This document shows positions 1 to 64,000 of a stretch of 64,000 nt of DNA, piece after piece (the stretch's first letter is position 1; each line of letters begins with the position of its first letter). The stretch lies in the NCBI RefSeq assembly GCF_013409995.1, contig NZ_JACCBX010000014.1, positions 62,001 to 126,000 of the forward strand. The letters are read 5' to 3'. The position numbers and the translations under genes were made by a program. A model generated the notes under the pieces. The model saw only the letters and a program-made list of their open reading frames with translations, did not search any database and was not told where the DNA came from. This DNA is from Neobacillus driksii. GTDB lineage: Bacteria > Bacillota > Bacilli > Bacillales > Cytobacillaceae.

Positions 1-456
1 GTTCCGTGAAGTGAAAATAGGATGTTCAACTGAAAAAACAAAAGAACCTCCAGGCTTCAGACAATCATAAACCTTTTTACAGATTGCTTCAAAGGACTTA
101 ATATAGTGAAAAGCTAATGAACTAATGACAACATCAAATTGAGAGTCTGAAAAATTAATGTCTTCAATTGGCATGTTAACGTAAGAAATTAAAGAATCAT
201 TCGTCATTTCACGAGCTTTTTGAAGCATTTTTTCAGATATATCTACTCCAATAACAGACCTTGCTTGCTGTTCACGAGCATAACGGCAATGCCAGCCAAA
301 ACCACATCCCAAGTCAAGTACACTTTTATATCGAAGTTCTGGTAAAAGTTCTTTTAATACGTGCCATTCTCCCGCACCTTCAAGTCCTTTGACTGAACGT
401 GGCATTTTTTCATATGCCAAAAAGAAATTTACATCATCATACTTGTTTTGCTTCAT
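1..456 (-). CDS. Class I SAM-dependent methyltransferase (3' end beyond the window)
   Basis: The reverse strand reads open from an ATG at 456 to the window edge, about 152 residues. A good AGGAG ribosome binding site lies at about 467-472. The protein has the methyltransferase motif I, LDLGCGFGWH, at about residues 48-57. An acidic residue after the next strand (VIGVDISEKM) would bind SAM ribose. Motif IV-like residues FDVVISSLAFHY and the post-motif LKPGGSFVFSVEHP follow. This order is typical of UbiE/Methyltransf_11 proteins that methylate small molecules. The substrate cannot be told. The C-terminal part lies outside the window, so neither the length nor the operon can be judged. Confidence 0.85.
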   Translation of the reverse strand, partial: MKQNKYDDVNFFLAYEKMPRSVKGLEGAGEWHVLKELLPELRYKSVLDLGCGFGWHCRYAREQQARSVIGVDISEKMLQKAREMTNDSLISYVNMPIEDINFSDSQFDVVISSLAFHYIKSFEAICKKVYDCLKPGGSFVFSVEHPIFTSRN

Positions 457-749
457 AATTTATACAACTCCTAAATATTAAGTTAGCCTCCTAAAACAAC
501 ATCAATTCTTTCATAAAGTCGGCGGATAAAAATGCTTCAACGAAAAATCGATATAATCTTACTTTGGTAACTCATTACTTATTCTATAAATTGTTAAATA
601 ACCCCTTCTTCCATTAAACTCTCCCCTTAAGCGAAGAAAATAGAACCAGTCCATTAAATTCTTTGTAATGATTGTAGTGAAAACTTAAAACAAAGAGTAC
701 AAGCATTGGAGCATAGATATAAATCAACTTTTAATTGAAGGAGGATTTT

Positions 750-908
750 ATGATGGGTATTTTAGCGAAAATCAGCTGTAAATTAAAAGGTCACGTTTAT
801 GAAGAAACAAATCAGAAACCCGATGGATGGGGATATATTGCAACTTGGTTTTTATGTAACCGATGTGGTCATGAAAAATTAGTCACGAAGCGTGAGGATG
901 AAGCTTAA
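750..908 (+). CDS. Small Cys/His protein of 52 aa, possible zinc knuckle
   Basis: An ATG at 750 follows a near-ideal GAAGGAGG ribosome binding site at about 738-745 with good spacing. A second in-frame ATG is at 753. The product has Cys10, His15, a C-x2-C pair at 36-39 (CNRC) and His41, so it could hold one metal ion. It resembles the short DUF1660-type zinc proteins of Firmicutes in size and layout, but I do not recognise a named family with certainty. A strong hairpin terminator about 110 bases downstream supports a separately transcribed gene. Function unknown. Confidence 0.6.
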   Translation: MMGILAKISCKLKGHVYEETNQKPDGWGYIATWFLCNRCGHEKLVTKREDEA

Positions 909-1366
909 TGTTGGGCATCAAGTAACGGTGCCTGTGTATTGCCCGTATTTTAGATAACAAATGCTCTCTCCTAACAATCAGACATAACAACATTATTTCA
1001 CAGCGCTTTAGTAAAAATGAGTGTCAAATTCTTATCAATTTGGCACTCTTTTTATGCTCACAGCAACACGAAATATGGCCGAGTTAATCCCGGCGCTACA
1101 TATTTACAGTGTTTTATACATAATTGGTTATTATAACTGGATTCGAAATTCTCCAGTTCAAATCGATGGCGATTCACAGCAATTATTTAATTGACGGTAA
1201 AATAAACTATATAGTCTATTTTAGCAACCAAGAATTTATTTGAAAGGGTGAAATTATCGGGGGGAGTATTTATGATGAAAAGGGTAAGGGGTTAATCATG
1301 AATTCCATCCAGCACATAACAGACCAACATGTCGATATTCATTAGTTTTAATGAAAAAAACCCGGA
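909..1366. other. Intergenic stretch, mostly unassigned
   Basis: It holds the terminator of the small upstream gene at 1019-1053. The rest has no ORF with a convincing ribosome binding site. A 46-codon ORF from the ATG at 1054 starts inside the terminator T-run and lacks a ribosome binding site. A GGGGGGAG-like motif near 1260-1267 precedes only an 8-codon ORF. Confidence 0.5.
1019..1053 (+). terminator. Rho-independent terminator
   Basis: A 12-bp stem (1019-1030 with 1037-1048, one G-T wobble) closes a 6-base loop and is followed by five T. It fits as the end of the small gene at 750-908. Confidence 0.75.
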
Positions 1367-1513
1367 TTAATCTTTCCGAGTTTCATTTTGTTGGACACTT
1401 TCTATTAGTTCTATTTCGCCCCAGTCCATAAGATTGTTTCTTTTCACTTCTTCATAAATTTTTGAATGAAGTACCTGATCCTTTTGTTCTTCATTAGCTG
1501 TTCCTTTTTCCAT
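1367..1513 (-). CDS. Hypothetical small acidic protein, 48 aa
   Basis: The reverse strand carries an ATG at 1513 with a clear GAGGTGATATAGA leader. The product is hydrophilic and Glu/Gln/Lys-rich, beginning MEKGTANEEQ and ending NETRKD. It has no signal peptide, membrane segment or Cys pair. It has the look of the many short, strain-variable proteins of Bacillaceae, and I do not recognise a family. It lies on the same strand as the CdaR-type regulator but beyond its terminator hairpin, so it is probably transcribed separately. Confidence 0.5.
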   Translation of the reverse strand: MEKGTANEEQKDQVLHSKIYEEVKRNNLMDWGEIELIESVQQNETRKD

Positions 1514-1564
1514 TCTATATCACCTCAAGATATAGTATGTTTTATAAACGATAAATTACACATT

Positions 1565-1604
1565 ATCAGCCTTCATGCTATACGCGCATGAAGGCTGATT
1601 TTTT
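1565..1604. terminator. Hairpin terminator downstream of the cdaR-like gene
   Basis: A perfect 14-bp inverted repeat (1565-1578 with 1586-1599) has a 7-base loop. The T-run lies on the plus side (1599-1604); the minus side is only moderately U-rich. It sits 12 bases past the stop of the regulator at 1611 and may work in both directions. Confidence 0.65.
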
Positions 1605-1610
1605 GCAACA

Positions 1611-2654
1611 TTAATCTGAATGCTTCATTTTATAAATAACATATCCGGTATAGAGTTGAAATAAATCTGTGAACTTTTTCGGATTTTTGCTTGTTAATAT
1701 TTCAATTCTTTGTAAGCGATAGGCCAAACTGTTCCGATGGATATGAAGTTCCTTCGAAATCGCATTCATATCACCACTGTTTTTTATATAGCAAAGAAGT
1801 GTTTCAATGAGCTCTTGTCCTTTAGGTGTAGCCTCAAACTCCTGAAAAAAATGGCCGATTTCACTAAATGGTAAATCTTTATTTGTTAAATAATCAATAA
1901 ACTTTAGCTCTTGATAATAACAAAAAGTGGAAGGCAGTGTTAGTTTTTCAGCGATATCAATTGCCCGTTCTGCTTCATGCACTGATTTTGATACAAGTGT
2001 AGTGCTGCCGCCAATTCCAATTTTCGTACGAGGATGGGTATTCATCTGTTCCAATCTTTTTAAGATATCACTATCCGTCGGCACAATGAAAAGTAACGCA
2101 GAATGATTTAGTTTGAATGAAAATTCTTGGTCTTTTAAATAGGCTTCTTTAATGGTTTCACCCTTAACGATAATGGCCATTCTTTCCATCGTAACATTAA
2201 TCCCCATTGCTTCGCCGTTATTCTTAAACACAGCATCATATTGATCTTGACGAAAAACCCATTGATATAAAAACTCCTCCTTCATTTGCTCCTGTATTCT
2301 ACGTTCTTTAAATAGATATTCCTGGTTAATTAATAATTCTGCAGTTACGCGGACTAATTCAGCAAAAGGTTCAACAATGGCTGGTTCTCCGCTTATTCCA
2401 ATCACGCCGATAATTTTATTTCTGAAATGGATCGGGATATTTACACCTGGCATGGAGGGACCTTCTGAATCATAGATGCAAACAATGGTATTTTGTTCGA
2501 CTGCTGCTATCGCCCCTTGATGCATTTTACCTTTTCTATTTGCGTCCCCACTTCCAATAATCATCCCTGTTTCATCCATAATATTTACATTGTAGGGTAT
2601 AACGGTCATTACTTTATCGGCAATCTCTTGGGCTAGTACTTTATTAATTTTCAT
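1611..2654 (-). CDS. cdaR: CdaR-family sugar diacid-responsive transcriptional regulator
   Basis: The 347-residue protein has the CdaR layout. An N-terminal diacid-recognition domain covers about residues 1-135, with EIADKVM and the GxxGxxGDxNRKGKMH segment. A degenerate GGDEF-like middle follows (about 140-265, GIGGSTTLVSKSVHEAERA). A C-terminal HTH of the PucR/CdaR type lies at about 291-318 (ISKELHIHRNSLAYRLQRIE). Family members sense glucarate, galactarate or glycerate and switch on their catabolic genes. Here the gene is divergent from a glucarate operon and shares a 330-base control region with it, which strongly supports that role. An alternative inducer such as glycerate is possible. 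Confidence 0.88.
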   Translation of the reverse strand: MKINKVLAQEIADKVMTVIPYNVNIMDETGMIIGSGDANRKGKMHQGAIAAVEQNTIVCIYDSEGPSMPGVNIPIHFRNKIIGVIGISGEPAIVEPFAELVRVTAELLINQEYLFKERRIQEQMKEEFLYQWVFRQDQYDAVFKNNGEAMGINVTMERMAIIVKGETIKEAYLKDQEFSFKLNHSALLFIVPTDSDILKRLEQMNTHPRTKIGIGGSTTLVSKSVHEAERAIDIAEKLTLPSTFCYYQELKFIDYLTNKDLPFSEIGHFFQEFEATPKGQELIETLLCYIKNSGDMNAISKELHIHRNSLAYRLQRIEILTSKNPKKFTDLFQLYTGYVIYKMKHSD

Positions 2655-2692
2655 CTGCCAATCCCCTTGAATTATACAATTATTTGAAAAAT

Positions 2693-2710
2693 TTGTTTAT
2701 TTGCCTAAAA
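2693..2710 (+). promoter_or_regulatory. Direct repeat copy 1 in the divergent control region
   Basis: TTGTTTATTTGCCTAAAA matches the site at 2890-2907 at 17 of 18 bases. The two copies bracket the intergenic region, one near each divergent gene. Inferred to be a binding site of CdaR or of the FadR-type regulator. Confidence 0.5.
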
Positions 2711-2775
2711 AATTAAACAGTTTCTTAGTAATTTGAACGATTGTTTTATTTGTAAGACAATTATACAATAAAACA

Positions 2776-2789
2776 TGTAAGCGGTTACT
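2776..2789 (+). promoter_or_regulatory. Catabolite response element (cre)
   Basis: TGTAAGCGGTTACT matches the CcpA consensus TGWAANCGNTNWCA at 13 of 14 positions. Its place between the divergent cdaR and glucarate operon promoters suggests glucose repression of diacid use. Confidence 0.7.
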
Positions 2790-2811
2790 GAGAATTGCGA
2801 AAAAAACTAAA

Positions 2812-2845
2812 ATATGTTCGATTTATTGTAATAAAACGAACATAT
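2812..2845. promoter_or_regulatory. 34-bp near-perfect palindrome, probable operator
   Basis: Outer arms ATATGTTCG (2812-2820) and CGAACATAT (2837-2845) pair perfectly. Inner arms pair at six of seven bases around a GT centre. There is no T-run, so an operator is more likely than a terminator. The GntR/FadR protein encoded at 9126 or CdaR are the candidates. Confidence 0.55.
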
Positions 2846-2889
2846 GAAAAATTTTCGCCATATTAGATTCTAATAAAGTCATAAACCAC

Positions 2890-2907
2890 TTGTTCATTTG
2901 CCTAAAA
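2890..2907 (+). promoter_or_regulatory. Direct repeat copy 2 in the divergent control region
   Basis: TTGTTCATTTGCCTAAAA is the second copy of the motif at 2693-2710. It lies about 78 bases before the first structural gene, where an activator could contact polymerase. Confidence 0.5.
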
Positions 2908-2984
2908 TACACATTCTACGAATCTGACAAAATTTTTGGAGTTTCAGTAATTTAACTAATGAGAGAACGAGAGGAGTTAAAACA

Positions 2985-3881
2985 ATGTTTAAACCAAATG
3001 GGGTCATTCCTGCATTAGTCACACCTTTAGATAGAAATGGAAACTTGATGGAAGAGGCTTTACGAAAGGTAATCGATTACACAATCGCAGGTGGGGTTCA
3101 TGGATTATTTGTTTTAGGAAGCAGCGGTGAAATTTACGGGCTAACGCCAGAGCAGAAGCGCCGGGTTGTGGAGGTAACAGTTGATCACACCGCTGGAAGA
3201 GTTCCCATTTATTGCGGGGCTAGTGAAATCACTACGAAAGACTGTATTCAAACCGCACAAATGGTAGAAGAGATTGGCGGTGTTGCAGCGATATCTGTCT
3301 TAACTCCGTATTTTATGTCACCAACGCAAACAGAGTTGGCCGAGCACTTTAAGACAATCGCCAAGTCTACAAAACTGCCAATTATTCTTTATGGGAATGA
3401 AGCTCGTACACAGGTGAAAATTGATGTGAAGACTTGCGAAGAGCTTAGTAAGGTTGATAACATTATCGGAATTAAAGATAGCAGCGGAGATATGACGAAA
3501 ACGGCTGAGTACTTACGAGTCACCCCTCGCGAATCATTTTCCGTTTTACTTGGACGCGACACACTCATTTATGCAGGTTTATGTCATGGTGCCACTGGAG
3601 CGATCGCGAGCACAGGTAATATTGCACCTAAATTGGTCGCAGATATTTACAATACGTTCGTTGCAGGCGACTATCAAAAATCACTAGAATTGCAGTTTAA
3701 ACTTGCTCCACTACGTTTAGCCGTGGATAAAGCAACATTCCCTGTTGTGTTAAAAGAAGGTTTACGAATGGTAGGAATTGATGTGGGTTATGCATTCGCT
3801 CCTGCAGCAGAAATGAATCCTGAAAGCAAGCAAATATTAGCCAATGTATTAAAGGACTTAGAGCTTTACCAAACCAACTAA
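2985..3881 (+). CDS. DapA/N-acetylneuraminate lyase-family enzyme, probable diacid-pathway aldolase or dehydratase
   Basis: The 298-residue protein is a class I (Schiff base) TIM-barrel lyase. It has GSSGE at 45-49, which binds the 2-keto acid carboxylate, the catalytic Tyr136 in LYGNE, and the Schiff-base Lys164 in GIKDSSGD. The family includes DHDPS, KDG aldolase and 5-keto-4-deoxyglucarate dehydratase. Its place as first gene of a glucarate operon argues against lysine synthesis. The operon also encodes tartronate semialdehyde reductase and glycerate kinase, so I infer that it cleaves 5-keto-4-deoxyglucarate to pyruvate and tartronate semialdehyde, doing the job of GarL. A dehydratase like B. 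subtilis YcbC is the alternative. A GAGAGGAG site precedes the ATG. Confidence 0.8.
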   Translation: MFKPNGVIPALVTPLDRNGNLMEEALRKVIDYTIAGGVHGLFVLGSSGEIYGLTPEQKRRVVEVTVDHTAGRVPIYCGASEITTKDCIQTAQMVEEIGGVAAISVLTPYFMSPTQTELAEHFKTIAKSTKLPIILYGNEARTQVKIDVKTCEELSKVDNIIGIKDSSGDMTKTAEYLRVTPRESFSVLLGRDTLIYAGLCHGATGAIASTGNIAPKLVADIYNTFVAGDYQKSLELQFKLAPLRLAVDKATFPVVLKEGLRMVGIDVGYAFAPAAEMNPESKQILANVLKDLELYQTN

Positions 3882-3901
3882 TTTCTCGACAGAGAGGAAG
3901 A

Positions 3902-5233
3902 ATGACTATGCCATTAGTTTATGTTGCATTAGCTGTTACTCTTATTTTGGTTTTGATGATCCCGTTAAAAATAAATGGTTTTATTGCTTTAATTATTGCT
4001 GCTTTATTTGTGGGCTTTCTTCAAGGGATGCCAGGCGATTCATTACTCGAGTCTATTTACGGAGGTATCGGGGGGCAGCTTGATGAATTGATTTTGATTT
4101 TAGGATTTGGAGCCATGATCGGAACGGTTATGGCTGATGCTGGAGCAGCTCAACGGATTGCCACCACCCTAATCGACAAAATGGGAATTAAACGGGTTCA
4201 ATTCGCGATGTTGATTGCCGCTTATATCCTTGGGATTACGATGTTCTTCGAAGTTGCCTTTGTCTTATTAATTCCATTAGTTTTCACGATTGCACGTCAA
4301 ACAAAGTTAAATTTACTTTGGGTAGCAATCCCGACATCGGTTGGATTATCGACTACACATAGCTTCCTGCCTCCGCACCCAGGACCAGCAGCGGTTGTAG
4401 ACGCATTCGGTGCAAGCATGGGTTTAACATTGGTGTATGGCTTGATTATTGCCATTCCTGTAGGTGTTTTCATCGCTTTAACGTGGCCAAGACTGCCATT
4501 TGTAAAAAAAATCAATCCTTCTATTCCTGCTGGGATTGGCAGTACGAAAATTTTTAAAGAGGAAGAAATGCCTAGCTTCTTATCCAGTATCACAGTTGCA
4601 CTTGTCCCCGTGGTGCTCATTGGAATATCTGCCGCTTGTGAAGTTGCTTTACCAGAAACGAATAGCTTTAGACATGCTATGGAATTCTTTGGTTCCGCTA
4701 CGATTGCCTTAATGCTTACTCTATTGCTCTCCTTCTATTTGCTTGGAACAAGGGTTGGCCGTTCCTTAAAGGACGTAATGTCATCGTGTTCTAGCAGTGT
4801 AAAGCCGATGGCCATGATCATCCTGGTAATTGGTGCCGGTGGGGCATTCAAACAGGTATTAGTAGACAGTGGTATTGCTGATTATATCAAGGAGTTAACA
4901 AACGGGTGGGATATTTCTCCCATTGTCCTTGCTTGGTTAATTGCAGCTATCTTGCGTATTGCTCTTGGGTCTGCCACTGTTGCGGTTATGACAGCAGCTG
5001 GTGTGGTTCTTCCAATCGCTCAAGCTTCTGGTATTAGCTTGGAATTAATGACTCTGGCTGTAACTTGTGGAAGTATTGCTTTCTCCCACGTAACAGACCC
5101 TGGCTTCTGGATGTTCAAAGAATATCTCAACCTATCAGTTGGCCAAGCGATTAAGATTAGAACTACTTATACAACGGCACTTGGTATCCTTGGATTGTGC
5201 GGTGTACTAATTCTCAATATGTTTATTGGATAA
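3902..5233 (+). CDS. GntP-family gluconate/diacid:H+ permease
   Basis: The protein has 443 residues and about 12-14 hydrophobic segments. It carries GntP features such as GFGAMIGTVMADAGAAQRIA (about 74-93), HSFLPPHPGPAAV in the middle and VTDPGFWMFKEY near the end. GntP members import gluconate, glycerate or related sugar acids by proton symport at the cytoplasmic membrane. It lies 20 bases after the lyase gene and directly before the reductase, so it is cotranscribed. Glucarate, galactarate or glycerate is the likely cargo. Many Bacillus glucarate operons use an MFS GudP carrier instead, so this is a different solution. ATG 3902 sits close to its GAGG site, and ATG 3908 is an alternative start. 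Confidence 0.85.
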   Translation: MTMPLVYVALAVTLILVLMIPLKINGFIALIIAALFVGFLQGMPGDSLLESIYGGIGGQLDELILILGFGAMIGTVMADAGAAQRIATTLIDKMGIKRVQFAMLIAAYILGITMFFEVAFVLLIPLVFTIARQTKLNLLWVAIPTSVGLSTTHSFLPPHPGPAAVVDAFGASMGLTLVYGLIIAIPVGVFIALTWPRLPFVKKINPSIPAGIGSTKIFKEEEMPSFLSSITVALVPVVLIGISAACEVALPETNSFRHAMEFFGSATIALMLTLLLSFYLLGTRVGRSLKDVMSSCSSSVKPMAMIILVIGAGGAFKQVLVDSGIADYIKELTNGWDISPIVLAWLIAAILRIALGSATVAVMTAAGVVLPIAQASGISLELMTLAVTCGSIAFSHVTDPGFWMFKEYLNLSVGQAIKIRTTYTTALGILGLCGVLILNMFIG

Positions 5234-5257
5234 ATGAATTTTAGGAGTGAAGGAATA

Positions 5258-6145
5258 ATGAAGAAAATTGGATTTATTGGACTAGGAATTATGGGTAAGC
5301 CTATGAGCAAAAACTTGCTCAAAGCGGGATATCAAGTGATTGTTAGTGATTTTAATAAAGAGGCAAGTAAAGAACTGGAACAATTAGGAGCGGAAGTAGA
5401 ATCAACACCAAAGGCTATCGCTGAAAAATCAGATATCGTCATCACCATGTTACCAAACTCTCCAAACGTAAAGGATGTTGCTTTAGGAGAAAACGGAATT
5501 ATTGAAGGTACCCATGAAGGATTAATTTATGTGGACATGAGCTCTATAGCACCAGCTGCTTCTCAAGAAGTATATCGAGCATTAATCGAAAAGGGCGTTG
5601 AAATGTTAGATGCTCCTGTCAGCGGCGGGGAGCCAAAAGCAATTGATGGCACCATTTCTGTTATGGTGGGCGGCAAAAAGGAAGTATTTGAAGAAGTGAA
5701 GGATGTATTAGCAGCCATGGCTGGATCGGTTGTGCACGTGGGCGAAATTGGTGCAGGTAACGTGACGAAGCTTGCAAACCAAATCATTGTGGCATTAAAC
5801 ATTGCAGCGGTATCGGAAGCATTTGTCTTAGCGCAAAAAGCTGGTGTGAACCCAGAAGCTGTGTACCAAGCCATCCGCGGCGGTTTAGCAGGAAGCACGG
5901 TATTAGATGCAAAAGCACCGATGATGTTAGACCGTAACTTCAACCCTGGTTTCCGTATAAACCTGCACATGAAAGATTTAACAAATGCGCTAGAAACCAG
6001 CCATGAGTTCGGTGCTCCAGCTCCATTAACGGCAGCTGTTCTAGAAATGATGTATGCCTTGAAAGTAGATGGTTATGAATTTGAGGACCATAGCAGTCTA
6101 GTAAAATACTATGAAAAATTAGCGAATACAGAGGTTTCCCGTTAA
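5258..6145 (+). CDS. garR: Tartronate semialdehyde reductase (2-hydroxy-3-oxopropionate reductase)
   Basis: This beta-hydroxyacid dehydrogenase reduces tartronate semialdehyde to D-glycerate with NAD(P)H. The Rossmann motif GFIGLGIMG is at about residues 5-13. The substrate-binding signature DAPVSGGEPKA is near 122-132. The catalytic lysine lies in GAGNVTKLANQI near 171. I take the ATG at 5258, which has AGGAG and GAAGGA in front. That gives 295 residues, about the size of E. coli GarR (294). The upstream in-frame ATG at 5234 touches the stop of the permease gene and has no ribosome binding site. The enzyme links the aldolase product to the glycerate kinase downstream. Confidence 0.9.
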   Translation: MKKIGFIGLGIMGKPMSKNLLKAGYQVIVSDFNKEASKELEQLGAEVESTPKAIAEKSDIVITMLPNSPNVKDVALGENGIIEGTHEGLIYVDMSSIAPAASQEVYRALIEKGVEMLDAPVSGGEPKAIDGTISVMVGGKKEVFEEVKDVLAAMAGSVVHVGEIGAGNVTKLANQIIVALNIAAVSEAFVLAQKAGVNPEAVYQAIRGGLAGSTVLDAKAPMMLDRNFNPGFRINLHMKDLTNALETSHEFGAPAPLTAAVLEMMYALKVDGYEFEDHSSLVKYYEKLANTEVSR

Positions 6146-6217
6146 GTTATTGAAAAAACTTCATAGAGAACGTGGCCATGCGTTCTCTCTATTATAAAAT
6201 GGATTGGAGAAATTGCC

Positions 6218-7570
6218 ATGAATACAGTTGAGAAAGTGATTAACGCTACTCCAGTTGTTACGGAAATGGAAGTATATCCGGTTGCCGGCTGTGACAGTAT
6301 GTTATTAAATCTTAGCGGTGCACACGGTGCCTATTTTACTAGAAACATTGTGATCTTAAAGGACAGCAATGGTAATGTGGGTGTAGGTGAAGTACCCGGC
6401 GGCGAAGGAATCCGTAAAACACTTGAAGATGCTAGAGGGATCGTAGTTGGTTCATCCATTGGTCATTATAACAATATCTTAAATAAGGTTCGAAAAGAAT
6501 TTGCCGGCCGTGATTCAGCAGGCCGCGGTTTACAAACATTTGATTTACGGATTACCATTCATGCGGTTACTGCCCTTGAAGCAGCATTACTAGATCTATT
6601 AGGGAAGCACTTAAATGTTCCGGTTGCAGCTCTTCTTGGTGAAGGCCAGCTGAGGGATAAAGTTAAGACTCTTGGTTACCTGTTCTATATTGGTGACCGT
6701 AATCGGACAGAACTTCCGTATTATAGTAATCGTGATTCTGATGTGGAATGGTATCGTGTCCGCCATGAAGAGGCGTTAACACCGGAAGCAATTGTACGTC
6801 TCGCTGAAGCATCACAAGAACTTTACGGCTTTAAAGACTTTAAGCTAAAAGGCGGCGTTTTAGAGGGGAAAGAAGAAATCAAAGCCATTAAGGCATTAAA
6901 AGAAAGGTTCCCTGATGCAAGAATTACCCTTGATCCAAACGGTGCTTGGTCATTAGCGGAAGCGGTTGAGCTTTGCAAAGATATGCACGGAATTCTAACC
7001 TATGCAGAGGATCCATGTGGTGCAGAAAATGGGTACTCCGGCCGTGAAGTGATGGCTGAGTTCAGGAGACAAACAGGTCTTCCAACGGCAACGAATATGA
7101 TTGCTACGGACTGGCGTCAAATGGGTCATACCATTTCGCTGCAATCAGTGGATATCCCGCTTGCCGACCCACATTTTTGGACGATGCAAGGTTCTGTCCG
7201 TGTAGCGCAAATGTGTAATGAATGGGGACTAACGTGGGGATCTCACTCGAATAACCACTTTGATATTTCACTTGCCATGTTTACCCATGTTGCCGCGGCT
7301 GCTCCGGGTGAAATTACGGCGATTGATACACACTGGATTTGGCAGGAAGGTATTGAACGTTTAACGAAGGATCCATTCCAAATTGTTGGTGGACACTTGC
7401 CGATCCCAGATAAGCCAGGTTTAGGTGTAGAAGTAGATATGGAGCAAATCCTAAAGGCACATGAAGTATATAAAAATTTGGGACTTAACTCTCGTGACGA
7501 CTCAGTCGGTATGCAGTTCTACATCCCTGGCTGGAAATTTGATAACAAGAAACCATGTCTTGTTCGCTAA
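6218..7570 (+). CDS. gudD: D-glucarate dehydratase
   Basis: This enolase-superfamily enzyme converts D-glucarate (and L-idarate) to 5-keto-4-deoxy-D-glucarate. It has 450 residues, against about 446 in E. coli. The KxK catalytic pair is at Lys209/Lys211 (FKLKGG). Metal ligands are Asp239 (LDPNG), Glu264 (YAEDPCG) and Asn293 (ATNMIATD). The His-Asp dyad is His343 (GSHSNNH) with Asp317 (PLADPHF). All functional residues appear present. It follows garR after a 72-base gap with its own TTGGAG site. This gene fixes the operon as a glucarate pathway. Galactarate would need another dehydratase, which is not in the window. Confidence 0.95.
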
Positions 7571-7887
7571 ACAATATTGGGGTGGCTGTGAGGGTCACTC
7601 TTCTTTTAAAACTGAATGTTGTGTTTGGAAAATAAGCGGAGAATTTCCGTCTAAATTGGGAAATACCTATATTTCCTTAAAAATAAGCGGAGTTTTTCCG
7701 CTTATTGTATCCAAATCCTTGGATTTTGTCTTATTTAAAGCAGTTAACCGGAATATCTCCGCTTATATCTGCTTCATAAGCCTCCTCTATATACAATAGC
7801 CGGAAATTCTCCGCCTATGAAATCTCAACCTGCACGAAAATCAACAATGAATTAACCATTAAACTTATTAAATGTAAAGGACAGATT
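7571..7887. repeat. Intergenic array of four CGGAGAA-type palindromic repeats
   Basis: Four related copies lie at 7631-7649, 7682-7706, 7748-7766 and 7799-7818. The core is ataagcggagaatttccg. Copies 1 and 2 face one way and copies 3 and 4 the other. The spacing is 51, 66 and 51 bases, so the whole array is a large imperfect inverted repeat. Copy 2 is itself a palindrome. The array separates gudD from the glycerate kinase gene and may act as an mRNA stability or attenuation structure. Confidence 0.6.
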
Positions 7888-9018
7888 ATGATGAAGTTTG
7901 TACTAGCACCCGATTCATTTAAGGAAAGTATGACGGCGAAGAAGGCTGCCCTTGCAATGGAAAAAGGTGTAAAAGCCGTTTTTCCTGATGCAGAATGTGT
8001 CATTGTCCCCATGGCGGACGGCGGGGAAGGCACCGTTGAATCTCTCGTCAGCATGACAAATGGCGAGATGATTAAGACAGAGGTGCTCGGACCACTAGGA
8101 GAAAGTGTCAATGCAGAATACGGTCTCTTGGGGGAGGGGCAAACCGCAGTTATTGAGATGGCAAGTGCAAGTGGATTAGAATTAATTAAGCCTGAAGACC
8201 GCAATCCCTTATTGACCACTTCTTATGGAACCGGACAATTAATTAAACATGCATTAGACAAAGGGGTGAGCCGGTTTTTAATCGGAATTGGCGGCAGTGC
8301 AACAAATGATGGAGGGGCAGGGATGCTCCAAGCACTTGGTGTTTCTTTTAAAGATGAAAATGGCAACGAGCTCTCGTTTGGCGGCGGCGCATTGGGTCGT
8401 TTGCATACGATTGATGTAAGCGGGTTGGATGAAAGAATTAAACATGCAAAGTTTGATGTAGCTTGTGATGTCACCAATCCACTAATCGGTGAAAATGGAG
8501 CGTCAGCTATTTTTGGCCCCCAAAAAGGAGCAACAGCTGAAATGGTACACGTTCTGGACCAAAACTTATCTTATTTTGCTGATGTTATGAAAGAGCAAAT
8601 AGGCCAGGATATTGCCCATCTAGATGGTGCTGGCGCTGCGGGCGGTCTTGGTGCGGGGTTAATGGCCTTCTTAAATGCCGAGTTAAAAAAAGGAATTGAC
8701 TTTGTTATTGAGTATACTCGGCTGGAGGAACAAGTCAAGGGAGCAGACTATGTTTTTACGGGAGAAGGCAGCATTGATGCCCAGACATTGTTCGGCAAAA
8801 CTCCTTACGGGGTGGCGAGTGTAGCTAAAAAACACTCTGTCCCTGTAATTGCTTTTGCTGGCAGAGTTGGCACTGGAGTGGAATCGTTATACGATAACGG
8901 ATTTAATGCCATTATTGGAATTTTAAAAGGTGTGACAACATTAGAGGAAGCATTTAATTCCGGAGAAGAGAATTTAGCATTTGCGGCCGAAAATATTTGC
9001 CGAGTATTGAAGATATAG
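7888..9018 (+). CDS. garK: Glycerate kinase, GarK/GlxK family
   Basis: The enzyme phosphorylates D-glycerate (to 2-phosphoglycerate in this family) and so feeds the diacid pathway into glycolysis. It has 376 residues, the normal family length. Family marks are the N-terminal LAPDSFKESMTAKKAA, the MADGGEGTVESLV segment, the glycine-rich IGIGGSATNDGGAGMLQALG near 135-155, and TGEGSIDAQTLFGKTP near 290-305. The double ATG at 7888/7891 follows an AAAGGA site. A palindromic repeat array separates it from gudD, but the terminator is only found after garK, so it likely belongs to the same transcript. Confidence 0.92.
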   Translation: MMKFVLAPDSFKESMTAKKAALAMEKGVKAVFPDAECVIVPMADGGEGTVESLVSMTNGEMIKTEVLGPLGESVNAEYGLLGEGQTAVIEMASASGLELIKPEDRNPLLTTSYGTGQLIKHALDKGVSRFLIGIGGSATNDGGAGMLQALGVSFKDENGNELSFGGGALGRLHTIDVSGLDERIKHAKFDVACDVTNPLIGENGASAIFGPQKGATAEMVHVLDQNLSYFADVMKEQIGQDIAHLDGAGAAGGLGAGLMAFLNAELKKGIDFVIEYTRLEEQVKGADYVFTGEGSIDAQTLFGKTPYGVASVAKKHSVPVIAFAGRVGTGVESLYDNGFNAIIGILKGVTTLEEAFNSGEENLAFAAENICRVLKI

Positions 9019-9028
9019 TGATAGTAGA

Positions 9029-9057
9029 ACGCTGCTGGCATTTCGCAGCGTTTTTTC
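9029..9057 (+). terminator. Terminator of the glucarate operon
   Basis: Perfect 8-bp stem AACGCTGC/GCAGCGTT (9029-9036, 9045-9052) followed by six T. It lies 11 bases after garK. Confidence 0.85.
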
Positions 9058-9125
9058 CGCTGGTGAAGTAGGACAGAAATATAATATAATGGGCTTACAA
9101 AAATGTGAAAACAAGGAGCCCAAAA

Positions 9126-9833
9126 ATGGACGAAACTCCAAGAAAAATCATAGTTGAGTCAGTAAATCGTACTACTTTATCCAAGCAGGTGGTCGAAAGT
9201 ATTATTCAACTATTGATTAGTGGTCAGATGAAACCTGGAGATAAACTGCCTACGGAAATGGAACTAATGGAAATACTTAACGTCAGCCGTCCCGTGTTAC
9301 GTGAAGCACTCAGCTCTCTTGAATCGTTGGGGGTTATTAACCGAAAAACACGAGAAGGTACTTTTTTTAATAATAAAATTAGCAGCCATCCCTTTTCTAT
9401 TATGTTATCCCTTGCACATGATAATCTGCAAGCAATGGTTGAAGCGAGAATGGCATTGGAATTAGGTTTAATTACCATTGCGGCTGAGAAAATTAGTGAC
9501 GAAGATCTCAAAAGATTAAAACAAACGATTGAAATCATTGAAAACAGTAAAGATCAAAACTATGGCGAAGCCGATATTGAATTTCATCGGATCATCGCCT
9601 TAAGTGCCAATAACCAGATTGTAGAGGGAATGGTAGATTCATTAATTGTCACTCTTGTCAAAATCAACAGTGAAATAAAAGTTCGAGAACCAGAACGAAC
9701 CATCGAGCATCATATGGCGATTTATAAAGCATTGGAAAAAAGGGATCCGTTTGAGGCGTTTCATCAAATGTATTTACACCTTGATTACGTCCGACACAAA
9801 GTTTTAAAAAATCTTCACGGGAAAAAAGATTAA
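9126..9833 (+). CDS. GntR family, FadR subfamily transcriptional regulator
   Basis: An N-terminal winged helix (about residues 10-75; LSKQVVESIIQLLISGQMKPGD, then VSRPVLREALSSLESLGVI) is followed by an all-helical FCD domain with metal or ligand histidines (EFHRIIA, HHMAIYKAL, HLDYVRH). I choose the ATG at 9126, giving 235 residues, because AAGGAG at 9113-9118 sits seven bases before it. The GTG at 9105 lies upstream of that site. FadR-type members usually repress sugar-acid operons and respond to a pathway intermediate. Being next to the glucarate genes, it may act with CdaR. The 34-bp palindrome at 2812 is a candidate operator. Confidence 0.87.
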   Translation: MDETPRKIIVESVNRTTLSKQVVESIIQLLISGQMKPGDKLPTEMELMEILNVSRPVLREALSSLESLGVINRKTREGTFFNNKISSHPFSIMLSLAHDNLQAMVEARMALELGLITIAAEKISDEDLKRLKQTIEIIENSKDQNYGEADIEFHRIIALSANNQIVEGMVDSLIVTLVKINSEIKVREPERTIEHHMAIYKALEKRDPFEAFHQMYLHLDYVRHKVLKNLHGKKD

Positions 9834-9842
9834 TTTTTTGCT

Positions 9843-9894
9843 CAAACAAAGGTGGAATTAACAGGGTTAGTCTTGCGACTAGCCTTTTTGTTTG
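9843..9894 (+). terminator. Terminator of the FadR-type gene
   Basis: Inner stem 9865-9872 with 9877-9884 (one wobble) then TTTTT. Outer arms CAAACAAA and TTTGTTTG (9843-9850, 9887-9894) extend it. Confidence 0.75.
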
Positions 9895-9997
9895 TGCATG
9901 TAGAGGCTTGGCACGTAAACAGGGTTTTATAAGATTAATCAGGAATGCAAACACCACTTAAAAATTGTTTTTTTCTTGGCTTTCTTTAATGCTAAGA

Positions 9998-10034
9998 AAA
10001 TCTTAAGATTTACATAAAGTGTTTGTTAAGATTT
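9998..10034 (+). promoter_or_regulatory. Repeated TTAAGATTT sites before the response regulator gene
   Basis: A 14-bp palindrome AAATCTTAAGATTT (9998-10011) contains TTAAGATTT. The same nonamer recurs at 10026-10034, 23 bases on. OmpR-family regulators bind direct repeats spaced in helical turns, so autoregulation by the adjacent gene product is a fair inference. Confidence 0.45.
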
Positions 10035-10105
10035 CATGGGTATCATGATCCTAGAAGCAAAAAAAGGGCGATATGATATCAAATACATAGATAGGGGCGG
10101 GTTTC

Positions 10106-10792
10106 ATGAACATATTGGTCTGTGATGATGATAAGGCAATTGTGGATGCGATAGGAATTTACTTAGAAAATGAAGGCTATCAAATATTCAAGGCTTTTGA
10201 CGGGATAGAAGCTATCGAAATCATCGATCATCAGGAGATCCATCTCATTATCATGGATATTATGATGCCTAGGATGGATGGGATAAGAGCTACCATGAAG
10301 ATTAGAGAAGATAATAAAATACCATTGATCATGCTTTCGGCCAAATCTGAGGATTACGACAAAATATTGGGATTGAATATAGGAGCGGATGACTATATCA
10401 CCAAACCTTTTAATCCATTAGAGCTCATCGCAAGAGTGAAATCACAACTGAGAAGATATACATCTTTTGGAGGACTTGAAACCAAAAGTAATGTCTATCG
10501 AACCGGCGGACTAATTGTCGATGATGAAAGTAAGACAATCACCGTCGATGGAGAGAGCGTCCACCTTACACCGGTACAATATAAGATTGTAAAGCTTCTG
10601 ACTGCAAACGCCGGAAGGGTTTTCTCCATTGAGGAGATCTATGAGAAGGTATGGAATGAAGCGGCCTTTAGTCCGGAGAACACGGTTACCGTTCATATAA
10701 GAAAAATCAGAGAGAAAATAGAAATCAATCCGAAAGAGCCAAAATATTTGAAGGTGGTGTGGGGAGTTGGATATAAAGTTGAAAAAATATAG
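10106..10792 (+). CDS. OmpR/VanR-type response regulator
   Basis: The 228-residue protein has a receiver domain (about 1-115) and a winged-helix DNA-binding domain (about 130-228). The acidic pocket is DDD at 7-9, the phospho-acceptor is Asp51 (IIMDIMMP) and the conserved Lys lies in ITKPFNP near 102. The C-terminal part carries LTPVQYKIVKLL and ENTVTVHIRKIREKIE. It most resembles the VanR-like regulators of Firmicutes that control cell-envelope genes. The stop overlaps the histidine kinase start, so they are cotranslated. No target gene is obvious next door, although an MFS exporter follows. Confidence 0.92.
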   Translation: MNILVCDDDKAIVDAIGIYLENEGYQIFKAFDGIEAIEIIDHQEIHLIIMDIMMPRMDGIRATMKIREDNKIPLIMLSAKSEDYDKILGLNIGADDYITKPFNPLELIARVKSQLRRYTSFGGLETKSNVYRTGGLIVDDESKTITVDGESVHLTPVQYKIVKLLTANAGRVFSIEEIYEKVWNEAAFSPENTVTVHIRKIREKIEINPKEPKYLKVVWGVGYKVEKI

Positions 10793-12854
10793 CCATTTAC
10801 TTACGACAAAAATTGTTATTTTTATCGTGATGATTCTCTTTTTTACAGATATCATCAAAGCATTTGTAGATGTAGAATTCGTCAATGATGGAGATTTTGG
10901 GATCGTTTTTGAAGAAGACTACTTTCACAGCAGTGATTACGTGCGGGAAAGCGACGCGATTATCGGTCAGCTAACCAGACTGTTAACGGAATTTAAGAGT
11001 GAGGAACATATCGTAAACGGCAGGTCAATTAGTGAGGATGAAGTAAGAAGTGAAGAAGAAACCTTGTATTCGGATTTCCAGGTTAATTCCAAAAATTTTA
11101 ATCCTAATTTAAGTGAAAAGGAAAACTACGATAAATTTAAAGAAGAGTACGCCGATAAGATCTCTCTGGCAAGGGATAGGCTGATCAAGAACGATTTAAG
11201 AGAATTCCATTCCATTGTGCAAAATCTAGAAGAGATTGAACACCCTTTGTATTATGGCAGTGACGGTGTAAATGTCTATACCAACCGTACTCAGGTTGAA
11301 AAAGAACAGTATAAAACCTATCCTTCTTATCTCGTGTTTGATGGTTATAAAAGAGAGATTTATCCAAAGGAAATAGAAGAGAATGAGCACTTCTATCAAA
11401 TTAACGAAAGAATAGAAGAATTGGATCCAGAAAACCAAGTTGTCTATGTTGCTTTTACGAAGGAATTTTTAACCTCTAAAATGGATAAATGGAAAGATCA
11501 AAAAGAAGTTATCACAACAAGTTTTTATCAATTTTTAGCCTTTTTAACAGGATTTATCCTTACCTTTTTATATTTAGTCCTCGTGATTGGGAGAAAGTCT
11601 TTTACAGACAAAGAAGTAAAACTTAATCCAATCGATAAATTATATATTGATGTAAATCTGGTACTACTCATGTGCCTAATGGCTCTTTGGGTTGGCTTAG
11701 TAGACAGCGTTAATATCAAAAATATGGATGTGTTGGTCTTTCCGATTACAATCCCGATTGCAGCCGCTGGGTTCGCGCTTGTTCTATCACTGGTAAGGCA
11801 TATCAAGAATAAAACGTTCTTTACACATACCTTAATCTATAGGCTGATCTATCTGATGGTTTCATTTGTGAGAAATGTCTATGATAGTGGAAATGTTGGG
11901 GTAAAGACGGTATTACTGGTCATCGGATATCCACTATTGGTTGCGGCAACGTTTTTCATGTTTCCGGTAACCCTGGGAATTGCAGCCTGGTTTGCCTATA
12001 AGCGTGTTAAGTCGTTCACGGCGATACAAGAAGGGGTAGCACGAATAAAGGATGGAGATATCCAGCATAGCATCGATGTGGGGGGGAAGGGAGAGTTTGC
12101 AAAACTTGCCTCCAATATAAACAGCATCACGGATGGTTTGCAAAAAGCAGTTAGCAGTGAACTCAAAAGTGAGCGCTTAAAAACCGAACTGATCACCAAT
12201 GTGTCTCATGACATTCGAACACCTTTGACTTCTATTATTACCTATGTAGATCTATTGAAAAAAGAAAACGACCCATCGAAGATTGAACAATATATTGAGG
12301 TACTGGATCAAAAGTCGAAACGGTTAAAAGTGCTTACAGATGATTTATTTGACGCAGCAAAAGCCTCCAGCGGCAATATCCCCGTTCAGTTTGAGCGAAT
12401 TGATATTATCTCTTTAATCACCCAGGGGCTTGGGGAAGTGAATGATAAAATTGAAGATTTAGATTTAGCATTTAAGTTCAGTCATCCTAAGGATAAGGTG
12501 TATATACAAGCTGATGGAAAATTACTATGGAGGTCCATCGAGAACGTATTATCCAATATATTTAAATATACGCTTAAGGGGTCAAGAGTCTACATCGATA
12601 TCGAAGATGCAGGAAACGAAGTTCTTCTCACCTTCAAGAACATTTCTGCCTATGAGTTAAATATTTCAGCAGACGAATTAATGGAGCGTTTTAAAAGAGG
12701 AGATGAATCCAGATCGAGTAATGGAAGCGGGTTAGGGCTATCCATTGCGAAAAGCCTAATTGAAATCCAAAAAGGTAAATTTACGATCCAAGTAGATGGA
12801 GATTTGTTTAAGTCGATGATCTATTTACCTAAATATAAAAATAGCAATGATTGA
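10779..12854 (+). CDS. Membrane sensor histidine kinase, VanS-like
   Basis: About 691 residues. An N-terminal membrane anchor (about 9-27) is followed by a long extracytoplasmic Glu/Asp/Lys-rich domain (about 30-245). A multi-helix membrane block comes next (about 250-405), then a HAMP-like linker and the catalytic core. The H-box is NVSHDIRTPLTSI (about 470-480), the N-box is SIENVLSNIFKYT and the G-box is SSNGSGLGLSIAKSL. The start is uncertain. No ATG is present, and the TTG at 10779 (LKKYSHLL) is preferred to the TTG at 10767 because of spacing from the GGTGGTGTGGGG stretch. It overlaps the regulator gene by 14 bases. The signal is unknown. Confidence 0.88.
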   Translation: MKKYSHLLTTKIVIFIVMILFFTDIIKAFVDVEFVNDGDFGIVFEEDYFHSSDYVRESDAIIGQLTRLLTEFKSEEHIVNGRSISEDEVRSEEETLYSDFQVNSKNFNPNLSEKENYDKFKEEYADKISLARDRLIKNDLREFHSIVQNLEEIEHPLYYGSDGVNVYTNRTQVEKEQYKTYPSYLVFDGYKREIYPKEIEENEHFYQINERIEELDPENQVVYVAFTKEFLTSKMDKWKDQKEVITTSFYQFLAFLTGFILTFLYLVLVIGRKSFTDKEVKLNPIDKLYIDVNLVLLMCLMALWVGLVDSVNIKNMDVLVFPITIPIAAAGFALVLSLVRHIKNKTFFTHTLIYRLIYLMVSFVRNVYDSGNVGVKTVLLVIGYPLLVAATFFMFPVTLGIAAWFAYKRVKSFTAIQEGVARIKDGDIQHSIDVGGKGEFAKLASNINSITDGLQKAVSSELKSERLKTELITNVSHDIRTPLTSIITYVDLLKKENDPSKIEQYIEVLDQKSKRLKVLTDDLFDAAKASSGNIPVQFERIDIISLITQGLGEVNDKIEDLDLAFKFSHPKDKVYIQADGKLLWRSIENVLSNIFKYTLKGSRVYIDIEDAGNEVLLTFKNISAYELNISADELMERFKRGDESRSSNGSGLGLSIAKSLIEIQKGKFTIQVDGDLFKSMIYLPKYKNSND

Positions 12855-12863
12855 TACTGCATG

Positions 12864-12899
12864 GGAATAGGATATCGTTGAGATGTTCTATTCCTTTTT
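12864..12899 (+). terminator. Terminator of the two-component operon
   Basis: Stem GGAATAG/CTATTCC (12864-12870, 12888-12894) with extra pairing inside, followed by TTTTT, just past the kinase stop. Confidence 0.75.
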
Positions 12900-13064
12900 G
12901 TTGTCATGATAGATTTAACTCCTTTGGAAACTTGGCTTTCATGGGGGATTGGTCACAATATGCATATAGGTTGAATTAATAAGTCTTTCATTCTAAAATG
13001 TATTATCTCCATCTTTTCCAATTCATTAGGTGAATGAAAAAACCTTATAGAAAGGACAGAAATA

Positions 13065-14276
13065 GTGAATAAATTAACAGGTACCAAACGATTACAACTT
13101 GCTTTACTTTTAGGGTCTCTTTCATTATTAGGTCCTTTTACCATTGATACGTATTTACCTTCCTTTCCTACTATAGTAAAGGAATACAACACTACTGCTT
13201 CTCTAGTACAGATTAGTTTGACCACCTGCTTATTAGGATTGGGATTAGGTCAATTGATTATTGGACCCATGAGTGATGTTCAAGGTCGGAAGAAGCCGCT
13301 GCGATTTTTCCTCATTATGTATTTACTCACTTCGGTGGTATGTGCATTTGCCCCTTCTATTTATATCTTTATCGGGGCGCGTTTCTTGCAAGGCTTTGCA
13401 GCTGCAGGCGGACTCGTTATTTCGCGAGCCATTGTTCGCGATGTCTATAGTGGAAGGGAACTTACCAAGTTCTTCGCGTTATTGATGTTAGTGGGGAACC
13501 TCGGGCCGATTGTAGCACCGATTGCAGGTGGGATTATACTGGCATTTACCGATTGGTCAGGTGTTTTTCTTGTTTTAGCCTGTATAGGGATTGTATTGTT
13601 CTTAATCGTTTTATGGAAACTGGAAGAAACATTACCACAAGAAAACCGTGTCCCTAGTGATATCTCACAAATTGTGAAGAATTTTGGCTCCTTGTTAAAA
13701 GATCGCCAGTTCACTGGTTATGCTCTTACGCAAGGCTTCATGGTTGCTGGAATTTTCGCATATGTTTCGGGAATTTCTTTTGTCTATCAGAATATTTATG
13801 GTGTGACTCCCCAAGTGTTCAGTCTATTGTTCGGAGTCAATGGAATTGCGCTCATTATTGGAACTCAGATGGTTGGCCGCTATGCAGGTGTTTTCTCGGA
13901 GAGGACTTTTTTAAAGATTGGGTTATTGATTGCGAACTTAGCAGGTTTGGCTTTATTGGTCGCTCTTCTAGTTAAGGCACCCCTGATTGCCGTTGCGATT
14001 CCAATTTTCTTTTTTGTCTCATCAATTGGAATCACTGGTACCACTTCGTTTGCATTAGCAATGGAGACACAAGGGCATATTGCGGGGAGTGCTTCTGCGT
14101 TATTAGGACTCCTTCCATTTGTACTCGGATCATTAACCGCGCCCCTCGTAGGAATTGCAGGGGAATATACGGCGATTCCAATGGCGGTTATTATGTTTTC
14201 AGCCAGCTTACTGGCATTCTTATCTTATTATGGATTAGTTGGAAAGGGTTCTTTACGGGTTCAGGCTATAAAATAA
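13065..14276 (+). CDS. MFS drug exporter, Bcr/CflA family
   Basis: The 403-residue protein has about 12 membrane helices. The first helix carries the Bcr/CflA signature GPFTIDTYLPSFPTI (about 20-34). Motif A is IIGPMSDVQGRKKPL (about 65-79). An antiporter motif C-like LMLVGNLGPIVAPIAGG lies in helix 5. The family exports bicyclomycin, chloramphenicol and sulfonamides using the proton gradient. The start is a GTG at 13065 after GAAAGGAC. It has its own terminator, so it is probably monocistronic. Whether the upstream two-component system controls it cannot be told from sequence. Confidence 0.88.
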   Translation: MNKLTGTKRLQLALLLGSLSLLGPFTIDTYLPSFPTIVKEYNTTASLVQISLTTCLLGLGLGQLIIGPMSDVQGRKKPLRFFLIMYLLTSVVCAFAPSIYIFIGARFLQGFAAAGGLVISRAIVRDVYSGRELTKFFALLMLVGNLGPIVAPIAGGIILAFTDWSGVFLVLACIGIVLFLIVLWKLEETLPQENRVPSDISQIVKNFGSLLKDRQFTGYALTQGFMVAGIFAYVSGISFVYQNIYGVTPQVFSLLFGVNGIALIIGTQMVGRYAGVFSERTFLKIGLLIANLAGLALLVALLVKAPLIAVAIPIFFFVSSIGITGTTSFALAMETQGHIAGSASALLGLLPFVLGSLTAPLVGIAGEYTAIPMAVIMFSASLLAFLSYYGLVGKGSLRVQAIK

Positions 14277-14331
14277 TGAACTGCGTTACTCTTTAATGTT
14301 CGATAAAAATGTCCTTTAACGATGGATTCTT

Positions 14332-14367
14332 ACCCATTCTAGCTTTCAACTGGAATGGGTTTTTTTT
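14332..14367 (+). terminator. Terminator of the Bcr-type exporter gene
   Basis: Stem ACCCATTC/GAATGGGT (14332-14339, 14353-14360) followed by eight T. Confidence 0.85.
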
Positions 14368-14425
14368 GATACATAATAATAAATGATTGTACCAAAATAA
14401 TAGGGTTAGGATTAGGGGGTGGCTT

Positions 14426-14992
14426 ATGGAATACAGCGAGTTTTGGGAGCAAATATTTAAGAAGAATACAGAGGTAAATGGTTTCTATTCTGATTACTGG
14501 AAAGACTATTCAGATTTTGGAAATTGGCAATTTTGGGTCGTTTTAGCGTTATTGATTATTCCTCTGTTTGTTTTGTGTTTTACAATTGACCGAAAAAGGA
14601 TTTTTGAGTTGTTTTTCTTTGGTTATACCGTACATATTCTTTGGACGTATATTGATATCGCACTTGGAAGAAACGGTTACTTTGTTCACAAATATTTTTT
14701 AACACCCATACTGCCAAACGCAGCCAATATGACAGCTTCTGTGTTACCGGTAGGTTTCTTGCTTGTGTATCAATACTGTACTAATAAACAAAAAAACTTC
14801 TATTTATATACAATAATCTTAAGTGCCTGCTTTGCTTTCGTTTTCGCTTCTATTGAGCAATTTATGGGATTTGTGGAATTTAGAAAAGGAATGAATCAAT
14901 TTTACCTTTTCCTTATAGATTTAGGGATCGTGTTTATTTCTTATTGGTTTACGAAATTTATCCTAAAAATTAAAAAAGGGGCAAAATCCTAA
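14426..14992 (+). CDS. Small multi-pass membrane protein, CBO0543-like
   Basis: From the ATG at 14426, which has an AGGGGGTGG site, the product is 188 residues with about five hydrophobic helices. A short cytosolic N-terminus (EYSEFWEQIFKKN) comes first and a basic tail KIKKGAKS last. The segment TYIDIALGRNGYFVHKYFLTPILPNAANMTASV echoes the two neighbouring reverse-strand proteins, which have a Tyr/Pro-rich loop at the same place. I infer that all three are one divergent family of spore-former membrane proteins. The earlier in-frame start at 14387 has no ribosome binding site. Function unknown. Confidence 0.7.
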   Translation: MEYSEFWEQIFKKNTEVNGFYSDYWKDYSDFGNWQFWVVLALLIIPLFVLCFTIDRKRIFELFFFGYTVHILWTYIDIALGRNGYFVHKYFLTPILPNAANMTASVLPVGFLLVYQYCTNKQKNFYLYTIILSACFAFVFASIEQFMGFVEFRKGMNQFYLFLIDLGIVFISYWFTKFILKIKKGAKS

Positions 14993-15019
14993 TCGCACAA
15001 AATAGATCACTGGTTAAGC

Positions 15020-15051
15020 AAAGGGAGAGGAAATATTATACCTCTCCCTTT
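15020..15051. terminator. Bidirectional terminator between convergent membrane protein genes
   Basis: Perfect 11-bp stem AAAGGGAGAGG/CCTCTCCCTTT (15020-15030, 15041-15051). It lies between the convergent genes ending at 14992 and 15036 and overlaps the last codons of the latter. Confidence 0.7.
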
Positions 15052-15503
15052 GTGAAAAACCAAACACAAAATTCACGTGCTATATATAATGCAACACCTA
15101 TTGTAATTAAAGAGGTATACCAATCCCAATGTATGTAATTGATGAGGCTGGTGTATTTTTCGATAATTACTTCAGCAATGGTCAAAACAGAACTAAATCC
15201 AACATAATATCCTACTTGAATTAGGTTACTTCGATGATTAGGATACCAAACATTAAAGGCGGCACATATGACTGGAAAGGCATAATACTCAAACGTGAAG
15301 CTCGTCCGATTAACAGTAGGAAATAATCGAACAGGATATTCAAGCAGTCCAAACTCTACGACCACTAATCCTATAAGAAAAGTAATAATCTGCTGGAACA
15401 AAAATGCGACAACCGCAAGACGAATTTTATTTTTAGGTATGAAAAAAAGAATTCCTGTTGCCACTACCCACACGGATAATAAGAGCCACCATTCAATTCT
15501 CAT
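15036..15503 (-). CDS. CBO0543-family membrane protein
   Basis: The 155-residue protein has about five membrane helices. It carries the family pattern of a Pro-Val-Arg stretch (EYPVRLFPTVNRTSFTFEY, about 56-74), then a YP turn. A late segment EVIIEKYTSLINYIHWDWY (about 112-130) ends in an amphipathic FCVWFFTKGEV tail. Such proteins occur in several copies in Bacillus and Clostridium genomes and have no known biochemical role. It overlaps the upstream paralogue by 11 bases, so the two are an operon and may work as a pair. Confidence 0.8.
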   Translation of the reverse strand: MRIEWWLLLSVWVVATGILFFIPKNKIRLAVVAFLFQQIITFLIGLVVVEFGLLEYPVRLFPTVNRTSFTFEYYAFPVICAAFNVWYPNHRSNLIQVGYYVGFSSVLTIAEVIIEKYTSLINYIHWDWYTSLITIGVALYIAREFCVWFFTKGEV

Positions 15504-15996
15504 TCATTTCCCACCGCTCCGCCTGAAACAAGGCCTTGTCCTTAAAGAACCAATTACAGCAGACTTGACTCACATAAAAGAGAAATACAATGTACATCCA
15601 CATCCCATACCACTTTAAAAATTCATATTCTAATAAATCTGTATATCTCTCAATGACAATATCAAACAAGGAGATCACTGAGACCCATACAAAAAAGTAT
15701 GTAATCCTTGACCATAGATTACCCTTTGATCTCCTATGGACGTAATAGATGGCAAACAATACGGGATAAAAAAAATAATCGATTGTAAGGGGAAGATCAG
15801 TGGCTTTTGGCAGCTCTCTTACAGGCGCTCTTAATAGATCATATTTAAAAGCAGGTATATCGCAAAGCCATATGACGGCTTGGAACATTAAGAAAGCCAA
15901 AAATCCCTTGCGCCGATCTTTTCGTGGAATAAACAGAAACAAGCCAACAAAGCCGAACAGCCACATTGCTACCAAAATCAAACGCTCCATCAGCAT
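15493..15996 (-). CDS. CBO0543-family membrane protein, paralogue of its neighbour
   Basis: I place the start at the ATG at 15996, which has a GGAGGGAG site nine bases ahead. That gives 167 residues. An ATG at 16044 with AAAGGAAAA would add 16 residues and cannot be excluded. It has about five membrane helices with the same marks as its neighbour: LRAPVRELPKATDLPLTIDY, YPVLFAIYY, and DIVIERYTDLLEYEFLKWYG. The overlap with the downstream gene suggests translational coupling and perhaps a heteromeric complex. Function unknown. Confidence 0.8.
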   Translation of the reverse strand: MLMERLILVAMWLFGFVGLFLFIPRKDRRKGFLAFLMFQAVIWLCDIPAFKYDLLRAPVRELPKATDLPLTIDYFFYPVLFAIYYVHRRSKGNLWSRITYFFVWVSVISLFDIVIERYTDLLEYEFLKWYGMWMYIVFLFYVSQVCCNWFFKDKALFQAERWEMNEN

Positions 15997-16200
15997 GTTT
16001 AGAAACTCCCTCCGGTTGAGTGGGTTTTTACTATTTATTTGCATTTTTCCTTTGGTAAATTCATGTTATACAATAAAAAACGCATAAAAGTTTAAATAAT
16101 GCCTTTCATTAACCTATTTTTTTATCGTGCCTTCCATTTCGTCAATCCTCGCACTCATTTTTCGATGAAAACCTGTTATGATAAAAGGTTTCGCTCCAAA

Positions 16201-16390
16201 CTAATCAAACGTTTGATACACTTTTTAATGTCATATCCAGTATGCAATTGTATGAATTTGGCCATTTATCAATGATTCTGTAACGCAACCAATCCTAACT
16301 AATCTAATCCTCGACAAAATATTTTCTCGGAAATAACTAATAGTTCGTTTTTTTAAAGGGATAAATCCACATTTAATCAAACGATTGATT
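16201..16390 (+). repeat. About 190-bp dispersed element, copy A
   Basis: The stretch begins with ctAATCAAACGTTTGATA and ends with ttAATCAAACGATTGATT, with AATCAAACG at 16203 and 16375. Its last 80 bases are roughly 80 percent identical by eye to 57881-57960. The element at 57771 has the same two motifs 173 bases apart, against 172 here. The motifs are palindromes of operator type. No ORF lies inside. Confidence 0.55.
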
Positions 16391-16462
16391 GGAAATTTCA
16401 CTAGCTAACTTTGTCAATTCTCGTAAGTTTCACAGCCATATATTACAGATAACAGAGATGAA

Positions 16463-16486
16463 GCCCCTTCAAGATTGAGAAGGGGC
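16463..16486 (-). terminator. Hairpin downstream of the DUF3243-like gene
   Basis: Perfect 8-bp GC-rich stem GCCCCTTC/GAAGGGGC (16463-16470, 16479-16486). The minus-strand tail is only weakly T-rich. It lies about 65 bases past the stop of the gene at 16550. Confidence 0.5.
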
Positions 16487-16549
16487 AATTTACTTCAGTT
16501 CGCTCTGCTAAATGATATTTTTTTATCTAAACTTTAAATTCTAGTAAGT

Positions 16550-16849
16550 CTAAGATTGTTGCACTAAACGGACAAGCATATGAGCCAGTTTATGCTGCTC
16601 TTCCTCGGTCCCCACGTTCCAAAGTTCCTGTAATAAACGCTCCTCGGAATTCTTAGGCGGCTCCTTATGCGCGAGGTAATCGGCTACTTTCTCAGCCGAG
16701 TTGGCTAACTGCTCTTCGTCCATACCAAGTTTTTTTCCTAAACTAACTTTTCCACTAAGATATTCCCTGAAATCATCAAAACTTGTTAACGCATCTCCGT
16801 TTTTGTATACCTGGTTTTCTATCTCTTTCTCATCTAACTGTTTGTCCAT
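16550..16849 (-). CDS. DUF3243-family protein (YmfJ-like)
   Basis: From the ATG at 16849, after AAAGGAG with eight bases spacing, the product is 99 residues. The in-frame GTG at 16858 would lie inside that site. The body has the DUF3243 pattern: SFDDFREYLSGKVSLGKKLGM, EEQLANSAEKVADYLA, and a final LLQELWNVGTEEEQHKLAHMLVRLVQ. It is soluble, acidic and helical. Relatives such as B. subtilis YmfJ are conserved in Bacillaceae but have no known function. It lies beside, and on the same strand as, an unrecognised 197-residue ORF. Confidence 0.8.
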   Translation of the reverse strand: MDKQLDEKEIENQVYKNGDALTSFDDFREYLSGKVSLGKKLGMDEEQLANSAEKVADYLAHKEPPKNSEERLLQELWNVGTEEEQHKLAHMLVRLVQQS

Positions 16850-16894
16850 GAATGTCACTCCTTTAGTTGTACATCATTGTTTCATGTGCTAGTC

Positions 16895-17488
16895 CTATAC
16901 ATTCCCTGAATCATAGCTCAGAACTTCTCCACCTGGAAGCACTATTCGAAAGACCATGCTGTCAGATCGATTTTCAGCAAGCTTCTCTAAATAGAATTCT
17001 TTCAGTTTATTGGTTAAGATTCCGTAAAAAAAAGCAATTGGTTTAGCTACCTGTTTTGTCGATTTTAGTTTACGAATCAACTGCTTGAACGACTTAATGG
17101 CGATAGCAAGTACGTCTTCTGTACGTTGGTCACATTCCAAACGGAAGGCAGCGATTTGGACCATATGCCAGTATTCTTCAATCATTTTTGCATCGGAGAA
17201 AAAGTATTTTACGAGCTGGACAAATGCATGTGGAACTTTATCACTAACAAAAGTGTGATCAAGTTCAATCGGCGCTTCGGTACGTTTACTATTCTTTTGT
17301 TTATCAGTTTTTAAAGGAATACTAGTTTCTTTAGGACGGTTCAATTTTTTCGCTTTGGGTGGTTTACTTTGAGGGAAACGATTAAAGCTATAAAAATTGC
17401 TAGACTGCAAACCGACAAGTTCCCCCTTCGAGAACTCCTGCTTCTTCACCGCTAACCACATCTCTATATAAGTATTAAATTCCTTCAC
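16895..17488 (-). CDS. Hypothetical protein, possibly a shortened plasmid/phage replication-type protein
   Basis: The 197-residue ORF starts at a GTG with no clear ribosome binding site. Residues 30-75 are Lys/Pro/Ser-rich and look disordered. Residues 80-180 are helical, with LECDQRTEDVLAIAIKSFKQLIRKLKS and AKPIAFFYGILTNKLKEFYLEKLAE. The latter recalls the C-terminal segment of Bacillus plasmid/ICE replication-initiation and so-called cytosolic proteins. The missing N-terminal HTH, weak start and neighbouring decayed gene suggest that it could be a remnant. I do not claim a function. Confidence 0.45.
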   Translation of the reverse strand: MKEFNTYIEMWLAVKKQEFSKGELVGLQSSNFYSFNRFPQSKPPKAKKLNRPKETSIPLKTDKQKNSKRTEAPIELDHTFVSDKVPHAFVQLVKYFFSDAKMIEEYWHMVQIAAFRLECDQRTEDVLAIAIKSFKQLIRKLKSTKQVAKPIAFFYGILTNKLKEFYLEKLAENRSDSMVFRIVLPGGEVLSYDSGNV

Positions 17489-17759
17489 ATTATTAAACTA
17501 GAATACCCTTCAAACCCAAGCTATAAATGTAAAAAAGTAATCGAGGGGTGGAAAAGTTGAAGTTTCAGGAATCGCTTAAACGCCCTGTAAAGCTTGTACA
17601 AGAGTACTAGATTGATCATCTAATATATCTAATAGATTTTTATTAATAACATCCTGAATATCCATAGATTCTATTTGCGTCATTTTATTAATGTAGAAAA
17701 TCGTCTTACCCTGACAATTAAAAAATGTTTTTATTAATGCAAAATTATTTTGCGTTATT

Positions 17760-18033
17760 TTAAGAGACAGCTTCGGAGCGTTTTCCCAACGATTTAAATA
17801 CACAATTACAAATAAAGAACTACTCAAATTAGATTGTGATATTCTTGTTCCAGACATTCTTGCAAGCGCAGGTGGTGTAACCGTTTCGTATTTTGAATGG
17901 GTACAGAATAATCCAGGTTATTATTAGAAAAGCTTAAGAAGAAAATGATTAGTGCGTTTCCAAAATATTTATAAATTCGCTCATACACATCAAAGGGTTA
18001 ATTCTAAACCTGCATTTGTAGCCATCCTAGATG
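17760..18033 (+). pseudogene. Decayed NAD-glutamate dehydrogenase (GudB/RocG) C-terminal remnant
   Basis: Reading the plus strand from 17766 gives [10 protein letters not shown], then [16 protein letters not shown], then directly [24 protein letters not shown] and a TAG at 17925. In intact GudB/RocG about 50 residues lie between DCDILVP and the next PDILASAGG. Both points read VP in the intact protein, so the gap at about 17850 looks like an internal deletion. A frame change at 17927 restores EKLKKKMISAF, and another gives IYKFAHTHQRVNSKPAFVAIL, matching the GDH C-terminus. The N-terminal domains are gone. The remnant directly precedes RocR-like sites, as rocG does in B. subtilis. Confidence 0.85.
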
Positions 18034-18090
18034 ATCGAAAAAAAAATTGTATCCAAAATAAAGACTCTTTCTATTTTATTAGAATGATTT

Positions 18091-18111
18091 TTTTGCATGT
18101 TAAGTGCAAAA
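18091..18111. promoter_or_regulatory. RocR-like upstream activating site 1
   Basis: Perfect 7-bp inverted repeat TTTTGCA (18091-18097) and TGCAAAA (18105-18111) with a 7-base centre. It resembles the TTTTGCA/TGCAAAA half sites of RocR targets in Bacillus and lies about 75-95 bases before the sigma-54 promoter. Confidence 0.6.
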
Positions 18112-18124
18112 AAATTAAGGGTAG

Positions 18125-18141
18125 TGCAAAGATATTTTGCA
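18125..18141. promoter_or_regulatory. RocR-like upstream activating site 2
   Basis: Inverted repeat TGCAAA (18125-18130) and TTTGCA (18136-18141) around a 5-base centre, 34 bases after the first site. Paired sites are typical of enhancer-binding activators. Confidence 0.6.
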
Positions 18142-18183
18142 TATTAGTTTCACGAAAAGTTCACAAATAGTGGTTTTTACTTT

Positions 18184-18200
18184 TGGCACGGTAATTGCAT
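18184..18200 (+). promoter_or_regulatory. Sigma-54 (SigL) -24/-12 promoter
   Basis: TGGCAC, five bases, then TTGCAT matches the sigma-54 consensus exactly in its conserved GG and GC with correct spacing. It lies about 170 bases before the RocE-like permease gene and just after two activator-type inverted repeats. Confidence 0.82.
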
Positions 18201-18324
18201 GTTAATAAGTTAAAATAGTGATAATTTCGAATTATTTGGCTGTTGTAAATTTTTCTATTTAGCCTAATGATTAAAATTTGTCAGGAATTTGATGAGTTAT
18301 TTTTTGCAAATTTTATCGCTATTA

Positions 18325-18340
18325 TTGAAAGCGCATGCAT
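18325..18340 (+). promoter_or_regulatory. cre-like site
   Basis: TTGAAAGCGCATGCAT fits the relaxed CcpA consensus WTGNAANCGNWNNCWW. It lies between the sigma-54 promoter and the permease start, where bound CcpA could block transcription. Confidence 0.5.
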
Positions 18341-18367
18341 TTTTAAGGGGATGAAAGGGGGAATTTT

Positions 18368-19807
18368 ATGCATTTGCAAGAAAACCAAACAAATGAATTG
18401 AAAAGAACGATGAAAACTCGGCATTTATTTATGATCTCTCTCGGAGGGGTTATCGGATCAGGTCTATTCCTTGGTTCAGGGTATACGATTCAACAAGCAG
18501 GACCATCAGGTGCAATTCTCTCATATATTGTTGGCGGTTTGATTATGTTTATGACAATGCTTTGCCTAGGTGAATTGTCTGTAGCAATGCCAGTTTCTGG
18601 GTCCTTCCAAACATATACCACGAAATTTATTGGTCCAGGAACAGGGTTTGCACTTGGATGGCTATATTGGTTAGGCTGGTCGGTTACTGTTGCATTAGAG
18701 TTCCTTGCAGCTGGGCAGCTGATGCAAAGATGGTTTCCTGATACTCCGATTTGGATTTGGAGTGCGATTTTTGCAGTGATTCTATTTTTACTGAATTCTC
18801 TTTCCGCAAAAGCGTTTGGTGAAGCTGAATTTTGGTTTTCAAGTATAAAAATAGTAGCTATTATTCTTTTCATTGTATTGGGCGGCGCTGCTATGTTTGG
18901 GTTCATCGATATGAACAGTGGACAAGAGGCACCATTCCTATCTAATTTTACTGGACATGGTCTTTTACCAAATGGATTTTCTGCATTAATTATTACGATG
19001 ATTGCAGTCAATTTCTCTTTCCAAGGGACGGAATTGATTGGGATTGCTGCAGGGGAAAGTGAAGAACCTGAAAAAACGATTCCAAAATCGATTAAACAAA
19101 CCGTCTGGCGTACATTATTCTTCTTTGTATTAGCCATCTTTGTCTTATCAAGTTTAATTCCGATGGAAAAAGCAGGTGTTGTTGAAAGTCCATTTGTAGT
19201 CGTATTTGATAGTCTCGGAATTCCTTATGCAGCAGATATTATGAATTTTGTTATTCTTACCGCATTGCTTTCAGTTGGAAACTCAGGTCTTTATGCAGCA
19301 ACACGGATGTTGTATGCGATGTCAAAGGAAAAAATGGCTAGTCCGGTTCTTGCTAAAGTAAATAAACGAGGGGTTCCTTTTAATGCTCTTCTTCTAACTA
19401 TGGGAATTTCATTATTATCACTACTATCCGGATTTTTCGCTGCTGAAACGGTCTTTGTTTGGCTGCTGTCAGTGGCTGGATTAGGTGCTCAGGTAGGTTG
19501 GATTTCAATCACAGCTTCGCAAATTGCCTTCCGGAGAAAATTTATTCGTGAAGGTGGAAGAGTAGAGGATCTTAAATTTAAAACACCTCTATACCCTGCT
19601 CTGCCGATCATCGCACTAACGTTAAACTGCGTTGTACTTGCAAGTTTAGCATTTGACTCAGAACAACGTCTCGCCCTGTATCTTGGAGCTCCTTTCGTAA
19701 TAGCTTGTTACTTAATCTATCATTTCAGAATTAAAAAGAATCGGGAACAGGACGGTAGAGGCGAACAAGAACTACAGCTGCAGAAAGATAAAAAAATGAT
19801 TATATAA
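18368..19807 (+). CDS. rocE: RocE-like amino acid permease (APC superfamily)
   Basis: The 479-residue, 12-helix carrier reads almost line by line like B. subtilis Roc[21 protein letters not shown] at the start, [35 protein letters not shown], and KFKTPLYP near the end. RocE imports arginine, ornithine and citrulline by proton symport. The promoter region (sigma-54 elements plus RocR-like sites) is that of a Roc gene, which supports arginine or ornithine as cargo. Lysine is possible given the downstream genes. The ATG follows GAAAGGGGG. The upstream glutamate dehydrogenase remnant suggests that a longer roc locus once stood here. Confidence 0.87.
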
Positions 19808-19926
19808 GATCTTTAAAAAGGCTTAGAAGCAAGCGTTTTAGTTTTAAAATAATTCCTATTGAATTAGATGTGATTTCCTTATAAAAGGTATAGATACTTT
19901 CATAAAATTATCAAAGGGGGCTTAAC

Positions 19927-20808
19927 ATGAAAACAGGTACGGATCGTGTAAAAAGAGGTATGGCTGAAATGCAAAAGGGCGGCGTCATTATGGACGTTGT
20001 GAATGCTGAGCAGGCAAAAATAGCAGAGGAAGCAGGAGCGGTAGCTGTAATGGCATTAGAGCGCGTTCCTTCTGATATCCGTGCAGCTGGCGGAGTAGCA
20101 AGAATGGCAGATCCGCGAATTACCGAAGAAGTCATGAATGCGGTTTCCATTCCAGTTATGGCAAAAGCGCGTATCGGGCACATCGTAGAAGCCCGAGTTC
20201 TTGAAGCAATGGGCGTTGATTATATTGATGAGAGTGAAGTTTTAACACCAGCAGATGAAGAATATCATCTAAATAAAAAAGCTTACACGGTTCCATTTGT
20301 TTGTGGCTGCCGTGATCTTGGCGAAGCAGCGCGCCGTATTGGTGAAGGTGCATCCATGCTTCGTACAAAAGGAGAGCCGGGAACTGGTAATATCGTAGAA
20401 GCTGTGCGTCATATCCGAAAGGTCAATGCACAAGTACGTAAAGTCGTTTCGATGAGTGAAGATGAATTGATGACAGAGGCTAAGCTGCTTGGGGCTCCAT
20501 ATGAACTTCTTCTTGAGATTAAACATCTTGGACGCCTGCCTGTAGTCAACTTTGCAGCTGGTGGAGTAGCAACGCCTGCAGATGCTGCACTTATGATGCA
20601 GTTAGGTGCTGATGGAGTATTTGTTGGTTCTGGAATCTTTAAATCTGATAATCCAGCAAAATTCGCTAGAGCGATCGTGGAAGCAACAACCCACTACCAG
20701 GACTATAAACTAATTGCAGAGATTTCAAAAAATCTTGGGATTGCAATGAAAGGTATTGAAATATCAAGTCTTTCTCCTGAAGCACGTATGCAGGATCGTG
20801 GATGGTAA
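19927..20808 (+). CDS. pdxS: PdxS, synthase subunit of pyridoxal 5'-phosphate synthase
   Basis: The 293-residue TIM-barrel makes PLP from ribose 5-phosphate, glyceraldehyde 3-phosphate and ammonia. The ribose-binding Lys lies in [10 protein letters not shown] (about 79-82) and the second active Lys in [10 protein letters not shown] (about 149). The phosphate loop is [12 protein letters not shown]. The protein is full length. PdxS normally works with the glutaminase PdxT, encoded next to it. Here no pdxT follows, and the next gene is a DUF3870 protein. It may be a second copy that uses free ammonia or a PdxT made elsewhere. The context suggests PLP supply for KamA and two aminotransferases. 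Confidence 0.93.
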
Positions 20809-20897
20809 AGTGTTTTTCCAATGCCTTAAGGTTGGAGTACAGTGTGCTTAATTGTTGTTAGACTATTTGGATATTTCGAAAAATTAAAAATACCCAG

Positions 20898-20926
20898 TTG
20901 ACATTGTATTTTCTGGCACATATACT
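20898..20926 (+). promoter_or_regulatory. Sigma-A promoter for the DUF3870 gene
   Basis: TTGACA (20898-20903), a 17-base spacer, then TATACT (20921-20926). The match is near ideal, 51 bases before the start codon. Confidence 0.8.
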
Positions 20927-20976
20927 CGAGTTAGAAAATAATAATGAATAGTTGGTTTTGAAAGGAGTTTTGGGGC

Positions 20977-21306
20977 ATGCAAACATTGGATACAGTGATT
21001 GCTACAGGATATGCTAAAGCTCCACAGGGAACTTCGATGTATGAAATGTATAAGCATGCGGGAATTGTCCTCGAAGTGGATCTGAAAGAGCATATCATTA
21101 TCGGCGCCGAATTCACATTTGTAGCTGAACTAACAAAAAATTATTTTCAAAAACTGCTGATAGGCTACTGTCTTCAAGACGGGGTTGAGCCGCTGATTAA
21201 ACGAATTCAAAGCTTTTATTTTGCTCCATCCCAGCAAGCGATCATTGTGGCTCTCCAAGCTGCAGTTCAACGTTACTGGGATAACGTGAAGCAAATGAAT
21301 ACATAA
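20977..21306 (+). CDS. DUF3870-family protein
   Basis: The 109-residue protein has the DUF3870 body: TVIATGYAKAPQGTSMYEMY, then VLEVDLKEHIIIGAEFTFVAELTKNYF, GYCLQDGVEPLIKRIQSFY and PSQQAIIVALQAAVQRYWD. It has no signal peptide, so it is cytosolic. Family members lie beside amino-acid and propionate-type catabolic genes in Firmicutes but have no assigned activity. It has its own sigma-A promoter and AAAGGAG site and is followed by a large structured RNA or terminator, so it is probably transcribed apart from the lysine genes that follow. Confidence 0.75.
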   Translation: MQTLDTVIATGYAKAPQGTSMYEMYKHAGIVLEVDLKEHIIIGAEFTFVAELTKNYFQKLLIGYCLQDGVEPLIKRIQSFYFAPSQQAIIVALQAAVQRYWDNVKQMNT

Positions 21307-21323
21307 CGTTTGGTTATAATAAA

Positions 21324-21441
21324 GTGGGAAGATGACCTCTTCCCATGGTCTTATTAAAACCGGGCAGACATGGACACTGTGTAAGGAATGTTCGTTAGAA
21401 CAACATTCTTTATAGAGGATTCATGTTTTGCTCGGTTTTTT
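21324..21441 (+). ncRNA. Structured leader or terminator region of unknown class
   Basis: Hairpin one has an 8-bp perfect stem (21325-21332 with 21338-21345). A long outer stem (21356-21366 with 21429-21439, one wobble, continued by 21368-21372 with 21422-21426) encloses a second perfect 7-bp hairpin (21386-21392 with 21402-21408) and ends in six T. It could be a plain terminator of the DUF3870 gene or an attenuator of the CoA-transferase operon. I do not recognise a known riboswitch or T-box core. Confidence 0.5.
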
Positions 21442-21495
21442 ATATTTCCGAACTGTTAAAAACAACAATAGCCGATGGAGAGGAAGGGAAAAAAG

Positions 21496-22152
21496 ATGAG
21501 CAAGCTGATTACATGCGAAGACGCGGTAAAAAAGGTTAAAAGCGGCTCACGGATTATGGTGGGGGGGTTTGGACTTGTAGGAAGTCCGCTGAGTTTAATA
21601 GACGCTTTGGCTCAGACGGAAGTGAAAGACTTAGAGATTATTAGTAATAACCTTGGAGAACCAGGGAGAGGTCTTGGAGTTTTAGTACGGCAAAAACAAG
21701 TAAAAAAAGCGATAGGTTCATATTTTACATCCAACCCAGAGGTAGTTAAAGCCTTTCTGAATAAAGAATTGGAAGTTGAGCTGCTCCCGCAAGGAACGAT
21801 GTCGGAAGCGATTCGAGCGGGCGGTGCGGGACTGGGAGGGTTTTATACGCCGGTCGCCGTAGGAACGAAAATTGCCGAAGCCAAAGAAGAGCGTACTCTT
21901 AACGGTAAAAAATATGTGTTCCAAGAACCTCTTAAAGCTAATGTTGCTTTAATTAAAGCGAAAAAAGCAGATCAATTAGGAAATCTCATATACAACAAAT
22001 CGGCTAGAAACTTCAATCCGATGATGGCGACAGCTGCGGATGTGGTTATTGCAGAGGTAGACGAGATTGTGGAGGCAGGCCAAATTTCTCCTGAAGAAAT
22101 TGTGACCCCGCATTTATATGTTGATTATATCGTTTTGAAGGGCGGGAACTAG
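21496..22152 (+). CDS. yodR: 3-oxoacid CoA-transferase subunit A (YodR/AtoD-like)
   Basis: From the ATG at 21496, after AGGAAGGG, the product is 218 residues, close to B. subtilis YodR. The earlier in-frame start at 21475 lacks a ribosome binding site. It has the subunit A glycine motif GSRIMVGGFGLVGSPLSLIDAL (split here by eye at 23-44), LISNNLGEPGRGLG and AKADQLGNLIYNKSARNFNP. Subunit A binds CoA and pairs with subunit B, encoded one base downstream. In this cluster the expected substrate is 3-oxo-6-acetamidohexanoate, activated with CoA from acetyl-CoA or succinyl-CoA. Acetoacetate cannot be excluded. Confidence 0.87.
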   Translation: MSKLITCEDAVKKVKSGSRIMVGGFGLVGSPLSLIDALAQTEVKDLEIISNNLGEPGRGLGVLVRQKQVKKAIGSYFTSNPEVVKAFLNKELEVELLPQGTMSEAIRAGGAGLGGFYTPVAVGTKIAEAKEERTLNGKKYVFQEPLKANVALIKAKKADQLGNLIYNKSARNFNPMMATAADVVIAEVDEIVEAGQISPEEIVTPHLYVDYIVLKGGN

Positions 22153-22153
22153 C

Positions 22154-22816
22154 TTGAATATGAAACAATACATTGCTGCAAGAGCGGCGAAGGAATTAAA
22201 GCATGGTGATATCGTCAATTTGGGGATCGGGATTCCAACGCTTGTCGCTGATTATATACCATCCGATGTTAAAGTTTTCTTACACTCGGAAAACGGAATT
22301 CTTGGAGTAGGACCTACCCCTGACTTAGAGAACATTGACCAAAATCTTGTCAATGCAGGGAAACTGCCCGTCACAGTATTGGAAGGTTCATCCTTTTTTG
22401 ATAGTGCCTCCTCTTTTGCGATGATTCGTGGAGGACATGTAAGTGTTTCAATTCTTGGGGTGCTGCAAATTGACGCGATTGGGCAGATCGCCAACTGGGC
22501 CGTACCAGGAAAAAGTGTTCTTGGTGTAGGCGGGGCAATGGATTTATTGGAAGGCTCCAATAAGGTGATCGTAACAACGCTGCATACGAATAACCAAGGG
22601 GAGTCAAAAATCGTCAAGGAATTAACCTATCCAATCACCTCTGAACGCAAAGTCGATTTAGTTATTACTGATTTGGCGGTTTTCACTGTAAAGGAGGATG
22701 GACTTTATCTTATTGAGCTGTCCCCTGGAGTTTCTCTTGAGGAAGTTCAACAGAAAACGGACGCTCCTTTCCACATTGCAGAAGCTTTTTATATAGGCAA
22801 AGAGGTGAGGGCGTAA
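22154..22816 (+). CDS. yodS: 3-oxoacid CoA-transferase subunit B (YodS/AtoA-like)
   Basis: The 220-residue partner of the upstream subunit carries the catalytic glutamate in HSENGILGVGP (about residue 46) and the family segments NLGIGIPTLVADYIP and RGGHVSVSILGVLQID. The enzyme forms a glutamyl-CoA intermediate during transfer. The start may be the TTG at 22154, seven bases after GGGCGGG, or the ATG at 22160. It overlaps the thiolase start in a TAATG junction, so expression is coupled. B. subtilis has the same pair in its yodTSRQP-kamA cluster. Confidence 0.88.
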   Translation: MNMKQYIAARAAKELKHGDIVNLGIGIPTLVADYIPSDVKVFLHSENGILGVGPTPDLENIDQNLVNAGKLPVTVLEGSSFFDSASSFAMIRGGHVSVSILGVLQIDAIGQIANWAVPGKSVLGVGGAMDLLEGSNKVIVTTLHTNNQGESKIVKELTYPITSERKVDLVITDLAVFTVKEDGLYLIELSPGVSLEEVQQKTDAPFHIAEAFYIGKEVRA

Positions 22817-24006
22817 TGGTAGTAATCGTAAATGCATTTCGGACTGCTATCGGAACCTTCGGCGGGTCACTGGCGGATACATCTCCAGAAGAGCTGGTAT
22901 CCCTTGTTATGAAAAATAATCTTTCGGCTTCCGGTTATGGTGCCAATATTGTCGATGAAGTCATCGTGGGACAAACAAAGCAAAGTGCGCATGCTCCAAA
23001 TATTGCTAGGGTAGCTGCCTTGCATGCCCAATTTCCTGAATCGATTCCTGCTTATACTGTTCATCGTCAGTGTGGTTCGGGGATGCAGGCCGTCATTAAC
23101 GGAGCGATGTCCATTTTGACTGGTCAGGCAGAGGTTATTTTAGCAGGAGGTGTAGAAAGTATGTCTCAAGCTCCCCATTATACGGTCGGTTCGCGATTCG
23201 GCCTTAAGATGGGAGATTTGACACTGTTTGATTCAAATACGGAAAGTCAGCCAAAATCCCAGCCTGAAGAGATATATGGTCGATTTACGATGGGGCAAAC
23301 AGCCGAATGGCTTGCTGAAAAATATAACATAAGCCGCCGTGAACAAGATGAATTTGCCTTCACGAGTCAGCAGAAAACGAAACGTGCGATTGAAATGGGC
23401 CGGTTTGAAGAAGAAATCATTCCTGTTCCGGTAAAGGAAGGAAAAAGGGGAATTAGACACTTTGCGACAGATGAGCACCCAAGATTGACGAACATCGAAA
23501 AGTTAGGAACTCTACTTCCTGTGTTTCAAAAGGATGGTACGGTAACTGCAGGAAACTCATCAGGCAGAAATGATGGAGCCTCCATGCTGCTGTTAATGTC
23601 GGAAGAAAAAGCAGAACAGCTTGGAGTAGTTCCTATGGCAAGGATCCGTTCCTTTGCTGCAACAGGTGTATCACCAAAAGAAATGGGAATCGGTCCGATT
23701 CCTGCCTCCCAAATCGCGTTGAAAAAAGCGGGTCTTTGTTTGGAAGATATCGATTTGATTGAATTAAATGAAGCGTTCGCAGCCCAAAGTCTTGCTTGTT
23801 TAAGAGAATGGGGCATTAAAGGTGACAACGTAAATGTAAATGGAGGCGCGATTGCACTAGGCCATCCACTGGGGTGTTCCGGTGCAAGAATCGTCACTAC
23901 ATTATGCCATGAGCTTGAAAAGCAAAAACGGCAATATGGCCTTGCAACGATTTGTGTAGCAGGGGGATTAGGAATGGCAATGGTGGTGGAAAGATGGATG
24001 GAATAA
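22816..24006 (+). CDS. Thiolase (acetyl-CoA acetyltransferase family)
   Basis: The 396-residue enzyme has the three thiolase catalytic parts: Cys at about 88 in HRQCGSGMQAV, His in NEAFAAQ and VNGGAIALGHPLGCSGAR near 345-362, and the second Cys in TICVAGGLGMAMVVE near 383. It either joins two acetyl-CoA or cleaves a 3-oxoacyl-CoA. In this operon the natural step is thiolysis of 3-oxo-6-acetamidohexanoyl-CoA to 4-acetamidobutanoyl-CoA and acetyl-CoA. Start and stop codons overlap those of both neighbours. B. subtilis yodTSRQP-kamA lacks such a gene, so this cluster looks more complete. Confidence 0.9.
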   Translation: MVVIVNAFRTAIGTFGGSLADTSPEELVSLVMKNNLSASGYGANIVDEVIVGQTKQSAHAPNIARVAALHAQFPESIPAYTVHRQCGSGMQAVINGAMSILTGQAEVILAGGVESMSQAPHYTVGSRFGLKMGDLTLFDSNTESQPKSQPEEIYGRFTMGQTAEWLAEKYNISRREQDEFAFTSQQKTKRAIEMGRFEEEIIPVPVKEGKRGIRHFATDEHPRLTNIEKLGTLLPVFQKDGTVTAGNSSGRNDGASMLLLMSEEKAEQLGVVPMARIRSFAATGVSPKEMGIGPIPASQIALKKAGLCLEDIDLIELNEAFAAQSLACLREWGIKGDNVNVNGGAIALGHPLGCSGARIVTTLCHELEKQKRQYGLATICVAGGLGMAMVVERWME

Positions 24007-25379
24007 AAAAAGACTATGTGTTTCATCGAGATTTAAAAAAGGAGTACCCAATTATTACCCACGGTGAAGGGGTCTATCTCATAGATGAAAACGGGAAAAA
24101 ATATTTGGATGCTTGCTCGGGGGCGGTTGCAGCCAACTTGGGTCATGGGATTTCTTCTATTGGAGAGGCGATGGCAGAACAAGCAAAAAAAGCGGCTTTT
24201 GTCCATACAATGCGTTTTGAGACAAAAGCGTTGCATGCACTAGCTGAAACAATCGGAAAAATGGCACCAAACCATTTAAATAAAGTGTATTTTACAACCG
24301 GAGGCTCAGAAGCAAATGAAAGCGCTTTGAAGCTGGCGAGGCAATTTCATAAGGATGCCGGCAGACCCCAAAAACACATTGTGATCGGGCGCTGGCAATC
24401 ATATCACGGTAACACCATCGGTTCTTTATCAGCAGGAGGAGACGTTAAAAGAAGACATGCATACACTCCTAATCTTTTAAACTATGCCCATGTCTATTCT
24501 CCGTACTGCCACCGATGTCCATACGATCGTCAAAAAGATGATTGTCTCTCCAAACAAAACTGGACGTGTGTAACGGATATTGAAAGAACCATTTTAGAGC
24601 TTGGTCCTGAGAACGTGTCGGTATTTATCGCCGAACCGATTGTCGGAAGCCAGCAAGGTGCTGTTCCACCGCCGCCGGGGTATTTTGAGAAAGTTAGAGA
24701 GTTGTGTGACCGTTACGAAATCGTCTTAATTATCGATGAAGTGATGACTGGATTCGGCCGTACTGGTACCAACTTTGCGACAGAACAGATTGGAATCGAA
24801 CCTGATATTATCACGTTTGGAAAAGGGGTTTCGGCAGGATATGCTCCGCTGGCCGGGATGATTGTTCATGAACGGTTGATAGATGGGCTTATTCAAAACA
24901 GCGATGGAAAATTTATTCACGGCTATACCTATAGCGGGCATCCTGTGGCAGTGGCAGCCGGCCTTGCTGCCCTAGATGTATATAAGCGTGACAGGGTGCT
25001 GGAAAATGTGAAAGAGCAGAGTTCTTACCTTTTCGATAGGCTTTTAGAACTTAAGCAAAAACATACCTGTATATCCGATGTCCGGGGCAGGGGGCTTTTA
25101 ATTGGAATGGAGCTTATCAAGGATTGTGAGCGTGATTTACTGTTCAATCCATCTGAAAAGGCAGCTGAAACATTGAATAGTATTGCGATGGAACTTGGTG
25201 CGGTTTTTTATCCGGGTACCGGTTCAATTGACGGTACAAATGGGGAACATCTAATTATCAGCCCCCCTTTAAATGTCATGAAAAAAGAGATTGATGAGAT
25301 TGTGAGAATATTAGATGAATCATTATCAATATTCGAAGGTCAATTAAGAAAGGATGAGGCATATGAAATTGCAAAGTAA
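23994..25379 (+). CDS. yodT: Class III PLP aminotransferase, YodT-like
   Basis: From the ATG at 23994, inside the thiolase end, the protein is 461 residues. It has GGSEANESALKLAR, the cofactor stack site HGNTIGSLSAGG, the aspartate in IIDEVMTGFGRTGT and the PLP lysine in TFGKGVSAGYAPLAG (about 276). A Cys-rich insert at about 175-200 (YCHRCPYDRQKDDC) could hold a metal and is shared with some class III relatives. By cluster analogy with B. subtilis yodT it probably removes the 3-amino group of N6-acetyl-beta-lysine. The upstream frame extension (from 23952) is not needed. Confidence 0.88.
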   Translation: MDGIKKDYVFHRDLKKEYPIITHGEGVYLIDENGKKYLDACSGAVAANLGHGISSIGEAMAEQAKKAAFVHTMRFETKALHALAETIGKMAPNHLNKVYFTTGGSEANESALKLARQFHKDAGRPQKHIVIGRWQSYHGNTIGSLSAGGDVKRRHAYTPNLLNYAHVYSPYCHRCPYDRQKDDCLSKQNWTCVTDIERTILELGPENVSVFIAEPIVGSQQGAVPPPPGYFEKVRELCDRYEIVLIIDEVMTGFGRTGTNFATEQIGIEPDIITFGKGVSAGYAPLAGMIVHERLIDGLIQNSDGKFIHGYTYSGHPVAVAAGLAALDVYKRDRVLENVKEQSSYLFDRLLELKQKHTCISDVRGRGLLIGMELIKDCERDLLFNPSEKAAETLNSIAMELGAVFYPGTGSIDGTNGEHLIISPPLNVMKKEIDEIVRILDESLSIFEGQLRKDEAYEIAK

Positions 25380-26652
25380 AACAAAAGAAATTCAAGAGAA
25401 AGCACGAAAGCATCTATCTCCTGTCATGACAAGGGTCACCGAACTAGTCATTGAAAAAGCGCATGGCGCAAAATTTTGGACGACAGACGGAAAAGAATAT
25501 ATCGATTTCGTCTCAGGAGTGGCCGTCAATGCAGTGGGACATACGAACAAAAAAATGGTGGAAGCCATTCAGAAGCAAGCTGAAGCCTTGATACATCTTG
25601 GGTTGAACTATGGTTATTATGAAACGGCGGCAAATTTGGCAGAAAAGCTTGCTCATATCACTCCCGGAAATTTAGACACTGTTTTTTTCTCCAATTCGGG
25701 AGCTGAAGCCATTGACGGTGCGCTTAAACTGGCAAAAGCGGCAACAGGCAGACCGGCCATTATTGCTTTTGAAGGATCGTTTCATGGCCGTACATTAGGA
25801 GCAACAGCCATTACGGCATCAAGCTCTAAATACCGTCGTTATTATGAACCAATTTTAGGTGAGGTGTACCACGTTCCATATCCGTACCCAGCCCAGCTGA
25901 GAAACATTAAAGAAGAAGACGCAGAAGAGTACTGCTTGAATCAGCTTCAAAAATTGTTCGATTTACGTGTGGATCCTTCACGTGTAGCGGCCATCGTCAT
26001 TGAACCGGTAATGGGTGAGGGCGGCTATTATCCGGCACCGCCAAGCTTTTTGCAGGAATTAAGAAAGATTACAGATGAACACGGCATTTTGCTTATTTTT
26101 GACGAAGTACAAACAGGATTTGGCCGTACAGGTAAAATGTTCGCGGCGGAGCATGCGAATGTGACTCCTGATATTTTGGTTCTGGCAAAAGCCCTATCTG
26201 GCGGCATGCCTCTTGGTGCCATTGTAGCAAGTCGTGAGCTTCATGAAAAATGGCCGACGGCTGGTCATGGTTCGACATTTGGAGGAAATCCAGTTTCTTG
26301 TGCTGCGGCATTGGCAAACATTGAGGTCATTGAGGAAGAGAAGTTAGTAGAACGCAGTGCTACACTCGGTGCCAAGATTGTCGGCCGACTTCATAACTCG
26401 GTAGGACATTTACCTGGCATCGTTGAAGTCCGAGGAGTCGGCATGATGATCGGTATTGAATTCGATTCGCATTCTGCTGCTTTATTTGTACCGAAAATTA
26501 AATCGAAAGCACTGGAAAGTGGCTTGCTCATTATGAACTGCGGTGTAAGCGGGCAAACGATCCGATTAATGCTTCCTCTTAATATTCAAGAAGATGTGCT
26601 TGATAAAGGATTAACCATTTTAGAAGATGTGATAACAGAAACAATTTCATGA
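25363..26652 (+). CDS. gabT: 4-aminobutyrate aminotransferase, GabT-like
   Basis: The 429-residue class III aminotransferase has NSGAEAIDGALKLAKAATG, the HGRT motif in SFHGRTLGAT, IFDEVQTGFGRTGKMFAAEH and the PLP lysine in LAKALSGGMPLGAIV (about 265). These are GabT features. It would convert GABA and 2-oxoglutarate to succinate semialdehyde and glutamate. The ATG at 25363 has AAGGA eight bases upstream. ATG 25354 overlaps that site. It overlaps the preceding aminotransferase gene by 17 bases and is followed by a GabD-like gene, which supports the GABA assignment. Ornithine or N-acetylornithine could be alternative substrates. Confidence 0.87.
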   Translation: MKLQSKTKEIQEKARKHLSPVMTRVTELVIEKAHGAKFWTTDGKEYIDFVSGVAVNAVGHTNKKMVEAIQKQAEALIHLGLNYGYYETAANLAEKLAHITPGNLDTVFFSNSGAEAIDGALKLAKAATGRPAIIAFEGSFHGRTLGATAITASSSKYRRYYEPILGEVYHVPYPYPAQLRNIKEEDAEEYCLNQLQKLFDLRVDPSRVAAIVIEPVMGEGGYYPAPPSFLQELRKITDEHGILLIFDEVQTGFGRTGKMFAAEHANVTPDILVLAKALSGGMPLGAIVASRELHEKWPTAGHGSTFGGNPVSCAAALANIEVIEEEKLVERSATLGAKIVGRLHNSVGHLPGIVEVRGVGMMIGIEFDSHSAALFVPKIKSKALESGLLIMNCGVSGQTIRLMLPLNIQEDVLDKGLTILEDVITETIS

Positions 26653-26701
26653 AACTAATTTTCGATTCTTCGGGAATACCACGAAAAAGGAGGTCAAGTT
26701 T

Positions 26702-28162
26702 ATGTTTAGTCAAATCAAAACAGATATCCTTCAGGGAGATCTTTATATAAATGGAAAATGGGTTAGTGCCCCCGATCAGTCCTATTTTGAAAGCGTAAAT
26801 CCGGCAACGGGGGAACTTGTCGGTATATGTGCAGCCGCGACAACGGAGCAAGTGAATGAGGCCGTCGCAACTGCGAATGAAGCTTATTCACAATGGAAGA
26901 ACATCCCCATTCCAGAACGAGCGGCTTATTTAACGAAAGCAGCCCAATTGTTTGAAATACGAAAAGAGGAACTTGCTCGTGTCATGACAATGGAAATGGG
27001 CAAAGTGCTGCCTGAGTCTTTAGGCGAAGTTGGAGTGGTCATCGCGACTGCTCAATATATGGCAGGCGAGGGACGACGCCTCTTTGGAGAAACGGTCCCT
27101 GCAGGGTTCCCAGATCGAAACGTAAGAATGGTTCGTGAACCTCTTGGAGTTGTGGCGTGCATTACCCCCTGGAACTTCCCTGTTGCACTTGGTTCCTACA
27201 AAATCTTTTCAGCTCTGATTGCTGGTAATACCGTCGTATGGAAACCGGCTTCAGAGGTAGCGCTATCAGCAAAGATTTTCGTAGAAGTGTTAGATGAAGC
27301 AGGATTCCCAGCAGGGGTTGTCAATTTAATTACAGGTTCAGGTAGAACAGTCGGGCAAACACTCACAGAGCATTTGGATGTTAAAGTCATTTCGTTTACG
27401 GGCTCAACTGAAGTCGGACAAAAGCTGGCGGAAATGAGCAGTAAAACGTTAAAACGTATTTCATTGGAACTGGGTGGAAAAAATGCAGTGATCGTCTTGA
27501 AGGATGCGGACTTGGACAAGGCGGCAGACGGAATCGTAAAATCGGCGTTTACGACAACTGGACAACGCTGTACAGCGGCAAGCCGAGTAATCGTCGAGCG
27601 ACCAGTAAAGGATTTACTTGTCCAAAAAGTAGTTGACTTAACAAAGTCTATGAAAATAGGAAATGGACTTGAAGAAGGGAAACAATTGGGCCCTCTCGTA
27701 AATGAAGACCAGCTTCATACAGTCGAAAAATATGTAAAAAAAGCGATTGAAGAAGGTGGAAAAACTGTAACAGGCGGCCAGCGTGTCAAAGAATTGGGCG
27801 GCTATTATTATGAGCCGACAATCATTGAGAATGTGAAACCGAATGATACCATTGCACAGGAAGAAATATTTGGTCCTGTTCTTGCCATCATTGAAGTAGA
27901 TTCATATGAGGCAGCAATGGAGGTAAATAACGGGACAATTTATGGGTTATCGACTTCCATTTATACAGAGAGCCTTCATTATGCGAACCGGGCGGCAAAG
28001 GAAGCGGTAAGCGGACTTGTCTATATTAATAACGGAACGTCTAATGCCGAAATGGGTGTGGCATTTGGAGGCATGAAAATGTCCGGAAATGGACACCGTG
28101 AAGTTTCCCATCATGCATTCGATGTCATGACAGAGTGGAAGTCGATTTATACAAACTATTAA
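26702..28162 (+). CDS. gabD: NAD(P)-dependent succinate semialdehyde dehydrogenase, GabD-like
   Basis: The 486-residue aldehyde dehydrogenase has the cofactor loop ITPWNFPVALGSYK (about 155-168), the general-base Glu in LELGGKN (about 255) and the catalytic Cys in TTGQRCTAASR (about 289). The C-terminal GGMKMSGNGHREVSHHAFD is the usual end motif. After GabT it would oxidise succinate semialdehyde to succinate and so close the pathway into the TCA cycle. Related enzymes act on 2-oxoglutarate semialdehyde, and that cannot be excluded by eye. AAGGAGG lies before the ATG, and only 49 bases separate it from gabT. Confidence 0.87.
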   Translation: MFSQIKTDILQGDLYINGKWVSAPDQSYFESVNPATGELVGICAAATTEQVNEAVATANEAYSQWKNIPIPERAAYLTKAAQLFEIRKEELARVMTMEMGKVLPESLGEVGVVIATAQYMAGEGRRLFGETVPAGFPDRNVRMVREPLGVVACITPWNFPVALGSYKIFSALIAGNTVVWKPASEVALSAKIFVEVLDEAGFPAGVVNLITGSGRTVGQTLTEHLDVKVISFTGSTEVGQKLAEMSSKTLKRISLELGGKNAVIVLKDADLDKAADGIVKSAFTTTGQRCTAASRVIVERPVKDLLVQKVVDLTKSMKIGNGLEEGKQLGPLVNEDQLHTVEKYVKKAIEEGGKTVTGGQRVKELGGYYYEPTIIENVKPNDTIAQEEIFGPVLAIIEVDSYEAAMEVNNGTIYGLSTSIYTESLHYANRAAKEAVSGLVYINNGTSNAEMGVAFGGMKMSGNGHREVSHHAFDVMTEWKSIYTNY

Positions 28163-28196
28163 TAAACGGGCCATATCTAGTAGAAGGTGGGAGAAT

Positions 28197-29714
28197 ATGA
28201 GAAAACACCGTATTGGAATTGCATTCTTTTACCATGAATCCCACAGTTTTAGTCCGATGAAAACCGAAATCGAACAGTTTCGAAATGAAGGCTACTATAT
28301 CGGCGAGGAAATTTATGATGCCTATTCAGGAACGAAAACTGAGGTGGGCGGGTTTCTGGATGTATTGATACAGGAGGATGTAGAAATTGTGCCGCTGCTT
28401 TGTGCGGCAGCGGTCCCATCAGGCGTAGTGTCAACTGAAGCATATTCAATCATCGAAGAGCAAATGCTCCAGTCAATCCGGGAGGCTGGAAGGCTCGATG
28501 GTTTATTGCTGGCACTGCATGGAGCAATGGTCGTGGAGGACCTCTTCGATCCGGAAGAGCATTTACTGGGAAAAATTCGTGAGCTGATCGGCCCGATTGT
28601 CCCGATCGCGACAACACTGGATATGCACGCCAATTTAAGTGAAAAAATGATTGATTACACACCGCTTCATTTTGGATTTAAAACATATCCACATGTTGAT
28701 ATGTATGAACAAGGCGTGCATGCTTCAATTGCTTTATTGAAGCAATTAAAGGAAGGTGTGCATTATTATGCTTCTTTTGAAAAATTGCCAATGATGCCTC
28801 CCTCTATCAATATGAGAACTGCAGAAGGACCAATGTACAAAATGATAGAGTGGGCGAAACAAGCCGAAGAGGAAGAAGGAATTTATAATGTGTCCGTATT
28901 TGGCGGCTTTCCTTACTCGGATATTCCGATGGTCGGTGCAAGTGTACTTGTTGTTTCGTTCGATCCGCAAAAAGGAAAAGAGACTGCCCAAAAGATGGCC
29001 TCCTTGTTCTGGAGTGTAAGAGAAGAATTTATCATGGATTTGCCCGGTGTAAAAGAAGGACTCAATTTGGCGATGTCGATTGAAGATGACAAACCGGTCG
29101 TGCTGGCGGACATCTCGGATAATCCTCTAAGCTGCGGGAGCGGGGATACAACAGAGCTGCTTCGGGAGATGTTGAAGATGAACATTCCTGACACGCTGTT
29201 TGGAGGACTCTACGATCCAGAATCCATTGAGGCCTGTCGCAAGAAGGGAACCGGAAATAAGGTATTGTTGTCCCTTGGAGGGAAAGTATCGCCTGAATTT
29301 GGGGAGTCCGTACAAGTGGAAGCAACGGTAGTAGCCTTATCAGATGGTGTATTTCACAATTCTGGACCGTTCAATCAGCATTTAAGAGTCGATTTAAAGG
29401 GTGCGGCCCACATACGTGTGGGCAATATGGATATCCTCCTCATTGGAAGGCCGATGTCAGCAAATGATCCAGAAATGTTTCGTCATATTGGTCTTGAGCC
29501 GCAGGCAAAGAGAATTCTTGGGTTAAAGGCAAAGAATCATTTTCGGGCAGCGTTTGAGCCGATTGTGGGCCGTATCATTTATGTGGATGCACCTGGTGTT
29601 GCATCCAATCGTTTAACAACTTTTATGTATCGTTACATTCCTAAGCCAATATGGCCGCTGGATGATATCGAATATGAAGTAGAACGAAGGAGGACAGAAA
29701 AATGGAAACATTGA
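28197..29714 (+). CDS. M81-family (MlrC-like) metallohydrolase
   Basis: The 505-residue protein has the two-part M81 layout: an N-terminal DUF1485 domain and the C-terminal MlrC region. Probable zinc-site residues appear in FYHESHSFSP (about 10-19), LALHGAMVVEDLFDPE, TTLDMHANLSEK (about 140-151) and FKTYPHVDMYEQG. The best-studied member, MlrC, cleaves peptides formed from microcystin; most others are uncharacterised amidohydrolases. In this cluster a deacetylase for 4-acetamidobutyrate is needed and no M20-type YodQ gene is present, so I infer that this protein may fill that step. It overlaps the acetyltransferase gene by 13 bases. Confidence 0.83.
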   Translation: MRKHRIGIAFFYHESHSFSPMKTEIEQFRNEGYYIGEEIYDAYSGTKTEVGGFLDVLIQEDVEIVPLLCAAAVPSGVVSTEAYSIIEEQMLQSIREAGRLDGLLLALHGAMVVEDLFDPEEHLLGKIRELIGPIVPIATTLDMHANLSEKMIDYTPLHFGFKTYPHVDMYEQGVHASIALLKQLKEGVHYYASFEKLPMMPPSINMRTAEGPMYKMIEWAKQAEEEEGIYNVSVFGGFPYSDIPMVGASVLVVSFDPQKGKETAQKMASLFWSVREEFIMDLPGVKEGLNLAMSIEDDKPVVLADISDNPLSCGSGDTTELLREMLKMNIPDTLFGGLYDPESIEACRKKGTGNKVLLSLGGKVSPEFGESVQVEATVVALSDGVFHNSGPFNQHLRVDLKGAAHIRVGNMDILLIGRPMSANDPEMFRHIGLEPQAKRILGLKAKNHFRAAFEPIVGRIIYVDAPGVASNRLTTFMYRYIPKPIWPLDDIEYEVERRRTEKWKH

Positions 29715-30181
29715 ACAAAACCTATTATGTCGAAGTACCAGCTTCATTGAATCCTGAACAGCAAAAAATGATGATGGAGCTTGAGCAAGATGCGTTTCCG
29801 GGAATAGGAGCAGTAGATGAACAAACCCTTGTCCCACTTACACGCTACGGGAAACTCATTCAATACCGGCAGCAAAATGATCCAAGGCCGATTGCAATTT
29901 GCGAAGTGATGAGAGCTTACAATGATATTCATAAAGCCTACATTTTTGGGTTTTATGTCCGCTCCGACCAGCAAGGGAAAGGAATCGGGAAATTATTTTT
30001 ACAGGAAATTTATCCGATTCTAAAGCAAGATGGTTTTCGTAAGGTTTGCTTAACGGTCAGTACTAAAAACAAGACAGCCGTCAAGTTATATGAAAAATTA
30101 GGGTTTGTCATAAAAGAGACAAGATTAGATGAATTTGGTGAAGGGGAAAATCGCTATTATATGGAATACCTCATTTCTTAA
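29702..30181 (+). CDS. GNAT acetyltransferase, candidate beta-lysine N6-acetyltransferase
   Basis: The 159-residue GNAT protein has motif A with the acetyl-CoA loop VRSDQQGKGIGKLFLQ (about 92-107) and motif B VKLYEKLGFVIKETR. Its gene lies between an M81 hydrolase and kamA. In B. subtilis and in methanogens, KamA/AblA is paired with an acetyltransferase (YodP/AblB) that makes N6-acetyl-beta-lysine, so that role is likely. It is much shorter than the roughly 270-290 residue YodP/AblB enzymes, so it is either a compact replacement or acts on another amine. The start overlaps the upstream stop, with GGAGGACAG as ribosome binding site. Confidence 0.8.
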   Translation: METLNKTYYVEVPASLNPEQQKMMMELEQDAFPGIGAVDEQTLVPLTRYGKLIQYRQQNDPRPIAICEVMRAYNDIHKAYIFGFYVRSDQQGKGIGKLFLQEIYPILKQDGFRKVCLTVSTKNKTAVKLYEKLGFVIKETRLDEFGEGENRYYMEYLIS

Positions 30182-30251
30182 TATCGTAATGATCGAAGGA
30201 GAAATCATTAAAAATGATCGATAAAAAATAGGCTAATTATAGGAGGAGTTT

Positions 30252-31664
30252 ATGATGAGAAACACTTTATTCAAACCAAAAAGACATTGGAAAGAAATCG
30301 AGCTTTGGAAGGATGTTACAGAGGAGCAATGGAACGATTGGGTTTGGCAATTAACGAATACGATCAAAAATTTAGAAGACTTAAAGAAAGTAGTTAACTT
30401 AACACCAGAAGAAGAGGAAGGGGTTTTAATCTCAACAAAAACAATCCCATTAAACATCACGCCATATTATGCATCGCTTATGGACCCAGATGATTCAAGA
30501 TGTCCGGTGCGAATGCAGTCTGTTCCAATTTCTGCGGAATTGCATAAAACAAGATATGATTTAGAAGATCCCCTTCACGAAGATGAAGATTCACCAGTAC
30601 CTGGGTTAACACATCGTTATCCGGATCGCGTATTGTTCCTAGTAACAAACCAATGCTCCATGTACTGCCGTTACTGCACAAGAAGACGCTTCTCCGGACA
30701 AATCGGAATGGGTGTACCAAAGAAACAGTTAGACACAGCCATTAATTATATCGCATCTAACTCACAGATTCGAGATGTGTTAATTTCCGGAGGAGACGGG
30801 CTTCTTATTAATGACAATATTTTAGAATATATTTTAAAGAATTTACGTGAGATTCCGCATGTAGAAATTATTCGTATCGGTACAAGAGCACCTGTCGTAT
30901 TCCCACAGCGTATTACCGAAAATCTTTGTAATATCTTGAAAAAGTATCATCCAGTTTGGTTGAATACACATTTCAATACATCTATTGAAATTACGGAAGA
31001 ATCGAAGCGTGCATGTGAAATGCTTTCAAATGTTGGTGTACCTGTTGGGAATCAGTCTGTTATTTTGGCAGGTATTAACGACAGTGTACCGATCATGAAA
31101 CAGCTTATGCATGACCTTGTTAAAATCCGCGTTCGTCCATATTATATTTACCAATGTGATTTATCAGAAGGGATTGGCCATTTCCGTGCACCAATTAGCA
31201 AAGGATTGGAAATTATGGAAGGACTTCGTGGTCATACATCGGGTTATGCCGTTCCGACATTCATTGTTGATGCCCCGGGTGGAGGAGGCAAAATTCCATT
31301 GCAGCCGAACTATATCATTTCTCAAAGTTCTAATAAGGTCGTATTACGTAACTTTGAAGGTGTCATTACATCTTATCCGGAACCAACAAATTATCAGTCA
31401 GGCAGTGCAGAGGATTACTACAAAAAGGTATATCCTGAAGTGTTTGAAAAGTTTGAAAGTAATGGTGTTCTATCCATTATTGATGATACGAAATTTAACC
31501 TCACACCTGAAGGCTTAAAACGGTTAGATCGCCGCAAAACGTATAAGGAAAATACTGAGCATAGTTCATTAAAAGATAAACGTGACAAACGTGACGAGTT
31601 AAAAGAGAAAAAATTCCAATCACAAATGAAGAAATATGAAACAGTGGGAGCAAAGGAGGAATAA
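30252..31664 (+). CDS. kamA: Lysine 2,3-aminomutase (radical SAM, PLP)
   Basis: The 470-residue enzyme converts L-lysine to L-beta-lysine. The radical SAM cluster motif C-x3-C-x2-C appears as TNQCSMYCRYCTRRRF (about 131-145). The PLP lysine lies in DAPGGGGKIPL (about 345). The pocket segment SGGDGLL and the conserved WLNTHFNTSIEIT are present. The tail after about residue 420 is highly charged (DKRDKRDELKEKKFQSQ), as in Bacillus KamA. Double ATG after AGGAGGAG. This first committed step, with CoA-transferase, thiolase, GabT and GabD around it, makes catabolism more likely than osmolyte synthesis. The enzyme is oxygen sensitive in relatives. Confidence 0.95.
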   Translation: MMRNTLFKPKRHWKEIELWKDVTEEQWNDWVWQLTNTIKNLEDLKKVVNLTPEEEEGVLISTKTIPLNITPYYASLMDPDDSRCPVRMQSVPISAELHKTRYDLEDPLHEDEDSPVPGLTHRYPDRVLFLVTNQCSMYCRYCTRRRFSGQIGMGVPKKQLDTAINYIASNSQIRDVLISGGDGLLINDNILEYILKNLREIPHVEIIRIGTRAPVVFPQRITENLCNILKKYHPVWLNTHFNTSIEITEESKRACEMLSNVGVPVGNQSVILAGINDSVPIMKQLMHDLVKIRVRPYYIYQCDLSEGIGHFRAPISKGLEIMEGLRGHTSGYAVPTFIVDAPGGGGKIPLQPNYIISQSSNKVVLRNFEGVITSYPEPTNYQSGSAEDYYKKVYPEVFEKFESNGVLSIIDDTKFNLTPEGLKRLDRRKTYKENTEHSSLKDKRDKRDELKEKKFQSQMKKYETVGAKEE

Positions 31665-31666
31665 TT

Positions 31667-31945
31667 TTGATTTGTCAATGGTGCGAATCTGACACAGCGC
31701 GTGAAACGAGCAACACAGTGTATTGGGAACTTCCAGATGGAACAAATGCGATCGAAATTAAGGACACACCATCCATTCATTGCTTGGAATGCGGTATGAC
31801 CTATCAAACAGATAATACGGTGAAAGAAATTGAGGATCATCTATTTTTAATCGATTGCTCAAAGCTAGAAAAAAGTATGAAGTATGATACACTTATGGCC
31901 GCTCCACGTTTATTGAAGCGAAACTACTTTGATTTTTCCAAATAA
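31667..31945 (+). CDS. YokU-like two-CxxC zinc protein
   Basis: The 92-residue protein begins ICQWCESDTARE and later has HCLECGMTYQTD, giving two C-x2-C pairs (about residues 3-6 and 39-42) for one zinc. It matches the YokU family, related to the zinc-binding half of MqsA-type proteins, and such genes often follow kamA in Bacillus. A TTG start at 31667 lies two bases after the kamA stop with AAAGGAGGA ahead, so it is tightly coupled. Its role is unknown. Help with kamA assembly or regulation is only a guess from position. Confidence 0.8.
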   Translation: MICQWCESDTARETSNTVYWELPDGTNAIEIKDTPSIHCLECGMTYQTDNTVKEIEDHLFLIDCSKLEKSMKYDTLMAAPRLLKRNYFDFSK

Positions 31946-32002
31946 TTAGCAAGCCGTCTCTCGTTTTTTCGATATTAAGCGAGAGATGAATTTTATTCTT
32001 AT

Positions 32003-32046
32003 GGACAATTTATCCCCATCATCCTGGAAGAAGGGATAAATTGCCC
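32003..32046. repeat. Inverted repeat in the gap before lysP
   Basis: GGACAATTTATCCC (32003-32016) pairs at 13 of 14 bases with 32033-32046 over a 16-base loop. There is no T-run, so it is a regulatory structure or a weak terminator rather than a classic one. A second hairpin (TCTCTCG/CGAGAGA) lies just upstream near 31960-31985. Confidence 0.45.
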
Positions 32047-32233
32047 ATTAGAAATAGAAAGTTTAGCAAACAATCAGTAGGGATAACATAATTCAACTGA
32101 TTGAGGTTTATTTATTATGATTATTTGCATGCGTTTTCTTGTCAGCTAAGTACCTACATCGAAAAAGCAGATGGATAATGCTCTCTAAAAAGTTAGATAG
32201 ATGCTTATCGTACCAAAATGAAGGAGGACAAGA

Positions 32234-33736
32234 ATGGAAGCACTCAAAAGCGATAAAAACGACCAAAATAGTCAGAAGGTTCAGAATAGCGGAGGGAACA
32301 AAGGGCATGTTAAACGCAATCTAAAGGCACGTCACATGACGATGATTGCTATTGGAGGGTCAATCGGGACAGGGTTATTTTTAGCGACAGGGTCGTCCAT
32401 TCAAACTGCAGGACCTGGTGGAGCGCTAATAGCTTATGGCGTTATCGGCATCATGGTCTACTTTTTGATGACAAGTCTCGGAGAAATGGCTACCTTAATG
32501 CCGGTTTCGGGATCCTTTTCAACATATGGCAGCCGTTTTGTCGATCCGGCATTTGGTTTTGCACTCGGTTGGAACTATTGGTTCAACTGGGCTGTTACAC
32601 TTGCGGTTGAAATAGTTGCATCAGCTATTATTATGAAGTTCTGGTTTCCGGATGTACCGAGCATCGTGTGGAGTACACTGTTTTTAGGTCTAATCTTTTT
32701 ATTGAATGCATTATCGGTTAAAAGCTACGGAGAATCCGAGTATTGGTTCTCCTTAATAAAAGTAGTGACAATCATCGTTTTTATTGGAGTCGGTTTGCTC
32801 ACCATTTTCGGCATACTGGGAGGACCGTTTATCGGGTTTAAAAACTTCACAGTAGGACATGCTCCTGTGAATGGCGGCCTTTTGTCCGTTTTAAGTATTT
32901 TTTTAATCGCAGGTTTTTCATTTCAAGGAACGGAGCTCGTGGGGATTGCTGCAGGTGAAAGTGAAGAACCGGAGAAAAACGTACCAAAGGCGATTCGACA
33001 AGTATTTTGGCGAATTCTACTATTTTATATCGTCGCCATTGCTGTCATTGGTCTAATTATTCCTTATACAAGTCCTGACCTGTTAGGCAGGGATGTCGAC
33101 AACATCGCTGTCAGCCCTTTTACTCTTGTATTTGAGAAAGTGGGCATTGCATTTGCGGCATCTGTGATGAATGCGGTCATTTTGACTTCGGTTCTATCGG
33201 CAGGTACTTCTGGTTTATATGCATCGACACGCATGCTTTGGTCCATGGCAAAGGATGGTCAGGCACCTAAATTTTTACAAAATGTAAATGATCGCGGGAT
33301 TCCGATGAATGCCCTTGTCGTCACAACGATTATTGGAGGATTAGCCTTTTTAACGTCCATTTTTGGTGATCAAGTATATACATGGTTATTAAATGCGTCA
33401 GGCTTAACTGGATTTATTGCATGGCTTGGAATTGCAGTCAGCCACTACCGTTTTAGAAAAGCTTATATGGCCCAGGGCAGGGACATGAATGATTTGAAAT
33501 TTAAAGCGAAATGGTTCCCGCTCGGTCCGATTCTCGCTTTTGCGATGTGTATCTTTGTCATTTTCGGCCAAAATTATCAAGCTTTTTTAACTAGTGAGAT
33601 TGATTGGTATGGAGTAGCCGTGTCCTATATTGGTTTACCAATCTTTTTGGGATTATGGCTCGGGTATAAACTTGTTCATAAAACGAAGGTCGTTCCACTA
33701 ATGGAATGTTCTTTTGATGAGATGTCATCTAAATAG
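32234..33736 (+). CDS. lysP: Lysine-specific permease, LysP-like
   Basis: The 500-residue, 12-helix APC carrier is strikingly like E. coli LysP: LKARHMTMIAIGGSIGTGLF (about 37-56), [48 protein letters not shown] and SGLTGFIAWLGIAVSHYRFR. It adds a hydrophilic N-terminal tail of about 30 residues. LysP imports lysine with protons. Its place directly after kamA and its neighbours supports lysine as the pathway substrate. GGAGGA stands five bases before the ATG. It ends with a clear terminator at 33817. Confidence 0.92.
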   Translation: MEALKSDKNDQNSQKVQNSGGNKGHVKRNLKARHMTMIAIGGSIGTGLFLATGSSIQTAGPGGALIAYGVIGIMVYFLMTSLGEMATLMPVSGSFSTYGSRFVDPAFGFALGWNYWFNWAVTLAVEIVASAIIMKFWFPDVPSIVWSTLFLGLIFLLNALSVKSYGESEYWFSLIKVVTIIVFIGVGLLTIFGILGGPFIGFKNFTVGHAPVNGGLLSVLSIFLIAGFSFQGTELVGIAAGESEEPEKNVPKAIRQVFWRILLFYIVAIAVIGLIIPYTSPDLLGRDVDNIAVSPFTLVFEKVGIAFAASVMNAVILTSVLSAGTSGLYASTRMLWSMAKDGQAPKFLQNVNDRGIPMNALVVTTIIGGLAFLTSIFGDQVYTWLLNASGLTGFIAWLGIAVSHYRFRKAYMAQGRDMNDLKFKAKWFPLGPILAFAMCIFVIFGQNYQAFLTSEIDWYGVAVSYIGLPIFLGLWLGYKLVHKTKVVPLMECSFDEMSSK

Positions 33737-33816
33737 AGATACCGTGATTCGTTTTGCTCCGCCACTCATGATTGCCAAGTGAGATTTTTATACAAATTCA
33801 CAAATTATGGCGAAAT

Positions 33817-33843
33817 CTTGCATGTATAATGCAAGGTTTTTTT
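33817..33843 (+). terminator. Terminator after lysP
   Basis: Perfect 7-bp stem CTTGCAT/ATGCAAG (33817-33823, 33829-33835) with a 5-base loop, then seven T. Confidence 0.8.
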
Positions 33844-33857
33844 GTGATTTTTCTAGT

Positions 33858-33880
33858 CCATGGGGACGGTTCTTGTGGCC
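33858..33880 (+). repeat. Dispersed REP-like repeat type A, copy 1
   Basis: Contains ggggacggttcttgtggc. The same core recurs at 37288, 50868, 52418, 53549 and 57620, always between genes. Such repeats in Bacillus are thought to be spread by Y1 (RAYT) transposases, but none is in this window. Confidence 0.75.
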
Positions 33881-34353
33881 GATACTAACTATATAAAACC
33901 ATACAGAAATGGTTACGAAATTGTGTACATGAAAAGTTAACAAACTATTATAACCGGATGTGCCTCGATGTTAATGAATACTTTCAACCCATGAATAATA
34001 AAGCTACTCGTATTGACGAGTGGCAAGGGCTTATGGAGGCAAGATAAAACAAATAACAACCAAAAGGCCTTTGTCTTAGCCTACTAACGAAGCAGGTTAC
34101 AAAATACACATCTAAATGTACTTTAACTTATAAGTTTATCTACTTGTAATTCCAAGGTAGACAAATATATTATCTTCTAGGTCTAAAGTACTATTTGTGG
34201 CAAGGATATCCAATTATTGAAGTTATTAAAGGTGGTAAACAAACTAACAAATACGCAAGTAGTAAACTAGGTCGGTTGATTTAAACCACATACCAAATAG
34301 ATACAAAAAAGTGGGAGTAATGAAACTGTTAGACAAAAAAAGGGAAATCCTAC
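33881..34353. other. Gene-poor stretch with decayed ORF pieces
   Basis: An open frame without a proper start runs from about 33893 to a TAA near 34048 (ending RIDEWQGLMEAR). A second piece near 34188-34283 reads YLWQGYPIIEVIKGGKQTNK and then a stop. Neither has a ribosome binding site, and both lie next to a REP-like repeat. They look like remnants of a lost gene that I cannot name. Nothing else was seen here. Confidence 0.35.
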
Positions 34354-34372
34354 TTAATTTGAGGATTTCCCT
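34334..34372 (-). terminator. Terminator of the PAP2 phosphatase gene
   Basis: Perfect 11-bp stem (34341-34351 with 34362-34372). Read on the minus strand it ends in seven T. It overlaps the last codons of the gene at 34354. Confidence 0.88.
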
Positions 34373-34944
34373 TGATTATTTTTCATTCTCGAGCAGTAAT
34401 CATGATAAGCCTGTATTAACCGATCAATGATCGGATTCCATAACCATCCTGTCATCTTTACTACTATGCTGGTTACACTTCCTAGTAACGAACTACCTAA
34501 AATATCCAAAGGGTAATGTTGTCCCATCCAAATCCGAGAGAGTCCTGTTAGGATAGCGGAAAGGTACATTATACTGCCTAAGAAACGCTTATAAAACATG
34601 ACAGAAGTTGCTGCTGCAAATGCTAGAGCGGTATGTTTACTTGGAAATGAAGAGTTCTTTTTTGATGGAAATGGGGATAATAAATGGATCCCGAGATTCA
34701 AGAAAGGGCGAGGTTTAAAATAAAACAGTTTAATGATTTTATTTAAAACCATCGATACCCCAGCCGAAATGATTGCATATAAAGTGATTTTCTTATGTGA
34801 GATATCTCGAAACCACATGAAGATTAAAATAAATAGAAATAAATAACGAACTTTTTGAGAAAAGATAATCACCATCATATCCAAAAGCCGATAACGACCA
34901 GCAAATTGGTTAATCGCTCTAAATATCCTGTAGTCCATATACAT
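34354..34944 (-). CDS. bcrC: PAP2 family undecaprenyl-pyrophosphate phosphatase, BcrC-like
   Basis: The 196-residue protein has about five membrane helices and the full PAP2 signature: KLFYFKPRP (about 69-77), SFPSKHTA (about 98-105) and SRIWMGQHYPLD (about 136-147). The catalytic His residues are present. BcrC recycles undecaprenyl pyrophosphate to the monophosphate for cell-wall synthesis on the outer face of the membrane and gives bacitracin tolerance. Another lipid phosphatase activity is possible. The ATG at 34944 is followed by two in-frame possibilities (MYMDYR). It is monocistronic with its own terminator. Confidence 0.85.
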   Translation of the reverse strand: MYMDYRIFRAINQFAGRYRLLDMMVIIFSQKVRYLFLFILIFMWFRDISHKKITLYAIISAGVSMVLNKIIKLFYFKPRPFLNLGIHLLSPFPSKKNSSFPSKHTALAFAAATSVMFYKRFLGSIMYLSAILTGLSRIWMGQHYPLDILGSSLLGSVTSIVVKMTGWLWNPIIDRLIQAYHDYCSRMKNNQGKSSN

Positions 34945-35030
34945 ATCTCCTTTGTCCCTAGTCTACTAACAAGTCTAGTTTTCCGGTTTAAAAAGTTAAT
35001 ATGTATTGAATAGAATCTCTAAAGCCCAAC

Positions 35031-35058
35031 AAAAAGGATTCGGCCGATTGCCGAATCC
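35031..35058 (-). terminator. Minus-strand terminator
   Basis: Perfect 9-bp stem GGATTCGGC/GCCGAATCC (35036-35044, 35050-35058), followed on the minus strand by five T (35031-35035). It would end a transcript coming from the small ORF at 35161-35316. Confidence 0.7.
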
Positions 35059-35160
35059 AAAAACTATATAAAAAAGGGGGGTATGAAAAAGTTTGAAAAA
35101 GGCTTACCTCTTCATGTATCTATCATAACCGGTACAGATGAATAAATTATGAACAAAGGT

Positions 35161-35316
35161 TTAAAGATCTATTAATACTAGCATTCTATCATTTGAGATT
35201 GTATTTTGAATTGCCTCTGGAGGAAGGATTTTGGATTTATTTTGTAGAAAGTTAGTATAGTAATTCTCCTTTTTGTTGATCTTCAACAACAAACTACAAT
35301 CCACTTTTGCAGACAT
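35161..35316 (-). CDS. Possible small protein, 51 aa
   Basis: The reverse strand has an ATG at 35316 with AAAGGG nine bases ahead and runs 51 codons to a TAA at 35161. The product starts MSAKVDCSLLLKINKKENYY and ends DRMLVLIDL. It is mixed-charge with no signal peptide. A strong minus-strand terminator 103 bases past the stop supports real transcription. I do not recognise the family, and it could be chance. Confidence 0.35.
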   Translation of the reverse strand: MSAKVDCSLLLKINKKENYYTNFLQNKSKILPPEAIQNTISNDRMLVLIDL

Positions 35317-35444
35317 TATTCAATTCCCTTTGACGAGCAGCTGTAAGTAGCCAATCACTTTTATAGCTGTGCATTTCCTTAATGTAGTTTTAAACATTTT
35401 GTGAAATCCACTGCTGCTAAGATGAATGTAGGCAACAGCGATAA

Positions 35445-35490
35445 AAAAAATCCAACCCTTTCGCCGAGTAGAAACAGGGGTGGATTTTTT
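35445..35490. terminator. Terminator after the YHYH gene pair
   Basis: AAAAAATCCA (35445-35454) pairs with TGGATTTTTT (35481-35490), with inner pairing of CCCT and AGGG. A and T runs on both sides make it usable in both directions. It follows the small gene ending at 35624. Confidence 0.7.
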
Positions 35491-35623
35491 TAAAGAATTG
35501 AGAAACGTTTAAACTTAACAGATATCTAGAATACCTAGTTTAAAAAAACGGTGAAAAGTTCTGGATTGAAAAGGTGGCCGATTTCCACTGAAAATGGTAA
35601 GAGCTGTATAAGCAAACAAAAAC

Positions 35624-35791
35624 TTAAACAGCCTTGGATTTCTTATTTAATTTCCTTTGATTACGTACTTCCTCATTTCTTGTACGGTACGTGGCTACTT
35701 TTTCTTTGATCATTTCAGCGTCTTGTTTTTTTGACAGCATCTTAATGAATAAATCTTCTACTTTATAACTAATGGTTCGGTAAATGCCCAT
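35624..35791 (-). CDS. Small basic protein, 55 aa, operonic with the YHYH protein
   Basis: An ATG at 35791 follows AGAGGAGAATAGAA, and the frame runs 55 codons. The product (MGIYRTISYKVEDLFIKMLS, later VRNQRKLNKKSKAV) is Lys/Arg-rich, with an amphipathic N-terminal half and a very basic tail. It starts only 15 bases past the stop of the YHYH-domain gene and is followed by a terminator, so both are on one transcript. The good ribosome binding site and operon place make it a likely real gene. Function unknown. Confidence 0.65.
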   Translation of the reverse strand: MGIYRTISYKVEDLFIKMLSKKQDAEMIKEKVATYRTRNEEVRNQRKLNKKSKAV

Positions 35792-35806
35792 TTCTATTCT
35801 CCTCTG

Positions 35807-37015
35807 TTAACCTATCATTTTTTTCGCAATATAAAGTCTTCTGCCTAACCAAACTAATGCTAATCCTCCGACACCACCAACAGCCGCTTTTTGATTAGTG
35901 CTTTGTTGCTCTTCGTATTCCTTCAATCCTAGTTCATAATTATGTTTAAAGATGACTTCGCCGTTTTTGTATTTTGAAGGTAGGTTGTAGGAGTCTCCTG
36001 CTTGTCCTAAAGCAAGTCCTGCCGCACTTATTTGTTTAACTTCTGTATTGGATTCAAAACCTTCCTTGTACCAACCAATGAATTTTTCGTTATCTAAATT
36101 AGGCTTCGTATATTTCAATATGGTAAACGCAGCTTCATATCCTTGTTTTAGATACTCGTCCTTTAGTGCATCTTGGGCTGTATTGTATCCTTCTAGATAT
36201 GCATTTACATACACTTCTTCGATGTCTTTAGGAACATTGTTGACATCCTTTTTTCCGTCAGTGTAACCCAAATCCTTATATTCTTTTTTCTTAGCTTCTA
36301 CTCGCTCCGTTACTGCTTTATTAAAACCGCCCTCAAAGGATTGCTTTAATCCTGCATGGTTTATGTAAAGTGCTGGAATTTGGATGGTATCTTGTTTTTG
36401 TCCAAGAGTATACCCATCACTGGCAGCTTTTGTTTTTTCACCGGTTATCTTCGTTTTCCCTTCATCGTACCCTTTAGTATAACCAGTTGCATATCCTGCT
36501 TTATATGCCTCTGAACCTGTAGAAGCAACATTATTGCTTGTGACTTCTTGATATCCATCGTTCACCCCATTGGGATATCCTGCTTTTTCTCCACTTGCTA
36601 GGTCTTGTTCCTCTTGGTTATGCTGAATTTGTTCGGCACTATTATTTATCTTTGTCTTATCGTAGCCACTAGGGACTTCGCACGGTATGCCATCATCAAC
36701 AACACCATTTCCCCAACCGTCCAAATTTTCTGGGTCATTCGTTGCTGAATACCCCTTTTTATTCCAGTACTCAACGACTTCATCATAACTAGCAAAATCT
36801 GTACAATCTTTCTCACTATTAACGATGGTAGCACCACTGCTTGTTGACTCTCCACCTCCGTTATGATTGTGATAGCCTGTGCAAAGACCTTTGGCTTTAG
36901 ATTTCTCGCTGCAATTGTGTCCACCGCTAGAATCTGTTCTCCCAGAATGTGCTGAAGCGAACGTTCCGAACAACAACACAAATAATAACGTAAATAAAAA
37001 TACTTTCTTCTCCAT
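35807..37015 (-). CDS. Secreted YHYH/excalibur-like protein with C-terminal membrane anchor
   Basis: The 402-residue protein has a signal peptide (about 1-22, VFLFTLLFVLLFGTFASAHS). The YHYH motif region follows (HSGRTDSSGGHNCSEKSK, then LCTGYHNHNGG), and a Cys/Asp segment (DCTDFASYDEVVEYWNKKGY to GIPCEVPSG, about 72-120) resembles excalibur-type calcium-binding modules. The middle (about 140-375) holds repeated G-Y-x-x-G units such as AGYATGYTKGYDEGKT, i.e. degenerate tandem repeats. The C-terminus has a helix GGVGGLALVWLG and a basic tail, so it is membrane-anchored outside the cell. The role is unknown; it may bind calcium or wall material. Confidence 0.8.
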   Translation of the reverse strand: MEKKVFLFTLLFVLLFGTFASAHSGRTDSSGGHNCSEKSKAKGLCTGYHNHNGGGESTSSGATIVNSEKDCTDFASYDEVVEYWNKKGYSATNDPENLDGWGNGVVDDGIPCEVPSGYDKTKINNSAEQIQHNQEEQDLASGEKAGYPNGVNDGYQEVTSNNVASTGSEAYKAGYATGYTKGYDEGKTKITGEKTKAASDGYTLGQKQDTIQIPALYINHAGLKQSFEGGFNKAVTERVEAKKKEYKDLGYTDGKKDVNNVPKDIEEVYVNAYLEGYNTAQDALKDEYLKQGYEAAFTILKYTKPNLDNEKFIGWYKEGFESNTEVKQISAAGLALGQAGDSYNLPSKYKNGEVIFKHNYELGLKEYEEQQSTNQKAAVGGVGGLALVWLGRRLYIAKKMIG

Positions 37016-37475
37016 TTTCTCCCCCTGTATATCTATTATTCTTGTAAAAACATTTGCAAAAACCGATGCTTAAAACTACTTAGGTTTATAGTAAATTAGG
37101 TACATTTACATATTAACTAACTTAATAATAACAGTTTCCTTTACATTTCCAATAAAAATAAAAAAGAAATAGACTAACGTACCCGAAGACTCGAAAACAA
37201 TTATGCATGGATTATGACCACAATAGTAGAAAAGGAGGATTATATTATAAGGTTTGCTCCCTTATCCCCGACAATTTCATACCCATACCAAGGGGACGGT
37301 TCTTGTGGCGGTAATCGCTTTTAGCAGCGTCCCAATCTTTGCATTACAAACCCCAGGAACTTTTGCGGATGGAGGATGGAAATGCCCCATCTTATCGTGA
37401 TTTTAACCAGAAGTTAATCATAACTTTACATTCTAGTTTTACAATTTAATAGAGTAATGAATAGGAGGAGAGAGT
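37016..37475. other. Intergenic region with a REP-like repeat and a broken ORF
   Basis: A good AAAGGAGG site at about 37232 has no start codon at the right distance. After the REP-like repeat at 37288 an open frame reads like part of a signal peptide (VIAFSSVPIFALQTPGTFAD) and stops at about 37400. This suggests a small secreted-protein gene interrupted by the repeat. No other feature was seen before the gene at 37476. Confidence 0.35.
37288..37310 (+). repeat. Dispersed REP-like repeat type A, copy 2
   Basis: Core aggggacggttcttgtggcg, single-arm copy. It lies within what looks like a broken small ORF. Confidence 0.75.
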
Positions 37476-38489
37476 ATGAATAAAATGAGAAAGAATTTAT
37501 TGACGGGCTGCTTTTCACTGGCGATGGCTGCTGCTTTTGTCGCAATACCCGTTACGGCAAATGCCGAGGAAAAACTCAAGGAGGGAGAGAAGTTTGAACT
37601 CACCATTCTCCAGACGAATGACTTTCATGGTCATGTGGATGATATCGTCACATTGGATGATGGAACCGTTCATCACAATTCAATTGCGAAGTATAACACA
37701 ATCATTGAAGATGTCCGCAATGTAGAGGAGAATGTGCTGCTCGTCGATGGCGGAGATGTCTTCCTGCGCGGCGAGTTTCAGGCGGGTCAAGGAGAGTTGG
37801 AGACGTCTCTTTTGAAAGCCATGGACTATGATGCGATGGTTCTTGGAAACAACGACTTCCGCGTTTACCCTGCTGGAGAGGGTACACCGTACAGCCTTTA
37901 TGAACAGTTAAAGAATTACCACCGCAACGTGAACTTCCCAATCCTTACTGGTAATGTCATTAACAAGGAAACAGGAAAGTACATACAGAATGTCAAGCCT
38001 TGGAAAGGTTTTACTTTCAACGGTGTTCAAGTCGGGTTGATCGGCCTTACCTCGATGAAGCCGGAAATTCGCGGTTGGAATGACGTTGCAGACCTCGATT
38101 TTATTGAACCGGTTGAAGCTTTGAACGCATTGCTTCCTGAAGTAAGTGAAAAGTCGGACATTAACATTGTCCTTTCTCATGCCGGAAACCCTGAAGACCA
38201 CAACTTGGCTCAGGTTCCTGGAGTTTCTGCGGTACTCGGCGCTGATACACACAAAGTCATCGAAACGCCTGAATACGAATTCAATGGAGAGGTGATGGTG
38301 CCAATTACTCAAGCCGGCGGAGAACAAGAGAATTATTTGGGTCGCCTGGATTTAACTTTTGAAGTCGTTGACGGTCAAATGAAGTTGGTAGAATCTGATG
38401 GATTCCTCTACGACGTCACCAATGTTTCTGCAGATCCGGAGATACAAGCGATTATAGACCAATATCGTGCAGAGATGAATGCACAATAA
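37476..38489 (+). CDS. Secreted single-domain metallophosphoesterase of the 5'-nucleotidase family
   Basis: The 337-residue protein has a signal peptide (about 1-30, ending VTANAEE) and a calcineurin-like metallophosphoesterase domain: LQTNDFHGHVDD (D-x-H), VDGGDVF, VLGNNDFR, IVLSHAGNPEDHNL and GADTHKVIE. It lacks the C-terminal 5'-nucleotidase domain that UshA and YfkN-type enzymes carry, so it is a short form. The usual GNH(D/E) reads GNND, with Asn in place of the conserved His, which may change activity. It likely acts outside the membrane on nucleotides, cyclic phosphates or polyphosphate. ATG after GGAGGAGAG. It lies before the phosphonate operon but has its own terminator. Confidence 0.83.
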   Translation: MNKMRKNLLTGCFSLAMAAAFVAIPVTANAEEKLKEGEKFELTILQTNDFHGHVDDIVTLDDGTVHHNSIAKYNTIIEDVRNVEENVLLVDGGDVFLRGEFQAGQGELETSLLKAMDYDAMVLGNNDFRVYPAGEGTPYSLYEQLKNYHRNVNFPILTGNVINKETGKYIQNVKPWKGFTFNGVQVGLIGLTSMKPEIRGWNDVADLDFIEPVEALNALLPEVSEKSDINIVLSHAGNPEDHNLAQVPGVSAVLGADTHKVIETPEYEFNGEVMVPITQAGGEQENYLGRLDLTFEVVDGQMKLVESDGFLYDVTNVSADPEIQAIIDQYRAEMNAQ

Positions 38490-38550
38490 AATAACTAAAG
38501 ATTACACTTTACGAGGTTTTCCCTTTTCAGACATTGTGTAAAATAAATGT

Positions 38551-38590
38551 AAGGCCCAACTAACGAAGAATTCGCTAGTTGGGCCTTTTA
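38551..38590 (+). terminator. Terminator after the metallophosphoesterase gene
   Basis: Perfect 12-bp stem AAGGCCCAACTA/TAGTTGGGCCTT (38551-38562, 38576-38587) followed by T residues. Confidence 0.85.
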
Positions 38591-38640
38591 CTGCACAAAA
38601 TTTCCCGTTATTTTCCAAAAGAACACTCCCCTAACCTTTA

Positions 38641-38668
38641 TTTACAAACAATTTACTCACAATTAACA
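38641..38668 (+). promoter_or_regulatory. Pho box-like direct repeats upstream of the phosphonate locus
   Basis: TTTACA, TTTACT and TTAACA lie at 38641, 38652 and 38663, an exact 11-base period. This fits the PhoP recognition pattern of TT(A/T/C)A(C/T)A units with 5-base gaps. A weaker fourth unit (TAACTT) overlaps the PhnF-type operator. Confidence 0.6.
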
Positions 38669-38672
38669 CTTT

Positions 38673-38692
38673 ATAACTTGGCACCAAGTTAT
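38673..38692. promoter_or_regulatory. PhnF-type operator, copy 1
   Basis: ATAACTTGGCACCAAGTTAT has perfect 9-bp arms around a CA centre. A near copy (15 of 18 core bases) lies before phnG at 41195. The HutC-type regulator PhnF encoded at 40366 is the likely binder. Confidence 0.65.
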
Positions 38693-38722
38693 TCTTAAAG
38701 CAAAGATAAAGGAGGGACCAGC

Positions 38723-39583
38723 GTGAAAATTGAGTTGCATTGTCATACGAATATTTCAGATTGTCCATTGTCGATTGGGGAAGTTTTGGAATTAGCTCTT
38801 GCACAAGGTGTTACACACTTAGCGGTTACGAACCATGACACCACGAAAGGTCTTGTAGAGGCAGTTGAAACTGGAAAGAGATATGGAATTGAAGTCATTC
38901 CAGGCATTGAAATGTCAGGATTTGATTTTGTAAGAGGTCGTCGTGTTCACATTCTCGGTTATTTTATTGAACCTGGTCATGAGGGGATTGAGGCTTATTG
39001 TGAACCACTCGTTAACAATAGACACAGGGCTTCGGAGGAAATGGTTGAAAGATTAATAGCTGCAGGGTATCAGATCACATGGGAGCGTTGTATGGAAATT
39101 GCTCATGGAGGAACAGGCGTTTATAAGCAGCATATCATGCATGCATTGATTGAAGGAGGGTATACCGATTCTATTTATGGTCCACTTTATAAAAAACTAT
39201 TTAATCGCGGACAAAATGGTGAGAAGCCGGGGATTGCTTTTATCCCCATGGAATATATCGATGCCAAGACAGCTGTTCAGGTGATTTCTCTAGCTGGGGG
39301 AGTGCCGGTGCTTGCTCATCCGGGTCAGTATGGCAATTTCGAAATGGTGCCCGAATTAGTGGAAGCTGGATTGCAGGGAATCGAGGTTTGGCATCCTTTG
39401 CATGATGAGAAACATGAAGAACAAGCAAAACAGCTGGCGAGAAAATATGACCTAATCATGACAGGTGGATCGGATTTTCACGGTGAGTATGGAGAAAAAC
39501 CTGTGCTAATTGGAAGTAAAAGCCCAGGAATAGAGACGTTTGAAGCATTAATAGCGAGGACCCGAAAAAACGAATTCTTTTAA
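38723..39583 (+). CDS. phnPP: PHP-domain phosphodiesterase, candidate phosphoribosyl 1,2-cyclic phosphate diphosphodiesterase (PhnPP-like)
   Basis: The 286-residue PHP protein has the metal residues of the family: LHCHTNISD (5-13), TNHDTTKG, VIPGIEMSG, VLAHPGQYG (about 194-202) and TGGSDFHGEYG (about 250). The GTG start follows GGAGGGACC. It is the first gene of the C-P lyase locus. In Eggerthella a PHP enzyme (PhnPP) turns phosphoribosyl 1,2-cyclic phosphate into ribose 5-phosphate. E. coli uses PhnP and PhnN for that branch, and both are missing here. I infer the PhnPP role from this context. A generic 3',5'-nucleotidase-type PHP activity is the alternative. Confidence 0.78.
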   Translation: MKIELHCHTNISDCPLSIGEVLELALAQGVTHLAVTNHDTTKGLVEAVETGKRYGIEVIPGIEMSGFDFVRGRRVHILGYFIEPGHEGIEAYCEPLVNNRHRASEEMVERLIAAGYQITWERCMEIAHGGTGVYKQHIMHALIEGGYTDSIYGPLYKKLFNRGQNGEKPGIAFIPMEYIDAKTAVQVISLAGGVPVLAHPGQYGNFEMVPELVEAGLQGIEVWHPLHDEKHEEQAKQLARKYDLIMTGGSDFHGEYGEKPVLIGSKSPGIETFEALIARTRKNEFF

Positions 39584-39604
39584 ATAGGGAGCTGAACCTT
39601 TTAT

Positions 39605-40237
39605 ATGCCATTTATTTATCAGCCCAAAAAGGAAAAAAAGCTATCGATTACTCCAAGCTTTGCTGATTCAAGTCATATTATCAATAGTTCTGCGGGGGAA
39701 TGGACTTCTATTGGAGAAAATAATCATATCATTGAGTCCACCTTTGGTGATTATACCTACACGATGGATGATGTAACGGTTAACTATGCGGAAATAGGTA
39801 AGTTTTGTTCGATTGCGTCCCACGTATGTATTAATCCGGTTCAGCATCCAATGGACCGAGTCAGCCAGCACCATATGACGTATCGAAAGGTGGCATATGA
39901 CTTTGCCAATGAAGATGATGAAGCCCTTTTTAATTGGCGGAGGACTCAAACCGTGAAAATTGGTCATGATGTATGGGTCGGCCATGGTGCAATCATCATG
40001 AAAGGCGTAGAGATTGGTACAGGAGCAGTCGTTGGGTCGGGGGCGGTTGTGACGAAAAACGTCGAGCCTTATACGATTGTCGTTGGTGTTCCTGGCAAGC
40101 CCATTAAAAGAAGGTTTTCAAAAGAAGTGGCTGATCGATTACTTGAAATTTCCTGGTGGGATTGGCCAAGGAAAAAACTTGAAGCTCATTTTGATGAATT
40201 TAACGATTTAGACGCCTTCCTAAGAAAGCATGGGTAA
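39605..40237 (+). CDS. Hexapeptide-repeat transferase of the phosphonate-associated family
   Basis: The 210-residue protein has left-handed beta-helix hexapeptide repeats (SSAGEWTSIGENNHIIES, then IGHDVWVGHGAIIMKGVEIG and GAVVGSGAVVTKNV, about 115-155). The catalytic-type His lies in NPVQHPMDR. It matches the chloramphenicol/xenobiotic acetyltransferase-like group that accompanies phn genes (the phn_thr family of TIGRFAMs). It may acetylate an aminoalkylphosphonate or another pathway amine, as PhnO does in E. coli, but no member's substrate is certain. It sits 21 bases after the PHP gene and before a weak terminator, so these two form a small operon. Confidence 0.8.
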   Translation: MPFIYQPKKEKKLSITPSFADSSHIINSSAGEWTSIGENNHIIESTFGDYTYTMDDVTVNYAEIGKFCSIASHVCINPVQHPMDRVSQHHMTYRKVAYDFANEDDEALFNWRRTQTVKIGHDVWVGHGAIIMKGVEIGTGAVVGSGAVVTKNVEPYTIVVGVPGKPIKRRFSKEVADRLLEISWWDWPRKKLEAHFDEFNDLDAFLRKHG

Positions 40238-40263
40238 GTCCTAGTCCTGGATTAGGGCTTTTT
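40237..40263 (+). terminator. Weak terminator after the hexapeptide transferase gene
   Basis: Stem AGTCCTA/TAGGGCT (40237-40243, 40253-40259, one wobble) followed by TTTTT, one base past the stop. Confidence 0.55.
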
Positions 40264-40287
40264 CTACTAATTATTTGATATATATAA

Positions 40288-40315
40288 TTTACATAGACTT
40301 AACCTTTACTAAATA
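40288..40315 (+). promoter_or_regulatory. Pho box-like repeats upstream of phnF
   Basis: TTTACA (40288) and TTAACC (40299) have an exact 11-base period, with a weaker TAAATA at 40310. They lie 51-78 bases before the phnF start. Confidence 0.5.
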
Positions 40316-40365
40316 TTCAGACGATATACTAAACATAGAGTTGATGTCGAAAGGGGCAAGCCTTG

Positions 40366-41067
40366 ATGTCTGAAAAAACTATGTTGGTAGATACGTTGAT
40401 TTCTGAAATACGGGAAGGGAAATATAAACCGAATGACAAATTACCATCTGAGAATGAATTAGCCGACCTGTATAAAGTACCAAGAATGGTAATTCGAAAG
40501 GTATATGAGCGCTTGCAGGAACTCGGTTATATTTTTTCGAAGCAAGGAAAAGGCAGCTATGTTCAAAATCAAAAACTTCAAATACCGCTTATTTTAACCG
40601 GAGATGTGAGTTTTACGGAAAAAATGAAGGAATTACAGTATGATTCTAGGACTATCAATCTATCCTGTGAGAAAATTCCATACGATTCTTCCATTTATCA
40701 TACGTTACAAGTCAAACGTGAAGACGCGGTGTATAAGATTAGCCGATTACGCATTGTTGATGACTGTCCGATTGCTGTTCATACATCGTATTTATCTCAA
40801 TCCCTTTTTGAAAATATTGAGAAGGATGGGAAGGAAATTCACTCTATTTTTCACTATTATCGACAACAAGGCTACAGAGATTTTCAATCGACTCGCAGCC
40901 AATTAAGTGTTGTTTTTCCTAGTAAAGTAGAACGAGATCTATTGAAATGTCCCAGTCTTGTACCCCTTTTACTTTTAGAATCAGGATGTGTAGATCAGAA
41001 AACCGGGACAGTGCTTGAATACTCGAAGATTATGTATCGCAGCGATTGTTTTACTTATGTGATCTAA
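40366..41067 (+). CDS. phnF: PhnF, GntR/HutC-family repressor of phosphonate genes
   Basis: An N-terminal winged helix (LVDTLISEIREGKYKPNDKLP, about 7-27; YKVPRMVIRKVYERLQELGYI, about 39-59) is followed by a UTRA ligand domain (VYKISRLRIVDDCPIAVHTSYL, FQSTRSQLSVVFPSKVERDLL). HutC-type regulators bind small metabolites through UTRA. Its place directly ahead of phnG-phnE makes it PhnF. The ATG at 40366 is nine bases after AAAGGGG. The TTG at 40363 is less likely. Probable operators lie at 38673 and 41195. A terminator follows the gene, so phnG onwards needs its own promoter. Confidence 0.88.
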   Translation: MSEKTMLVDTLISEIREGKYKPNDKLPSENELADLYKVPRMVIRKVYERLQELGYIFSKQGKGSYVQNQKLQIPLILTGDVSFTEKMKELQYDSRTINLSCEKIPYDSSIYHTLQVKREDAVYKISRLRIVDDCPIAVHTSYLSQSLFENIEKDGKEIHSIFHYYRQQGYRDFQSTRSQLSVVFPSKVERDLLKCPSLVPLLLLESGCVDQKTGTVLEYSKIMYRSDCFTYVI

Positions 41068-41103
41068 AGGCGTTGTTAAACTACATAAAGTTCTGTTTTT
41101 TAA

Positions 41104-41133
41104 AAAATCGGCCATTAAGAAGCCGATTTTTTT
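41104..41133 (+). terminator. Terminator of phnF
   Basis: Perfect 9-bp stem AAAATCGGC/GCCGATTTT (41104-41112, 41122-41130) with a continued T-run. Confidence 0.8.
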
Positions 41134-41172
41134 ATTTTCAGAAACAAAGTCATTTACAAAACCAAAACAAAC

Positions 41173-41200
41173 TTAACCATTCTTTTACGTTTGCTCACTT
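41173..41200 (+). promoter_or_regulatory. Pho box-like repeats upstream of phnG
   Basis: TTAACC (41173) and TTTACG (41184) are 11 bases apart, with a weaker TCACTT at 41195. An extra TTTACA at 41153 is out of phase. Weaker than the site at 38641. Confidence 0.4.
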
Positions 41201-41212
41201 GGCAACAAGATA
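41195..41212. promoter_or_regulatory. PhnF-type operator, copy 2
   Basis: TCACTTGGCAACAAGATA matches the palindrome at 38674-38691 at 15 of 18 bases. It is placed to control the phnG-to-phnE operon. Confidence 0.6.
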
Positions 41213-41251
41213 GAGTAATACCTGTAGAACAAAGACATTAGGAGGCCTTAG

Positions 41252-41674
41252 ATGAGAAGAAGACGAAGAACGGAGATATTAATCAATGGTTCTCAAAAAC
41301 TAGTAGAGGACACGGCCCATTGTATAAAAGATAACTACCAGGTGAAGGTCATTCAAGAGCCAGAAAGTGGCTTAGTAATGATGAAAGTCCGAGAGACTTC
41401 CCAAAAAAGCCTGTTTTATCCTGGTGAAGTGCTGGTAACAGAATGTAAGGTTCAAATCGTAGGGAAAATTGGAATTGGCATTGTGACGGGAGATCAGCCC
41501 GAGCTTTCGTATAACCTTGCTGTGATTGACGCAGCGTATGAAGCGATGCTGCCTGAAACGATTGGGTGGAAGATGCTGCTTGAAAACGAGGAGAAAGTCA
41601 TTCAGGAGCAGCGAGCTGCTGCCAACCAATCTATATTAAAAACAAAAGTAAACTTTGAAACGATGGATGTTTAA
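41252..41674 (+). CDS. phnG: PhnG, C-P lyase core complex subunit
   Basis: The 140-residue protein is a subunit of the PhnGHIJ core, which with PhnI moves the phosphonate onto ATP to form alpha-D-ribose 1-methylphosphonate 5-triphosphate. Family marks are the segment GLVMMKVRETSQKSLFYPGEVLVTECKVQI (about 48-77 when read in pieces) and GYGIV-like GIGIVTGDQPELSYNLAVIDAAY. Length is normal. The ATG follows AGGAGG. It heads the main operon, 16 bases before phnH, behind the second PhnF-type operator. Confidence 0.92.
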   Translation: MRRRRRTEILINGSQKLVEDTAHCIKDNYQVKVIQEPESGLVMMKVRETSQKSLFYPGEVLVTECKVQIVGKIGIGIVTGDQPELSYNLAVIDAAYEAMLPETIGWKMLLENEEKVIQEQRAAANQSILKTKVNFETMDV

Positions 41675-41690
41675 TGAGGAGGAAAAGATT

Positions 41691-42305
41691 TTGACACTAG
41701 ATATCGTTCACGATCTTCAATCTGTTTATCGAAAATTGGTGGATTCGACTTCAAGACCTGGGCTCATTTCCGATTTGAGCAAGCAGGCATCTCTAGTAGA
41801 AGAGGAGGATCAAAAAGGCTGCAGTGCCTCTCTTTTATTGATAGCTCTAACCTTATTTGATCAGGAAGTTTCTTTTAAGGTTTTTTCACCTCAAGCAGAT
41901 TATGTTTCCCAAACAATTAATCAATTAACCTATGCTAAGCCTACAGATTTAAAGAAGGCTGATTTTCTATTAATCCTTCAAGATGCTGAAAAAGGATCGC
42001 TTGAAGAGGCCATTATCAATGCGAAGGCTGGGACGTTAAAAAATCCACATACATCCGCCTTCATTATCGTTGAAGTGGATTCTGTTACAAGCGGGGAAGC
42101 CCTATTGTTAAAAGGACCAGGAATTCACACAACGGAGCTTGTTCATTTGGATATAAATGAAAACTGGGTGGAAAGCCGCCAGGAAAAAAACAAGGAATAC
42201 CCATTAGGGATTGATTTGATTTTTATCGATCAAAATCATCAGCTTTTAGCATTGCCTAGAACTACACAAATTACCAGAAATCGGGTGATTGAATGGGATA
42301 TGTAG
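41691..42305 (+). CDS. phnH: PhnH, C-P lyase core complex subunit
   Basis: The start is a TTG at 41691 with AGGAGG eight bases ahead, giving 204 residues. The longer frame from 41655 reads into phnG and is rejected. PhnH is a PLP-transferase-like fold without cofactor that dimerises at the centre of the PhnGHIJ core. Recognisable parts are VYRKLVDSTSRPGLISDL (about 9-26), LLIALTLFDQEVSFKVFS and the late GIDLIFIDQNHQLLALPRTTQI, near the usual end of the family. It overlaps phnI by 13 bases. Confidence 0.9.
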   Translation: MTLDIVHDLQSVYRKLVDSTSRPGLISDLSKQASLVEEEDQKGCSASLLLIALTLFDQEVSFKVFSPQADYVSQTINQLTYAKPTDLKKADFLLILQDAEKGSLEEAIINAKAGTLKNPHTSAFIIVEVDSVTSGEALLLKGPGIHTTELVHLDINENWVESRQEKNKEYPLGIDLIFIDQNHQLLALPRTTQITRNRVIEWDM

Positions 42306-43411
42306 CCGTTAAAGGTGGAACGCATGCAATTGAAGAGTCAATCAAGCGTTTGAAATATGAAAGAGTTCATCATGGACAAACCATCGAAGTAGAAAAAATT
42401 AAAGCCGGTATGCGCGGATTAGTTGATCAGGTGATGTCCGAAAGCAGTTTATACAATGAGACGTTGGCTGCCCTTGCGATTAAACAAGCAGAAGGCAACC
42501 CGGAAGAGGCTGTATTTCTATTAAGAGCTTATCGCTCGACGGTCCCCCGAAAGCATTATTCAAGAGTGATTGAAACACAACAAATGAATGTAGAGCGTCG
42601 TATCTCGGCAAGCTTTAAAGATATCCCGGGTGGTCAAATCCTTGGGGCAACAACCGATTATACCCATCGATTGCTTGATTTTAACTTAATGGATGAAAGT
42701 GACGAAGATGTCCAGGAATGGCTTCATCATTATCTAAACGGAAGCTTTCAAGGTGATGAAGAGCAGCTGACTTTACCAAAGGTACTGGATTATTTGCGTA
42801 AAGAAGGCTTAATCCCCCCTTGCGAAAATAACAATCTTGAACCAGATGATGTAACGAGAGAAAGTTTGGAGTTTCCATCAAGCAGAAGTCAAAGATTACA
42901 AATTTTAACAAGAGGGGAAACGGGTGCAGTTACTTCCCTTGCCTATGCAGTCATAAGGGGTTATGGAGCCTTGCATCCGACTGTTGGCGAGCTTCGCGTT
43001 GGCACGTTGCCCATTACGATTGATCATCCAACCGATGCGGGTAACGATGAGGATGCCTTTTATATTGGAGAAGTAAAGGTCACCGAAACCGAAATGCTCA
43101 TGCCGGTTACCGTTGAAAAAGAATACGGAAAAAAAGAACTGGAGTTTGAAATCGGCTACGGCCTTGTATTTGGCCAAAATGAAACAAAGGCGATTGCAAT
43201 GGGAATTCTAGATAATTGTCTTGAACATCCAACGACTGAATTTCCTAGTCATAATGAAGAATTTGTTCTTTATCATATTGATTCAGTGGAATCGACGGGC
43301 TTTATTTCGCATTTGAAAATGCCTCATTACGTAACCTTCCAATCCAAGCTTGATAGTGTACGGAAAACGAAAAAAGAAGGGATATCAAAAGAACAAGAGG
43401 TGAAAAGGTGA
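42293..43411 (+). CDS. phnI: PhnI, C-P lyase core subunit with nucleosidase activity
   Basis: The 372-residue protein has the strongly conserved N-terminus GYVAVKGGTHAIEESIK (2-18). It also has LRAYRSTVPRKHYSR, FKDIPGGQILGATTDYTHRLLDF and RGYGALHPTVGELRVG (about 223-238). PhnI removes adenine from ATP and, with PhnG, H and L, installs the phosphonate on C1 of ribose. The start overlaps phnH and the stop overlaps the phnJ start, so translation is coupled across the core genes. Confidence 0.95.
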   Translation: MGYVAVKGGTHAIEESIKRLKYERVHHGQTIEVEKIKAGMRGLVDQVMSESSLYNETLAALAIKQAEGNPEEAVFLLRAYRSTVPRKHYSRVIETQQMNVERRISASFKDIPGGQILGATTDYTHRLLDFNLMDESDEDVQEWLHHYLNGSFQGDEEQLTLPKVLDYLRKEGLIPPCENNNLEPDDVTRESLEFPSSRSQRLQILTRGETGAVTSLAYAVIRGYGALHPTVGELRVGTLPITIDHPTDAGNDEDAFYIGEVKVTETEMLMPVTVEKEYGKKELEFEIGYGLVFGQNETKAIAMGILDNCLEHPTTEFPSHNEEFVLYHIDSVESTGFISHLKMPHYVTFQSKLDSVRKTKKEGISKEQEVKR

Positions 43412-44265
43412 TGAATACAGCCTATAACTTTGCTTTTTTTGACGAAGGTTCAAAAAGAGAGATTAGAAGAGCAACTCTAAAGGCGATTGCGATTCCTGGT
43501 TACCAGGTTCCATTTGCCTCAAGAGAAATGCCGATTGGCAGAGGATGGGGAACCGGCGGTTTACAGTTAACTCTATCGTTAATTGGCAAAAATGATGTTC
43601 TAAAAGTCATTGATCAAGGATCAGATGAATCCGTGAATGCGGTCAATATTAAAAAGCTCGTTTCTGATACAACTGGGGTAGCAACAACTGATCATACCGC
43701 GGAAGCATCCCTTATTCAATCGAGACATAGAATTCCCGAGGTACCGCTAAAGAAGGATCAGATTCTCATCTTGCAGGTGCCGCTTCCTGAACCGCTCCGC
43801 TATTATGAGCCGAGCGAGAATGAAACGAAAAAGCTTCACGGTGAGAAAGAATATAGTGGTGCTTGGTTAATGCTGTTTGAACAGATTATGAAATATGGAA
43901 GTATGACAACAGGGGCGGATCATCCTGTGATGGTTCATGATCGTTATGTAATGGCACCGAGCCCGATTCCGCGTTTTGATAATCCGAAAATGAATGAAAG
44001 TGAAGCACTCATTCTGTTAGGGGCGGGTCGTGAAAAGAAAGTGTATGCAGTCCCGCCATATACAAAGGTTGTATCGCTTGATTTTGAAGATTATCCGTTT
44101 GAGCCAGAGTCGTTTGAAGACAAGCATTGCCGGTTATGCGGCTCAACTGGGGTCTTTTTAGATGAGCTTGTAGATGAAGCAACGGATGAAACGTTCTATC
44201 AATGTAATGATACAAGCTATTGTATTGAAACATTAAATGAAGTCGAACCATTTGGAGTGAAATAA
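43411..44265 (+). CDS. phnJ: PhnJ, radical SAM C-P lyase
   Basis: The 284-residue enzyme breaks the carbon-phosphorus bond of ribose 1-alkylphosphonate 5-phosphate, releasing alkane and the 1,2-cyclic phosphate. The unusual cluster motif C-x2-C-x21-C is present near the C-terminus (CRLCGSTG to FYQC, about 241-266), and the catalytic Cys lies six residues later (NDTSYC), exactly as in E. coli. GRGWGTGGLQLTL and RFDNPKMNESEALILLGAGR are further family marks. ATG 43411 is eight bases after GAGGTG. Confidence 0.96.
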   Translation: MNTAYNFAFFDEGSKREIRRATLKAIAIPGYQVPFASREMPIGRGWGTGGLQLTLSLIGKNDVLKVIDQGSDESVNAVNIKKLVSDTTGVATTDHTAEASLIQSRHRIPEVPLKKDQILILQVPLPEPLRYYEPSENETKKLHGEKEYSGAWLMLFEQIMKYGSMTTGADHPVMVHDRYVMAPSPIPRFDNPKMNESEALILLGAGREKKVYAVPPYTKVVSLDFEDYPFEPESFEDKHCRLCGSTGVFLDELVDEATDETFYQCNDTSYCIETLNEVEPFGVK

Positions 44266-45105
44266 ATGGCTGAATTTGAAGTTCCAGTTTTATCGATTAA
44301 AAACTTAAATAAACAGTTTGGTAAAGGATGTCCGTATTGCCAGGACGAAGAATCTCTCGTAAAAAATTATTGTCCCGTTTGTGGAACGGTCTATGCCTGT
44401 AGAGATGTATCCTTTGATGTTTTTCCAGGAGAGGTCCTTGGCATCGTCGGAGAAAGTGGCAGTGGAAAATCAACATTGATGCAATGCCTTTACTTTGACC
44501 AGGAAGTAACCAATGGTGAGGCTTATCTAGCAGACTACCATAATGGCGAGAAAAATCTCTTTCAAGAGTCTTCTCAGCAACAGCGCTATATTCGTAACAA
44601 TATTATGGGGAAAGTCTATCAAAATCCTTTATTGGGTTTGAAAATGAACTTTTCATCGATTGGTAATATTGCCGAGAAGCTCATTGCAGCTGGCAACCAA
44701 CATGTTGGCATGATGGAAAACAGAGGGACAGAACTTCTAAATAAAGTAAACATCCCTGTGCATCGCCGAAAAGAGGCGCCGAAAAACTTTTCGGGTGGAA
44801 TGCAGCAGCGGGTTCAAATTGCTAAAGCTCTTTCTAATCGTCCTCCCCTTCTTCTACTAGATGAAGTGACGACTGGATTGGATCTTTCTGTACAAGCGAG
44901 TGTCCTCGACTTAATTAAAAGTCTGCAGCGCGAATTAAATATTAGTATTGTTCTCGTTTCGCATGATCTAGGAGTCATCCGTATGCTCGCAGACCGAACG
45001 CTCGTGATGTTGGAGGGAAGGGTCATTGAGCAAGGATTAACGGACCAAATCCTTGAAGACCCGCAGCATCGATATACACAGCAGCTTGTTCATTCATTGC
45101 TGTAA
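44266..45105 (+). CDS. phnK: PhnK, ABC-type ATPase of the C-P lyase complex, with a zinc-ribbon insert
   Basis: PhnK is an ABC ATPase that binds the PhnGHIJ core rather than a transporter. The 279-residue protein has Walker A GESGSGKST (about 64-72), signature FSGGMQQRVQIAKAL, Walker B LLLLDEVTTGLD and the H-loop SHDLG. Between the first strand and Walker A it has an extra piece with two C-x2-C pairs, GCPYC (about 21-25) and YCPVC (about 36-40), which looks like a zinc ribbon. E. coli PhnK lacks this as far as I recall. It follows phnJ with no gap. Confidence 0.93.
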   Translation: MAEFEVPVLSIKNLNKQFGKGCPYCQDEESLVKNYCPVCGTVYACRDVSFDVFPGEVLGIVGESGSGKSTLMQCLYFDQEVTNGEAYLADYHNGEKNLFQESSQQQRYIRNNIMGKVYQNPLLGLKMNFSSIGNIAEKLIAAGNQHVGMMENRGTELLNKVNIPVHRRKEAPKNFSGGMQQRVQIAKALSNRPPLLLLDEVTTGLDLSVQASVLDLIKSLQRELNISIVLVSHDLGVIRMLADRTLVMLEGRVIEQGLTDQILEDPQHRYTQQLVHSLL

Positions 45106-45136
45106 GATTTCCATACTTAAATTAGGGGGAAGTACT

Positions 45137-46315
45137 TTGTTTGTGATTACAAATGGAAGATTAATCACCGAAGAAGCAGTTTTGTATGGCTATGATCTAC
45201 TAATTGAAGAGGACAGAATTACGAAAATTGCTCCTAAAGGTGAGATTAAATTTGAGGAACACATCGAGGTAATTGATGCAGCAGGAGGATATGTTTCTCC
45301 GGGTTTTATCGATATCCATTCCGACTATATCGAACATATGGCTGCACCTAGACCGACCTCACTGATGAATTTTGACTTGGCTTTACGGGAAACAGAGAAA
45401 CAACTTATCTCACATGGCATTACGACGATGTTCCATTCTCTTTCTTTATTCAAAGGAAGTGATTATGAGTATAAGCCGATTCGTGAGCCTGAAAATGTTC
45501 GGAAATTTATCGATTTAATTGACCGGACCCGTAGTATGAAGCACCTTGTCCGCCATCGATTTCATGCAAGATTTGAGATTGATAATGTGGAAGAAATGGA
45601 AAATCTCAAAAGCTATATTACCGAGAACAAGGTTCATTTAGTTTCATTTATGGATCATACTCCTGGACAGGGGCAGTATCGTCACCTAGAAGTTTACCGT
45701 AATACCGTTAAAAGCTATAACAATATCAGTGATTCTTCGATTGATGTTCTCATTCATAAACACCAAACGAAGGAAAAGCTGTCGATTGAAGACATAAAGG
45801 AAATCACTCAGCTTGCGCATGAGCAAGGTATTGCCGTTGCTTCCCATGATGACGATAGTCTTGAAAAGCTTGAACTTATTCATAGTTTTGGGACGACCAT
45901 TAGTGAATTTCCCATCACTTTAGAGGTAGCGCGCAGAGCGAAGGAGCTAGGTATGTATACGATTGCCGGTGCTCCAAATGTCCTCCTTGGAGGTTCTCAT
46001 AGTGGAAACTTGGGGGCAGCGGAAGCGATTCAATACCAATCGATTGATATCTTGTGCAGTGATTACTATCCGGCAGCGATGCTTCATTCCATCTTTGAGT
46101 TGGTTGAAAAATATGGCATGGATTTAGTTGACATGATGAAGCTTGTCACGATTAACCCAGCAAAAGCAGTCAAAATGGATGGAGAAATCGGCTCAATCCG
46201 CGAAGGGAAAAAGGCGGATTTGCTTATCATTGAAAAAATTAGTGATGATTTTCCAGTTATCACGGGAGTATTTGTGGACGGAAAGCTGATTCAAAGGACC
46301 AATTATCGAATCTAA
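45137..46315 (+). CDS. phnM: PhnM, alpha-D-ribose 1-methylphosphonate 5-triphosphate diphosphatase
   Basis: PhnM removes pyrophosphate from the ribose triphosphonate before C-P cleavage. From the TTG at 45137, six bases after AGGGGGA, the protein is 392 residues. A GTG at 45143 is possible. Extension to 45053 would run into phnK. It is an amidohydrolase: SPGFIDIHSDYIEHM (about 55-69; HxD in place of the usual HxH, as in PhnM), FHSLSLF, MDHTPGQGQYRH, ASHDDDS, and GGSHSGNLGAAEAI with LCSDYYPAAML. It lies between phnK and phnL, an order different from the E. coli KLM. Confidence 0.93.
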   Translation: MFVITNGRLITEEAVLYGYDLLIEEDRITKIAPKGEIKFEEHIEVIDAAGGYVSPGFIDIHSDYIEHMAAPRPTSLMNFDLALRETEKQLISHGITTMFHSLSLFKGSDYEYKPIREPENVRKFIDLIDRTRSMKHLVRHRFHARFEIDNVEEMENLKSYITENKVHLVSFMDHTPGQGQYRHLEVYRNTVKSYNNISDSSIDVLIHKHQTKEKLSIEDIKEITQLAHEQGIAVASHDDDSLEKLELIHSFGTTISEFPITLEVARRAKELGMYTIAGAPNVLLGGSHSGNLGAAEAIQYQSIDILCSDYYPAAMLHSIFELVEKYGMDLVDMMKLVTINPAKAVKMDGEIGSIREGKKADLLIIEKISDDFPVITGVFVDGKLIQRTNYRI

Positions 46316-46365
46316 GCAGACCGCGATGTGAATTGAAATATTATTTTCAGAAAGTAGGTGAATGG

Positions 46366-47085
46366 GTGGAAACTCTTCTAGAGATTAAGAACTTATCCAA
46401 ATCGTTTGACCTTCATAATTTGGGCAAACATATCCGAGCCGTAAGCAGTGTAGATATACAGATAAAAGAAGGAGAATTTGTCGGGATTACCGGGAAAAGC
46501 GGAAGCGGCAAGTCGACGATTCTTAAATGTATTTATGGAACGTATCGTATCCAGCAAGGGAGTATTTTGTACCATTCAAAAAAATTTGGGCGAATTAATT
46601 TAGCAGAGGCAACCGAACGAGAACTGCTTTATTTAAGGAAGCATGAAATCGGCTATGTGTCCCAATTTTTAAATGTCATGCCGCGAACGACAGCTAGGCA
46701 GCTTGTGAAACAAGCAATCCTTGAAATGGGGGATGATCATGACTTGGCGGAAAAAGAAACAGAAAAGATTCTTGCGCATTTTGAATTGGATGAAGAATTA
46801 TGGGACAGCTACCCAACCACTTTTTCCGGAGGTGAAAAGCTGAGACTTAACATTGCCCGAGCGATGGTGAAAAAACCGAGACTATTGCTATTAGATGAAC
46901 CTACAGCAAGTTTAGATCATGACTCTAAAATAAAGGTGAAGCTTCTCATTGAACAGCTCATGAAAGAAGGAACAACAATGCTTGGAATTTTTCATGACCT
47001 TGAGTTTATGAATCATTTATGTAATCAAGAGTATAACATCCAAAATGGAGTTTTCTCTCATTCTACTAGTTTTACCAACTCTTAA
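46366..47085 (+). CDS. phnL: PhnL, second ABC-type ATPase of the C-P lyase pathway
   Basis: The GTG at 46366 (after AGTAGGTGA) gives 240 residues. Walker A is GKSGSGKST, signature FSGGEKLRLNIARAM, Walker B LLLLDEPTASLD and the switch His is FHDLE. PhnL binds PhnK on the core complex and is needed for the nucleoside transfer step. The N-terminal ETLLEIKNLSKSFDLHNLGKHI fits the family. The frame further up to 46333 has no better start. Placement after phnM rather than after phnK is typical of several Gram-positive loci. Confidence 0.9.
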   Translation: METLLEIKNLSKSFDLHNLGKHIRAVSSVDIQIKEGEFVGITGKSGSGKSTILKCIYGTYRIQQGSILYHSKKFGRINLAEATERELLYLRKHEIGYVSQFLNVMPRTTARQLVKQAILEMGDDHDLAEKETEKILAHFELDEELWDSYPTTFSGGEKLRLNIARAMVKKPRLLLLDEPTASLDHDSKIKVKLLIEQLMKEGTTMLGIFHDLEFMNHLCNQEYNIQNGVFSHSTSFTNS

Positions 47086-47170
47086 CAAATCTTTATATAA
47101 GATTAATAGTAGCTTGACAATTCGTTGTTACAGTATGGAAGTGGCCAAAAAAATGTTGAGGAGCTTGATG

Positions 47171-48208
47171 ATGAAAAAGACGTTATTATTTTTACTTTCT
47201 ATCGTTATGTTAGTCGTATTTGCAGGTTGTTCAGCTTCATCGGGGGGAGCAGCTGGTGATAAAGATACACTTACCATCGCTTGGCTTCCAAATGAATCTG
47301 GGGCAGATCTTACGGAAGCTCGTGATGAAATTGGAAAAATAATCGAAGAGAAAACAGGTAAAAAGGTCGAGCATCAAACAACGACAGACTATATTGTTGC
47401 CATTGAAGCAGTGACGAATGGAAACGCGGATATGGCTTTCTTGGGAGCACAAGGCTACATTGAAGCACACAACAAAAATGAAAAAGTTCTTCCGTTGGTG
47501 GTTCCTTCAGGTGCGTCTGGTACCTTGGAAGATGCGGTTTATTATAGCTGGTTAGCCGTAAATAAAGACAATGTCGATCAATATAAGGATGGCGATGAGT
47601 TTGCGATTGAAAATATTCAAGGCAAGAAATTCTCATTTGTGTCCAATAGTTCCACATCGGGTTTTAAAGTTCCATCAACAGGAATCGTTGATTACTTCAG
47701 TAAAATGGGAGAGTTCAAAGACTTAACGGCAGAAGATTTGCTTGAAGGCGGCGAGGGTCAATTCTTTAGTGAGGTTTTATACGGAGGTTCTCACCAAGGT
47801 TCAGCGGTCAATCTATTATCAGGGAAAGCGGATGTAGCGGCTTTCTGTGATACATGTGTGAACAATTATGTGGAACTGGCTGATGGTGACGTGAACCGAC
47901 CTGGTGCGGTTTATCAAGTAAAAGATGATGCAGCAGAACCATTTAACACTGTAGTTGGAAAAGAATTTTCACTGATTTCTGTTACACCAGTCCTAAATGC
48001 ACCATTTGTCATCAACACAGAGACTGTGAATGAAGATCTTCAAGCGCAGCTTCTTGAAGTGATGACATCGGATGAGATTACGAACAACGAAAAAGTCTTC
48101 GTTCCAGAGGATTCCGAGTTTTCAGGATTGTTTAAGAAAACAGCAGACGAGCGTTTAGTAGAAGTAGAGGATGCTTGGTTCAACCCAATTCGTGAGCTTT
48201 CGAAATAA
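47171..48208 (+). CDS. phnD: PhnD, phosphonate ABC transporter binding lipoprotein
   Basis: The ATG at 47171, seven bases after GAGGAG, gives 345 residues. The upstream frame to 47045 overlaps phnL and is not used. A lipoprotein signal ends FAGCSAS with the lipid Cys at about 20. The body reads TIAWLPNESGADLTEARDEI, VTNGNADMAFLGAQGYIEAH and FVSNSSTSGFKVPS, in line with PhnD. It captures phosphonates outside the membrane and hands them to PhnE1/E2. It differs clearly from the second PhnD-like protein at 52510. Confidence 0.93.
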   Translation: MKKTLLFLLSIVMLVVFAGCSASSGGAAGDKDTLTIAWLPNESGADLTEARDEIGKIIEEKTGKKVEHQTTTDYIVAIEAVTNGNADMAFLGAQGYIEAHNKNEKVLPLVVPSGASGTLEDAVYYSWLAVNKDNVDQYKDGDEFAIENIQGKKFSFVSNSSTSGFKVPSTGIVDYFSKMGEFKDLTAEDLLEGGEGQFFSEVLYGGSHQGSAVNLLSGKADVAAFCDTCVNNYVELADGDVNRPGAVYQVKDDAAEPFNTVVGKEFSLISVTPVLNAPFVINTETVNEDLQAQLLEVMTSDEITNNEKVFVPEDSEFSGLFKKTADERLVEVEDAWFNPIRELSK

Positions 48209-48236
48209 GTAACCAAATAGTAAGGAGAGTTAACCT

Positions 48237-49025
48237 ATGACAGTCTTATTAGAAGTAAATCATGTTTCCAAACAATTTGGTAGTGATACGAAGGCGTTAT
48301 CAGATGTTAACTTCTCCGTTAGTGAAGGAGAGTTTGTTTCCATCATCGGTCCATCGGGAGCGGGGAAATCCACTCTCCTTCGTTGTATTAATCGGATGAT
48401 TGATGCAACGAGCGGAGAAATTACGTTTGATAACATGAATGTGATGAATCTGAAGAAGAAGGACTTAAAAAAAATCCGTACGAAAATCGGAATGATATTT
48501 CAGCATTATAATCTGGTCAATCGCTTAAGCGTAATTGAAAATACACTTCATGGAAATTTAGGGAAAAAATCAACATTGGCTGGAGTGCTCGGTCTTTATA
48601 GTCAAGAAGAAAAAGAGCAGGCCGTTAAGATTCTACATGTTCTAGGTTTAGACGAACACATTTATAAGCGTGCCGATCAATTGAGTGGCGGTCAAAAGCA
48701 GCGAGTTGGAATCGCCCGTGCTCTTATTCAAAATCCACGGATGCTATTGTGTGATGAGCCAATTGCTTCACTTGATCCGAATTCTGCCAAGATCATTATG
48801 GATCACTTAAGAAACATTTCAAGGACCATGGGCATTACGGTTCTCGTGAATCTGCATCAAGTGGATGTGGCGTTGAAGTACTCAGATAAAATCATCGGGG
48901 TTAACCATGGTCAAGTCGTTTATAATGGGTCGCCTAAAAACATAACAAAAGAAGATATTCAGCGTATTTACGGATCCGAAGCTGAAGATCTTATTTTTGA
49001 TGTAGGAGGCATCCATGCAAGCTGA
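48237..49025 (+). CDS. phnC: PhnC, phosphonate ABC transporter ATPase
   Basis: The 262-residue ATPase has Walker A GPSGAGKST (about 37-45), Q-loop MIFQHYNLV, signature LSGGQKQRVGIARAL, Walker B MLLCDEPIASLDP and H-loop NLHQVDVA. The sequence around NRLSVIENTLHGNLGKKSTLAGVLGL is typical of PhnC. It powers uptake by PhnE1/E2. ATG after AAGGAGAG. It overlaps phnE1 by 11 bases. Confidence 0.95.
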   Translation: MTVLLEVNHVSKQFGSDTKALSDVNFSVSEGEFVSIIGPSGAGKSTLLRCINRMIDATSGEITFDNMNVMNLKKKDLKKIRTKIGMIFQHYNLVNRLSVIENTLHGNLGKKSTLAGVLGLYSQEEKEQAVKILHVLGLDEHIYKRADQLSGGQKQRVGIARALIQNPRMLLCDEPIASLDPNSAKIIMDHLRNISRTMGITVLVNLHQVDVALKYSDKIIGVNHGQVVYNGSPKNITKEDIQRIYGSEAEDLIFDVGGIHAS

Positions 49026-49800
49026 TTACTTTTTCAAAAAGAAACGAAATACGCTCTCGTTCCTATCCATCCTAGGCGCTGTCACGATACTAGCCATTAT
49101 CATCACCGAGTACAATGTCATCAAAGGTTTTTCTTCCCTTCCAAAAGCGGTGGAGTGGGGCTTAATGAACTTTTATCCAACACAAGAATCCTTAACGAAG
49201 CTTCCTGCTATTCTCGATAAGCTAATTGAAACCCTATTGGTTTCGATTGCAGCAACCACTACGGGAGCTGTTGTTGCATTACTATTTGCGATTCTAGGCT
49301 CGAATACAACGAGAGTGAATGCCTTTTTTGGCAGCATTAGTAGAGGAATTGCGACTATTTTTCGAAATATCGATGTGGCAGCCTGGGCCATGATTCTATT
49401 ATTCTCATTTGGTCAAAGTTCATTAACAGGTTATTTTGCCTTGTTTTTTGGTTCGTTTGGCTTTTTGACAAGAGCTTTTGTTGAAACGATTGATGAGGTC
49501 AGTGGCGGCTCCGTTGAAGCGCTGCAAGCAACTGGTGCGGGTTACTTTTCGATTATCTTTCAGTCGGTGATTCCTTCTAGCCTTCCACAAATGATCAGCT
49601 GGATCTTATTTATGATTGAAACAAATATTAGAAGTGCCACCCTGATCGGGCTGCTAACTGGCTCAGGAATTGGGTTTACTTTTAACTTGTATTATAAAAG
49701 TCTAAATTACGATGTTGCTTCTTTGGTTGTCGTCGTCATTATCGCAGCTATCCTATTCATTGAATCTGTATCTAATTATGTCAGAAGGGCGGTTCTGTAA
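49015..49800 (+). CDS. phnE: PhnE1, phosphonate ABC transporter permease
   Basis: The 261-residue protein has about six membrane helices. The coupling EAA loop reads FVETIDEVSGGSVEALQATGAGYFSIIFQSVIP when taken in pieces (about 160-192). The IFRNIDVAAWAMILLFSFG segment is the PhnE mark near the EAA region. It pairs with the second permease encoded directly after it through a TAATG junction. Two permease genes, rather than one, are common in Gram-positive phosphonate transporters. Confidence 0.93.
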   Translation: MQADYFFKKKRNTLSFLSILGAVTILAIIITEYNVIKGFSSLPKAVEWGLMNFYPTQESLTKLPAILDKLIETLLVSIAATTTGAVVALLFAILGSNTTRVNAFFGSISRGIATIFRNIDVAAWAMILLFSFGQSSLTGYFALFFGSFGFLTRAFVETIDEVSGGSVEALQATGAGYFSIIFQSVIPSSLPQMISWILFMIETNIRSATLIGLLTGSGIGFTFNLYYKSLNYDVASLVVVVIIAAILFIESVSNYVRRAVL

Positions 49801-50663
49801 TGGAAGCAAACGAACAATTAACCTCAGCAAAACAATTACTGGACCCACACCTGCAAAAAAAAATAAGAATTAAAACCTTGACTAAATCGTCAGTGGTTAT
49901 AAGAAGCACACTTATCATCCTAGCACTTCTAACGGTTTATGCATTTTTTAGTTTCGACTACAAACAGCTTGATGTTGGAGAAGCGGCTTTATCCACTTTT
50001 GCGAATCTAAAAGCAATGTTTCTAGAGCCGCATCTTGAACATTTTACCTTTACACATGCGCTTTATCAGGTTTTTGTTACGCTGGGTCTAGCTTTTTTAA
50101 CCACTTTGTTTGGAGCCATCATCGCTGTGTTTTTGGGATTACTGGCTGCGGAAAATTTGACGAATAAGCGAGTTTCTACCGTGATTAAGGGATTTGTTGC
50201 TTTTATAAGGGCGGTTCCAACTGTTTTGTGGGTGTTAATCTTTGCGGTGGCAGCAGGCCTTGGGAGCGTAGCGGCCGTCATTGGGATGACGTTCCATTCG
50301 GTCAGCTATTTAGTGAAGGCTTATTCTGAGTCCTTTGAAGAATTAGACAAAGGCGTCATCGAAGCCCTTCAAGCAAGTGGAGCTAACTGGTGGCAGATTA
50401 TCTTTCACGCTGTTATTCCATCTTCTCTGACTTATCTAATTTCATGGACGTTTCTTCGATTTGAAATTAACTTCGCAGTTGCCATCGCAATGGGAGCAGC
50501 AGCAGGTGCTGGTGGAATCGGATTTGACATGTTTATGGCCAGCAGTTTCTACTTAGATATTAGGGAAATCGGGGCAATCACCTATTTTGTCTTAGCCATT
50601 GCCATCCTACTTGAAATGGCAGCGATCCGATTTAAAAAGAAGCTTAAGGTCAATGGGCAATAG
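49800..50663 (+). CDS. phnE: PhnE2, second phosphonate ABC transporter permease
   Basis: The 287-residue protein has a longer N-terminal cytosolic part (about 1-35, Lys/Thr-rich) and about six helices. The EAA loop reads KAYSESFEELDKGVIEAL, then QASGANWWQIIFHAVIPSS, and FIRAVPTVLWVLIFAVAAGLG is the PhnE mark. It forms the heterodimeric channel with PhnE1. It is the last gene of the C-P lyase operon. A strong hairpin terminator follows at 50814. Confidence 0.93.
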   Translation: MEANEQLTSAKQLLDPHLQKKIRIKTLTKSSVVIRSTLIILALLTVYAFFSFDYKQLDVGEAALSTFANLKAMFLEPHLEHFTFTHALYQVFVTLGLAFLTTLFGAIIAVFLGLLAAENLTNKRVSTVIKGFVAFIRAVPTVLWVLIFAVAAGLGSVAAVIGMTFHSVSYLVKAYSESFEELDKGVIEALQASGANWWQIIFHAVIPSSLTYLISWTFLRFEINFAVAIAMGAAAGAGGIGFDMFMASSFYLDIREIGAITYFVLAIAILLEMAAIRFKKKLKVNGQ

Positions 50664-50788
50664 AGAGGTAAAATGTTTTTCCATAAGAAACCCGATGGCC
50701 GATGTTGGCTTGCATATTAAGTGAATTCTTTGGACTTCCAGAAAGAAGAAGGGTAAGCTTTTACAAAGAGATTCTCTAGTAGATTTTT

Positions 50789-50849
50789 TGAAGATTACTA
50801 TTAGTAGTTAGCGAAGCCTCCTTGGTAACTTCGAAGGGGGCTTTTTTGC
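50789..50849 (+). terminator. Terminator of the phn operon, also a dispersed repeat
   Basis: Stem AAGCCTCCTT/AAGGGGGCTT (50814-50823, 50834-50843, one wobble) then six T. The stretch from gattttttgaagatta to the T-run closely resembles 54832-54904, so this terminator cassette occurs twice in the window. Confidence 0.8.
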
Positions 50850-50867
50850 CGGAATAGCCAAGGGTAG

Positions 50868-50926
50868 CCATGGGGACGGTTCTTTTGGACAGGAATAATC
50901 AAAAAACCGCGAGAACCGTCCCTGTG
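50868..50926 (+). repeat. Dispersed REP-like repeat type A, copy 3, complete hairpin
   Basis: ggggacggttct (50872-50883) and the inverted arm agaaccgtccctgtg (50912-50926) form a hairpin around a central aaaaaaccgcg. This is a full REP unit of two facing arms. Confidence 0.8.
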
Positions 50927-51017
50927 ACTTCTGACTTTTATGCTATCAAAATTCCAGGATTATACTTTATAATATTCATGTTCAACTATTTTAAAATAGA
51001 ATTTGGGGGCACATTAA

Positions 51018-52367
51018 ATGGGGAAATGTATTGGAATGCTTTTGTCTTTTGTTTTACTTTTTGGCATTAGTCTGCCTGCTGTATTTGCGGAAGGTCCAGG
51101 TGGGCAAGAAGAAAATAGCGGATTTGGTGAGCAAGAACCTAACGATGCTATGGCTACAGCAAATGTAATTTTGAAGGAAGGGAATGTATCGGGTTCACTT
51201 AATAATACTGATACTGATTCTTTCAAAGTTTCGATTCCGAACAAAGGCTTATTTTCTTTATACGGAACAACTTTTTCCTATGAAGTAGGAGCAGAAATTA
51301 ATATGTATGATGATCAAGGTGAAAAATTAGAATCCGCCTGTGAGTCGTTCACTGAATATGGGAGTTTCTATTGTGAGCAGACATTAGATCCTGGAACCTA
51401 CTATATTAAGCTTAATTCGGTTAATGATACACAAAATTACGGAATAGATTACGAGTTTATTACCTTTGTAACTGAACCAGGAGTACAAAGAATTAGCGGT
51501 GAAACAAGATATGACACTGCAACGAATATTGCAAATGACGGCTGGTCTGGGGGTGCCTCTGAAATTGTTCTAGCCACTGGACAGAATTTTCCGGACGCAC
51601 TAGCAGCCGGGCCGCTTGCTTATAGTTTAAGTGCTCCTATTCTTTTGACAACCAAGGACGTCTTGCCGAAATCTGTTATTCAATTTATTCAAGATAAAGG
51701 TGTCAATAAAGTAACCATTATTGGTGGAAATGAGGCAGTATCATTACAAGTTGAGAGCTATCTGCGCAATTCGCTTAAATTGGAAATTTATCGTATTTCC
51801 GGCAATGACCGTTTTGAGACAGCTGCTAAAATAGCTGATGAACTGCCTGAAAGCTATGAAGCAAGGGCTATCGTAGTTAATGGCAGAAACTATCCTGATG
51901 CACTTTCAGCTTCTTCATATGCTGCACAGAACGGTTTTCCAATCCTTTTAACAGAAAGTGATAGGCTGCCTGCAGTAACAGCTGAAATGCTTTCAGGTGT
52001 GGAAATGACTACGGTAGTCGGAGGAACTCAAGTAATTTCAGATACAGTCTTTAATCAGCTTCCAGACCCGGAAAGAATAAGCGGAAAAGACCGTTACGAA
52101 ACTTCTGCCAAAATGGCAGAATTAGTACCAAGTCCTTCTAGTTTTGTTGCGACCGGAACTAACTTTGCTGACGCATTATCAGGGTCAGTCTTAGCTGCTA
52201 TGTATGGGGAGCCCATTATCCTTACACGTCCAACAGGGCTTTCAGAAGAGGCTAAAGCATTCTTCAATTATTATGGTGTCATGAATTATACTATACTAGG
52301 CGGTACATCAGCTGTAGGCAGCGAGGTAGAACAAGAACTTTGGAATATCGCTAACTCACAACTATAA
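51018..52367 (+). CDS. Secreted protein with pre-peptidase-like domain and three CWB2 cell-wall-binding repeats
   Basis: The 449-residue protein has a signal peptide (about 1-24, ending LPAVFAEG). An N-terminal domain of the bacterial pre-peptidase C-terminal type follows (about 35-155, NEPNDAMATA-like EQEPNDAMATANVI and SGSLNNTDTDSFKVS). Three CWB2 repeats come next, each starting RISG (about 160, 257 and 352; RISGETRYDTA, RISGNDRFETA, RISGKDRYETS). CWB2 repeats bind anionic wall polymers in Gram-positive bacteria. No catalytic domain is visible, so it may be an adhesin or an S-layer-like structural protein. The ATG has only a weak GGGGGCAC leader. Confidence 0.88.
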   Translation: MGKCIGMLLSFVLLFGISLPAVFAEGPGGQEENSGFGEQEPNDAMATANVILKEGNVSGSLNNTDTDSFKVSIPNKGLFSLYGTTFSYEVGAEINMYDDQGEKLESACESFTEYGSFYCEQTLDPGTYYIKLNSVNDTQNYGIDYEFITFVTEPGVQRISGETRYDTATNIANDGWSGGASEIVLATGQNFPDALAAGPLAYSLSAPILLTTKDVLPKSVIQFIQDKGVNKVTIIGGNEAVSLQVESYLRNSLKLEIYRISGNDRFETAAKIADELPESYEARAIVVNGRNYPDALSASSYAAQNGFPILLTESDRLPAVTAEMLSGVEMTTVVGGTQVISDTVFNQLPDPERISGKDRYETSAKMAELVPSPSSFVATGTNFADALSGSVLAAMYGEPIILTRPTGLSEEAKAFFNYYGVMNYTILGGTSAVGSEVEQELWNIANSQL

Positions 52368-52417
52368 ACAAAACAGAAGCAGGGGATATATGTCTCCTGT
52401 TTTTTGTTATGGAAAAC

Positions 52418-52440
52418 CAAGGGGACGGTTCTTATGGCGG
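52418..52440 (+). repeat. Dispersed REP-like repeat type A, copy 4
   Basis: Core ggggacggttcttatggcgg. Single arm, in the gap between two convergent genes. A weak hairpin (CAGGGGA/TCTCCTG) just upstream near 52380-52400 may terminate the CWB2 gene. Confidence 0.75.
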
Positions 52441-52509
52441 GGTTTAGAAATAATAGTATCTAGTTTTGATTCCTAATGATTAACCGATAATATGGGTTCA
52501 ATATTCTTG

Positions 52510-53427
52510 CTATTCCTCCAATGCATTAATAGCGTCAAGCATTTCAATGGAAGAATCAAAATAATCCTGTTCAACAGCTACAAAACGTGCGTTTGGATCT
52601 TGGTGCAGGGCTTCAAAGTACTCCTCATTTTCAAATGATATGAACGCATCTCTTAAAGCTTCTTTGAAATCTTCTGGTAAATCCCCGCGAACCATATAGG
52701 AAGCACCGGGAAAATCTTGTGTACGACCAATTTCCTTGATGTCACCTTCCTTTATGGTTCCGGATGCAATCATACCGTCGACCACACTTGCCGCAACTGC
52801 GGCTGCCTCAAAGTCTCTCATTTTTACGCCCATGAGACTATTTTGATGTGATTTAGAAAAGGTAACATTTTCGAAAAAGTAGCCTGACTGCTCAACCAAA
52901 TCTGGATTAAGGTCAAATTTTTGAACCAACGTTCCCTTTGGGTAAAAATAGCCTGATGAAGAATCGGAATTTACAAACGCAAAGTGCGTTCCTTTTAAAT
53001 CTCCTATACTGTTAATTTCTGTATTATGGCTTTGAGTGATAAACGCCGTATAATTGTTCTGTTTGTCTGTTGGTTTTTGAGGAGAGACCAACAATTCCGC
53101 TTCCGCACGTTTATTCGCTTGATAATAACTCAAAGGACTACCAAGCATTATATCTAATTTCCCACTGGCCATCGCTTCACTTCCAACAAAGTAGCTGCCC
53201 TTAAGCTCGTTCACTTCAATTCCTAATTCTTTAGATAGATGTTCTCTCAACAGTGTGTGTAAAGAATCCGCGTTCGGATTGTTTTCATTTGGTTTTTGAA
53301 CCAACGTAATTTCTTCGGGCCACTCTTTTTCAGACCAAGATGCTGAACTTCCATCAGTCCCACACACAGCCAAAGTGGATACAAGTCCTACTGTTAGAAA
53401 GAATTTTGATAATCTTTTTTTTATCAT
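52510..53427 (-). CDS. Orphan PhnD-like phosphate/phosphite/phosphonate binding protein
   Basis: The 305-residue protein is a periplasmic-binding-type protein of the PhnD/PtxB/AioX group: KGSYFVGSEAMASGKLDIMLGSPLSYY, then THFAFVNSDSSSGYFYPKG and GVKMRDFEAAAVAASVVDGMI. The signal sequence ends LAVCGTDGS. A Cys is at the right place, but the residue before it is Val rather than Gly/Ala/Ser, so lipid attachment is uncertain. A strong AAAAGGAGAG leads the ATG. No ATPase or permease gene adjoins it, so it either shares the nearby PhnCE transporter or works as a sensor. Confidence 0.83.
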   Translation of the reverse strand: MIKKRLSKFFLTVGLVSTLAVCGTDGSSASWSEKEWPEEITLVQKPNENNPNADSLHTLLREHLSKELGIEVNELKGSYFVGSEAMASGKLDIMLGSPLSYYQANKRAEAELLVSPQKPTDKQNNYTAFITQSHNTEINSIGDLKGTHFAFVNSDSSSGYFYPKGTLVQKFDLNPDLVEQSGYFFENVTFSKSHQNSLMGVKMRDFEAAAVAASVVDGMIASGTIKEGDIKEIGRTQDFPGASYMVRGDLPEDFKEALRDAFISFENEEYFEALHQDPNARFVAVEQDYFDSSIEMLDAINALEE

Positions 53428-53548
53428 TTTGTCTCTCTCCTTTTAGTCGTATTTCACTTTTATACAACTAACACAAGAGTAATATAACAAGAGATTGTAA
53501 AGTTGGTATTTTCCTAGTGTAAAGATTCCGAAAATTAAATGGGAACTA

Positions 53549-53608
53549 GCCATAGGACGGTCCTTGTGGCCGGGATTAACAAAAAAAACCGCGAGAACCG
53601 TCCCCATG
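53549..53608 (+). repeat. Dispersed REP-like repeat type A, copy 5, complete hairpin
   Basis: Left arm ccataggacggtccttgtgg and right arm gagaaccgtccccatg face each other around aaaaaaaaccgc. The left arm carries a base loss against the consensus. Confidence 0.75.
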
Positions 53609-53648
53609 TATCTATCCCCACCAGATGAAAATAATTCTCAATTACCTA

Positions 53649-53675
53649 TTGACATAATTTGTCTGAAAATATAAT
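53649..53675 (+). promoter_or_regulatory. Probable sigma-A promoter of the yclQ-like gene
   Basis: TTGACA (53649-53654) and TATAAT (53670-53675) have a short 15-base spacer. The Fur box starts 12 bases downstream. Confidence 0.5.
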
Positions 53676-53686
53676 ATAGTTAATGT

Positions 53687-53705
53687 GATAATGATAATCA
53701 TTTTC
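53687..53705 (+). promoter_or_regulatory. Fur box
   Basis: GATAATGATAATCATTTTC matches the 19-bp Fur consensus at 18 positions. It lies just after the promoter and before the siderophore-binding protein gene, so iron should repress it. Confidence 0.88.
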
Positions 53706-53832
53706 AGTTAAACAAAAATCAGAAGGGCTGATAACCAGTTATAACCGGTATCAGAAATGCTCTATAGGACCTACACAAACAGTTTTACATATTTATTTGG
53801 TTAAAATTATTTGATAAAAGGGGACAAATAGG

Positions 53833-54792
53833 ATGATAAAGTTACGTTTTATTTCTTTAATTTTCACATTGATTTTCTTATTAGCAGCGTGCGGGAGCAC
53901 AGAGGAAGCAAGTAAATCTTCTGGTTCTGAAGGAGAGAAAACAGAAGAAAAAGCAAAAGAAGTTACAATTACTCATAAATATGGAGAAGTTACGATTGAA
54001 AAGAACCCTGATAAAGTAGTTGTATTTGATTTTGGAGTACTTGATGCATTAGATACATTGGGTGTCGAAATAGCCGCTCTTCCACAAGCGATCGTACCTA
54101 AGACGTTAGAGAAGTATGCAGGTTCCGAATATACAAATGTTGGGAGCTTAAAAGAACCTGACTTTGAAGCGCTTCACGAACTACAGCCAGATGTTATTTT
54201 CATTTCATCTAGACAAGCAGAGCTCTATGATCAATTTGCAGAAATTGCTCCAACGGTATTTGTAGAAGTTGATTATGCAAACTATATGGACTCACTTGAA
54301 AAGAATTTCAAACTCTTAGCTGAAGTTTTTGAAAAGGAAGAGGCACTTGATGAAAAAATGAATGAGCTAAAAGCAAGTATTGAAGCGTTAAATAAAGAAG
54401 CAACTGCCTCTGACAGCAAAGCATTAATTTTATTGGCGAATGAAGGAAAAGTAAGTGCCTTTGGTCCAGCATCACGCTATGGATTTGTACATGACGTGTT
54501 TGGTTTCAAAGCAGTAGACGAAAATCTTGAAATTTCACAGCACGGCCAAAGTATCACGTTTGAATATATTTTAGAAAAAAATCCAGATGTTCTATTTGTT
54601 ATTGACCGCTCTGCCGCAGTTGGTGGGGAAGTAGCAGCAAAAGATACCCTTGAAAATGACTTAGTAAAGAAAACAAATGCGTATAAAAATGGTAAGATTG
54701 TCTACTTAGACGCAGTGAACTGGTATATTGCAGGAAATGGTATTACTTCTACACAATCCATGGTAGAAGAAGTGAAAGCAGCATTAGAATAG
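53833..54792 (+). CDS. yclQ: Siderophore-binding lipoprotein, YclQ-like
   Basis: The 319-residue lipoprotein has a signal ending LLAACGST with lipid Cys at about 20, then a Glu/Lys/Ser linker. The FecB/FhuD-type fold carries KVVVFDFGVLDALDTLGVE (about 61-79), NVGSLKEPDFEALHEL, DVIFISSRQAELYDQF and KVSAFGPASRYGFVHDVFGF. It follows B. subtilis YclQ closely over its length. YclQ binds petrobactin and related catecholates. The matching permease and ATPase genes (yclNOP) are not here, so it must use components made elsewhere. The Fur box at 53687 predicts iron control. Confidence 0.9.
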   Translation: MIKLRFISLIFTLIFLLAACGSTEEASKSSGSEGEKTEEKAKEVTITHKYGEVTIEKNPDKVVVFDFGVLDALDTLGVEIAALPQAIVPKTLEKYAGSEYTNVGSLKEPDFEALHELQPDVIFISSRQAELYDQFAEIAPTVFVEVDYANYMDSLEKNFKLLAEVFEKEEALDEKMNELKASIEALNKEATASDSKALILLANEGKVSAFGPASRYGFVHDVFGFKAVDENLEISQHGQSITFEYILEKNPDVLFVIDRSAAVGGEVAAKDTLENDLVKKTNAYKNGKIVYLDAVNWYIAGNGITSTQSMVEEVKAALE

Positions 54793-54831
54793 AAGGACCG
54801 CAGGTAGTATGGTCCGGCGCTAAATCTTCAT

Positions 54832-54904
54832 TTTTTTTGAAGATTAATAGTCTTGATAGTTGTAAGCAAAGCCCCTTTTGTAACATTCGAAGGGGGCTTT
54901 TTTC
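54832..54904 (+). terminator. Terminator after the yclQ-like gene, second copy of the dispersed cassette
   Basis: Stem AAAGCCCCTT/AAGGGGGCTTT (54868-54877, 54890-54900) with T-run. Preceded by a hairpin AATCTTCA/TGAAGATT (54823-54845). The whole stretch resembles 50789-50849. Confidence 0.8.
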
Positions 54905-55010
54905 TTGGACTATACATTATAAAAAATTGTTGAAGAGTAAAAGGAATTTTGTTTTTTTTGTTAAACTTTATAAATTTGTTTTCAGACCGATGCAGGGTGG
55001 TGCTCAGGGT

Positions 55011-55023
55011 AGTGCCTGTCACC
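55011..55023 (+). repeat. Dispersed repeat type B, copy 1
   Basis: agtgcctgtcacc. The same 13 bases recur at 55279-55291, and relatives (ggtgcctgtcacc, ggtgccaggcacc) lie at 57596, 57663 and 62379. Confidence 0.65.
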
Positions 55024-55278
55024 TCTTTTTTAGAATTTTTTGGTAACTACTTGATTGTTGGCCCTGCTACATTGTTTGTTTTGCCCTTAACACTTATCAG
55101 TTATAGTTTTCTCTATTTCTATCAAAGAAATTTTGTATTCAAACGTTTACACCTTAAAATTCGTAAAAATCTAGTAGGCTTTATATTTTACTTTCTTTGC
55201 TACCAAATGATTATGTCTCCCGTATCTGTTTATGGTTATCTTCAAGAGTTTTTTAAATTTAAAAGAAAATGGAAGTAA
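55024..55278 (+). pseudogene. C-terminal remnant of a membrane glycosyltransferase
   Basis: About 85 residues encode three hydrophobic helices and the sequence SFLEFFGNYLIVGPATLFVL, then FLYFYQRNFVFKRLHLKIR and LCYQMIMSPVSVYGYLQEFF, ending KFKRKWK. This is the look of the last two or three helices of family 2 glycosyltransferases of the IcaA/PgaC type (MSP-x2-x-x-GY-x-x-E motif). The N-terminal catalytic part is missing, there is no start site, and two type B repeats sit exactly at both edges (55011-55023 and 55279-55291). I read it as a fragment left by rearrangement. Confidence 0.65.
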
Positions 55279-55291
55279 AGTGCCTGTCACC
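55279..55291 (+). repeat. Dispersed repeat type B, copy 2
   Basis: Identical to 55011-55023 in direct orientation. It overlaps the stop of the glycosyltransferase remnant. Confidence 0.65.
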
Positions 55292-55310
55292 CCCGTAATA
55301 GAACAAAAGA

Positions 55311-55338
55311 CCCCACCTGCTAGGTGGGGATTTCTTTT
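55311..55338. terminator. Terminator of the emrB-like gene
   Basis: Perfect 8-bp GC-rich stem CCCCACCT/AGGTGGGG (55311-55318, 55322-55329), with T-rich tails on both strands. Confidence 0.8.
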
Positions 55339-55345
55339 GGTAGTT

Positions 55346-56854
55346 TTACTGTGCAGCAGGCTTGATTTGTCTGTTGCCCTGCTGTTCTAACTTTCTAACG
55401 ACTTCTTCACTTGTATCCACGCGTTTAACGAATAGGGCTAAAACAAGAGCCACGATGTTAATCGCTAATGTCACATAGAATGAATATTGAATCCCCGCTA
55501 ATAATGCCTGCTGCGTTAATAAGGCAGTTGAGGCTTCTGTTAGAGTTGTTGGATCAATACCAGCCATAAGGCTTTTAGCTTCTGTTTTTGTAACGGAGTT
55601 CATGATCGTTACGAGAACTGCTGTCCCGATGGAACCAGATACTTGTTGAGCTGTATTGTTAACCGCTGTACCATGCGGATTTAACATAGTTGGTAATTGG
55701 TTTAAACCATTTGTCATAATCGGCATCATGACCATGGACATCCCTAACATACGTAATGTGTAGACAAGAATAATATAGGTGTAGCTAGAATCGAATTGTA
55801 AATGCGCCAGCATATAAGTAGAAACGCCGGTAACGGTCAGTCCGATTACTCCTAATATACGTGGACCAAATTTATCGAAAAGTTTACCTGTGATTGGCGA
55901 CATGATCCCCATTACAATCGCACCTGGAAGCATCATTAACCCTGAATTAAGTGGTGAAATCTCGCGAACATTTTGTACATATGCAGGTGTTAAAATCATA
56001 CCTGAGAACATAGCTATTGCGTTGACAATCGCAATGACAGATCCAAGTGCAAACATTGGATATTTATAAACACGTAAATCTAATAATGGCTGATCCATCT
56101 TTAATTGACGAATAATAAAAGCGATTAAGGCAATACCACCAACGATAATTGTGGTTAAGACGATGGTATCGTCCCAGCCGTCTGAGCTTGCTGAACTAAC
56201 ACCGTAGAGTAATCCGCCAAAACCGATGGACGATAATACCACTGAAAGGTAATCAAGTGTGGCATTTTTGTTTTGTTCCATTACATTTTCAAGCTTCCAA
56301 ACAGCCAATAATAAACTAATGATGGCTAATGGTAAAATCATTTCAAACAGTAGGCGCCAGTCGTAGTATTCTACGATGTAACCGGAAAGAGTCGGTCCGA
56401 TGGCTGGTGCTGTAATCATAACCAAACCGAAGATTCCCATTGCTGTACCACGTTTATCACGTGGGAAGCTAACTAACATAATGTTCATTAATAAAGGTCC
56501 CATAACCGAAGAACCGGCTGCCTGAATCATGCGTCCAGAGAGTAAAAGACCAAAGTTTGGTGCAAAAGCTGCTAGTGCTGTACCTAGCGTGAAGAGCACC
56601 ATGGATGATATGAATAAACTGCGATTCGAAAAGCGTGTGATTAAAAAGGCTGATGCTGGAATTAAGATCCCGCTGACAAGCATATAGCCTGTAGCTAACC
56701 ACTGAACGGTGGAATAATCTTTGATTTCTAAATCGACCATAATCGATGGAAGTGCCACGTTTAAGAGCGAGTTATTTAAAAAAGAAACAAATGCTCCAAC
56801 GAATAATATTGCAATCATTAAATATGGTGGTTTCTTTTGTAAGGATGTATCCAT
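55346..56854 (-). CDS. MFS multidrug exporter, DHA2/EmrB-QacA family
   Basis: The 502-residue protein has about 14 membrane helices. DHA2 marks include FLNNSLLNVALPSIMVDL (about 25-42), QWLATGYMLVSGILIPASAFL, the antiporter motif C-like GLVMITAPAIGPTLSGYIV (about 142-160) and GTAVNNTAQQVSGSIGTAV late. It would export toxic organic compounds in exchange for protons. It follows the TetR gene on the same strand by 19 bases, with a GGGAGAAAAAA leader, so both are repressed by the TetR protein through the three operators upstream. The inducing compound is unknown. Confidence 0.9.
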   Translation of the reverse strand: MDTSLQKKPPYLMIAILFVGAFVSFLNNSLLNVALPSIMVDLEIKDYSTVQWLATGYMLVSGILIPASAFLITRFSNRSLFISSMVLFTLGTALAAFAPNFGLLLSGRMIQAAGSSVMGPLLMNIMLVSFPRDKRGTAMGIFGLVMITAPAIGPTLSGYIVEYYDWRLLFEMILPLAIISLLLAVWKLENVMEQNKNATLDYLSVVLSSIGFGGLLYGVSSASSDGWDDTIVLTTIIVGGIALIAFIIRQLKMDQPLLDLRVYKYPMFALGSVIAIVNAIAMFSGMILTPAYVQNVREISPLNSGLMMLPGAIVMGIMSPITGKLFDKFGPRILGVIGLTVTGVSTYMLAHLQFDSSYTYIILVYTLRMLGMSMVMMPIMTNGLNQLPTMLNPHGTAVNNTAQQVSGSIGTAVLVTIMNSVTKTEAKSLMAGIDPTTLTEASTALLTQQALLAGIQYSFYVTLAINIVALVLALFVKRVDTSEEVVRKLEQQGNRQIKPAAQ

Positions 56855-56873
56855 ATATTTTTTTCTCCCATTT

Positions 56874-57488
56874 CTAATTTTTTTGCAAGCCTCTTTTTAG
56901 AAGGTCTATCTGTACGAGATAATTTTTAAGCGCTTCTTCATCGCTATATTCTTTAACGAACAGTTGAACAAGGTTTTGAAAGGTGACGCCCATCAGAATT
57001 TTTAATACATGATGTAGTTCCTGTTCATCATGAACATTCAATTTGCTTGTATCAATTAATTTGATGGTATTAAAATATTGCGTTTTCTGAGTTTCCTCAT
57101 AAACATCATTTGCTAAGGTTTTTTCATGTTTATAGTTCATATTTAAATAAACATTTTTGAAGAAGTTTTTGTGTTCTTGATCTCGATGAACCTCGAGCAT
57201 AAATTGAAAGGTAGCAATAAACGTCTCAAATAAATCTCCATTTTTGTCCATAAGAACGGAAATAAATCGTCGATTACTTTTTTCCGCTAATTGATTTAGC
57301 AAGTAATAAAATAAATCCTCTTTGTCTTCGAAATATTGATAAAAGCTGCCCCTAGGGATTCCAGCACTTTTGATAATATTAGCAACGGATGCTTCATGTA
57401 ACGGAACTCTAGAAAATTCCTTTTTAGCAGCCACAATTAAAGTTTCCTGTTTATCCTTCGATAAGTGAAAATACGTTTGTTTTGGCAT
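56874..57488 (-). CDS. TetR-family repressor of the exporter operon
   Basis: From the ATG at 57488, seven bases after AGGAG, the protein has 204 residues. Extension to 57524 would start inside the first operator. The N-terminal HTH reads AKKEFSRVPLHEASVANIIK, then AGIPRGSFYQYFEDKEDLFYYLL (about 20-62), the standard TetR motif. The rest is helical with no recognisable ligand signature. Three palindromes of TGACAYCRTGTCA type directly upstream are the expected binding sites, one of them between the -35 and -10 regions. The layout is an autoregulated tetR-emrB operon. Confidence 0.92.
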   Translation of the reverse strand: MPKQTYFHLSKDKQETLIVAAKKEFSRVPLHEASVANIIKSAGIPRGSFYQYFEDKEDLFYYLLNQLAEKSNRRFISVLMDKNGDLFETFIATFQFMLEVHRDQEHKNFFKNVYLNMNYKHEKTLANDVYEETQKTQYFNTIKLIDTSKLNVHDEQELHHVLKILMGVTFQNLVQLFVKEYSDEEALKNYLVQIDLLKRGLQKN

Positions 57489-57508
57489 ATTCATTCTCCT
57501 ATCTGCAA

Positions 57509-57525
57509 TGTGACACCGTGTCACA
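57509..57525. promoter_or_regulatory. TetR operator O1
   Basis: TGTGACACCGTGTCACA: perfect 8-bp arms around one centre base, 21 bases before the tetR start. Confidence 0.78.
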
Positions 57526-57548
57526 ACTGAGTACTAACAGATTATAGG

Positions 57549-57561
57549 TGACACCATGTCA
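57549..57561. promoter_or_regulatory. TetR operator O2
   Basis: TGACACCATGTCA. On the minus strand it lies right upstream of a TATAAT (57541-57546), i.e. in the promoter spacer. Confidence 0.72.
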
Positions 57562-57577
57562 TAAGTCGACAAAAAAG

Positions 57578-57590
57578 TGACATCATGTCA
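57578..57590. promoter_or_regulatory. TetR operator O3
   Basis: TGACATCATGTCA, 29 bases from O2. Three such sites suggest cooperative binding. Confidence 0.7.
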
Positions 57591-57595
57591 TTTTT

Positions 57596-57676
57596 GGTGC
57601 CTGTCACCTTTTTGAAAAAGCCATAGGGACGGTTCTTTTGGCCTAATCTCATTTAGCAACTTGGTGCCAGGCACCA
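57596..57676 (+). repeat. Cluster of type B and type A dispersed repeats
   Basis: ggtgcctgtcacc (57596-57608), the type A core catagggacggttcttttgg (57622-57641) and the palindrome tggtgccaggcacca (57662-57676) follow each other. Both families meet only here in the window. Confidence 0.7.
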
Positions 57677-57770
57677 TCAAGAAAGTGAGAGTATGACCTA
57701 TTCTAAAAAGTGACGCTTTTTCTATGAACCTTCACTATGAATTCCTGCACTAATAAGGAAATCGAAGGAA

Positions 57771-57960
57771 CTAATCAAACGATTAGTTAAAATCATAAAT
57801 TGTTGAAGCATGATAGAAAAAGTAGACTCGTAGTTTTTATTGGGGTTTTGCTGAAAAATAACAAAAAGCTGACCTTTTCCTTCGACAGATATTTTTCGTG
57901 AGAACTGGCTAAAGTTCGTTTTTAAAAAGGGATAAAACCATATTTAATCAAACGATTAGC
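57771..57960 (+). repeat. About 190-bp dispersed element, copy B
   Basis: Starts with the palindrome ctaatcaaacgattag and ends with ttaatcaaacgattag, with AATCAAACG at 57773 and 57946. The second half (57881-57960) aligns with 16310-16390 at roughly 80 percent by eye, including gttcgttttt, aaagggataaa and tttaatcaaacgatt. The middle parts are not clearly similar. Confidence 0.55.
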
Positions 57961-58096
57961 TAAGAAAAAATGGCTCGTATATTGCAGTAGAATATCGGTT
58001 TTTGGCTAATAGAAATCATCCCTTATTGTACAGCTAGTCTTATAGGTTCAGTGACGCTAAATTTTACTAAATAGTTGAAATATTCAATTTAAACAT

Positions 58097-58126
58097 TTGA
58101 CAAATTTGTAACGATGATAATAGAAT
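58097..58126 (+). promoter_or_regulatory. Sigma-A promoter of the ABC importer operon
   Basis: TTGACA (58097-58102), an 18-base spacer, then TAGAAT (58121-58126), about 65 bases before the TTG start. Confidence 0.65.
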
Positions 58127-58129
58127 GTA

Positions 58130-58162
58130 TTTGTATATAAAATACTGTTTTGTATATAAAAC
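58130..58162 (+). promoter_or_regulatory. Direct repeat of TTTGTATATAAAA after the promoter
   Basis: Copies at 58130-58142 and 58149-58161, 19 bases apart, lie between the promoter and the start codon. They could be an operator for an unidentified repressor. Confidence 0.45.
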
Positions 58163-58191
58163 AAATAATCTTTTTTCAGGGGGGATTTACT

Positions 58192-59256
58192 TTGTTAAAG
58201 AAAAAAATTTTAACAGCTATTTTACTATGTTTTGTGTTGGTGGTTTCTGCTTGTAGTCAAGGGAAAGAAACAACTACAGATACTAAAGGGGAATCAGGGG
58301 ATAAAATGACTACGCTTACTTTTTCAGAGCCTGCTCGAATTTTATCTGTGGCCCCATTATATGTAGCGATTGAACAAGGATACTTCAAAGAAGAAGGAAT
58401 TGAAGCGAAGATTGCCTCAGGCGGCGGCGGCGCACAAGTCATTGCATCGATTTTGTCTGGTGAAGCACAGTTTGCCGTTTCTGGCCCTAGAAGTATGTTC
58501 ACTCCGCTTGATAAAGGCGAAGATTTGGTAGCGATTCAATCTTTAAATTCTGCCCTGACCTATCAAATAACACTATCAAAACAATACCAAGATAAGAGGA
58601 AGATTTCTAAAGATTCATCACTCAAGGAGAGAATTTCGGCATTGGATGGCGCAACGATAGGGACAAACTTAGTTGGTGATTCTGGAGACGTTTATACACG
58701 CTATTTAATGAAATTGCATGGTGTCGATCCTAATTCTCTTGAAACCGTTAAACTAGCAGGAGATGGACCGAAAATTGGCGGCATGCAAGAGGGAATAGTT
58801 GACGGTGGTATTGCCTCACCTCCAATGGGGCTGCAAGCAGCTAGTAAAGATGTGGGAGATGTAGTCATCAATACAATGGAAGAGCCAATGTATGCAAACA
58901 TGGTTTGGGAAGTGGTGTTTGCAGATCGAAAGTTTTTAGAGAAAAATCATGAAATATCTTTAAAGGTAGTTAGGGCCATTGGTAAAGGCATGGAATTCAC
59001 ACGGGATAACCCGAGAGAAGCAGCAGAGTCGATTACCTCCTATTTTGAAGGTATTGATGTAGATATCCTTGAACAATCTCTCATTGGTTTAAAAGACACT
59101 TTTAAAGGTTATGGAGAAATGACTCAGGAAGCTTGGGATAATGCTCAGGACCCACTGATTGAATATGGCGACATATCAGGTGTGAAGACGAAACAAGACA
59201 CAACGGAAGATGTTATTTGGACAAATAGCTATATTGAAGAAGCCTTTAAAAAATAA
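58192..59256 (+). CDS. ABC importer substrate-binding lipoprotein, SsuA/TauA/NMT1-like
   Basis: From the TTG at 58192, seven bases after AGGGGGG, the protein has 354 residues. The lipoprotein signal ends VVSACSQG with the Cys near 21. The fold is of the NMT1/THI5-like group that binds sulfonates, taurine, nitrate or pyrimidine precursors: SVAPLYVAIEQGYFKEEGIE (about 65-84), GGGGAQVIASILSGEAQFAVSG, then GATIGTNLVGDSGDVYTRY. The substrate cannot be read from sequence. It is the first gene of an A-B-C operon. The frame extension to 58150 overlaps the direct repeat and lacks a ribosome binding site. Confidence 0.87.
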   Translation: MLKKKILTAILLCFVLVVSACSQGKETTTDTKGESGDKMTTLTFSEPARILSVAPLYVAIEQGYFKEEGIEAKIASGGGGAQVIASILSGEAQFAVSGPRSMFTPLDKGEDLVAIQSLNSALTYQITLSKQYQDKRKISKDSSLKERISALDGATIGTNLVGDSGDVYTRYLMKLHGVDPNSLETVKLAGDGPKIGGMQEGIVDGGIASPPMGLQAASKDVGDVVINTMEEPMYANMVWEVVFADRKFLEKNHEISLKVVRAIGKGMEFTRDNPREAAESITSYFEGIDVDILEQSLIGLKDTFKGYGEMTQEAWDNAQDPLIEYGDISGVKTKQDTTEDVIWTNSYIEEAFKK

Positions 59257-59286
59257 TGATAGCTTGAAGGAGTGATTGATAACGTT

Positions 59287-60105
59287 ATGGGGACGGCAGC
59301 AACACTACAAAATTTGAAATTATCCACTCGCTTTTTAGATGTCACCTACGTCAACAATAAAACAGGTGCAGAAGTGATGGCCCTGGAGAATATAAACTTA
59401 GACATTAAAGATGGTGAATTTATTTGTATTGTCGGACCAAGCGGCTGTGGAAAAACTACGTTTTTAAATACGGTAGTAGGATTATTGAAGCCTAGCAGAG
59501 GAGAAATCCTGCTAGATCAAAAGAAAATTGAGGGACCTGGTAACGATCGAGCGATGGTTTTTCAAAATCCAAGCCTTTTACCATGGAGAACCGTTCTGGA
59601 TAATGTTCTATATGGGGTTGAGCTTCAAAAACAATTATCCGCAGATAAAAAGCAGGAAGCCAAAGAATTTATTGAGATGGTTGGCTTAAAAGGATATGAA
59701 AATCATTATCCCCATGAATTATCAGGGGGAATGCAGCAGAGGGTAAACTTAGCTCGGGCCTTAACCGTTAATCCATCATTACTGCTGCTAGATGAACCAT
59801 TTTCTGCCTTAGATGCCCAAACCAGAGAATTTATGCAAGGTGAGCTGCTCAGGATATGGAGTGAGACAAAAAAGACAAGTCTTTTTATTACACACCAAAT
59901 TGATGAAGCGGTATTTTTAGCAGATCGGGTCTTCGTCTTTGGGGCAAGACCCGGACGTGTCGTAGAGGTTATTGATGTGAATATTCCTAGACCAAGAGAT
60001 CTGCATGTTAAACGAAGTCCTGAGTTTGTTCATTTAGTAGATCATATTTGGTCGATTATTGAAAAGGAATCATCAAAACAAGGGTTTGATAACAAAGGGA
60101 AGTAG
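59287..60105 (+). CDS. ABC importer ATPase, SsuB/TauB-like
   Basis: The ATPase has Walker A GPSGCGKTT, Q-loop MVFQNPSLLPWRTVLDNV (the LLPW motif is typical of the SsuB/TauB/NrtD group), signature LSGGMQQRVNLARAL, Walker B LLLLDEPFSALD and H-loop ITHQIDEAV. The start is unclear. ATG 59287 gives 272 residues but is 14 bases from AAGGAG, and the GTG at 59272 overlaps that site. It powers import with the permease encoded next and the binding protein encoded before. Confidence 0.9.
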   Translation: MGTAATLQNLKLSTRFLDVTYVNNKTGAEVMALENINLDIKDGEFICIVGPSGCGKTTFLNTVVGLLKPSRGEILLDQKKIEGPGNDRAMVFQNPSLLPWRTVLDNVLYGVELQKQLSADKKQEAKEFIEMVGLKGYENHYPHELSGGMQQRVNLARALTVNPSLLLLDEPFSALDAQTREFMQGELLRIWSETKKTSLFITHQIDEAVFLADRVFVFGARPGRVVEVIDVNIPRPRDLHVKRSPEFVHLVDHIWSIIEKESSKQGFDNKGK

Positions 60106-60126
60106 TAATGGGAAAGGGGGAGTTTT

Positions 60127-60951
60127 ATGACTCAGAGTAATCTCCAAGCTGTACAATCAGAGCCTAAAATAAAAAAGAAATGGAAATTAAAAAAAGAAAG
60201 CAAGACTTACATGATTAGTTCTGTTTCCGTTCTACTGTTTCTTCTTTTTTGGGAGATTGCCTCTCAAAATGAATGGATCAATCCTTTATTTATAAGTTCT
60301 CCAATTGAAATTGTAAAAGCAGCCGTCGTAATGGTCCAGGAAGTCTCCTTTTGGGAAAATATGAAAGTAAGTGGGTATGAATTTATAGCGGGATTTGCCT
60401 TGGCTATATTTATTGGAATCCCTATAGGTGTATTCTCAGGCTGGAACCCCTACTTTTCTGCCGTTGTGAATCCGTTCATTTCAGGATTATATGTAACGCC
60501 TAAAGTGGCCCTTTTGCCAGTGATTGTTATTGCATTTGGAATTGGACCTGCATCAAAAATTGTTATCGTTTTTTTGATGGCTTTCTTTCCAATCGTCATG
60601 AGTGCACAAAAGGCGATGTTAACTTTGGACCAAAACTTAATCAAGGCAGCCAGAACGTTTAATGCAAGTGAGTTTCAAATTTTCAAAACCATTGCCTTAC
60701 CATCTACCGTACCATTCCTTTTAAATGGTATAAGACTAGGAATTGGTCAAGGCCTCATAGCTGTAGTAGTGGGGGAGTTATTCGCTTCAACAGCTGGTAT
60801 TGGATATCAATTAACAAGCAACGGGCAGAATTTACAAACGGATCGTATGTTTGTTGGTGTGTTAGTCATTACCATAACAGGGTTAATCCTTACTACATTA
60901 TTAGGTGTTATTGAAAGACGATTTTCATCCTGGAGACCGGACCATAGGTAA
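60127..60951 (+). CDS. ABC importer permease, SsuC/TauC-like
   Basis: The 274-residue protein has a basic N-terminal tail (about 1-28, KIKKKWKLKKESK) and about six helices. The coupling loop is LIKAARTFNASEFQIFKTIALPSTVP (about 173-198, in pieces), and PKVALLPVIVIAFGIGPASK is the hallmark of this permease group. It follows the ATPase by 21 bases with a GAAAGGGGGAG site. A terminator lies 41 bases downstream. No enzyme gene such as ssuD lies in the operon, so cargo assignment to sulfonates is not supported beyond family likeness. Confidence 0.9.
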   Translation: MTQSNLQAVQSEPKIKKKWKLKKESKTYMISSVSVLLFLLFWEIASQNEWINPLFISSPIEIVKAAVVMVQEVSFWENMKVSGYEFIAGFALAIFIGIPIGVFSGWNPYFSAVVNPFISGLYVTPKVALLPVIVIAFGIGPASKIVIVFLMAFFPIVMSAQKAMLTLDQNLIKAARTFNASEFQIFKTIALPSTVPFLLNGIRLGIGQGLIAVVVGELFASTAGIGYQLTSNGQNLQTDRMFVGVLVITITGLILTTLLGVIERRFSSWRPDHR

Positions 60952-60991
60952 TTGGGTCAGAACACCGTTCAGTTGTGGTTTTAAAGTAATG

Positions 60992-61019
60992 GTGGAGAGT
61001 TGAGCTCTCCGCTTTTTTT
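60992..61019 (+). terminator. Terminator of the ABC importer operon
   Basis: Stem GGAGAG/CTCTCC (60994-60999, 61005-61010) with a 5-base loop, then a run of seven T. Confidence 0.75.
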
Positions 61020-61192
61020 GGTCAAAAGGTAGGGTTATAAATGGGTTTGCTTTTCGCATTGCAGCTGAAAATCATAGGAATAATCTCATATTGATATACT
61101 TTTTAAAAATGAAGTCTATAAAGTCGGAATGTTGTTAATTATATGATTTAATAGAGTAATACGGTAAAGTAGTGAAAAGGAGTGGAAGATAG

Positions 61193-62092
61193 TTGTTAAC
61201 GAACCATTTAGACTTTAGACTTGAACCGCAATTAAAGGAACTCTATGAGGAACATAAGAGAAGGGCTGCAAAAATAGATTGGGGCTATCATGATTTCTTG
61301 CCTTGGGATAAAGCGCAGGATTTTAAGAGAGTACCCTGGAATCCTGAACAGGTAACACTGCCGCCAGGCGTGGTAACGGCTGTAGAGACGGCTCTTTTGA
61401 CTGAGGTTAATCTACCTTGGTTCACATCCCATCTCGATCAAACTTTTAAAGGATCGCTTTCTGTCATCAAGGATTTTGTCCATACCTGGACAGCAGAAGA
61501 AGACCAACATTCCAATCTGTTGGAGACCTATCTATTGATTACAAGAAATGCAGACCCCAAGCGAATCCGTCAATTGCATAAGCAGACAGTAGAAGGTGGT
61601 TGGGAGCCGGATTTTCATACCCCTTTTGAGACAATGGTTTATACGTCACTCCAGGAACTTGCAACTATGGTGTTTTATTATAATGTTGCAAAGGTAGCGG
61701 GATCGCATGATAAAGAATTAGCTACGCTCCTCAGACGTCTCGCCAAGGATGAAACGCTACATTATGCTTTTTATCGCGATGTTATCAAATTACATTTGCA
61801 GTTGGAACCGAATTATTGTTACTACCTAGGTTATGTGATTAAAAATTTCCAAATGCCAGGTACAGTCATGCCTGATTTTGAAGACCGCATGTCAATTATT
61901 GCAAAGGAAGCCAATTACGGGCCGCTTGAATATTTTGATCAAGTGCTGGATGTCATTGTTGACTATTGGGACATTGAGAATCTTAGACCGATTGCTCCGG
62001 AAGCTGAAAAGGCTCGTTTGGATATTCTTAATTACCATGCAAGGCTTAAACGTGTAAGAGATCGATTTTACGCTGCTGCAAACCGCAATTAA
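61193..62092 (+). CDS. Acyl-ACP desaturase-like di-iron protein (plant stearoyl-ACP desaturase family)
   Basis: The 299-residue protein belongs to the soluble FA_desaturase_2 family. Di-iron ligands are visible: Glu in TALLTEVNLPWF (about 69), the E-E-x2-H motif in TAEEDQHSNLL (about 103-107), Glu in TSLQELATMVFY, and D-E-x2-H in AKDETLHYAFYRD (about 185-189). Plant and actinobacterial members insert a double bond into acyl-ACP with oxygen and ferredoxin. Bacillaceae usually use membrane Des enzymes, so this soluble type is less usual and may be acquired. The TTG start is ten bases after AAGGAG. Related ferritin-like oxidases cannot be fully excluded. Confidence 0.85.
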   Translation: MLTNHLDFRLEPQLKELYEEHKRRAAKIDWGYHDFLPWDKAQDFKRVPWNPEQVTLPPGVVTAVETALLTEVNLPWFTSHLDQTFKGSLSVIKDFVHTWTAEEDQHSNLLETYLLITRNADPKRIRQLHKQTVEGGWEPDFHTPFETMVYTSLQELATMVFYYNVAKVAGSHDKELATLLRRLAKDETLHYAFYRDVIKLHLQLEPNYCYYLGYVIKNFQMPGTVMPDFEDRMSIIAKEANYGPLEYFDQVLDVIVDYWDIENLRPIAPEAEKARLDILNYHARLKRVRDRFYAAANRN

Positions 62093-62128
62093 AGGTGCGG
62101 TTGTGGGATCTCTCTGCGAAATTTTTAT

Positions 62129-62212
62129 GCAGGTAGGCTGTTTAATCAGGCAGGTAAACAAATGAATAATGCAGGTAGGGAAGAGATTTTGGCAGGTAAG
62201 AGTTTTTTTATG
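62129..62212 (+). repeat. 21-bp-period array of four GCAGGTA units
   Basis: GCAGGTA begins at 62129, 62150, 62171 and 62192, an exact 21-base period; the other 14 bases of each unit vary. Extra GCAGGTA or ACAGGTA copies lie near 62335 and 62361 out of phase. In the frame of the upstream desaturase gene each unit reads A-G-(R/K) plus four residues, but this frame starts after the desaturase stop and has no start of its own. Confidence 0.65.
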
Positions 62213-62277
62213 AAAAATATTATAATAAAATACGTTTACTTCCTTGAATTTCGTCTATTTCTATCCTCAATTACCAG

Positions 62278-62302
62278 AGTCAGGTGGTCGCCTGACTTTT
62301 TT
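62278..62302 (+). terminator. Terminator downstream of the desaturase gene
   Basis: Perfect 7-bp stem AGTCAGG/CCTGACT (62278-62284, 62291-62297) followed by a T-run. Confidence 0.78.
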
Positions 62303-62378
62303 CAGTTAATTGGACATGCCTTTGAAGTGAATCTACAGGTAAATGAGAGTTTAGTTTTTAGCAGGTAAGCAGAACCGG

Positions 62379-62390
62379 GTGCCAGGCACC
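62379..62390 (+). repeat. Dispersed repeat type B, palindromic copy
   Basis: ggtgccaggcacc lies just past the 3' end of the HNH gene. It matches the palindrome at 57663-57675. Confidence 0.65.
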
Positions 62391-62434
62391 ATGTCACAAT
62401 GGCTTATTAAGATAACTGATCAACTCCACCTTGG

Positions 62435-62722
62435 CTAACGTTTCCGTTTCCGCTCATTAGACTTTTTTATTTTCATTAGTTTTGTGGAAGGTTGTTTCCG
62501 TATCCATTTTAGATATCGTGAAAGTTGGGGATCTTTCTTTAATTCTGGGATGGTTGTTAAACGTGCTGCAATTTCTGCATTTGTATAAATGGCATGGATT
62601 TGTTTATGGCAAGGAATACATAAATTGGCCGTCGGACCAAATGTACCGCCCATTTCCTTAGGCAGCAAATGATGGACAGTTGTCTCAACCTCCTCTCGCT
62701 CACAAAGTTCACATGTACTCAT
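62435..62722 (-). CDS. Small HNH domain protein
   Basis: The 95-residue protein begins with a C-x2-C pair (CELCER, 4-9) and has the HNH core HHLLPKEMGGTFGPTANLCI split into TVHHLLPKEMGG (about 15-26) and NLCIPCHKQIHA (about 33-44). This gives a beta-beta-alpha-metal nuclease fold with a zinc held by two C-x2-C pairs. The tail (about 65-95) is very basic. The ATG follows a strong AAGGAGGAA. Stand-alone HNH proteins of this size occur widely in Bacillus and may nick DNA or RNA. The biological role is unknown, and no mobile element surrounds it. Confidence 0.85.
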   Translation of the reverse strand: MSTCELCEREEVETTVHHLLPKEMGGTFGPTANLCIPCHKQIHAIYTNAEIAARLTTIPELKKDPQLSRYLKWIRKQPSTKLMKIKKSNERKRKR

Positions 62723-63002
62723 TCGTATTCCTCCTTAACGATTCCTATCCATTTCTAGGGCTCTGTAATTAAAAAATTTGCACCAGACGACAAGTTGATT
62801 TAACAAGATGTATATATTTATTTGCATTTATTCTTTTGTACATTCATTGCACTCAAATATGTATGTGTAAATTACCAGGGCCACTCTGTGACCAGGTAGT
62901 ACTTTTATAAAAAGACTTATGATGGATGTTCGTCCAAGCCATTTTCAATATTCTTAATAAACTAGCTATATAAATAGGTTTGTTAAGAAGGGAGAAAGGA
63001 AA

Positions 63003-64000
63003 ATGCCAGGTAAGAAAAAACACCATAAGCATCATCGTGGTAAAGGCCAGAAAGACAAAAAGGAAAAACACGATCATAACGATAAGCATGATGGTGGCAA
63101 TAAGCAAGATCAAAATGACAAGCACGGTGGCAATAAGCAAGATCAAAATGACAAGCACGGTGGCAATAAACAGGATAAAAATGACAAGCATGGTGGCGGC
63201 AATAAGCAGGACAAAAACGATAAGCATGGAGGTGGGAATAAGCACGACAATAACGACAAGCACTGTGGCGACAATAAGCAGGACAAGAACGATAACAAGC
63301 ATGATGATTGTATGAAGCAGGATGATAAAGACAAACATGATTGTGGCTGTAAAAAGCAGGACAATAACAACAAGCATGATGATTGCAACAAAAAGGACAA
63401 GAATGACAAACACCATGATTGTGGCTGTAAAAAGCAGGACAATAACAACAAGCATGATGATTGCCAAAAGCAGGACAAGAATGACAAACATGATTGTGGC
63501 TGTAAAAAGCAGGACAATAACGACAAGCATGATGATTGCAACAAAAAGGACAAGAATGACAAACACCATGATTGTGGCTGTAAAAAGCAAAACAAAAACA
63601 ACCACCACAATGATGGCGGCAAGTGGGACAATAACAACGGGCATGATGATTACGACAAACAGGACATGAAAAACAAACACCATGATTGTGGCTGTAAAAA
63701 GCAAAACAAAAACAACCACCACAATGATGGCGGCAAGTGGGACAATAACAACAGGCATGATGATTGCAACAAAAAGGACAAGAATGACAAACACCATGAT
63801 TGTGGCTGTAAAAAGCAAAACAAAAACAACCACCACAATGATGGCGGCAAGTGGGACAATAACAACGGGCATGATGATTACGACAAACAGGACATGAAAA
63901 ACAAACACCATGATTGTGGCTGTAACAAACAAGACGACAGATGGGGTCAAATGAATGATAATGATTATAATCATTACCAAAAGCAAAACAATGATTATAA
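63003..64000 (+). CDS. Highly repetitive His/Asp/Lys/Asn/Cys-rich protein, partial (3' end beyond the window)
   Basis: An ATG at 63003 after GGGAGAAAGGA opens a frame with no stop for the remaining 332 codons. The leader is basic and His-rich (MPGKKKHHKHHRGKG). Residues about 31-95 hold 10-14 residue units around GGNKQDxNDKH. From about residue 100 there are seven HDCGC motifs (DNA at 63342, 63420, 63495, 63573, 63687, 63801, 63915). The first are 25-26 residues apart and the last four exactly 38 residues (114 bp) apart. Nearly no hydrophobic residues are present, so it is disordered. Metal binding or a spore coat/exosporium role is a guess. The long reverse-strand ORF here is a shadow. Confidence 0.8.
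   Translation, partial: MPGKKKHHKHHRGKGQKDKKEKHDHNDKHDGGNKQDQNDKHGGNKQDQNDKHGGNKQDKNDKHGGGNKQDKNDKHGGGNKHDNNDKHCGDNKQDKNDNKHDDCMKQDDKDKHDCGCKKQDNNNKHDDCNKKDKNDKHHDCGCKKQDNNNKHDDCQKQDKNDKHDCGCKKQDNNDKHDDCNKKDKNDKHHDCGCKKQNKNNHHNDGGKWDNNNGHDDYDKQDMKNKHHDCGCKKQNKNNHHNDGGKWDNNNRHDDCNKKDKNDKHHDCGCKKQNKNNHHNDGGKWDNNNGHDDYDKQDMKNKHHDCGCNKQDDRWGQMNDNDYNHYQKQNNDY

Follow-up and report, generated by a model that had tools for sequence, protein, structure and literature searches.

A second gene set, preceded by a sigma-54 promoter, with a probable role in lysine degradation to succinate via N6-acetyl-beta-lysine in Neobacillus driksii

A lysine 2,3-aminomutase gene (kamA) of Neobacillus driksii lies, in the window analyzed here (the whole stretch of 64,000 nucleotides, from contig 14), among genes of apparent amino acid catabolism, which raises the question of whether these form a route from lysine to succinate and how they relate to the yodTSRQP-kamA set of Bacillus subtilis, of which a preliminary description had taken them to be an extended version. 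All genes listed in that description (kamA, a GNAT gene, two class III aminotransferase genes, CoA-transferase A/B, thiolase, a GabD-like dehydrogenase, an M81 hydrolase, and a LysP permease) were present on the plus strand and joined by overlaps or short gaps. The gene set probably begins upstream of position 20977, at a sigma-54 promoter at position 18183 (Table 1). What we take to be the catalytic motifs are readable in the translations: Cys/His/Cys of the thiolase, SENG of the CoA-transferase, the aminotransferase Lys, and Cys/Glu of the aldehyde dehydrogenase.

Table 1. Features of the gene set and their positions in the window; paired scores are given against the cut-off of the respective model
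Feature	Position	Strand	Basis
Palindrome 1, TTTTGCA-N6-GTGCAAAA, probable activator site	18091..18111	+	alignment with relatives
Palindrome 2, TGCAAA-N5-TTTGCA in the window, probable activator site	18125..18141	+	alignment with relatives
Sigma-54 (-24/-12) promoter, TTGGCACGGTAATTGCA	18183..18199	+	only perfect match within the window
Amino-acid permease, between promoter and pdxS	18368..19807	+	PF00324; below cut-off for all NCBIfam models listed
pdxS, pyridoxal-5'-phosphate synthase subunit	19927..20808	+	PF01680, 2.3e-105
DUF3870 protein, 109 aa	20977..21306	+	PF12986, 7.8e-28
3-Oxoacid-type CoA-transferase subunit A	21475..22152	+	TIGR02429, 243.4 vs 128.5
3-Oxoacid-type CoA-transferase subunit B	22154..22816	+	TIGR02428, 299.8 vs 243.55
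Thiolase (acetyl-CoA C-acyltransferase)	22816..24006	+	TIGR01930, 472.9 vs 240.55
Class III aminotransferase 1, probable N6-acetyl-beta-lysine transaminase	23994..25379	+	family profiles
Class III aminotransferase 2, probable GABA transaminase	25354..26652	+	best NF005993, 554.8 vs 574
Aldehyde dehydrogenase, probable succinate-semialdehyde dehydrogenase	26702..28162	+	best NF042993, 499.5 vs 770
M81 (MlrC-like) metallohydrolase, proposed 4-acetamidobutyrate deacetylase	28197..29714	+	PF07364, 2.9e-93; PF07171, 1.2e-48
Short GNAT, 159 aa, proposed beta-lysine N6-acetyltransferase	29702..30181	+	PF00583
kamA, L-lysine 2,3-aminomutase	30252..31664	+	TIGR03820, 630.5 vs 525.4 bits
yokU, small protein typical of kamA loci	31667..31945	+	TIGR03829 YokU_near_AblA, 138.7 vs 90.85
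LysP-type permease	32234..33736	+	NF008094/PRK10836, 744.7 vs 735

The N. driksii genome also carries a canonical kam/yod locus on contig 3, with genes for KamA, AblB/YodP, YodQ, YodT, and a KamR-like activator; its gene order matches that of B. subtilis yod-kamA, with an aldehyde dehydrogenase and an activator added. Thus, the window contains a second, largely unrelated gene set beside the canonical locus and not the B. subtilis set plus additions. The only close pairs between the two loci were KamA (83% identity) and yokU (60%). The CoA-transferase subunits A and B were 43% and 48% identical to their counterparts, aminotransferase 1 was 40% identical to YodT, and the two aldehyde dehydrogenases were 37% identical; the GNAT and the M81 hydrolase of the window gave no BLASTP match in the canonical locus. 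There, the GNAT was assigned to AblB by TIGR03827 (299.8 versus a cut-off of 205.1 bits) and the M20 hydrolase to YodQ by NF005373 (687.8 versus 428 bits). In the window operon no M20 hydrolase was found, and an M81 enzyme is encoded instead.

The labels gabT and gabD exceeded the evidence, as aminotransferase 2 scored below the cut-off of the curated GABA transaminase (GabT) model (TIGR00700, 383.5 versus 506.65 bits) and the aldehyde dehydrogenase below that for succinate-semialdehyde dehydrogenase (GabD; TIGR01780, 402 versus 646.35 bits). For aminotransferase 1 the ATG at 23994 was taken as start, the longest open reading frame running from a TTG at 23952. The thiolase had nine matches in its own genome, itself counted, the next best being 53% identical. 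No pdxT directly adjoins pdxS, which was present in 13 of 36 related loci and in 5 of 15 loci of an order-wide sample. None of the 16 related loci that bear the promoter has a labelled counterpart of the permease upstream of pdxS in the interval from promoter to first gene. The downstream permease, assigned by what we take to be the LysP family model, was found in most kamA-bearing related loci; its gene lies 288 bases beyond yokU and may form a separate transcript. An AlphaFold2 model of the DUF3870 protein (pLDDT 82.9) gave no fold match at E 1e-3; the top match, IscU, was too weak (E 7.5e-3, TM 0.59) for a role to be assigned to the protein. The sigma-54 promoter, the upstream permease, pdxS, DUF3870, yokU, and forms of the locus without kamA are additions to what the preliminary description had covered.

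Of 36 related loci found in a search for the same neighbourhood in relatives, as suggested in that description, 29 hold the complete set of nine genes from DUF3870 to the GNAT (referred to below as the module), so that their grouping is not due to chance. The sigma-54 promoter precedes the module in 16 of the 36 loci, with 15 perfect matches and one mismatch in the remaining one. Palindrome 1 of the window could be aligned, apart from minor deviations, to 16 related loci, and for palindrome 2 the left half read TGCCAA in 15 of the 16 and the right half TTGGCA in eight, being variable in the others. The -24/-12 element with candidate activator sites upstream points to a sigma-54-controlled operon. 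Within the 6.5 Mb genome the palindrome 1 pattern occurred at two places, here and on contig 17; the latter copy lies inside a 385-aa open reading frame and was set aside. No dedicated sigma-54 activator gene was found in the locus, and none of the 15 PF00158 matches of the genome falls on contig 14. The KamR-like activator, considered as a candidate regulator of the window operon, is encoded in the canonical locus on contig 3, a contig without any match to the palindrome 1 pattern, and by eye the palindromes of the window were absent from the 170 bases above the canonical kamA promoter (TTGGCATAGTTCTTGCA). Scans of the window for Rfam families, at gathering threshold, and for tRNAs gave no match, hence no lysine riboswitch was seen; sigma-70-like promoters and terminator-like stems were no commoner than in shuffled sequences and were disregarded.

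Alignment of KamA to structure 2a5h showed conservation of C125, C129, and C132, which form the radical SAM motif CxxxCxxC, and of R134, D293, D330, and K337; K337 is the PLP lysine, and the two aspartates bind the side-chain amino group of the substrate. The GNAT gave no TIGR03827 (AblB/YodP) match at E 1e-3 and is thus not assigned to AblB. Its gene overlaps the M81 gene by 13 bases. The hydrolase belongs to the M81 family, with scores of 312.8 (PF07364) and 166.1 bits (PF07171) versus cut-offs of 22.8 and 27.2, respectively, and is distinguished from microcystinase MlrC by the NF041767 model (173.6 versus a cut-off of 999 bits). The MlrC zinc-site residues E56, H150, D184, H186, and H208 correspond to E14, H108, D142, H144, and H166 of the window enzyme, using an offset of 17 between the published numbering and the 7ylq chain that was worked out in this analysis. 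None of the five varied among the 47 M81 frames of at least 400 aa. We propose the short GNAT as a non-AblB acetyltransferase and the M81 protein as a deacetylase. The open-licence papers searched contained no report of lysine degradation that involves an M81 enzyme or an acetyltransferase other than AblB.

We consider it likely that the region 18183-31945 (perhaps to 33736) is a sigma-54-controlled operon for the degradation of lysine to succinate via N6-acetyl-beta-lysine, with the GNAT as acetylating and the M81 enzyme as deacetylating component, running parallel to the canonical locus. Gene content, protein families, the active-site residues of KamA and the M81 enzyme, the conserved promoter, the second locus, and the co-occurrence described below are derived from the sequences; the reactions after KamA and their substrates are predictions. 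In the proposed route, KamA would convert L-lysine to beta-lysine, and the short GNAT would acetylate its distal amino group; therefore, the 3-oxo compound formed later would be unable to close to a pyrroline. Aminotransferase 1 would strip the beta-amino group to give 6-acetamido-3-oxohexanoate, which CoA-transferase A/B would activate, with CoA perhaps supplied by the product 4-acetamidobutanoyl-CoA, and the thiolase would split off acetyl-CoA. The M81 metallohydrolase would then take off the acetyl group to yield GABA, and aminotransferase 2 and the aldehyde dehydrogenase would convert GABA to succinate; PdxS may serve the PLP demand. The chemistry of this route is already known; what is new is the variation in its gene set. 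Alternatively, KamA and the GNAT might produce N6-acetyl-beta-lysine as a compatible solute, the remaining genes recycling it after stress. Methanogens make this osmolyte by a lysine 2,3-aminomutase and a beta-lysine acetyltransferase, and it was also found in Bacillus cereus CECT 148 (PMC4685198). An osmolyte locus appears improbable, however, given the full degradative gene set, a GNAT other than AblB, and a sigma-54 promoter of the type that drives amino acid catabolism in Bacillus thuringiensis (PMC4428206).

The distribution of the genes was followed in 397 genomes of the order, 204 of them with KamA. All 16 genomes with the M81 enzyme contained KamA. The enzyme was present in all eight KamA genomes without YodP versus 8 of 196 with YodP, and in six of eight without YodQ versus 10 of 196 with YodQ; Fisher p-values overstate the evidence of these contrasts, because the genomes are related. 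With a stricter YodP threshold the first contrast dropped to 9 of 22 versus 7 of 182, and 13 KamA genomes whose YodP matches were all weak had no M81. In each of the eight YodP-less genomes the short GNAT gene adjoins the M81 gene. The thiolase was absent from the locus in three of them (G039, G083, and G117), and in G039 and G083 neither CoA-transferase nor kamA lies beside M81. The lysine-to-succinate route already proposed in the preliminary description is still the best reading and gains support from this co-occurrence, whereas its identification of the GNAT as YodP/AblB had to be abandoned. The same route could also be served by a different division of labour, with M81 acting as thioesterase and deacetylase on 4-acetamidobutanoyl-CoA, or with M81 hydrolysing another amide and deacetylation left to a different hydrolase, e.g. 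a retained YodQ. A Pseudomonas deacetylase-thiolesterase reportedly acts on 4-acetamidobutyryl-CoA, the M81 enzyme MlrC cleaves an Adda-Glu bond, and two of the YodP-less genomes (G281 and G400) keep YodQ. We regard this division as unlikely, though worth bearing in mind, since the other six combine M81 with the absence of YodQ at the threshold used, and M81 and GNAT genes adjoin in all 36 related loci. As G281 and G400 retain YodQ, and two further KamA genomes (G069 and G186) contain neither YodQ nor M81, the M81 enzyme is no strict substitute for YodQ.

Five related loci have no kamA in the operon; they encode an ABC transporter for amino acids together with a flavin dehydrogenase that consists of four subunits and is of the opine/proline type. 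Peribacillus and Pseudogracilibacillus are among the carriers of this dehydrogenase. Six genomes with a kamA-less module carry kamR-kamA elsewhere; in the five of these where the upstream region is not cut by a contig end, yodT, CoA-transferase, and yodP genes do not adjoin it. In G008, one of the genomes with the five loci that bear the transporter and dehydrogenase genes, no lysine 2,3-aminomutase was found. On account of these genes and of G008, there seems to be a second way into the module besides KamA. The same loci would fit an original substrate other than lysine-derived beta-lysine, i.e. another diamino acid, with kamA as a later addition; this is a rather doubtful reading, as KamA was present in every M81 genome of the order sample, 27 of the 36 related loci have kamA inside the operon, and the module KamAs cluster together in the tree. 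Tentatively, the nine-gene block might be exchangeable as a module for the catabolism of diamino acids of the beta-lysine type, headed either by KamA, for lysine, or by the flavin dehydrogenase, which would open an imported opine-like compound or cyclic secondary amine and so feed the same acetylated intermediates without any lysine 2,3-aminomutase; the M81 enzyme would then be a small-molecule N-deacetylase and the GNAT an independently evolved second beta-lysine acetyltransferase.

The operon provides, within a single stretch of DNA, a candidate gene for each step between lysine and succinate, which opens the physiological function of KamA to a direct test. It would also give a defined function to the M81 hydrolases, a family that to our knowledge is mostly uncharacterised, and suggests that beta-lysine acetylation may have arisen twice within one bacterial order.

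With B. subtilis yodTSRQP-kamA-yokU the window shares KamA, YokU, the 3-oxoacid CoA-transferase pair, a class III aminotransferase, one GNAT, and one metallohydrolase. The GNAT and the hydrolase are, however, unrelated to the YodP and YodQ of its own canonical locus, and the window has, in addition, a thiolase, another aminotransferase, DUF3870, and pdxS, with a promoter ahead of the whole set. PMC6522883 lists B. subtilis kamA and yodT as SigE genes and states that the physiological function of KamA is still to be determined. As in the window, kamA of the B. thuringiensis kam locus, a locus of lysine metabolism, stands under a -24/-12 promoter (PMC4428206), but there an activator gene adjoins kamA, whereas none was found on contig 14. 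Flavin opine dehydrogenase, D-hydroxyproline dehydrogenase, and archaeal L-proline dehydrogenase, as described in PMC4575208, resemble in subunit make-up the complexes of the five kamA-less loci, which are absent from the window. The methanogen AblA/AblB system has the same lysine 2,3-aminomutase step followed by beta-lysine acetylation, but it stops at the osmolyte, and its acetyltransferase is AblB (TIGR03827), which is absent from the window operon. Microcystinase MlrC, finally, shares both Pfam domains and the five conserved residues of the active site with the M81 enzyme of the window, for which a different substrate is expected.

Gene calls and NCBIfam/Pfam family matches bore out the genes and families listed in the preliminary description, all on the + strand, and revealed four features absent from it: DUF3870, yokU, pdxS and a permease at 18368. 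DUF3870 is followed after 168 bases by CoA-transferase A, which is separated from CoA-transferase B by 1 base; the CoA-transferase B and thiolase genes overlap by 1 base, thiolase and aminotransferase 1 also overlap, and aminotransferases 1 and 2 overlap by 26 bases. Gaps of 49 and 34 bases then lead to the aldehyde dehydrogenase and to the M81 hydrolase gene, which overlaps the GNAT gene by 13 bases; kamA follows after 70 bases and yokU after a further 2. The LysP-type permease starts 288 bases past yokU and may be separate from the operon. A 9-pair stem-loop between DUF3870 and CoA-transferase A is possibly a processing site or an attenuator; stems of this type are not in excess over shuffles. 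The window also contains a phosphonate C-P lyase type operon and a probable sugar-acid catabolic operon (table).

The window genes had been taken for an extended B. subtilis yod-kamA set and the GNAT for YodP/AblB. Neither assignment held: the canonical set, YodP included, stands on contig 3 of the same genome, and its YodP gave no BLASTP match to the window GNAT. The second KamA copy, on contig 3, is 83% identical to window KamA; the other BLASTP identities between the two sets were 60% for YokU, 43% and 48% for CoA-transferases A and B, 40% for aminotransferase 1 versus YodT, and 37% for the aldehyde dehydrogenases. The window GNAT, M81, thiolase and DUF3870 had no BLASTP match in the canonical set at E 1e-3. 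On the basis of this comparison, the window holds a second set with a non-YodP acetyltransferase.

Features of the window, of the canonical locus and of two related loci
Feature	Location	Strand	Remarks
Sugar-acid catabolic operon (probable)	2985-9018	+	dihydrodipicolinate-synthase-like aldolase, GntP permease, 3-hydroxyisobutyrate-dehydrogenase-like enzyme, enolase-like dehydratase, glycerate kinase
Glutamate dehydrogenase gene remnant	17820-17924	+	35 codons (PF00208, E 7e-9), above promoter region; surroundings: one frame full of stops
Palindromes 1, 2 (probable activator sites)	18091-18111, 18125-18141
Sigma-54 element	18183-18199
Permease	18368-19807	+
Nine-gene module, DUF3870 to GNAT	20977-30181	+
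Stem-loop	21324-21346	+
kamA	30252-31664	+
LysP-type permease	32234-33736	+
C-P lyase type operon	41655-50663	+	PhnH, PhnI, PhnJ, ABC ATPases, amidohydrolase, phosphonate-binding protein, permease
YodT, canonical locus	contig 3		NF005375, 725.7 vs 535
CoA-transferase A and B, canonical locus	contig 3
M20 hydrolase YodQ, canonical locus	contig 3		NF005373, 687.8 vs 428
Aldehyde dehydrogenase, canonical locus	contig 3
AblB/YodP, canonical locus	contig 3		TIGR03827, 299.8 vs 205.1
KamR-like PAS sigma-54 activator, canonical locus	contig 3
KamA, YokU, canonical locus	contig 3		sigma-54 promoter ahead of kamA
Second kamA, Peribacillus kribbensis (G007, L115)	contig 4, 250901-251695		in pieces; module kamA intact
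Brevibacillus metagenome contig (L055)	10001-11292		partial M81, GNAT, sigma-54 activator; other module genes absent

A search of genome contigs with M81 yielded 36 related loci: 12 come from Neobacillus, 9 from genomes labelled Bacillus sp., 6 from Peribacillus, 2 from Robertmurraya and 7 from other sources. A single fragmented genome, N. pocheonensis, accounts for four of the 36. These relatives suggest that the window, too, belongs to Neobacillus. All nine module genes were labelled in 29 loci; the exceptions are partial (L041, L051, L055), without DUF3870 (L047, L056), or left-cut and rearranged (L048, L052). GNAT adjoins M81 in 36 of 36 loci, and L055 retains it beside a partial M81. kamA lies within the module in 27 loci; among those without it in place, the contigs of L038 and L049 end just past GNAT, and L044, cut on its left side, has no kamA past GNAT. 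The N. pocheonensis loci (L041, L043, L049, L051), all at contig ends, carry several module genes repeated or split into two frames, for which sequence or assembly error and decay cannot be told apart.

For a KamA tree, 79 loci gave 46 proteins after identical ones were collapsed; 30 of these come from loci that carry the module GNAT, the other 16 do not. The module KamAs cluster together, with support of 100/99 for a main group of 27 and weak support (90/40) for a wider group of 31. The KamA of L066 groups with them; it lies on a different contig from the module, which in that genome is cut off after GNAT by the contig end. The module label changes twice on this tree versus a mean of 13.4 times in shuffles.

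Sixteen genomes were picked from those behind the 36 loci. In 15 of them a lysine 2,3-aminomutase was matched at 74% identity or more; the match in Pseudogracilibacillus auburnensis (G008, L052) reached only 34%. Six genomes with the module but no kamA in place (G001 to G004, G006, G009) have kamA elsewhere, beside a kamR-like gene, and next to it no yodT, CoA-transferase or yodP was found in five of the six (in G001 the region upstream of kamA is cut by the contig end); yodQ is retained there in G003 and the aldehyde dehydrogenase in G004. YodP was not found at E 1e-5 in G001 to G005, G007, G008, G010 and G016; it occurs at 40% identity in two Brevibacillus genomes, on contigs other than that of kamA, and at 57-87% in the remaining five. 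P. kribbensis carries a second, fragmented kamA (table).

The kamA-beside-kamR loci prompted a co-occurrence analysis of 397 genomes of the order, some of the prompting genomes and our own included. Searches of this same sample matched M81 in 16 genomes (E 1e-150), KamA in 204 (1e-150), YodP in 212 (1e-20) and YodQ in 206 (1e-90), and all 16 M81 genomes have KamA. M81 occurred in 8/8 KamA genomes without YodP versus 8/196 with it (Fisher p 2e-10), and in 6/8 without YodQ versus 10/196 with it (p 2e-6); these p-values are too good, because the eight YodP-lacking genomes fall into four sample families (f1, f24, f30, f45) and thus represent fewer than eight independent events. Thirty YodP matches were weak (6e-30 to 1.5e-51) and are probably other GNATs, since all 16 genomes with YodP but without KamA are among them; when they were scored as absent, M81 occurred in 9/22 versus 7/182 (p 3e-6). 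One genome, G393, combines M81 with a weak YodP match, and its M81 has beside it neither a GNAT nor an aminotransferase 2 or aldehyde dehydrogenase of the module kind. A short GNAT (60-83% identical) adjoins M81 in all eight YodP-lacking KamA genomes. The locus is reduced in three of these. Thiolase and DUF3870 are missing from G117, which has kamA and yokU in front; in G039 and G083 the locus has shrunk to the two aminotransferases (1 and 2), aldehyde dehydrogenase, M81 and GNAT, with kamA 15-19 kb off. The M81 match of G039 and G083 includes one stop codon within its aligned part, the open frame being 494-497 aa.

We consider it fairly probable, slightly less so because of these three reduced loci, that the window operon converts lysine to succinate; for the steps after KamA, we infer from sequence the order beta-lysine, acetylated intermediates, 4-acetamidobutyrate, GABA, succinate. 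Acetylation is proposed because free 6-amino-3-oxohexanoate would cyclise to a five-membered pyrroline, a ring closure that the acetyl group would block. In acetylornithine, acetylation likewise prevents ring closure. The acetyl-CoA used by GNAT would be offset by that released by the thiolase, and a CoA-transferase drawing CoA from 4-acetamidobutanoyl-CoA would achieve activation without ATP cost. By alignment, the window M81, the proposed deacetylase, has all five MlrC active-site residues as named in a part of PMC12474180. They are invariant in all 47 M81 frames that reach 400 aa, drawn from 50 loci of which a few represent the same genome twice.

The operon probably starts further upstream, at the single perfect -24/-12 sigma-54 element of the window. 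About 0.03 perfect matches are expected per 64 kb on both strands, assuming equal base frequencies and 11 fixed bases (our arithmetic); with up to two mismatches, 19 matches were found versus 17 expected, so that the case for the promoter relies solely on the perfect match and on how well it is conserved. The element and the two palindromes above it align in the window and 16 of the 36 related loci (15 perfect; one mismatch in L026). These 16 are among the 27 loci with kamA in the module, of which L041 and L051 reach a contig end before the region; with one mismatch allowed, the element was not found in the other nine (L031, L033, L034, L035, L037, L039, L047, L050, L056). Loci L090-L094, from one further genus, have it with one mismatch and GG and GC intact; upstream of L120, L121, L122 and L140 the consensus was not found. 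The window permease sits between the promoter and pdxS, a position in which no permease was labelled in the 16 related loci with the element. The palindrome 1 pattern occurs at two places in the genome, and the sigma-54-activator domain has 15 matches genome-wide, none on the window's contig. A glutamate dehydrogenase remnant lies above the promoter region (table).

In five loci without kamA (L042, L045, L046, L048, L052) there are genes for an amino-acid ABC transporter and four genes for a flavin dehydrogenase; aminotransferase 2 is absent from L052, whose DUF3870 and CoA-transferase A are located further to the left (L140). The closest match of the catalytic subunit is 1y56_B, a chain whose record calls it sarcosine oxidase and which we take to be an archaeal L-proline dehydrogenase subunit; that of the alpha subunit is sarcosine oxidase alpha. 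The subunit make-up fits the opine/D-hydroxyproline/L-proline dehydrogenase family as outlined in a part of PMC4575208.

The pathway chemistry and the canonical locus are already known. According to sections of the respective papers, the B. thuringiensis kam locus is controlled by sigma-54 and KamR (PMC4428206), B. subtilis KamA is active in vitro with its function stated as undetermined and YodT stated as unknown (PMC6522883), and acetyl-beta-lysine serves as an osmolyte (PMC4685198). Within the open-licence literature searched, the following appear to be new: a second set that is not orthologous to the first, the association of its GNAT/M81 pair with YodP absence, and a form of the module that lacks kamA and has a flavin dehydrogenase.
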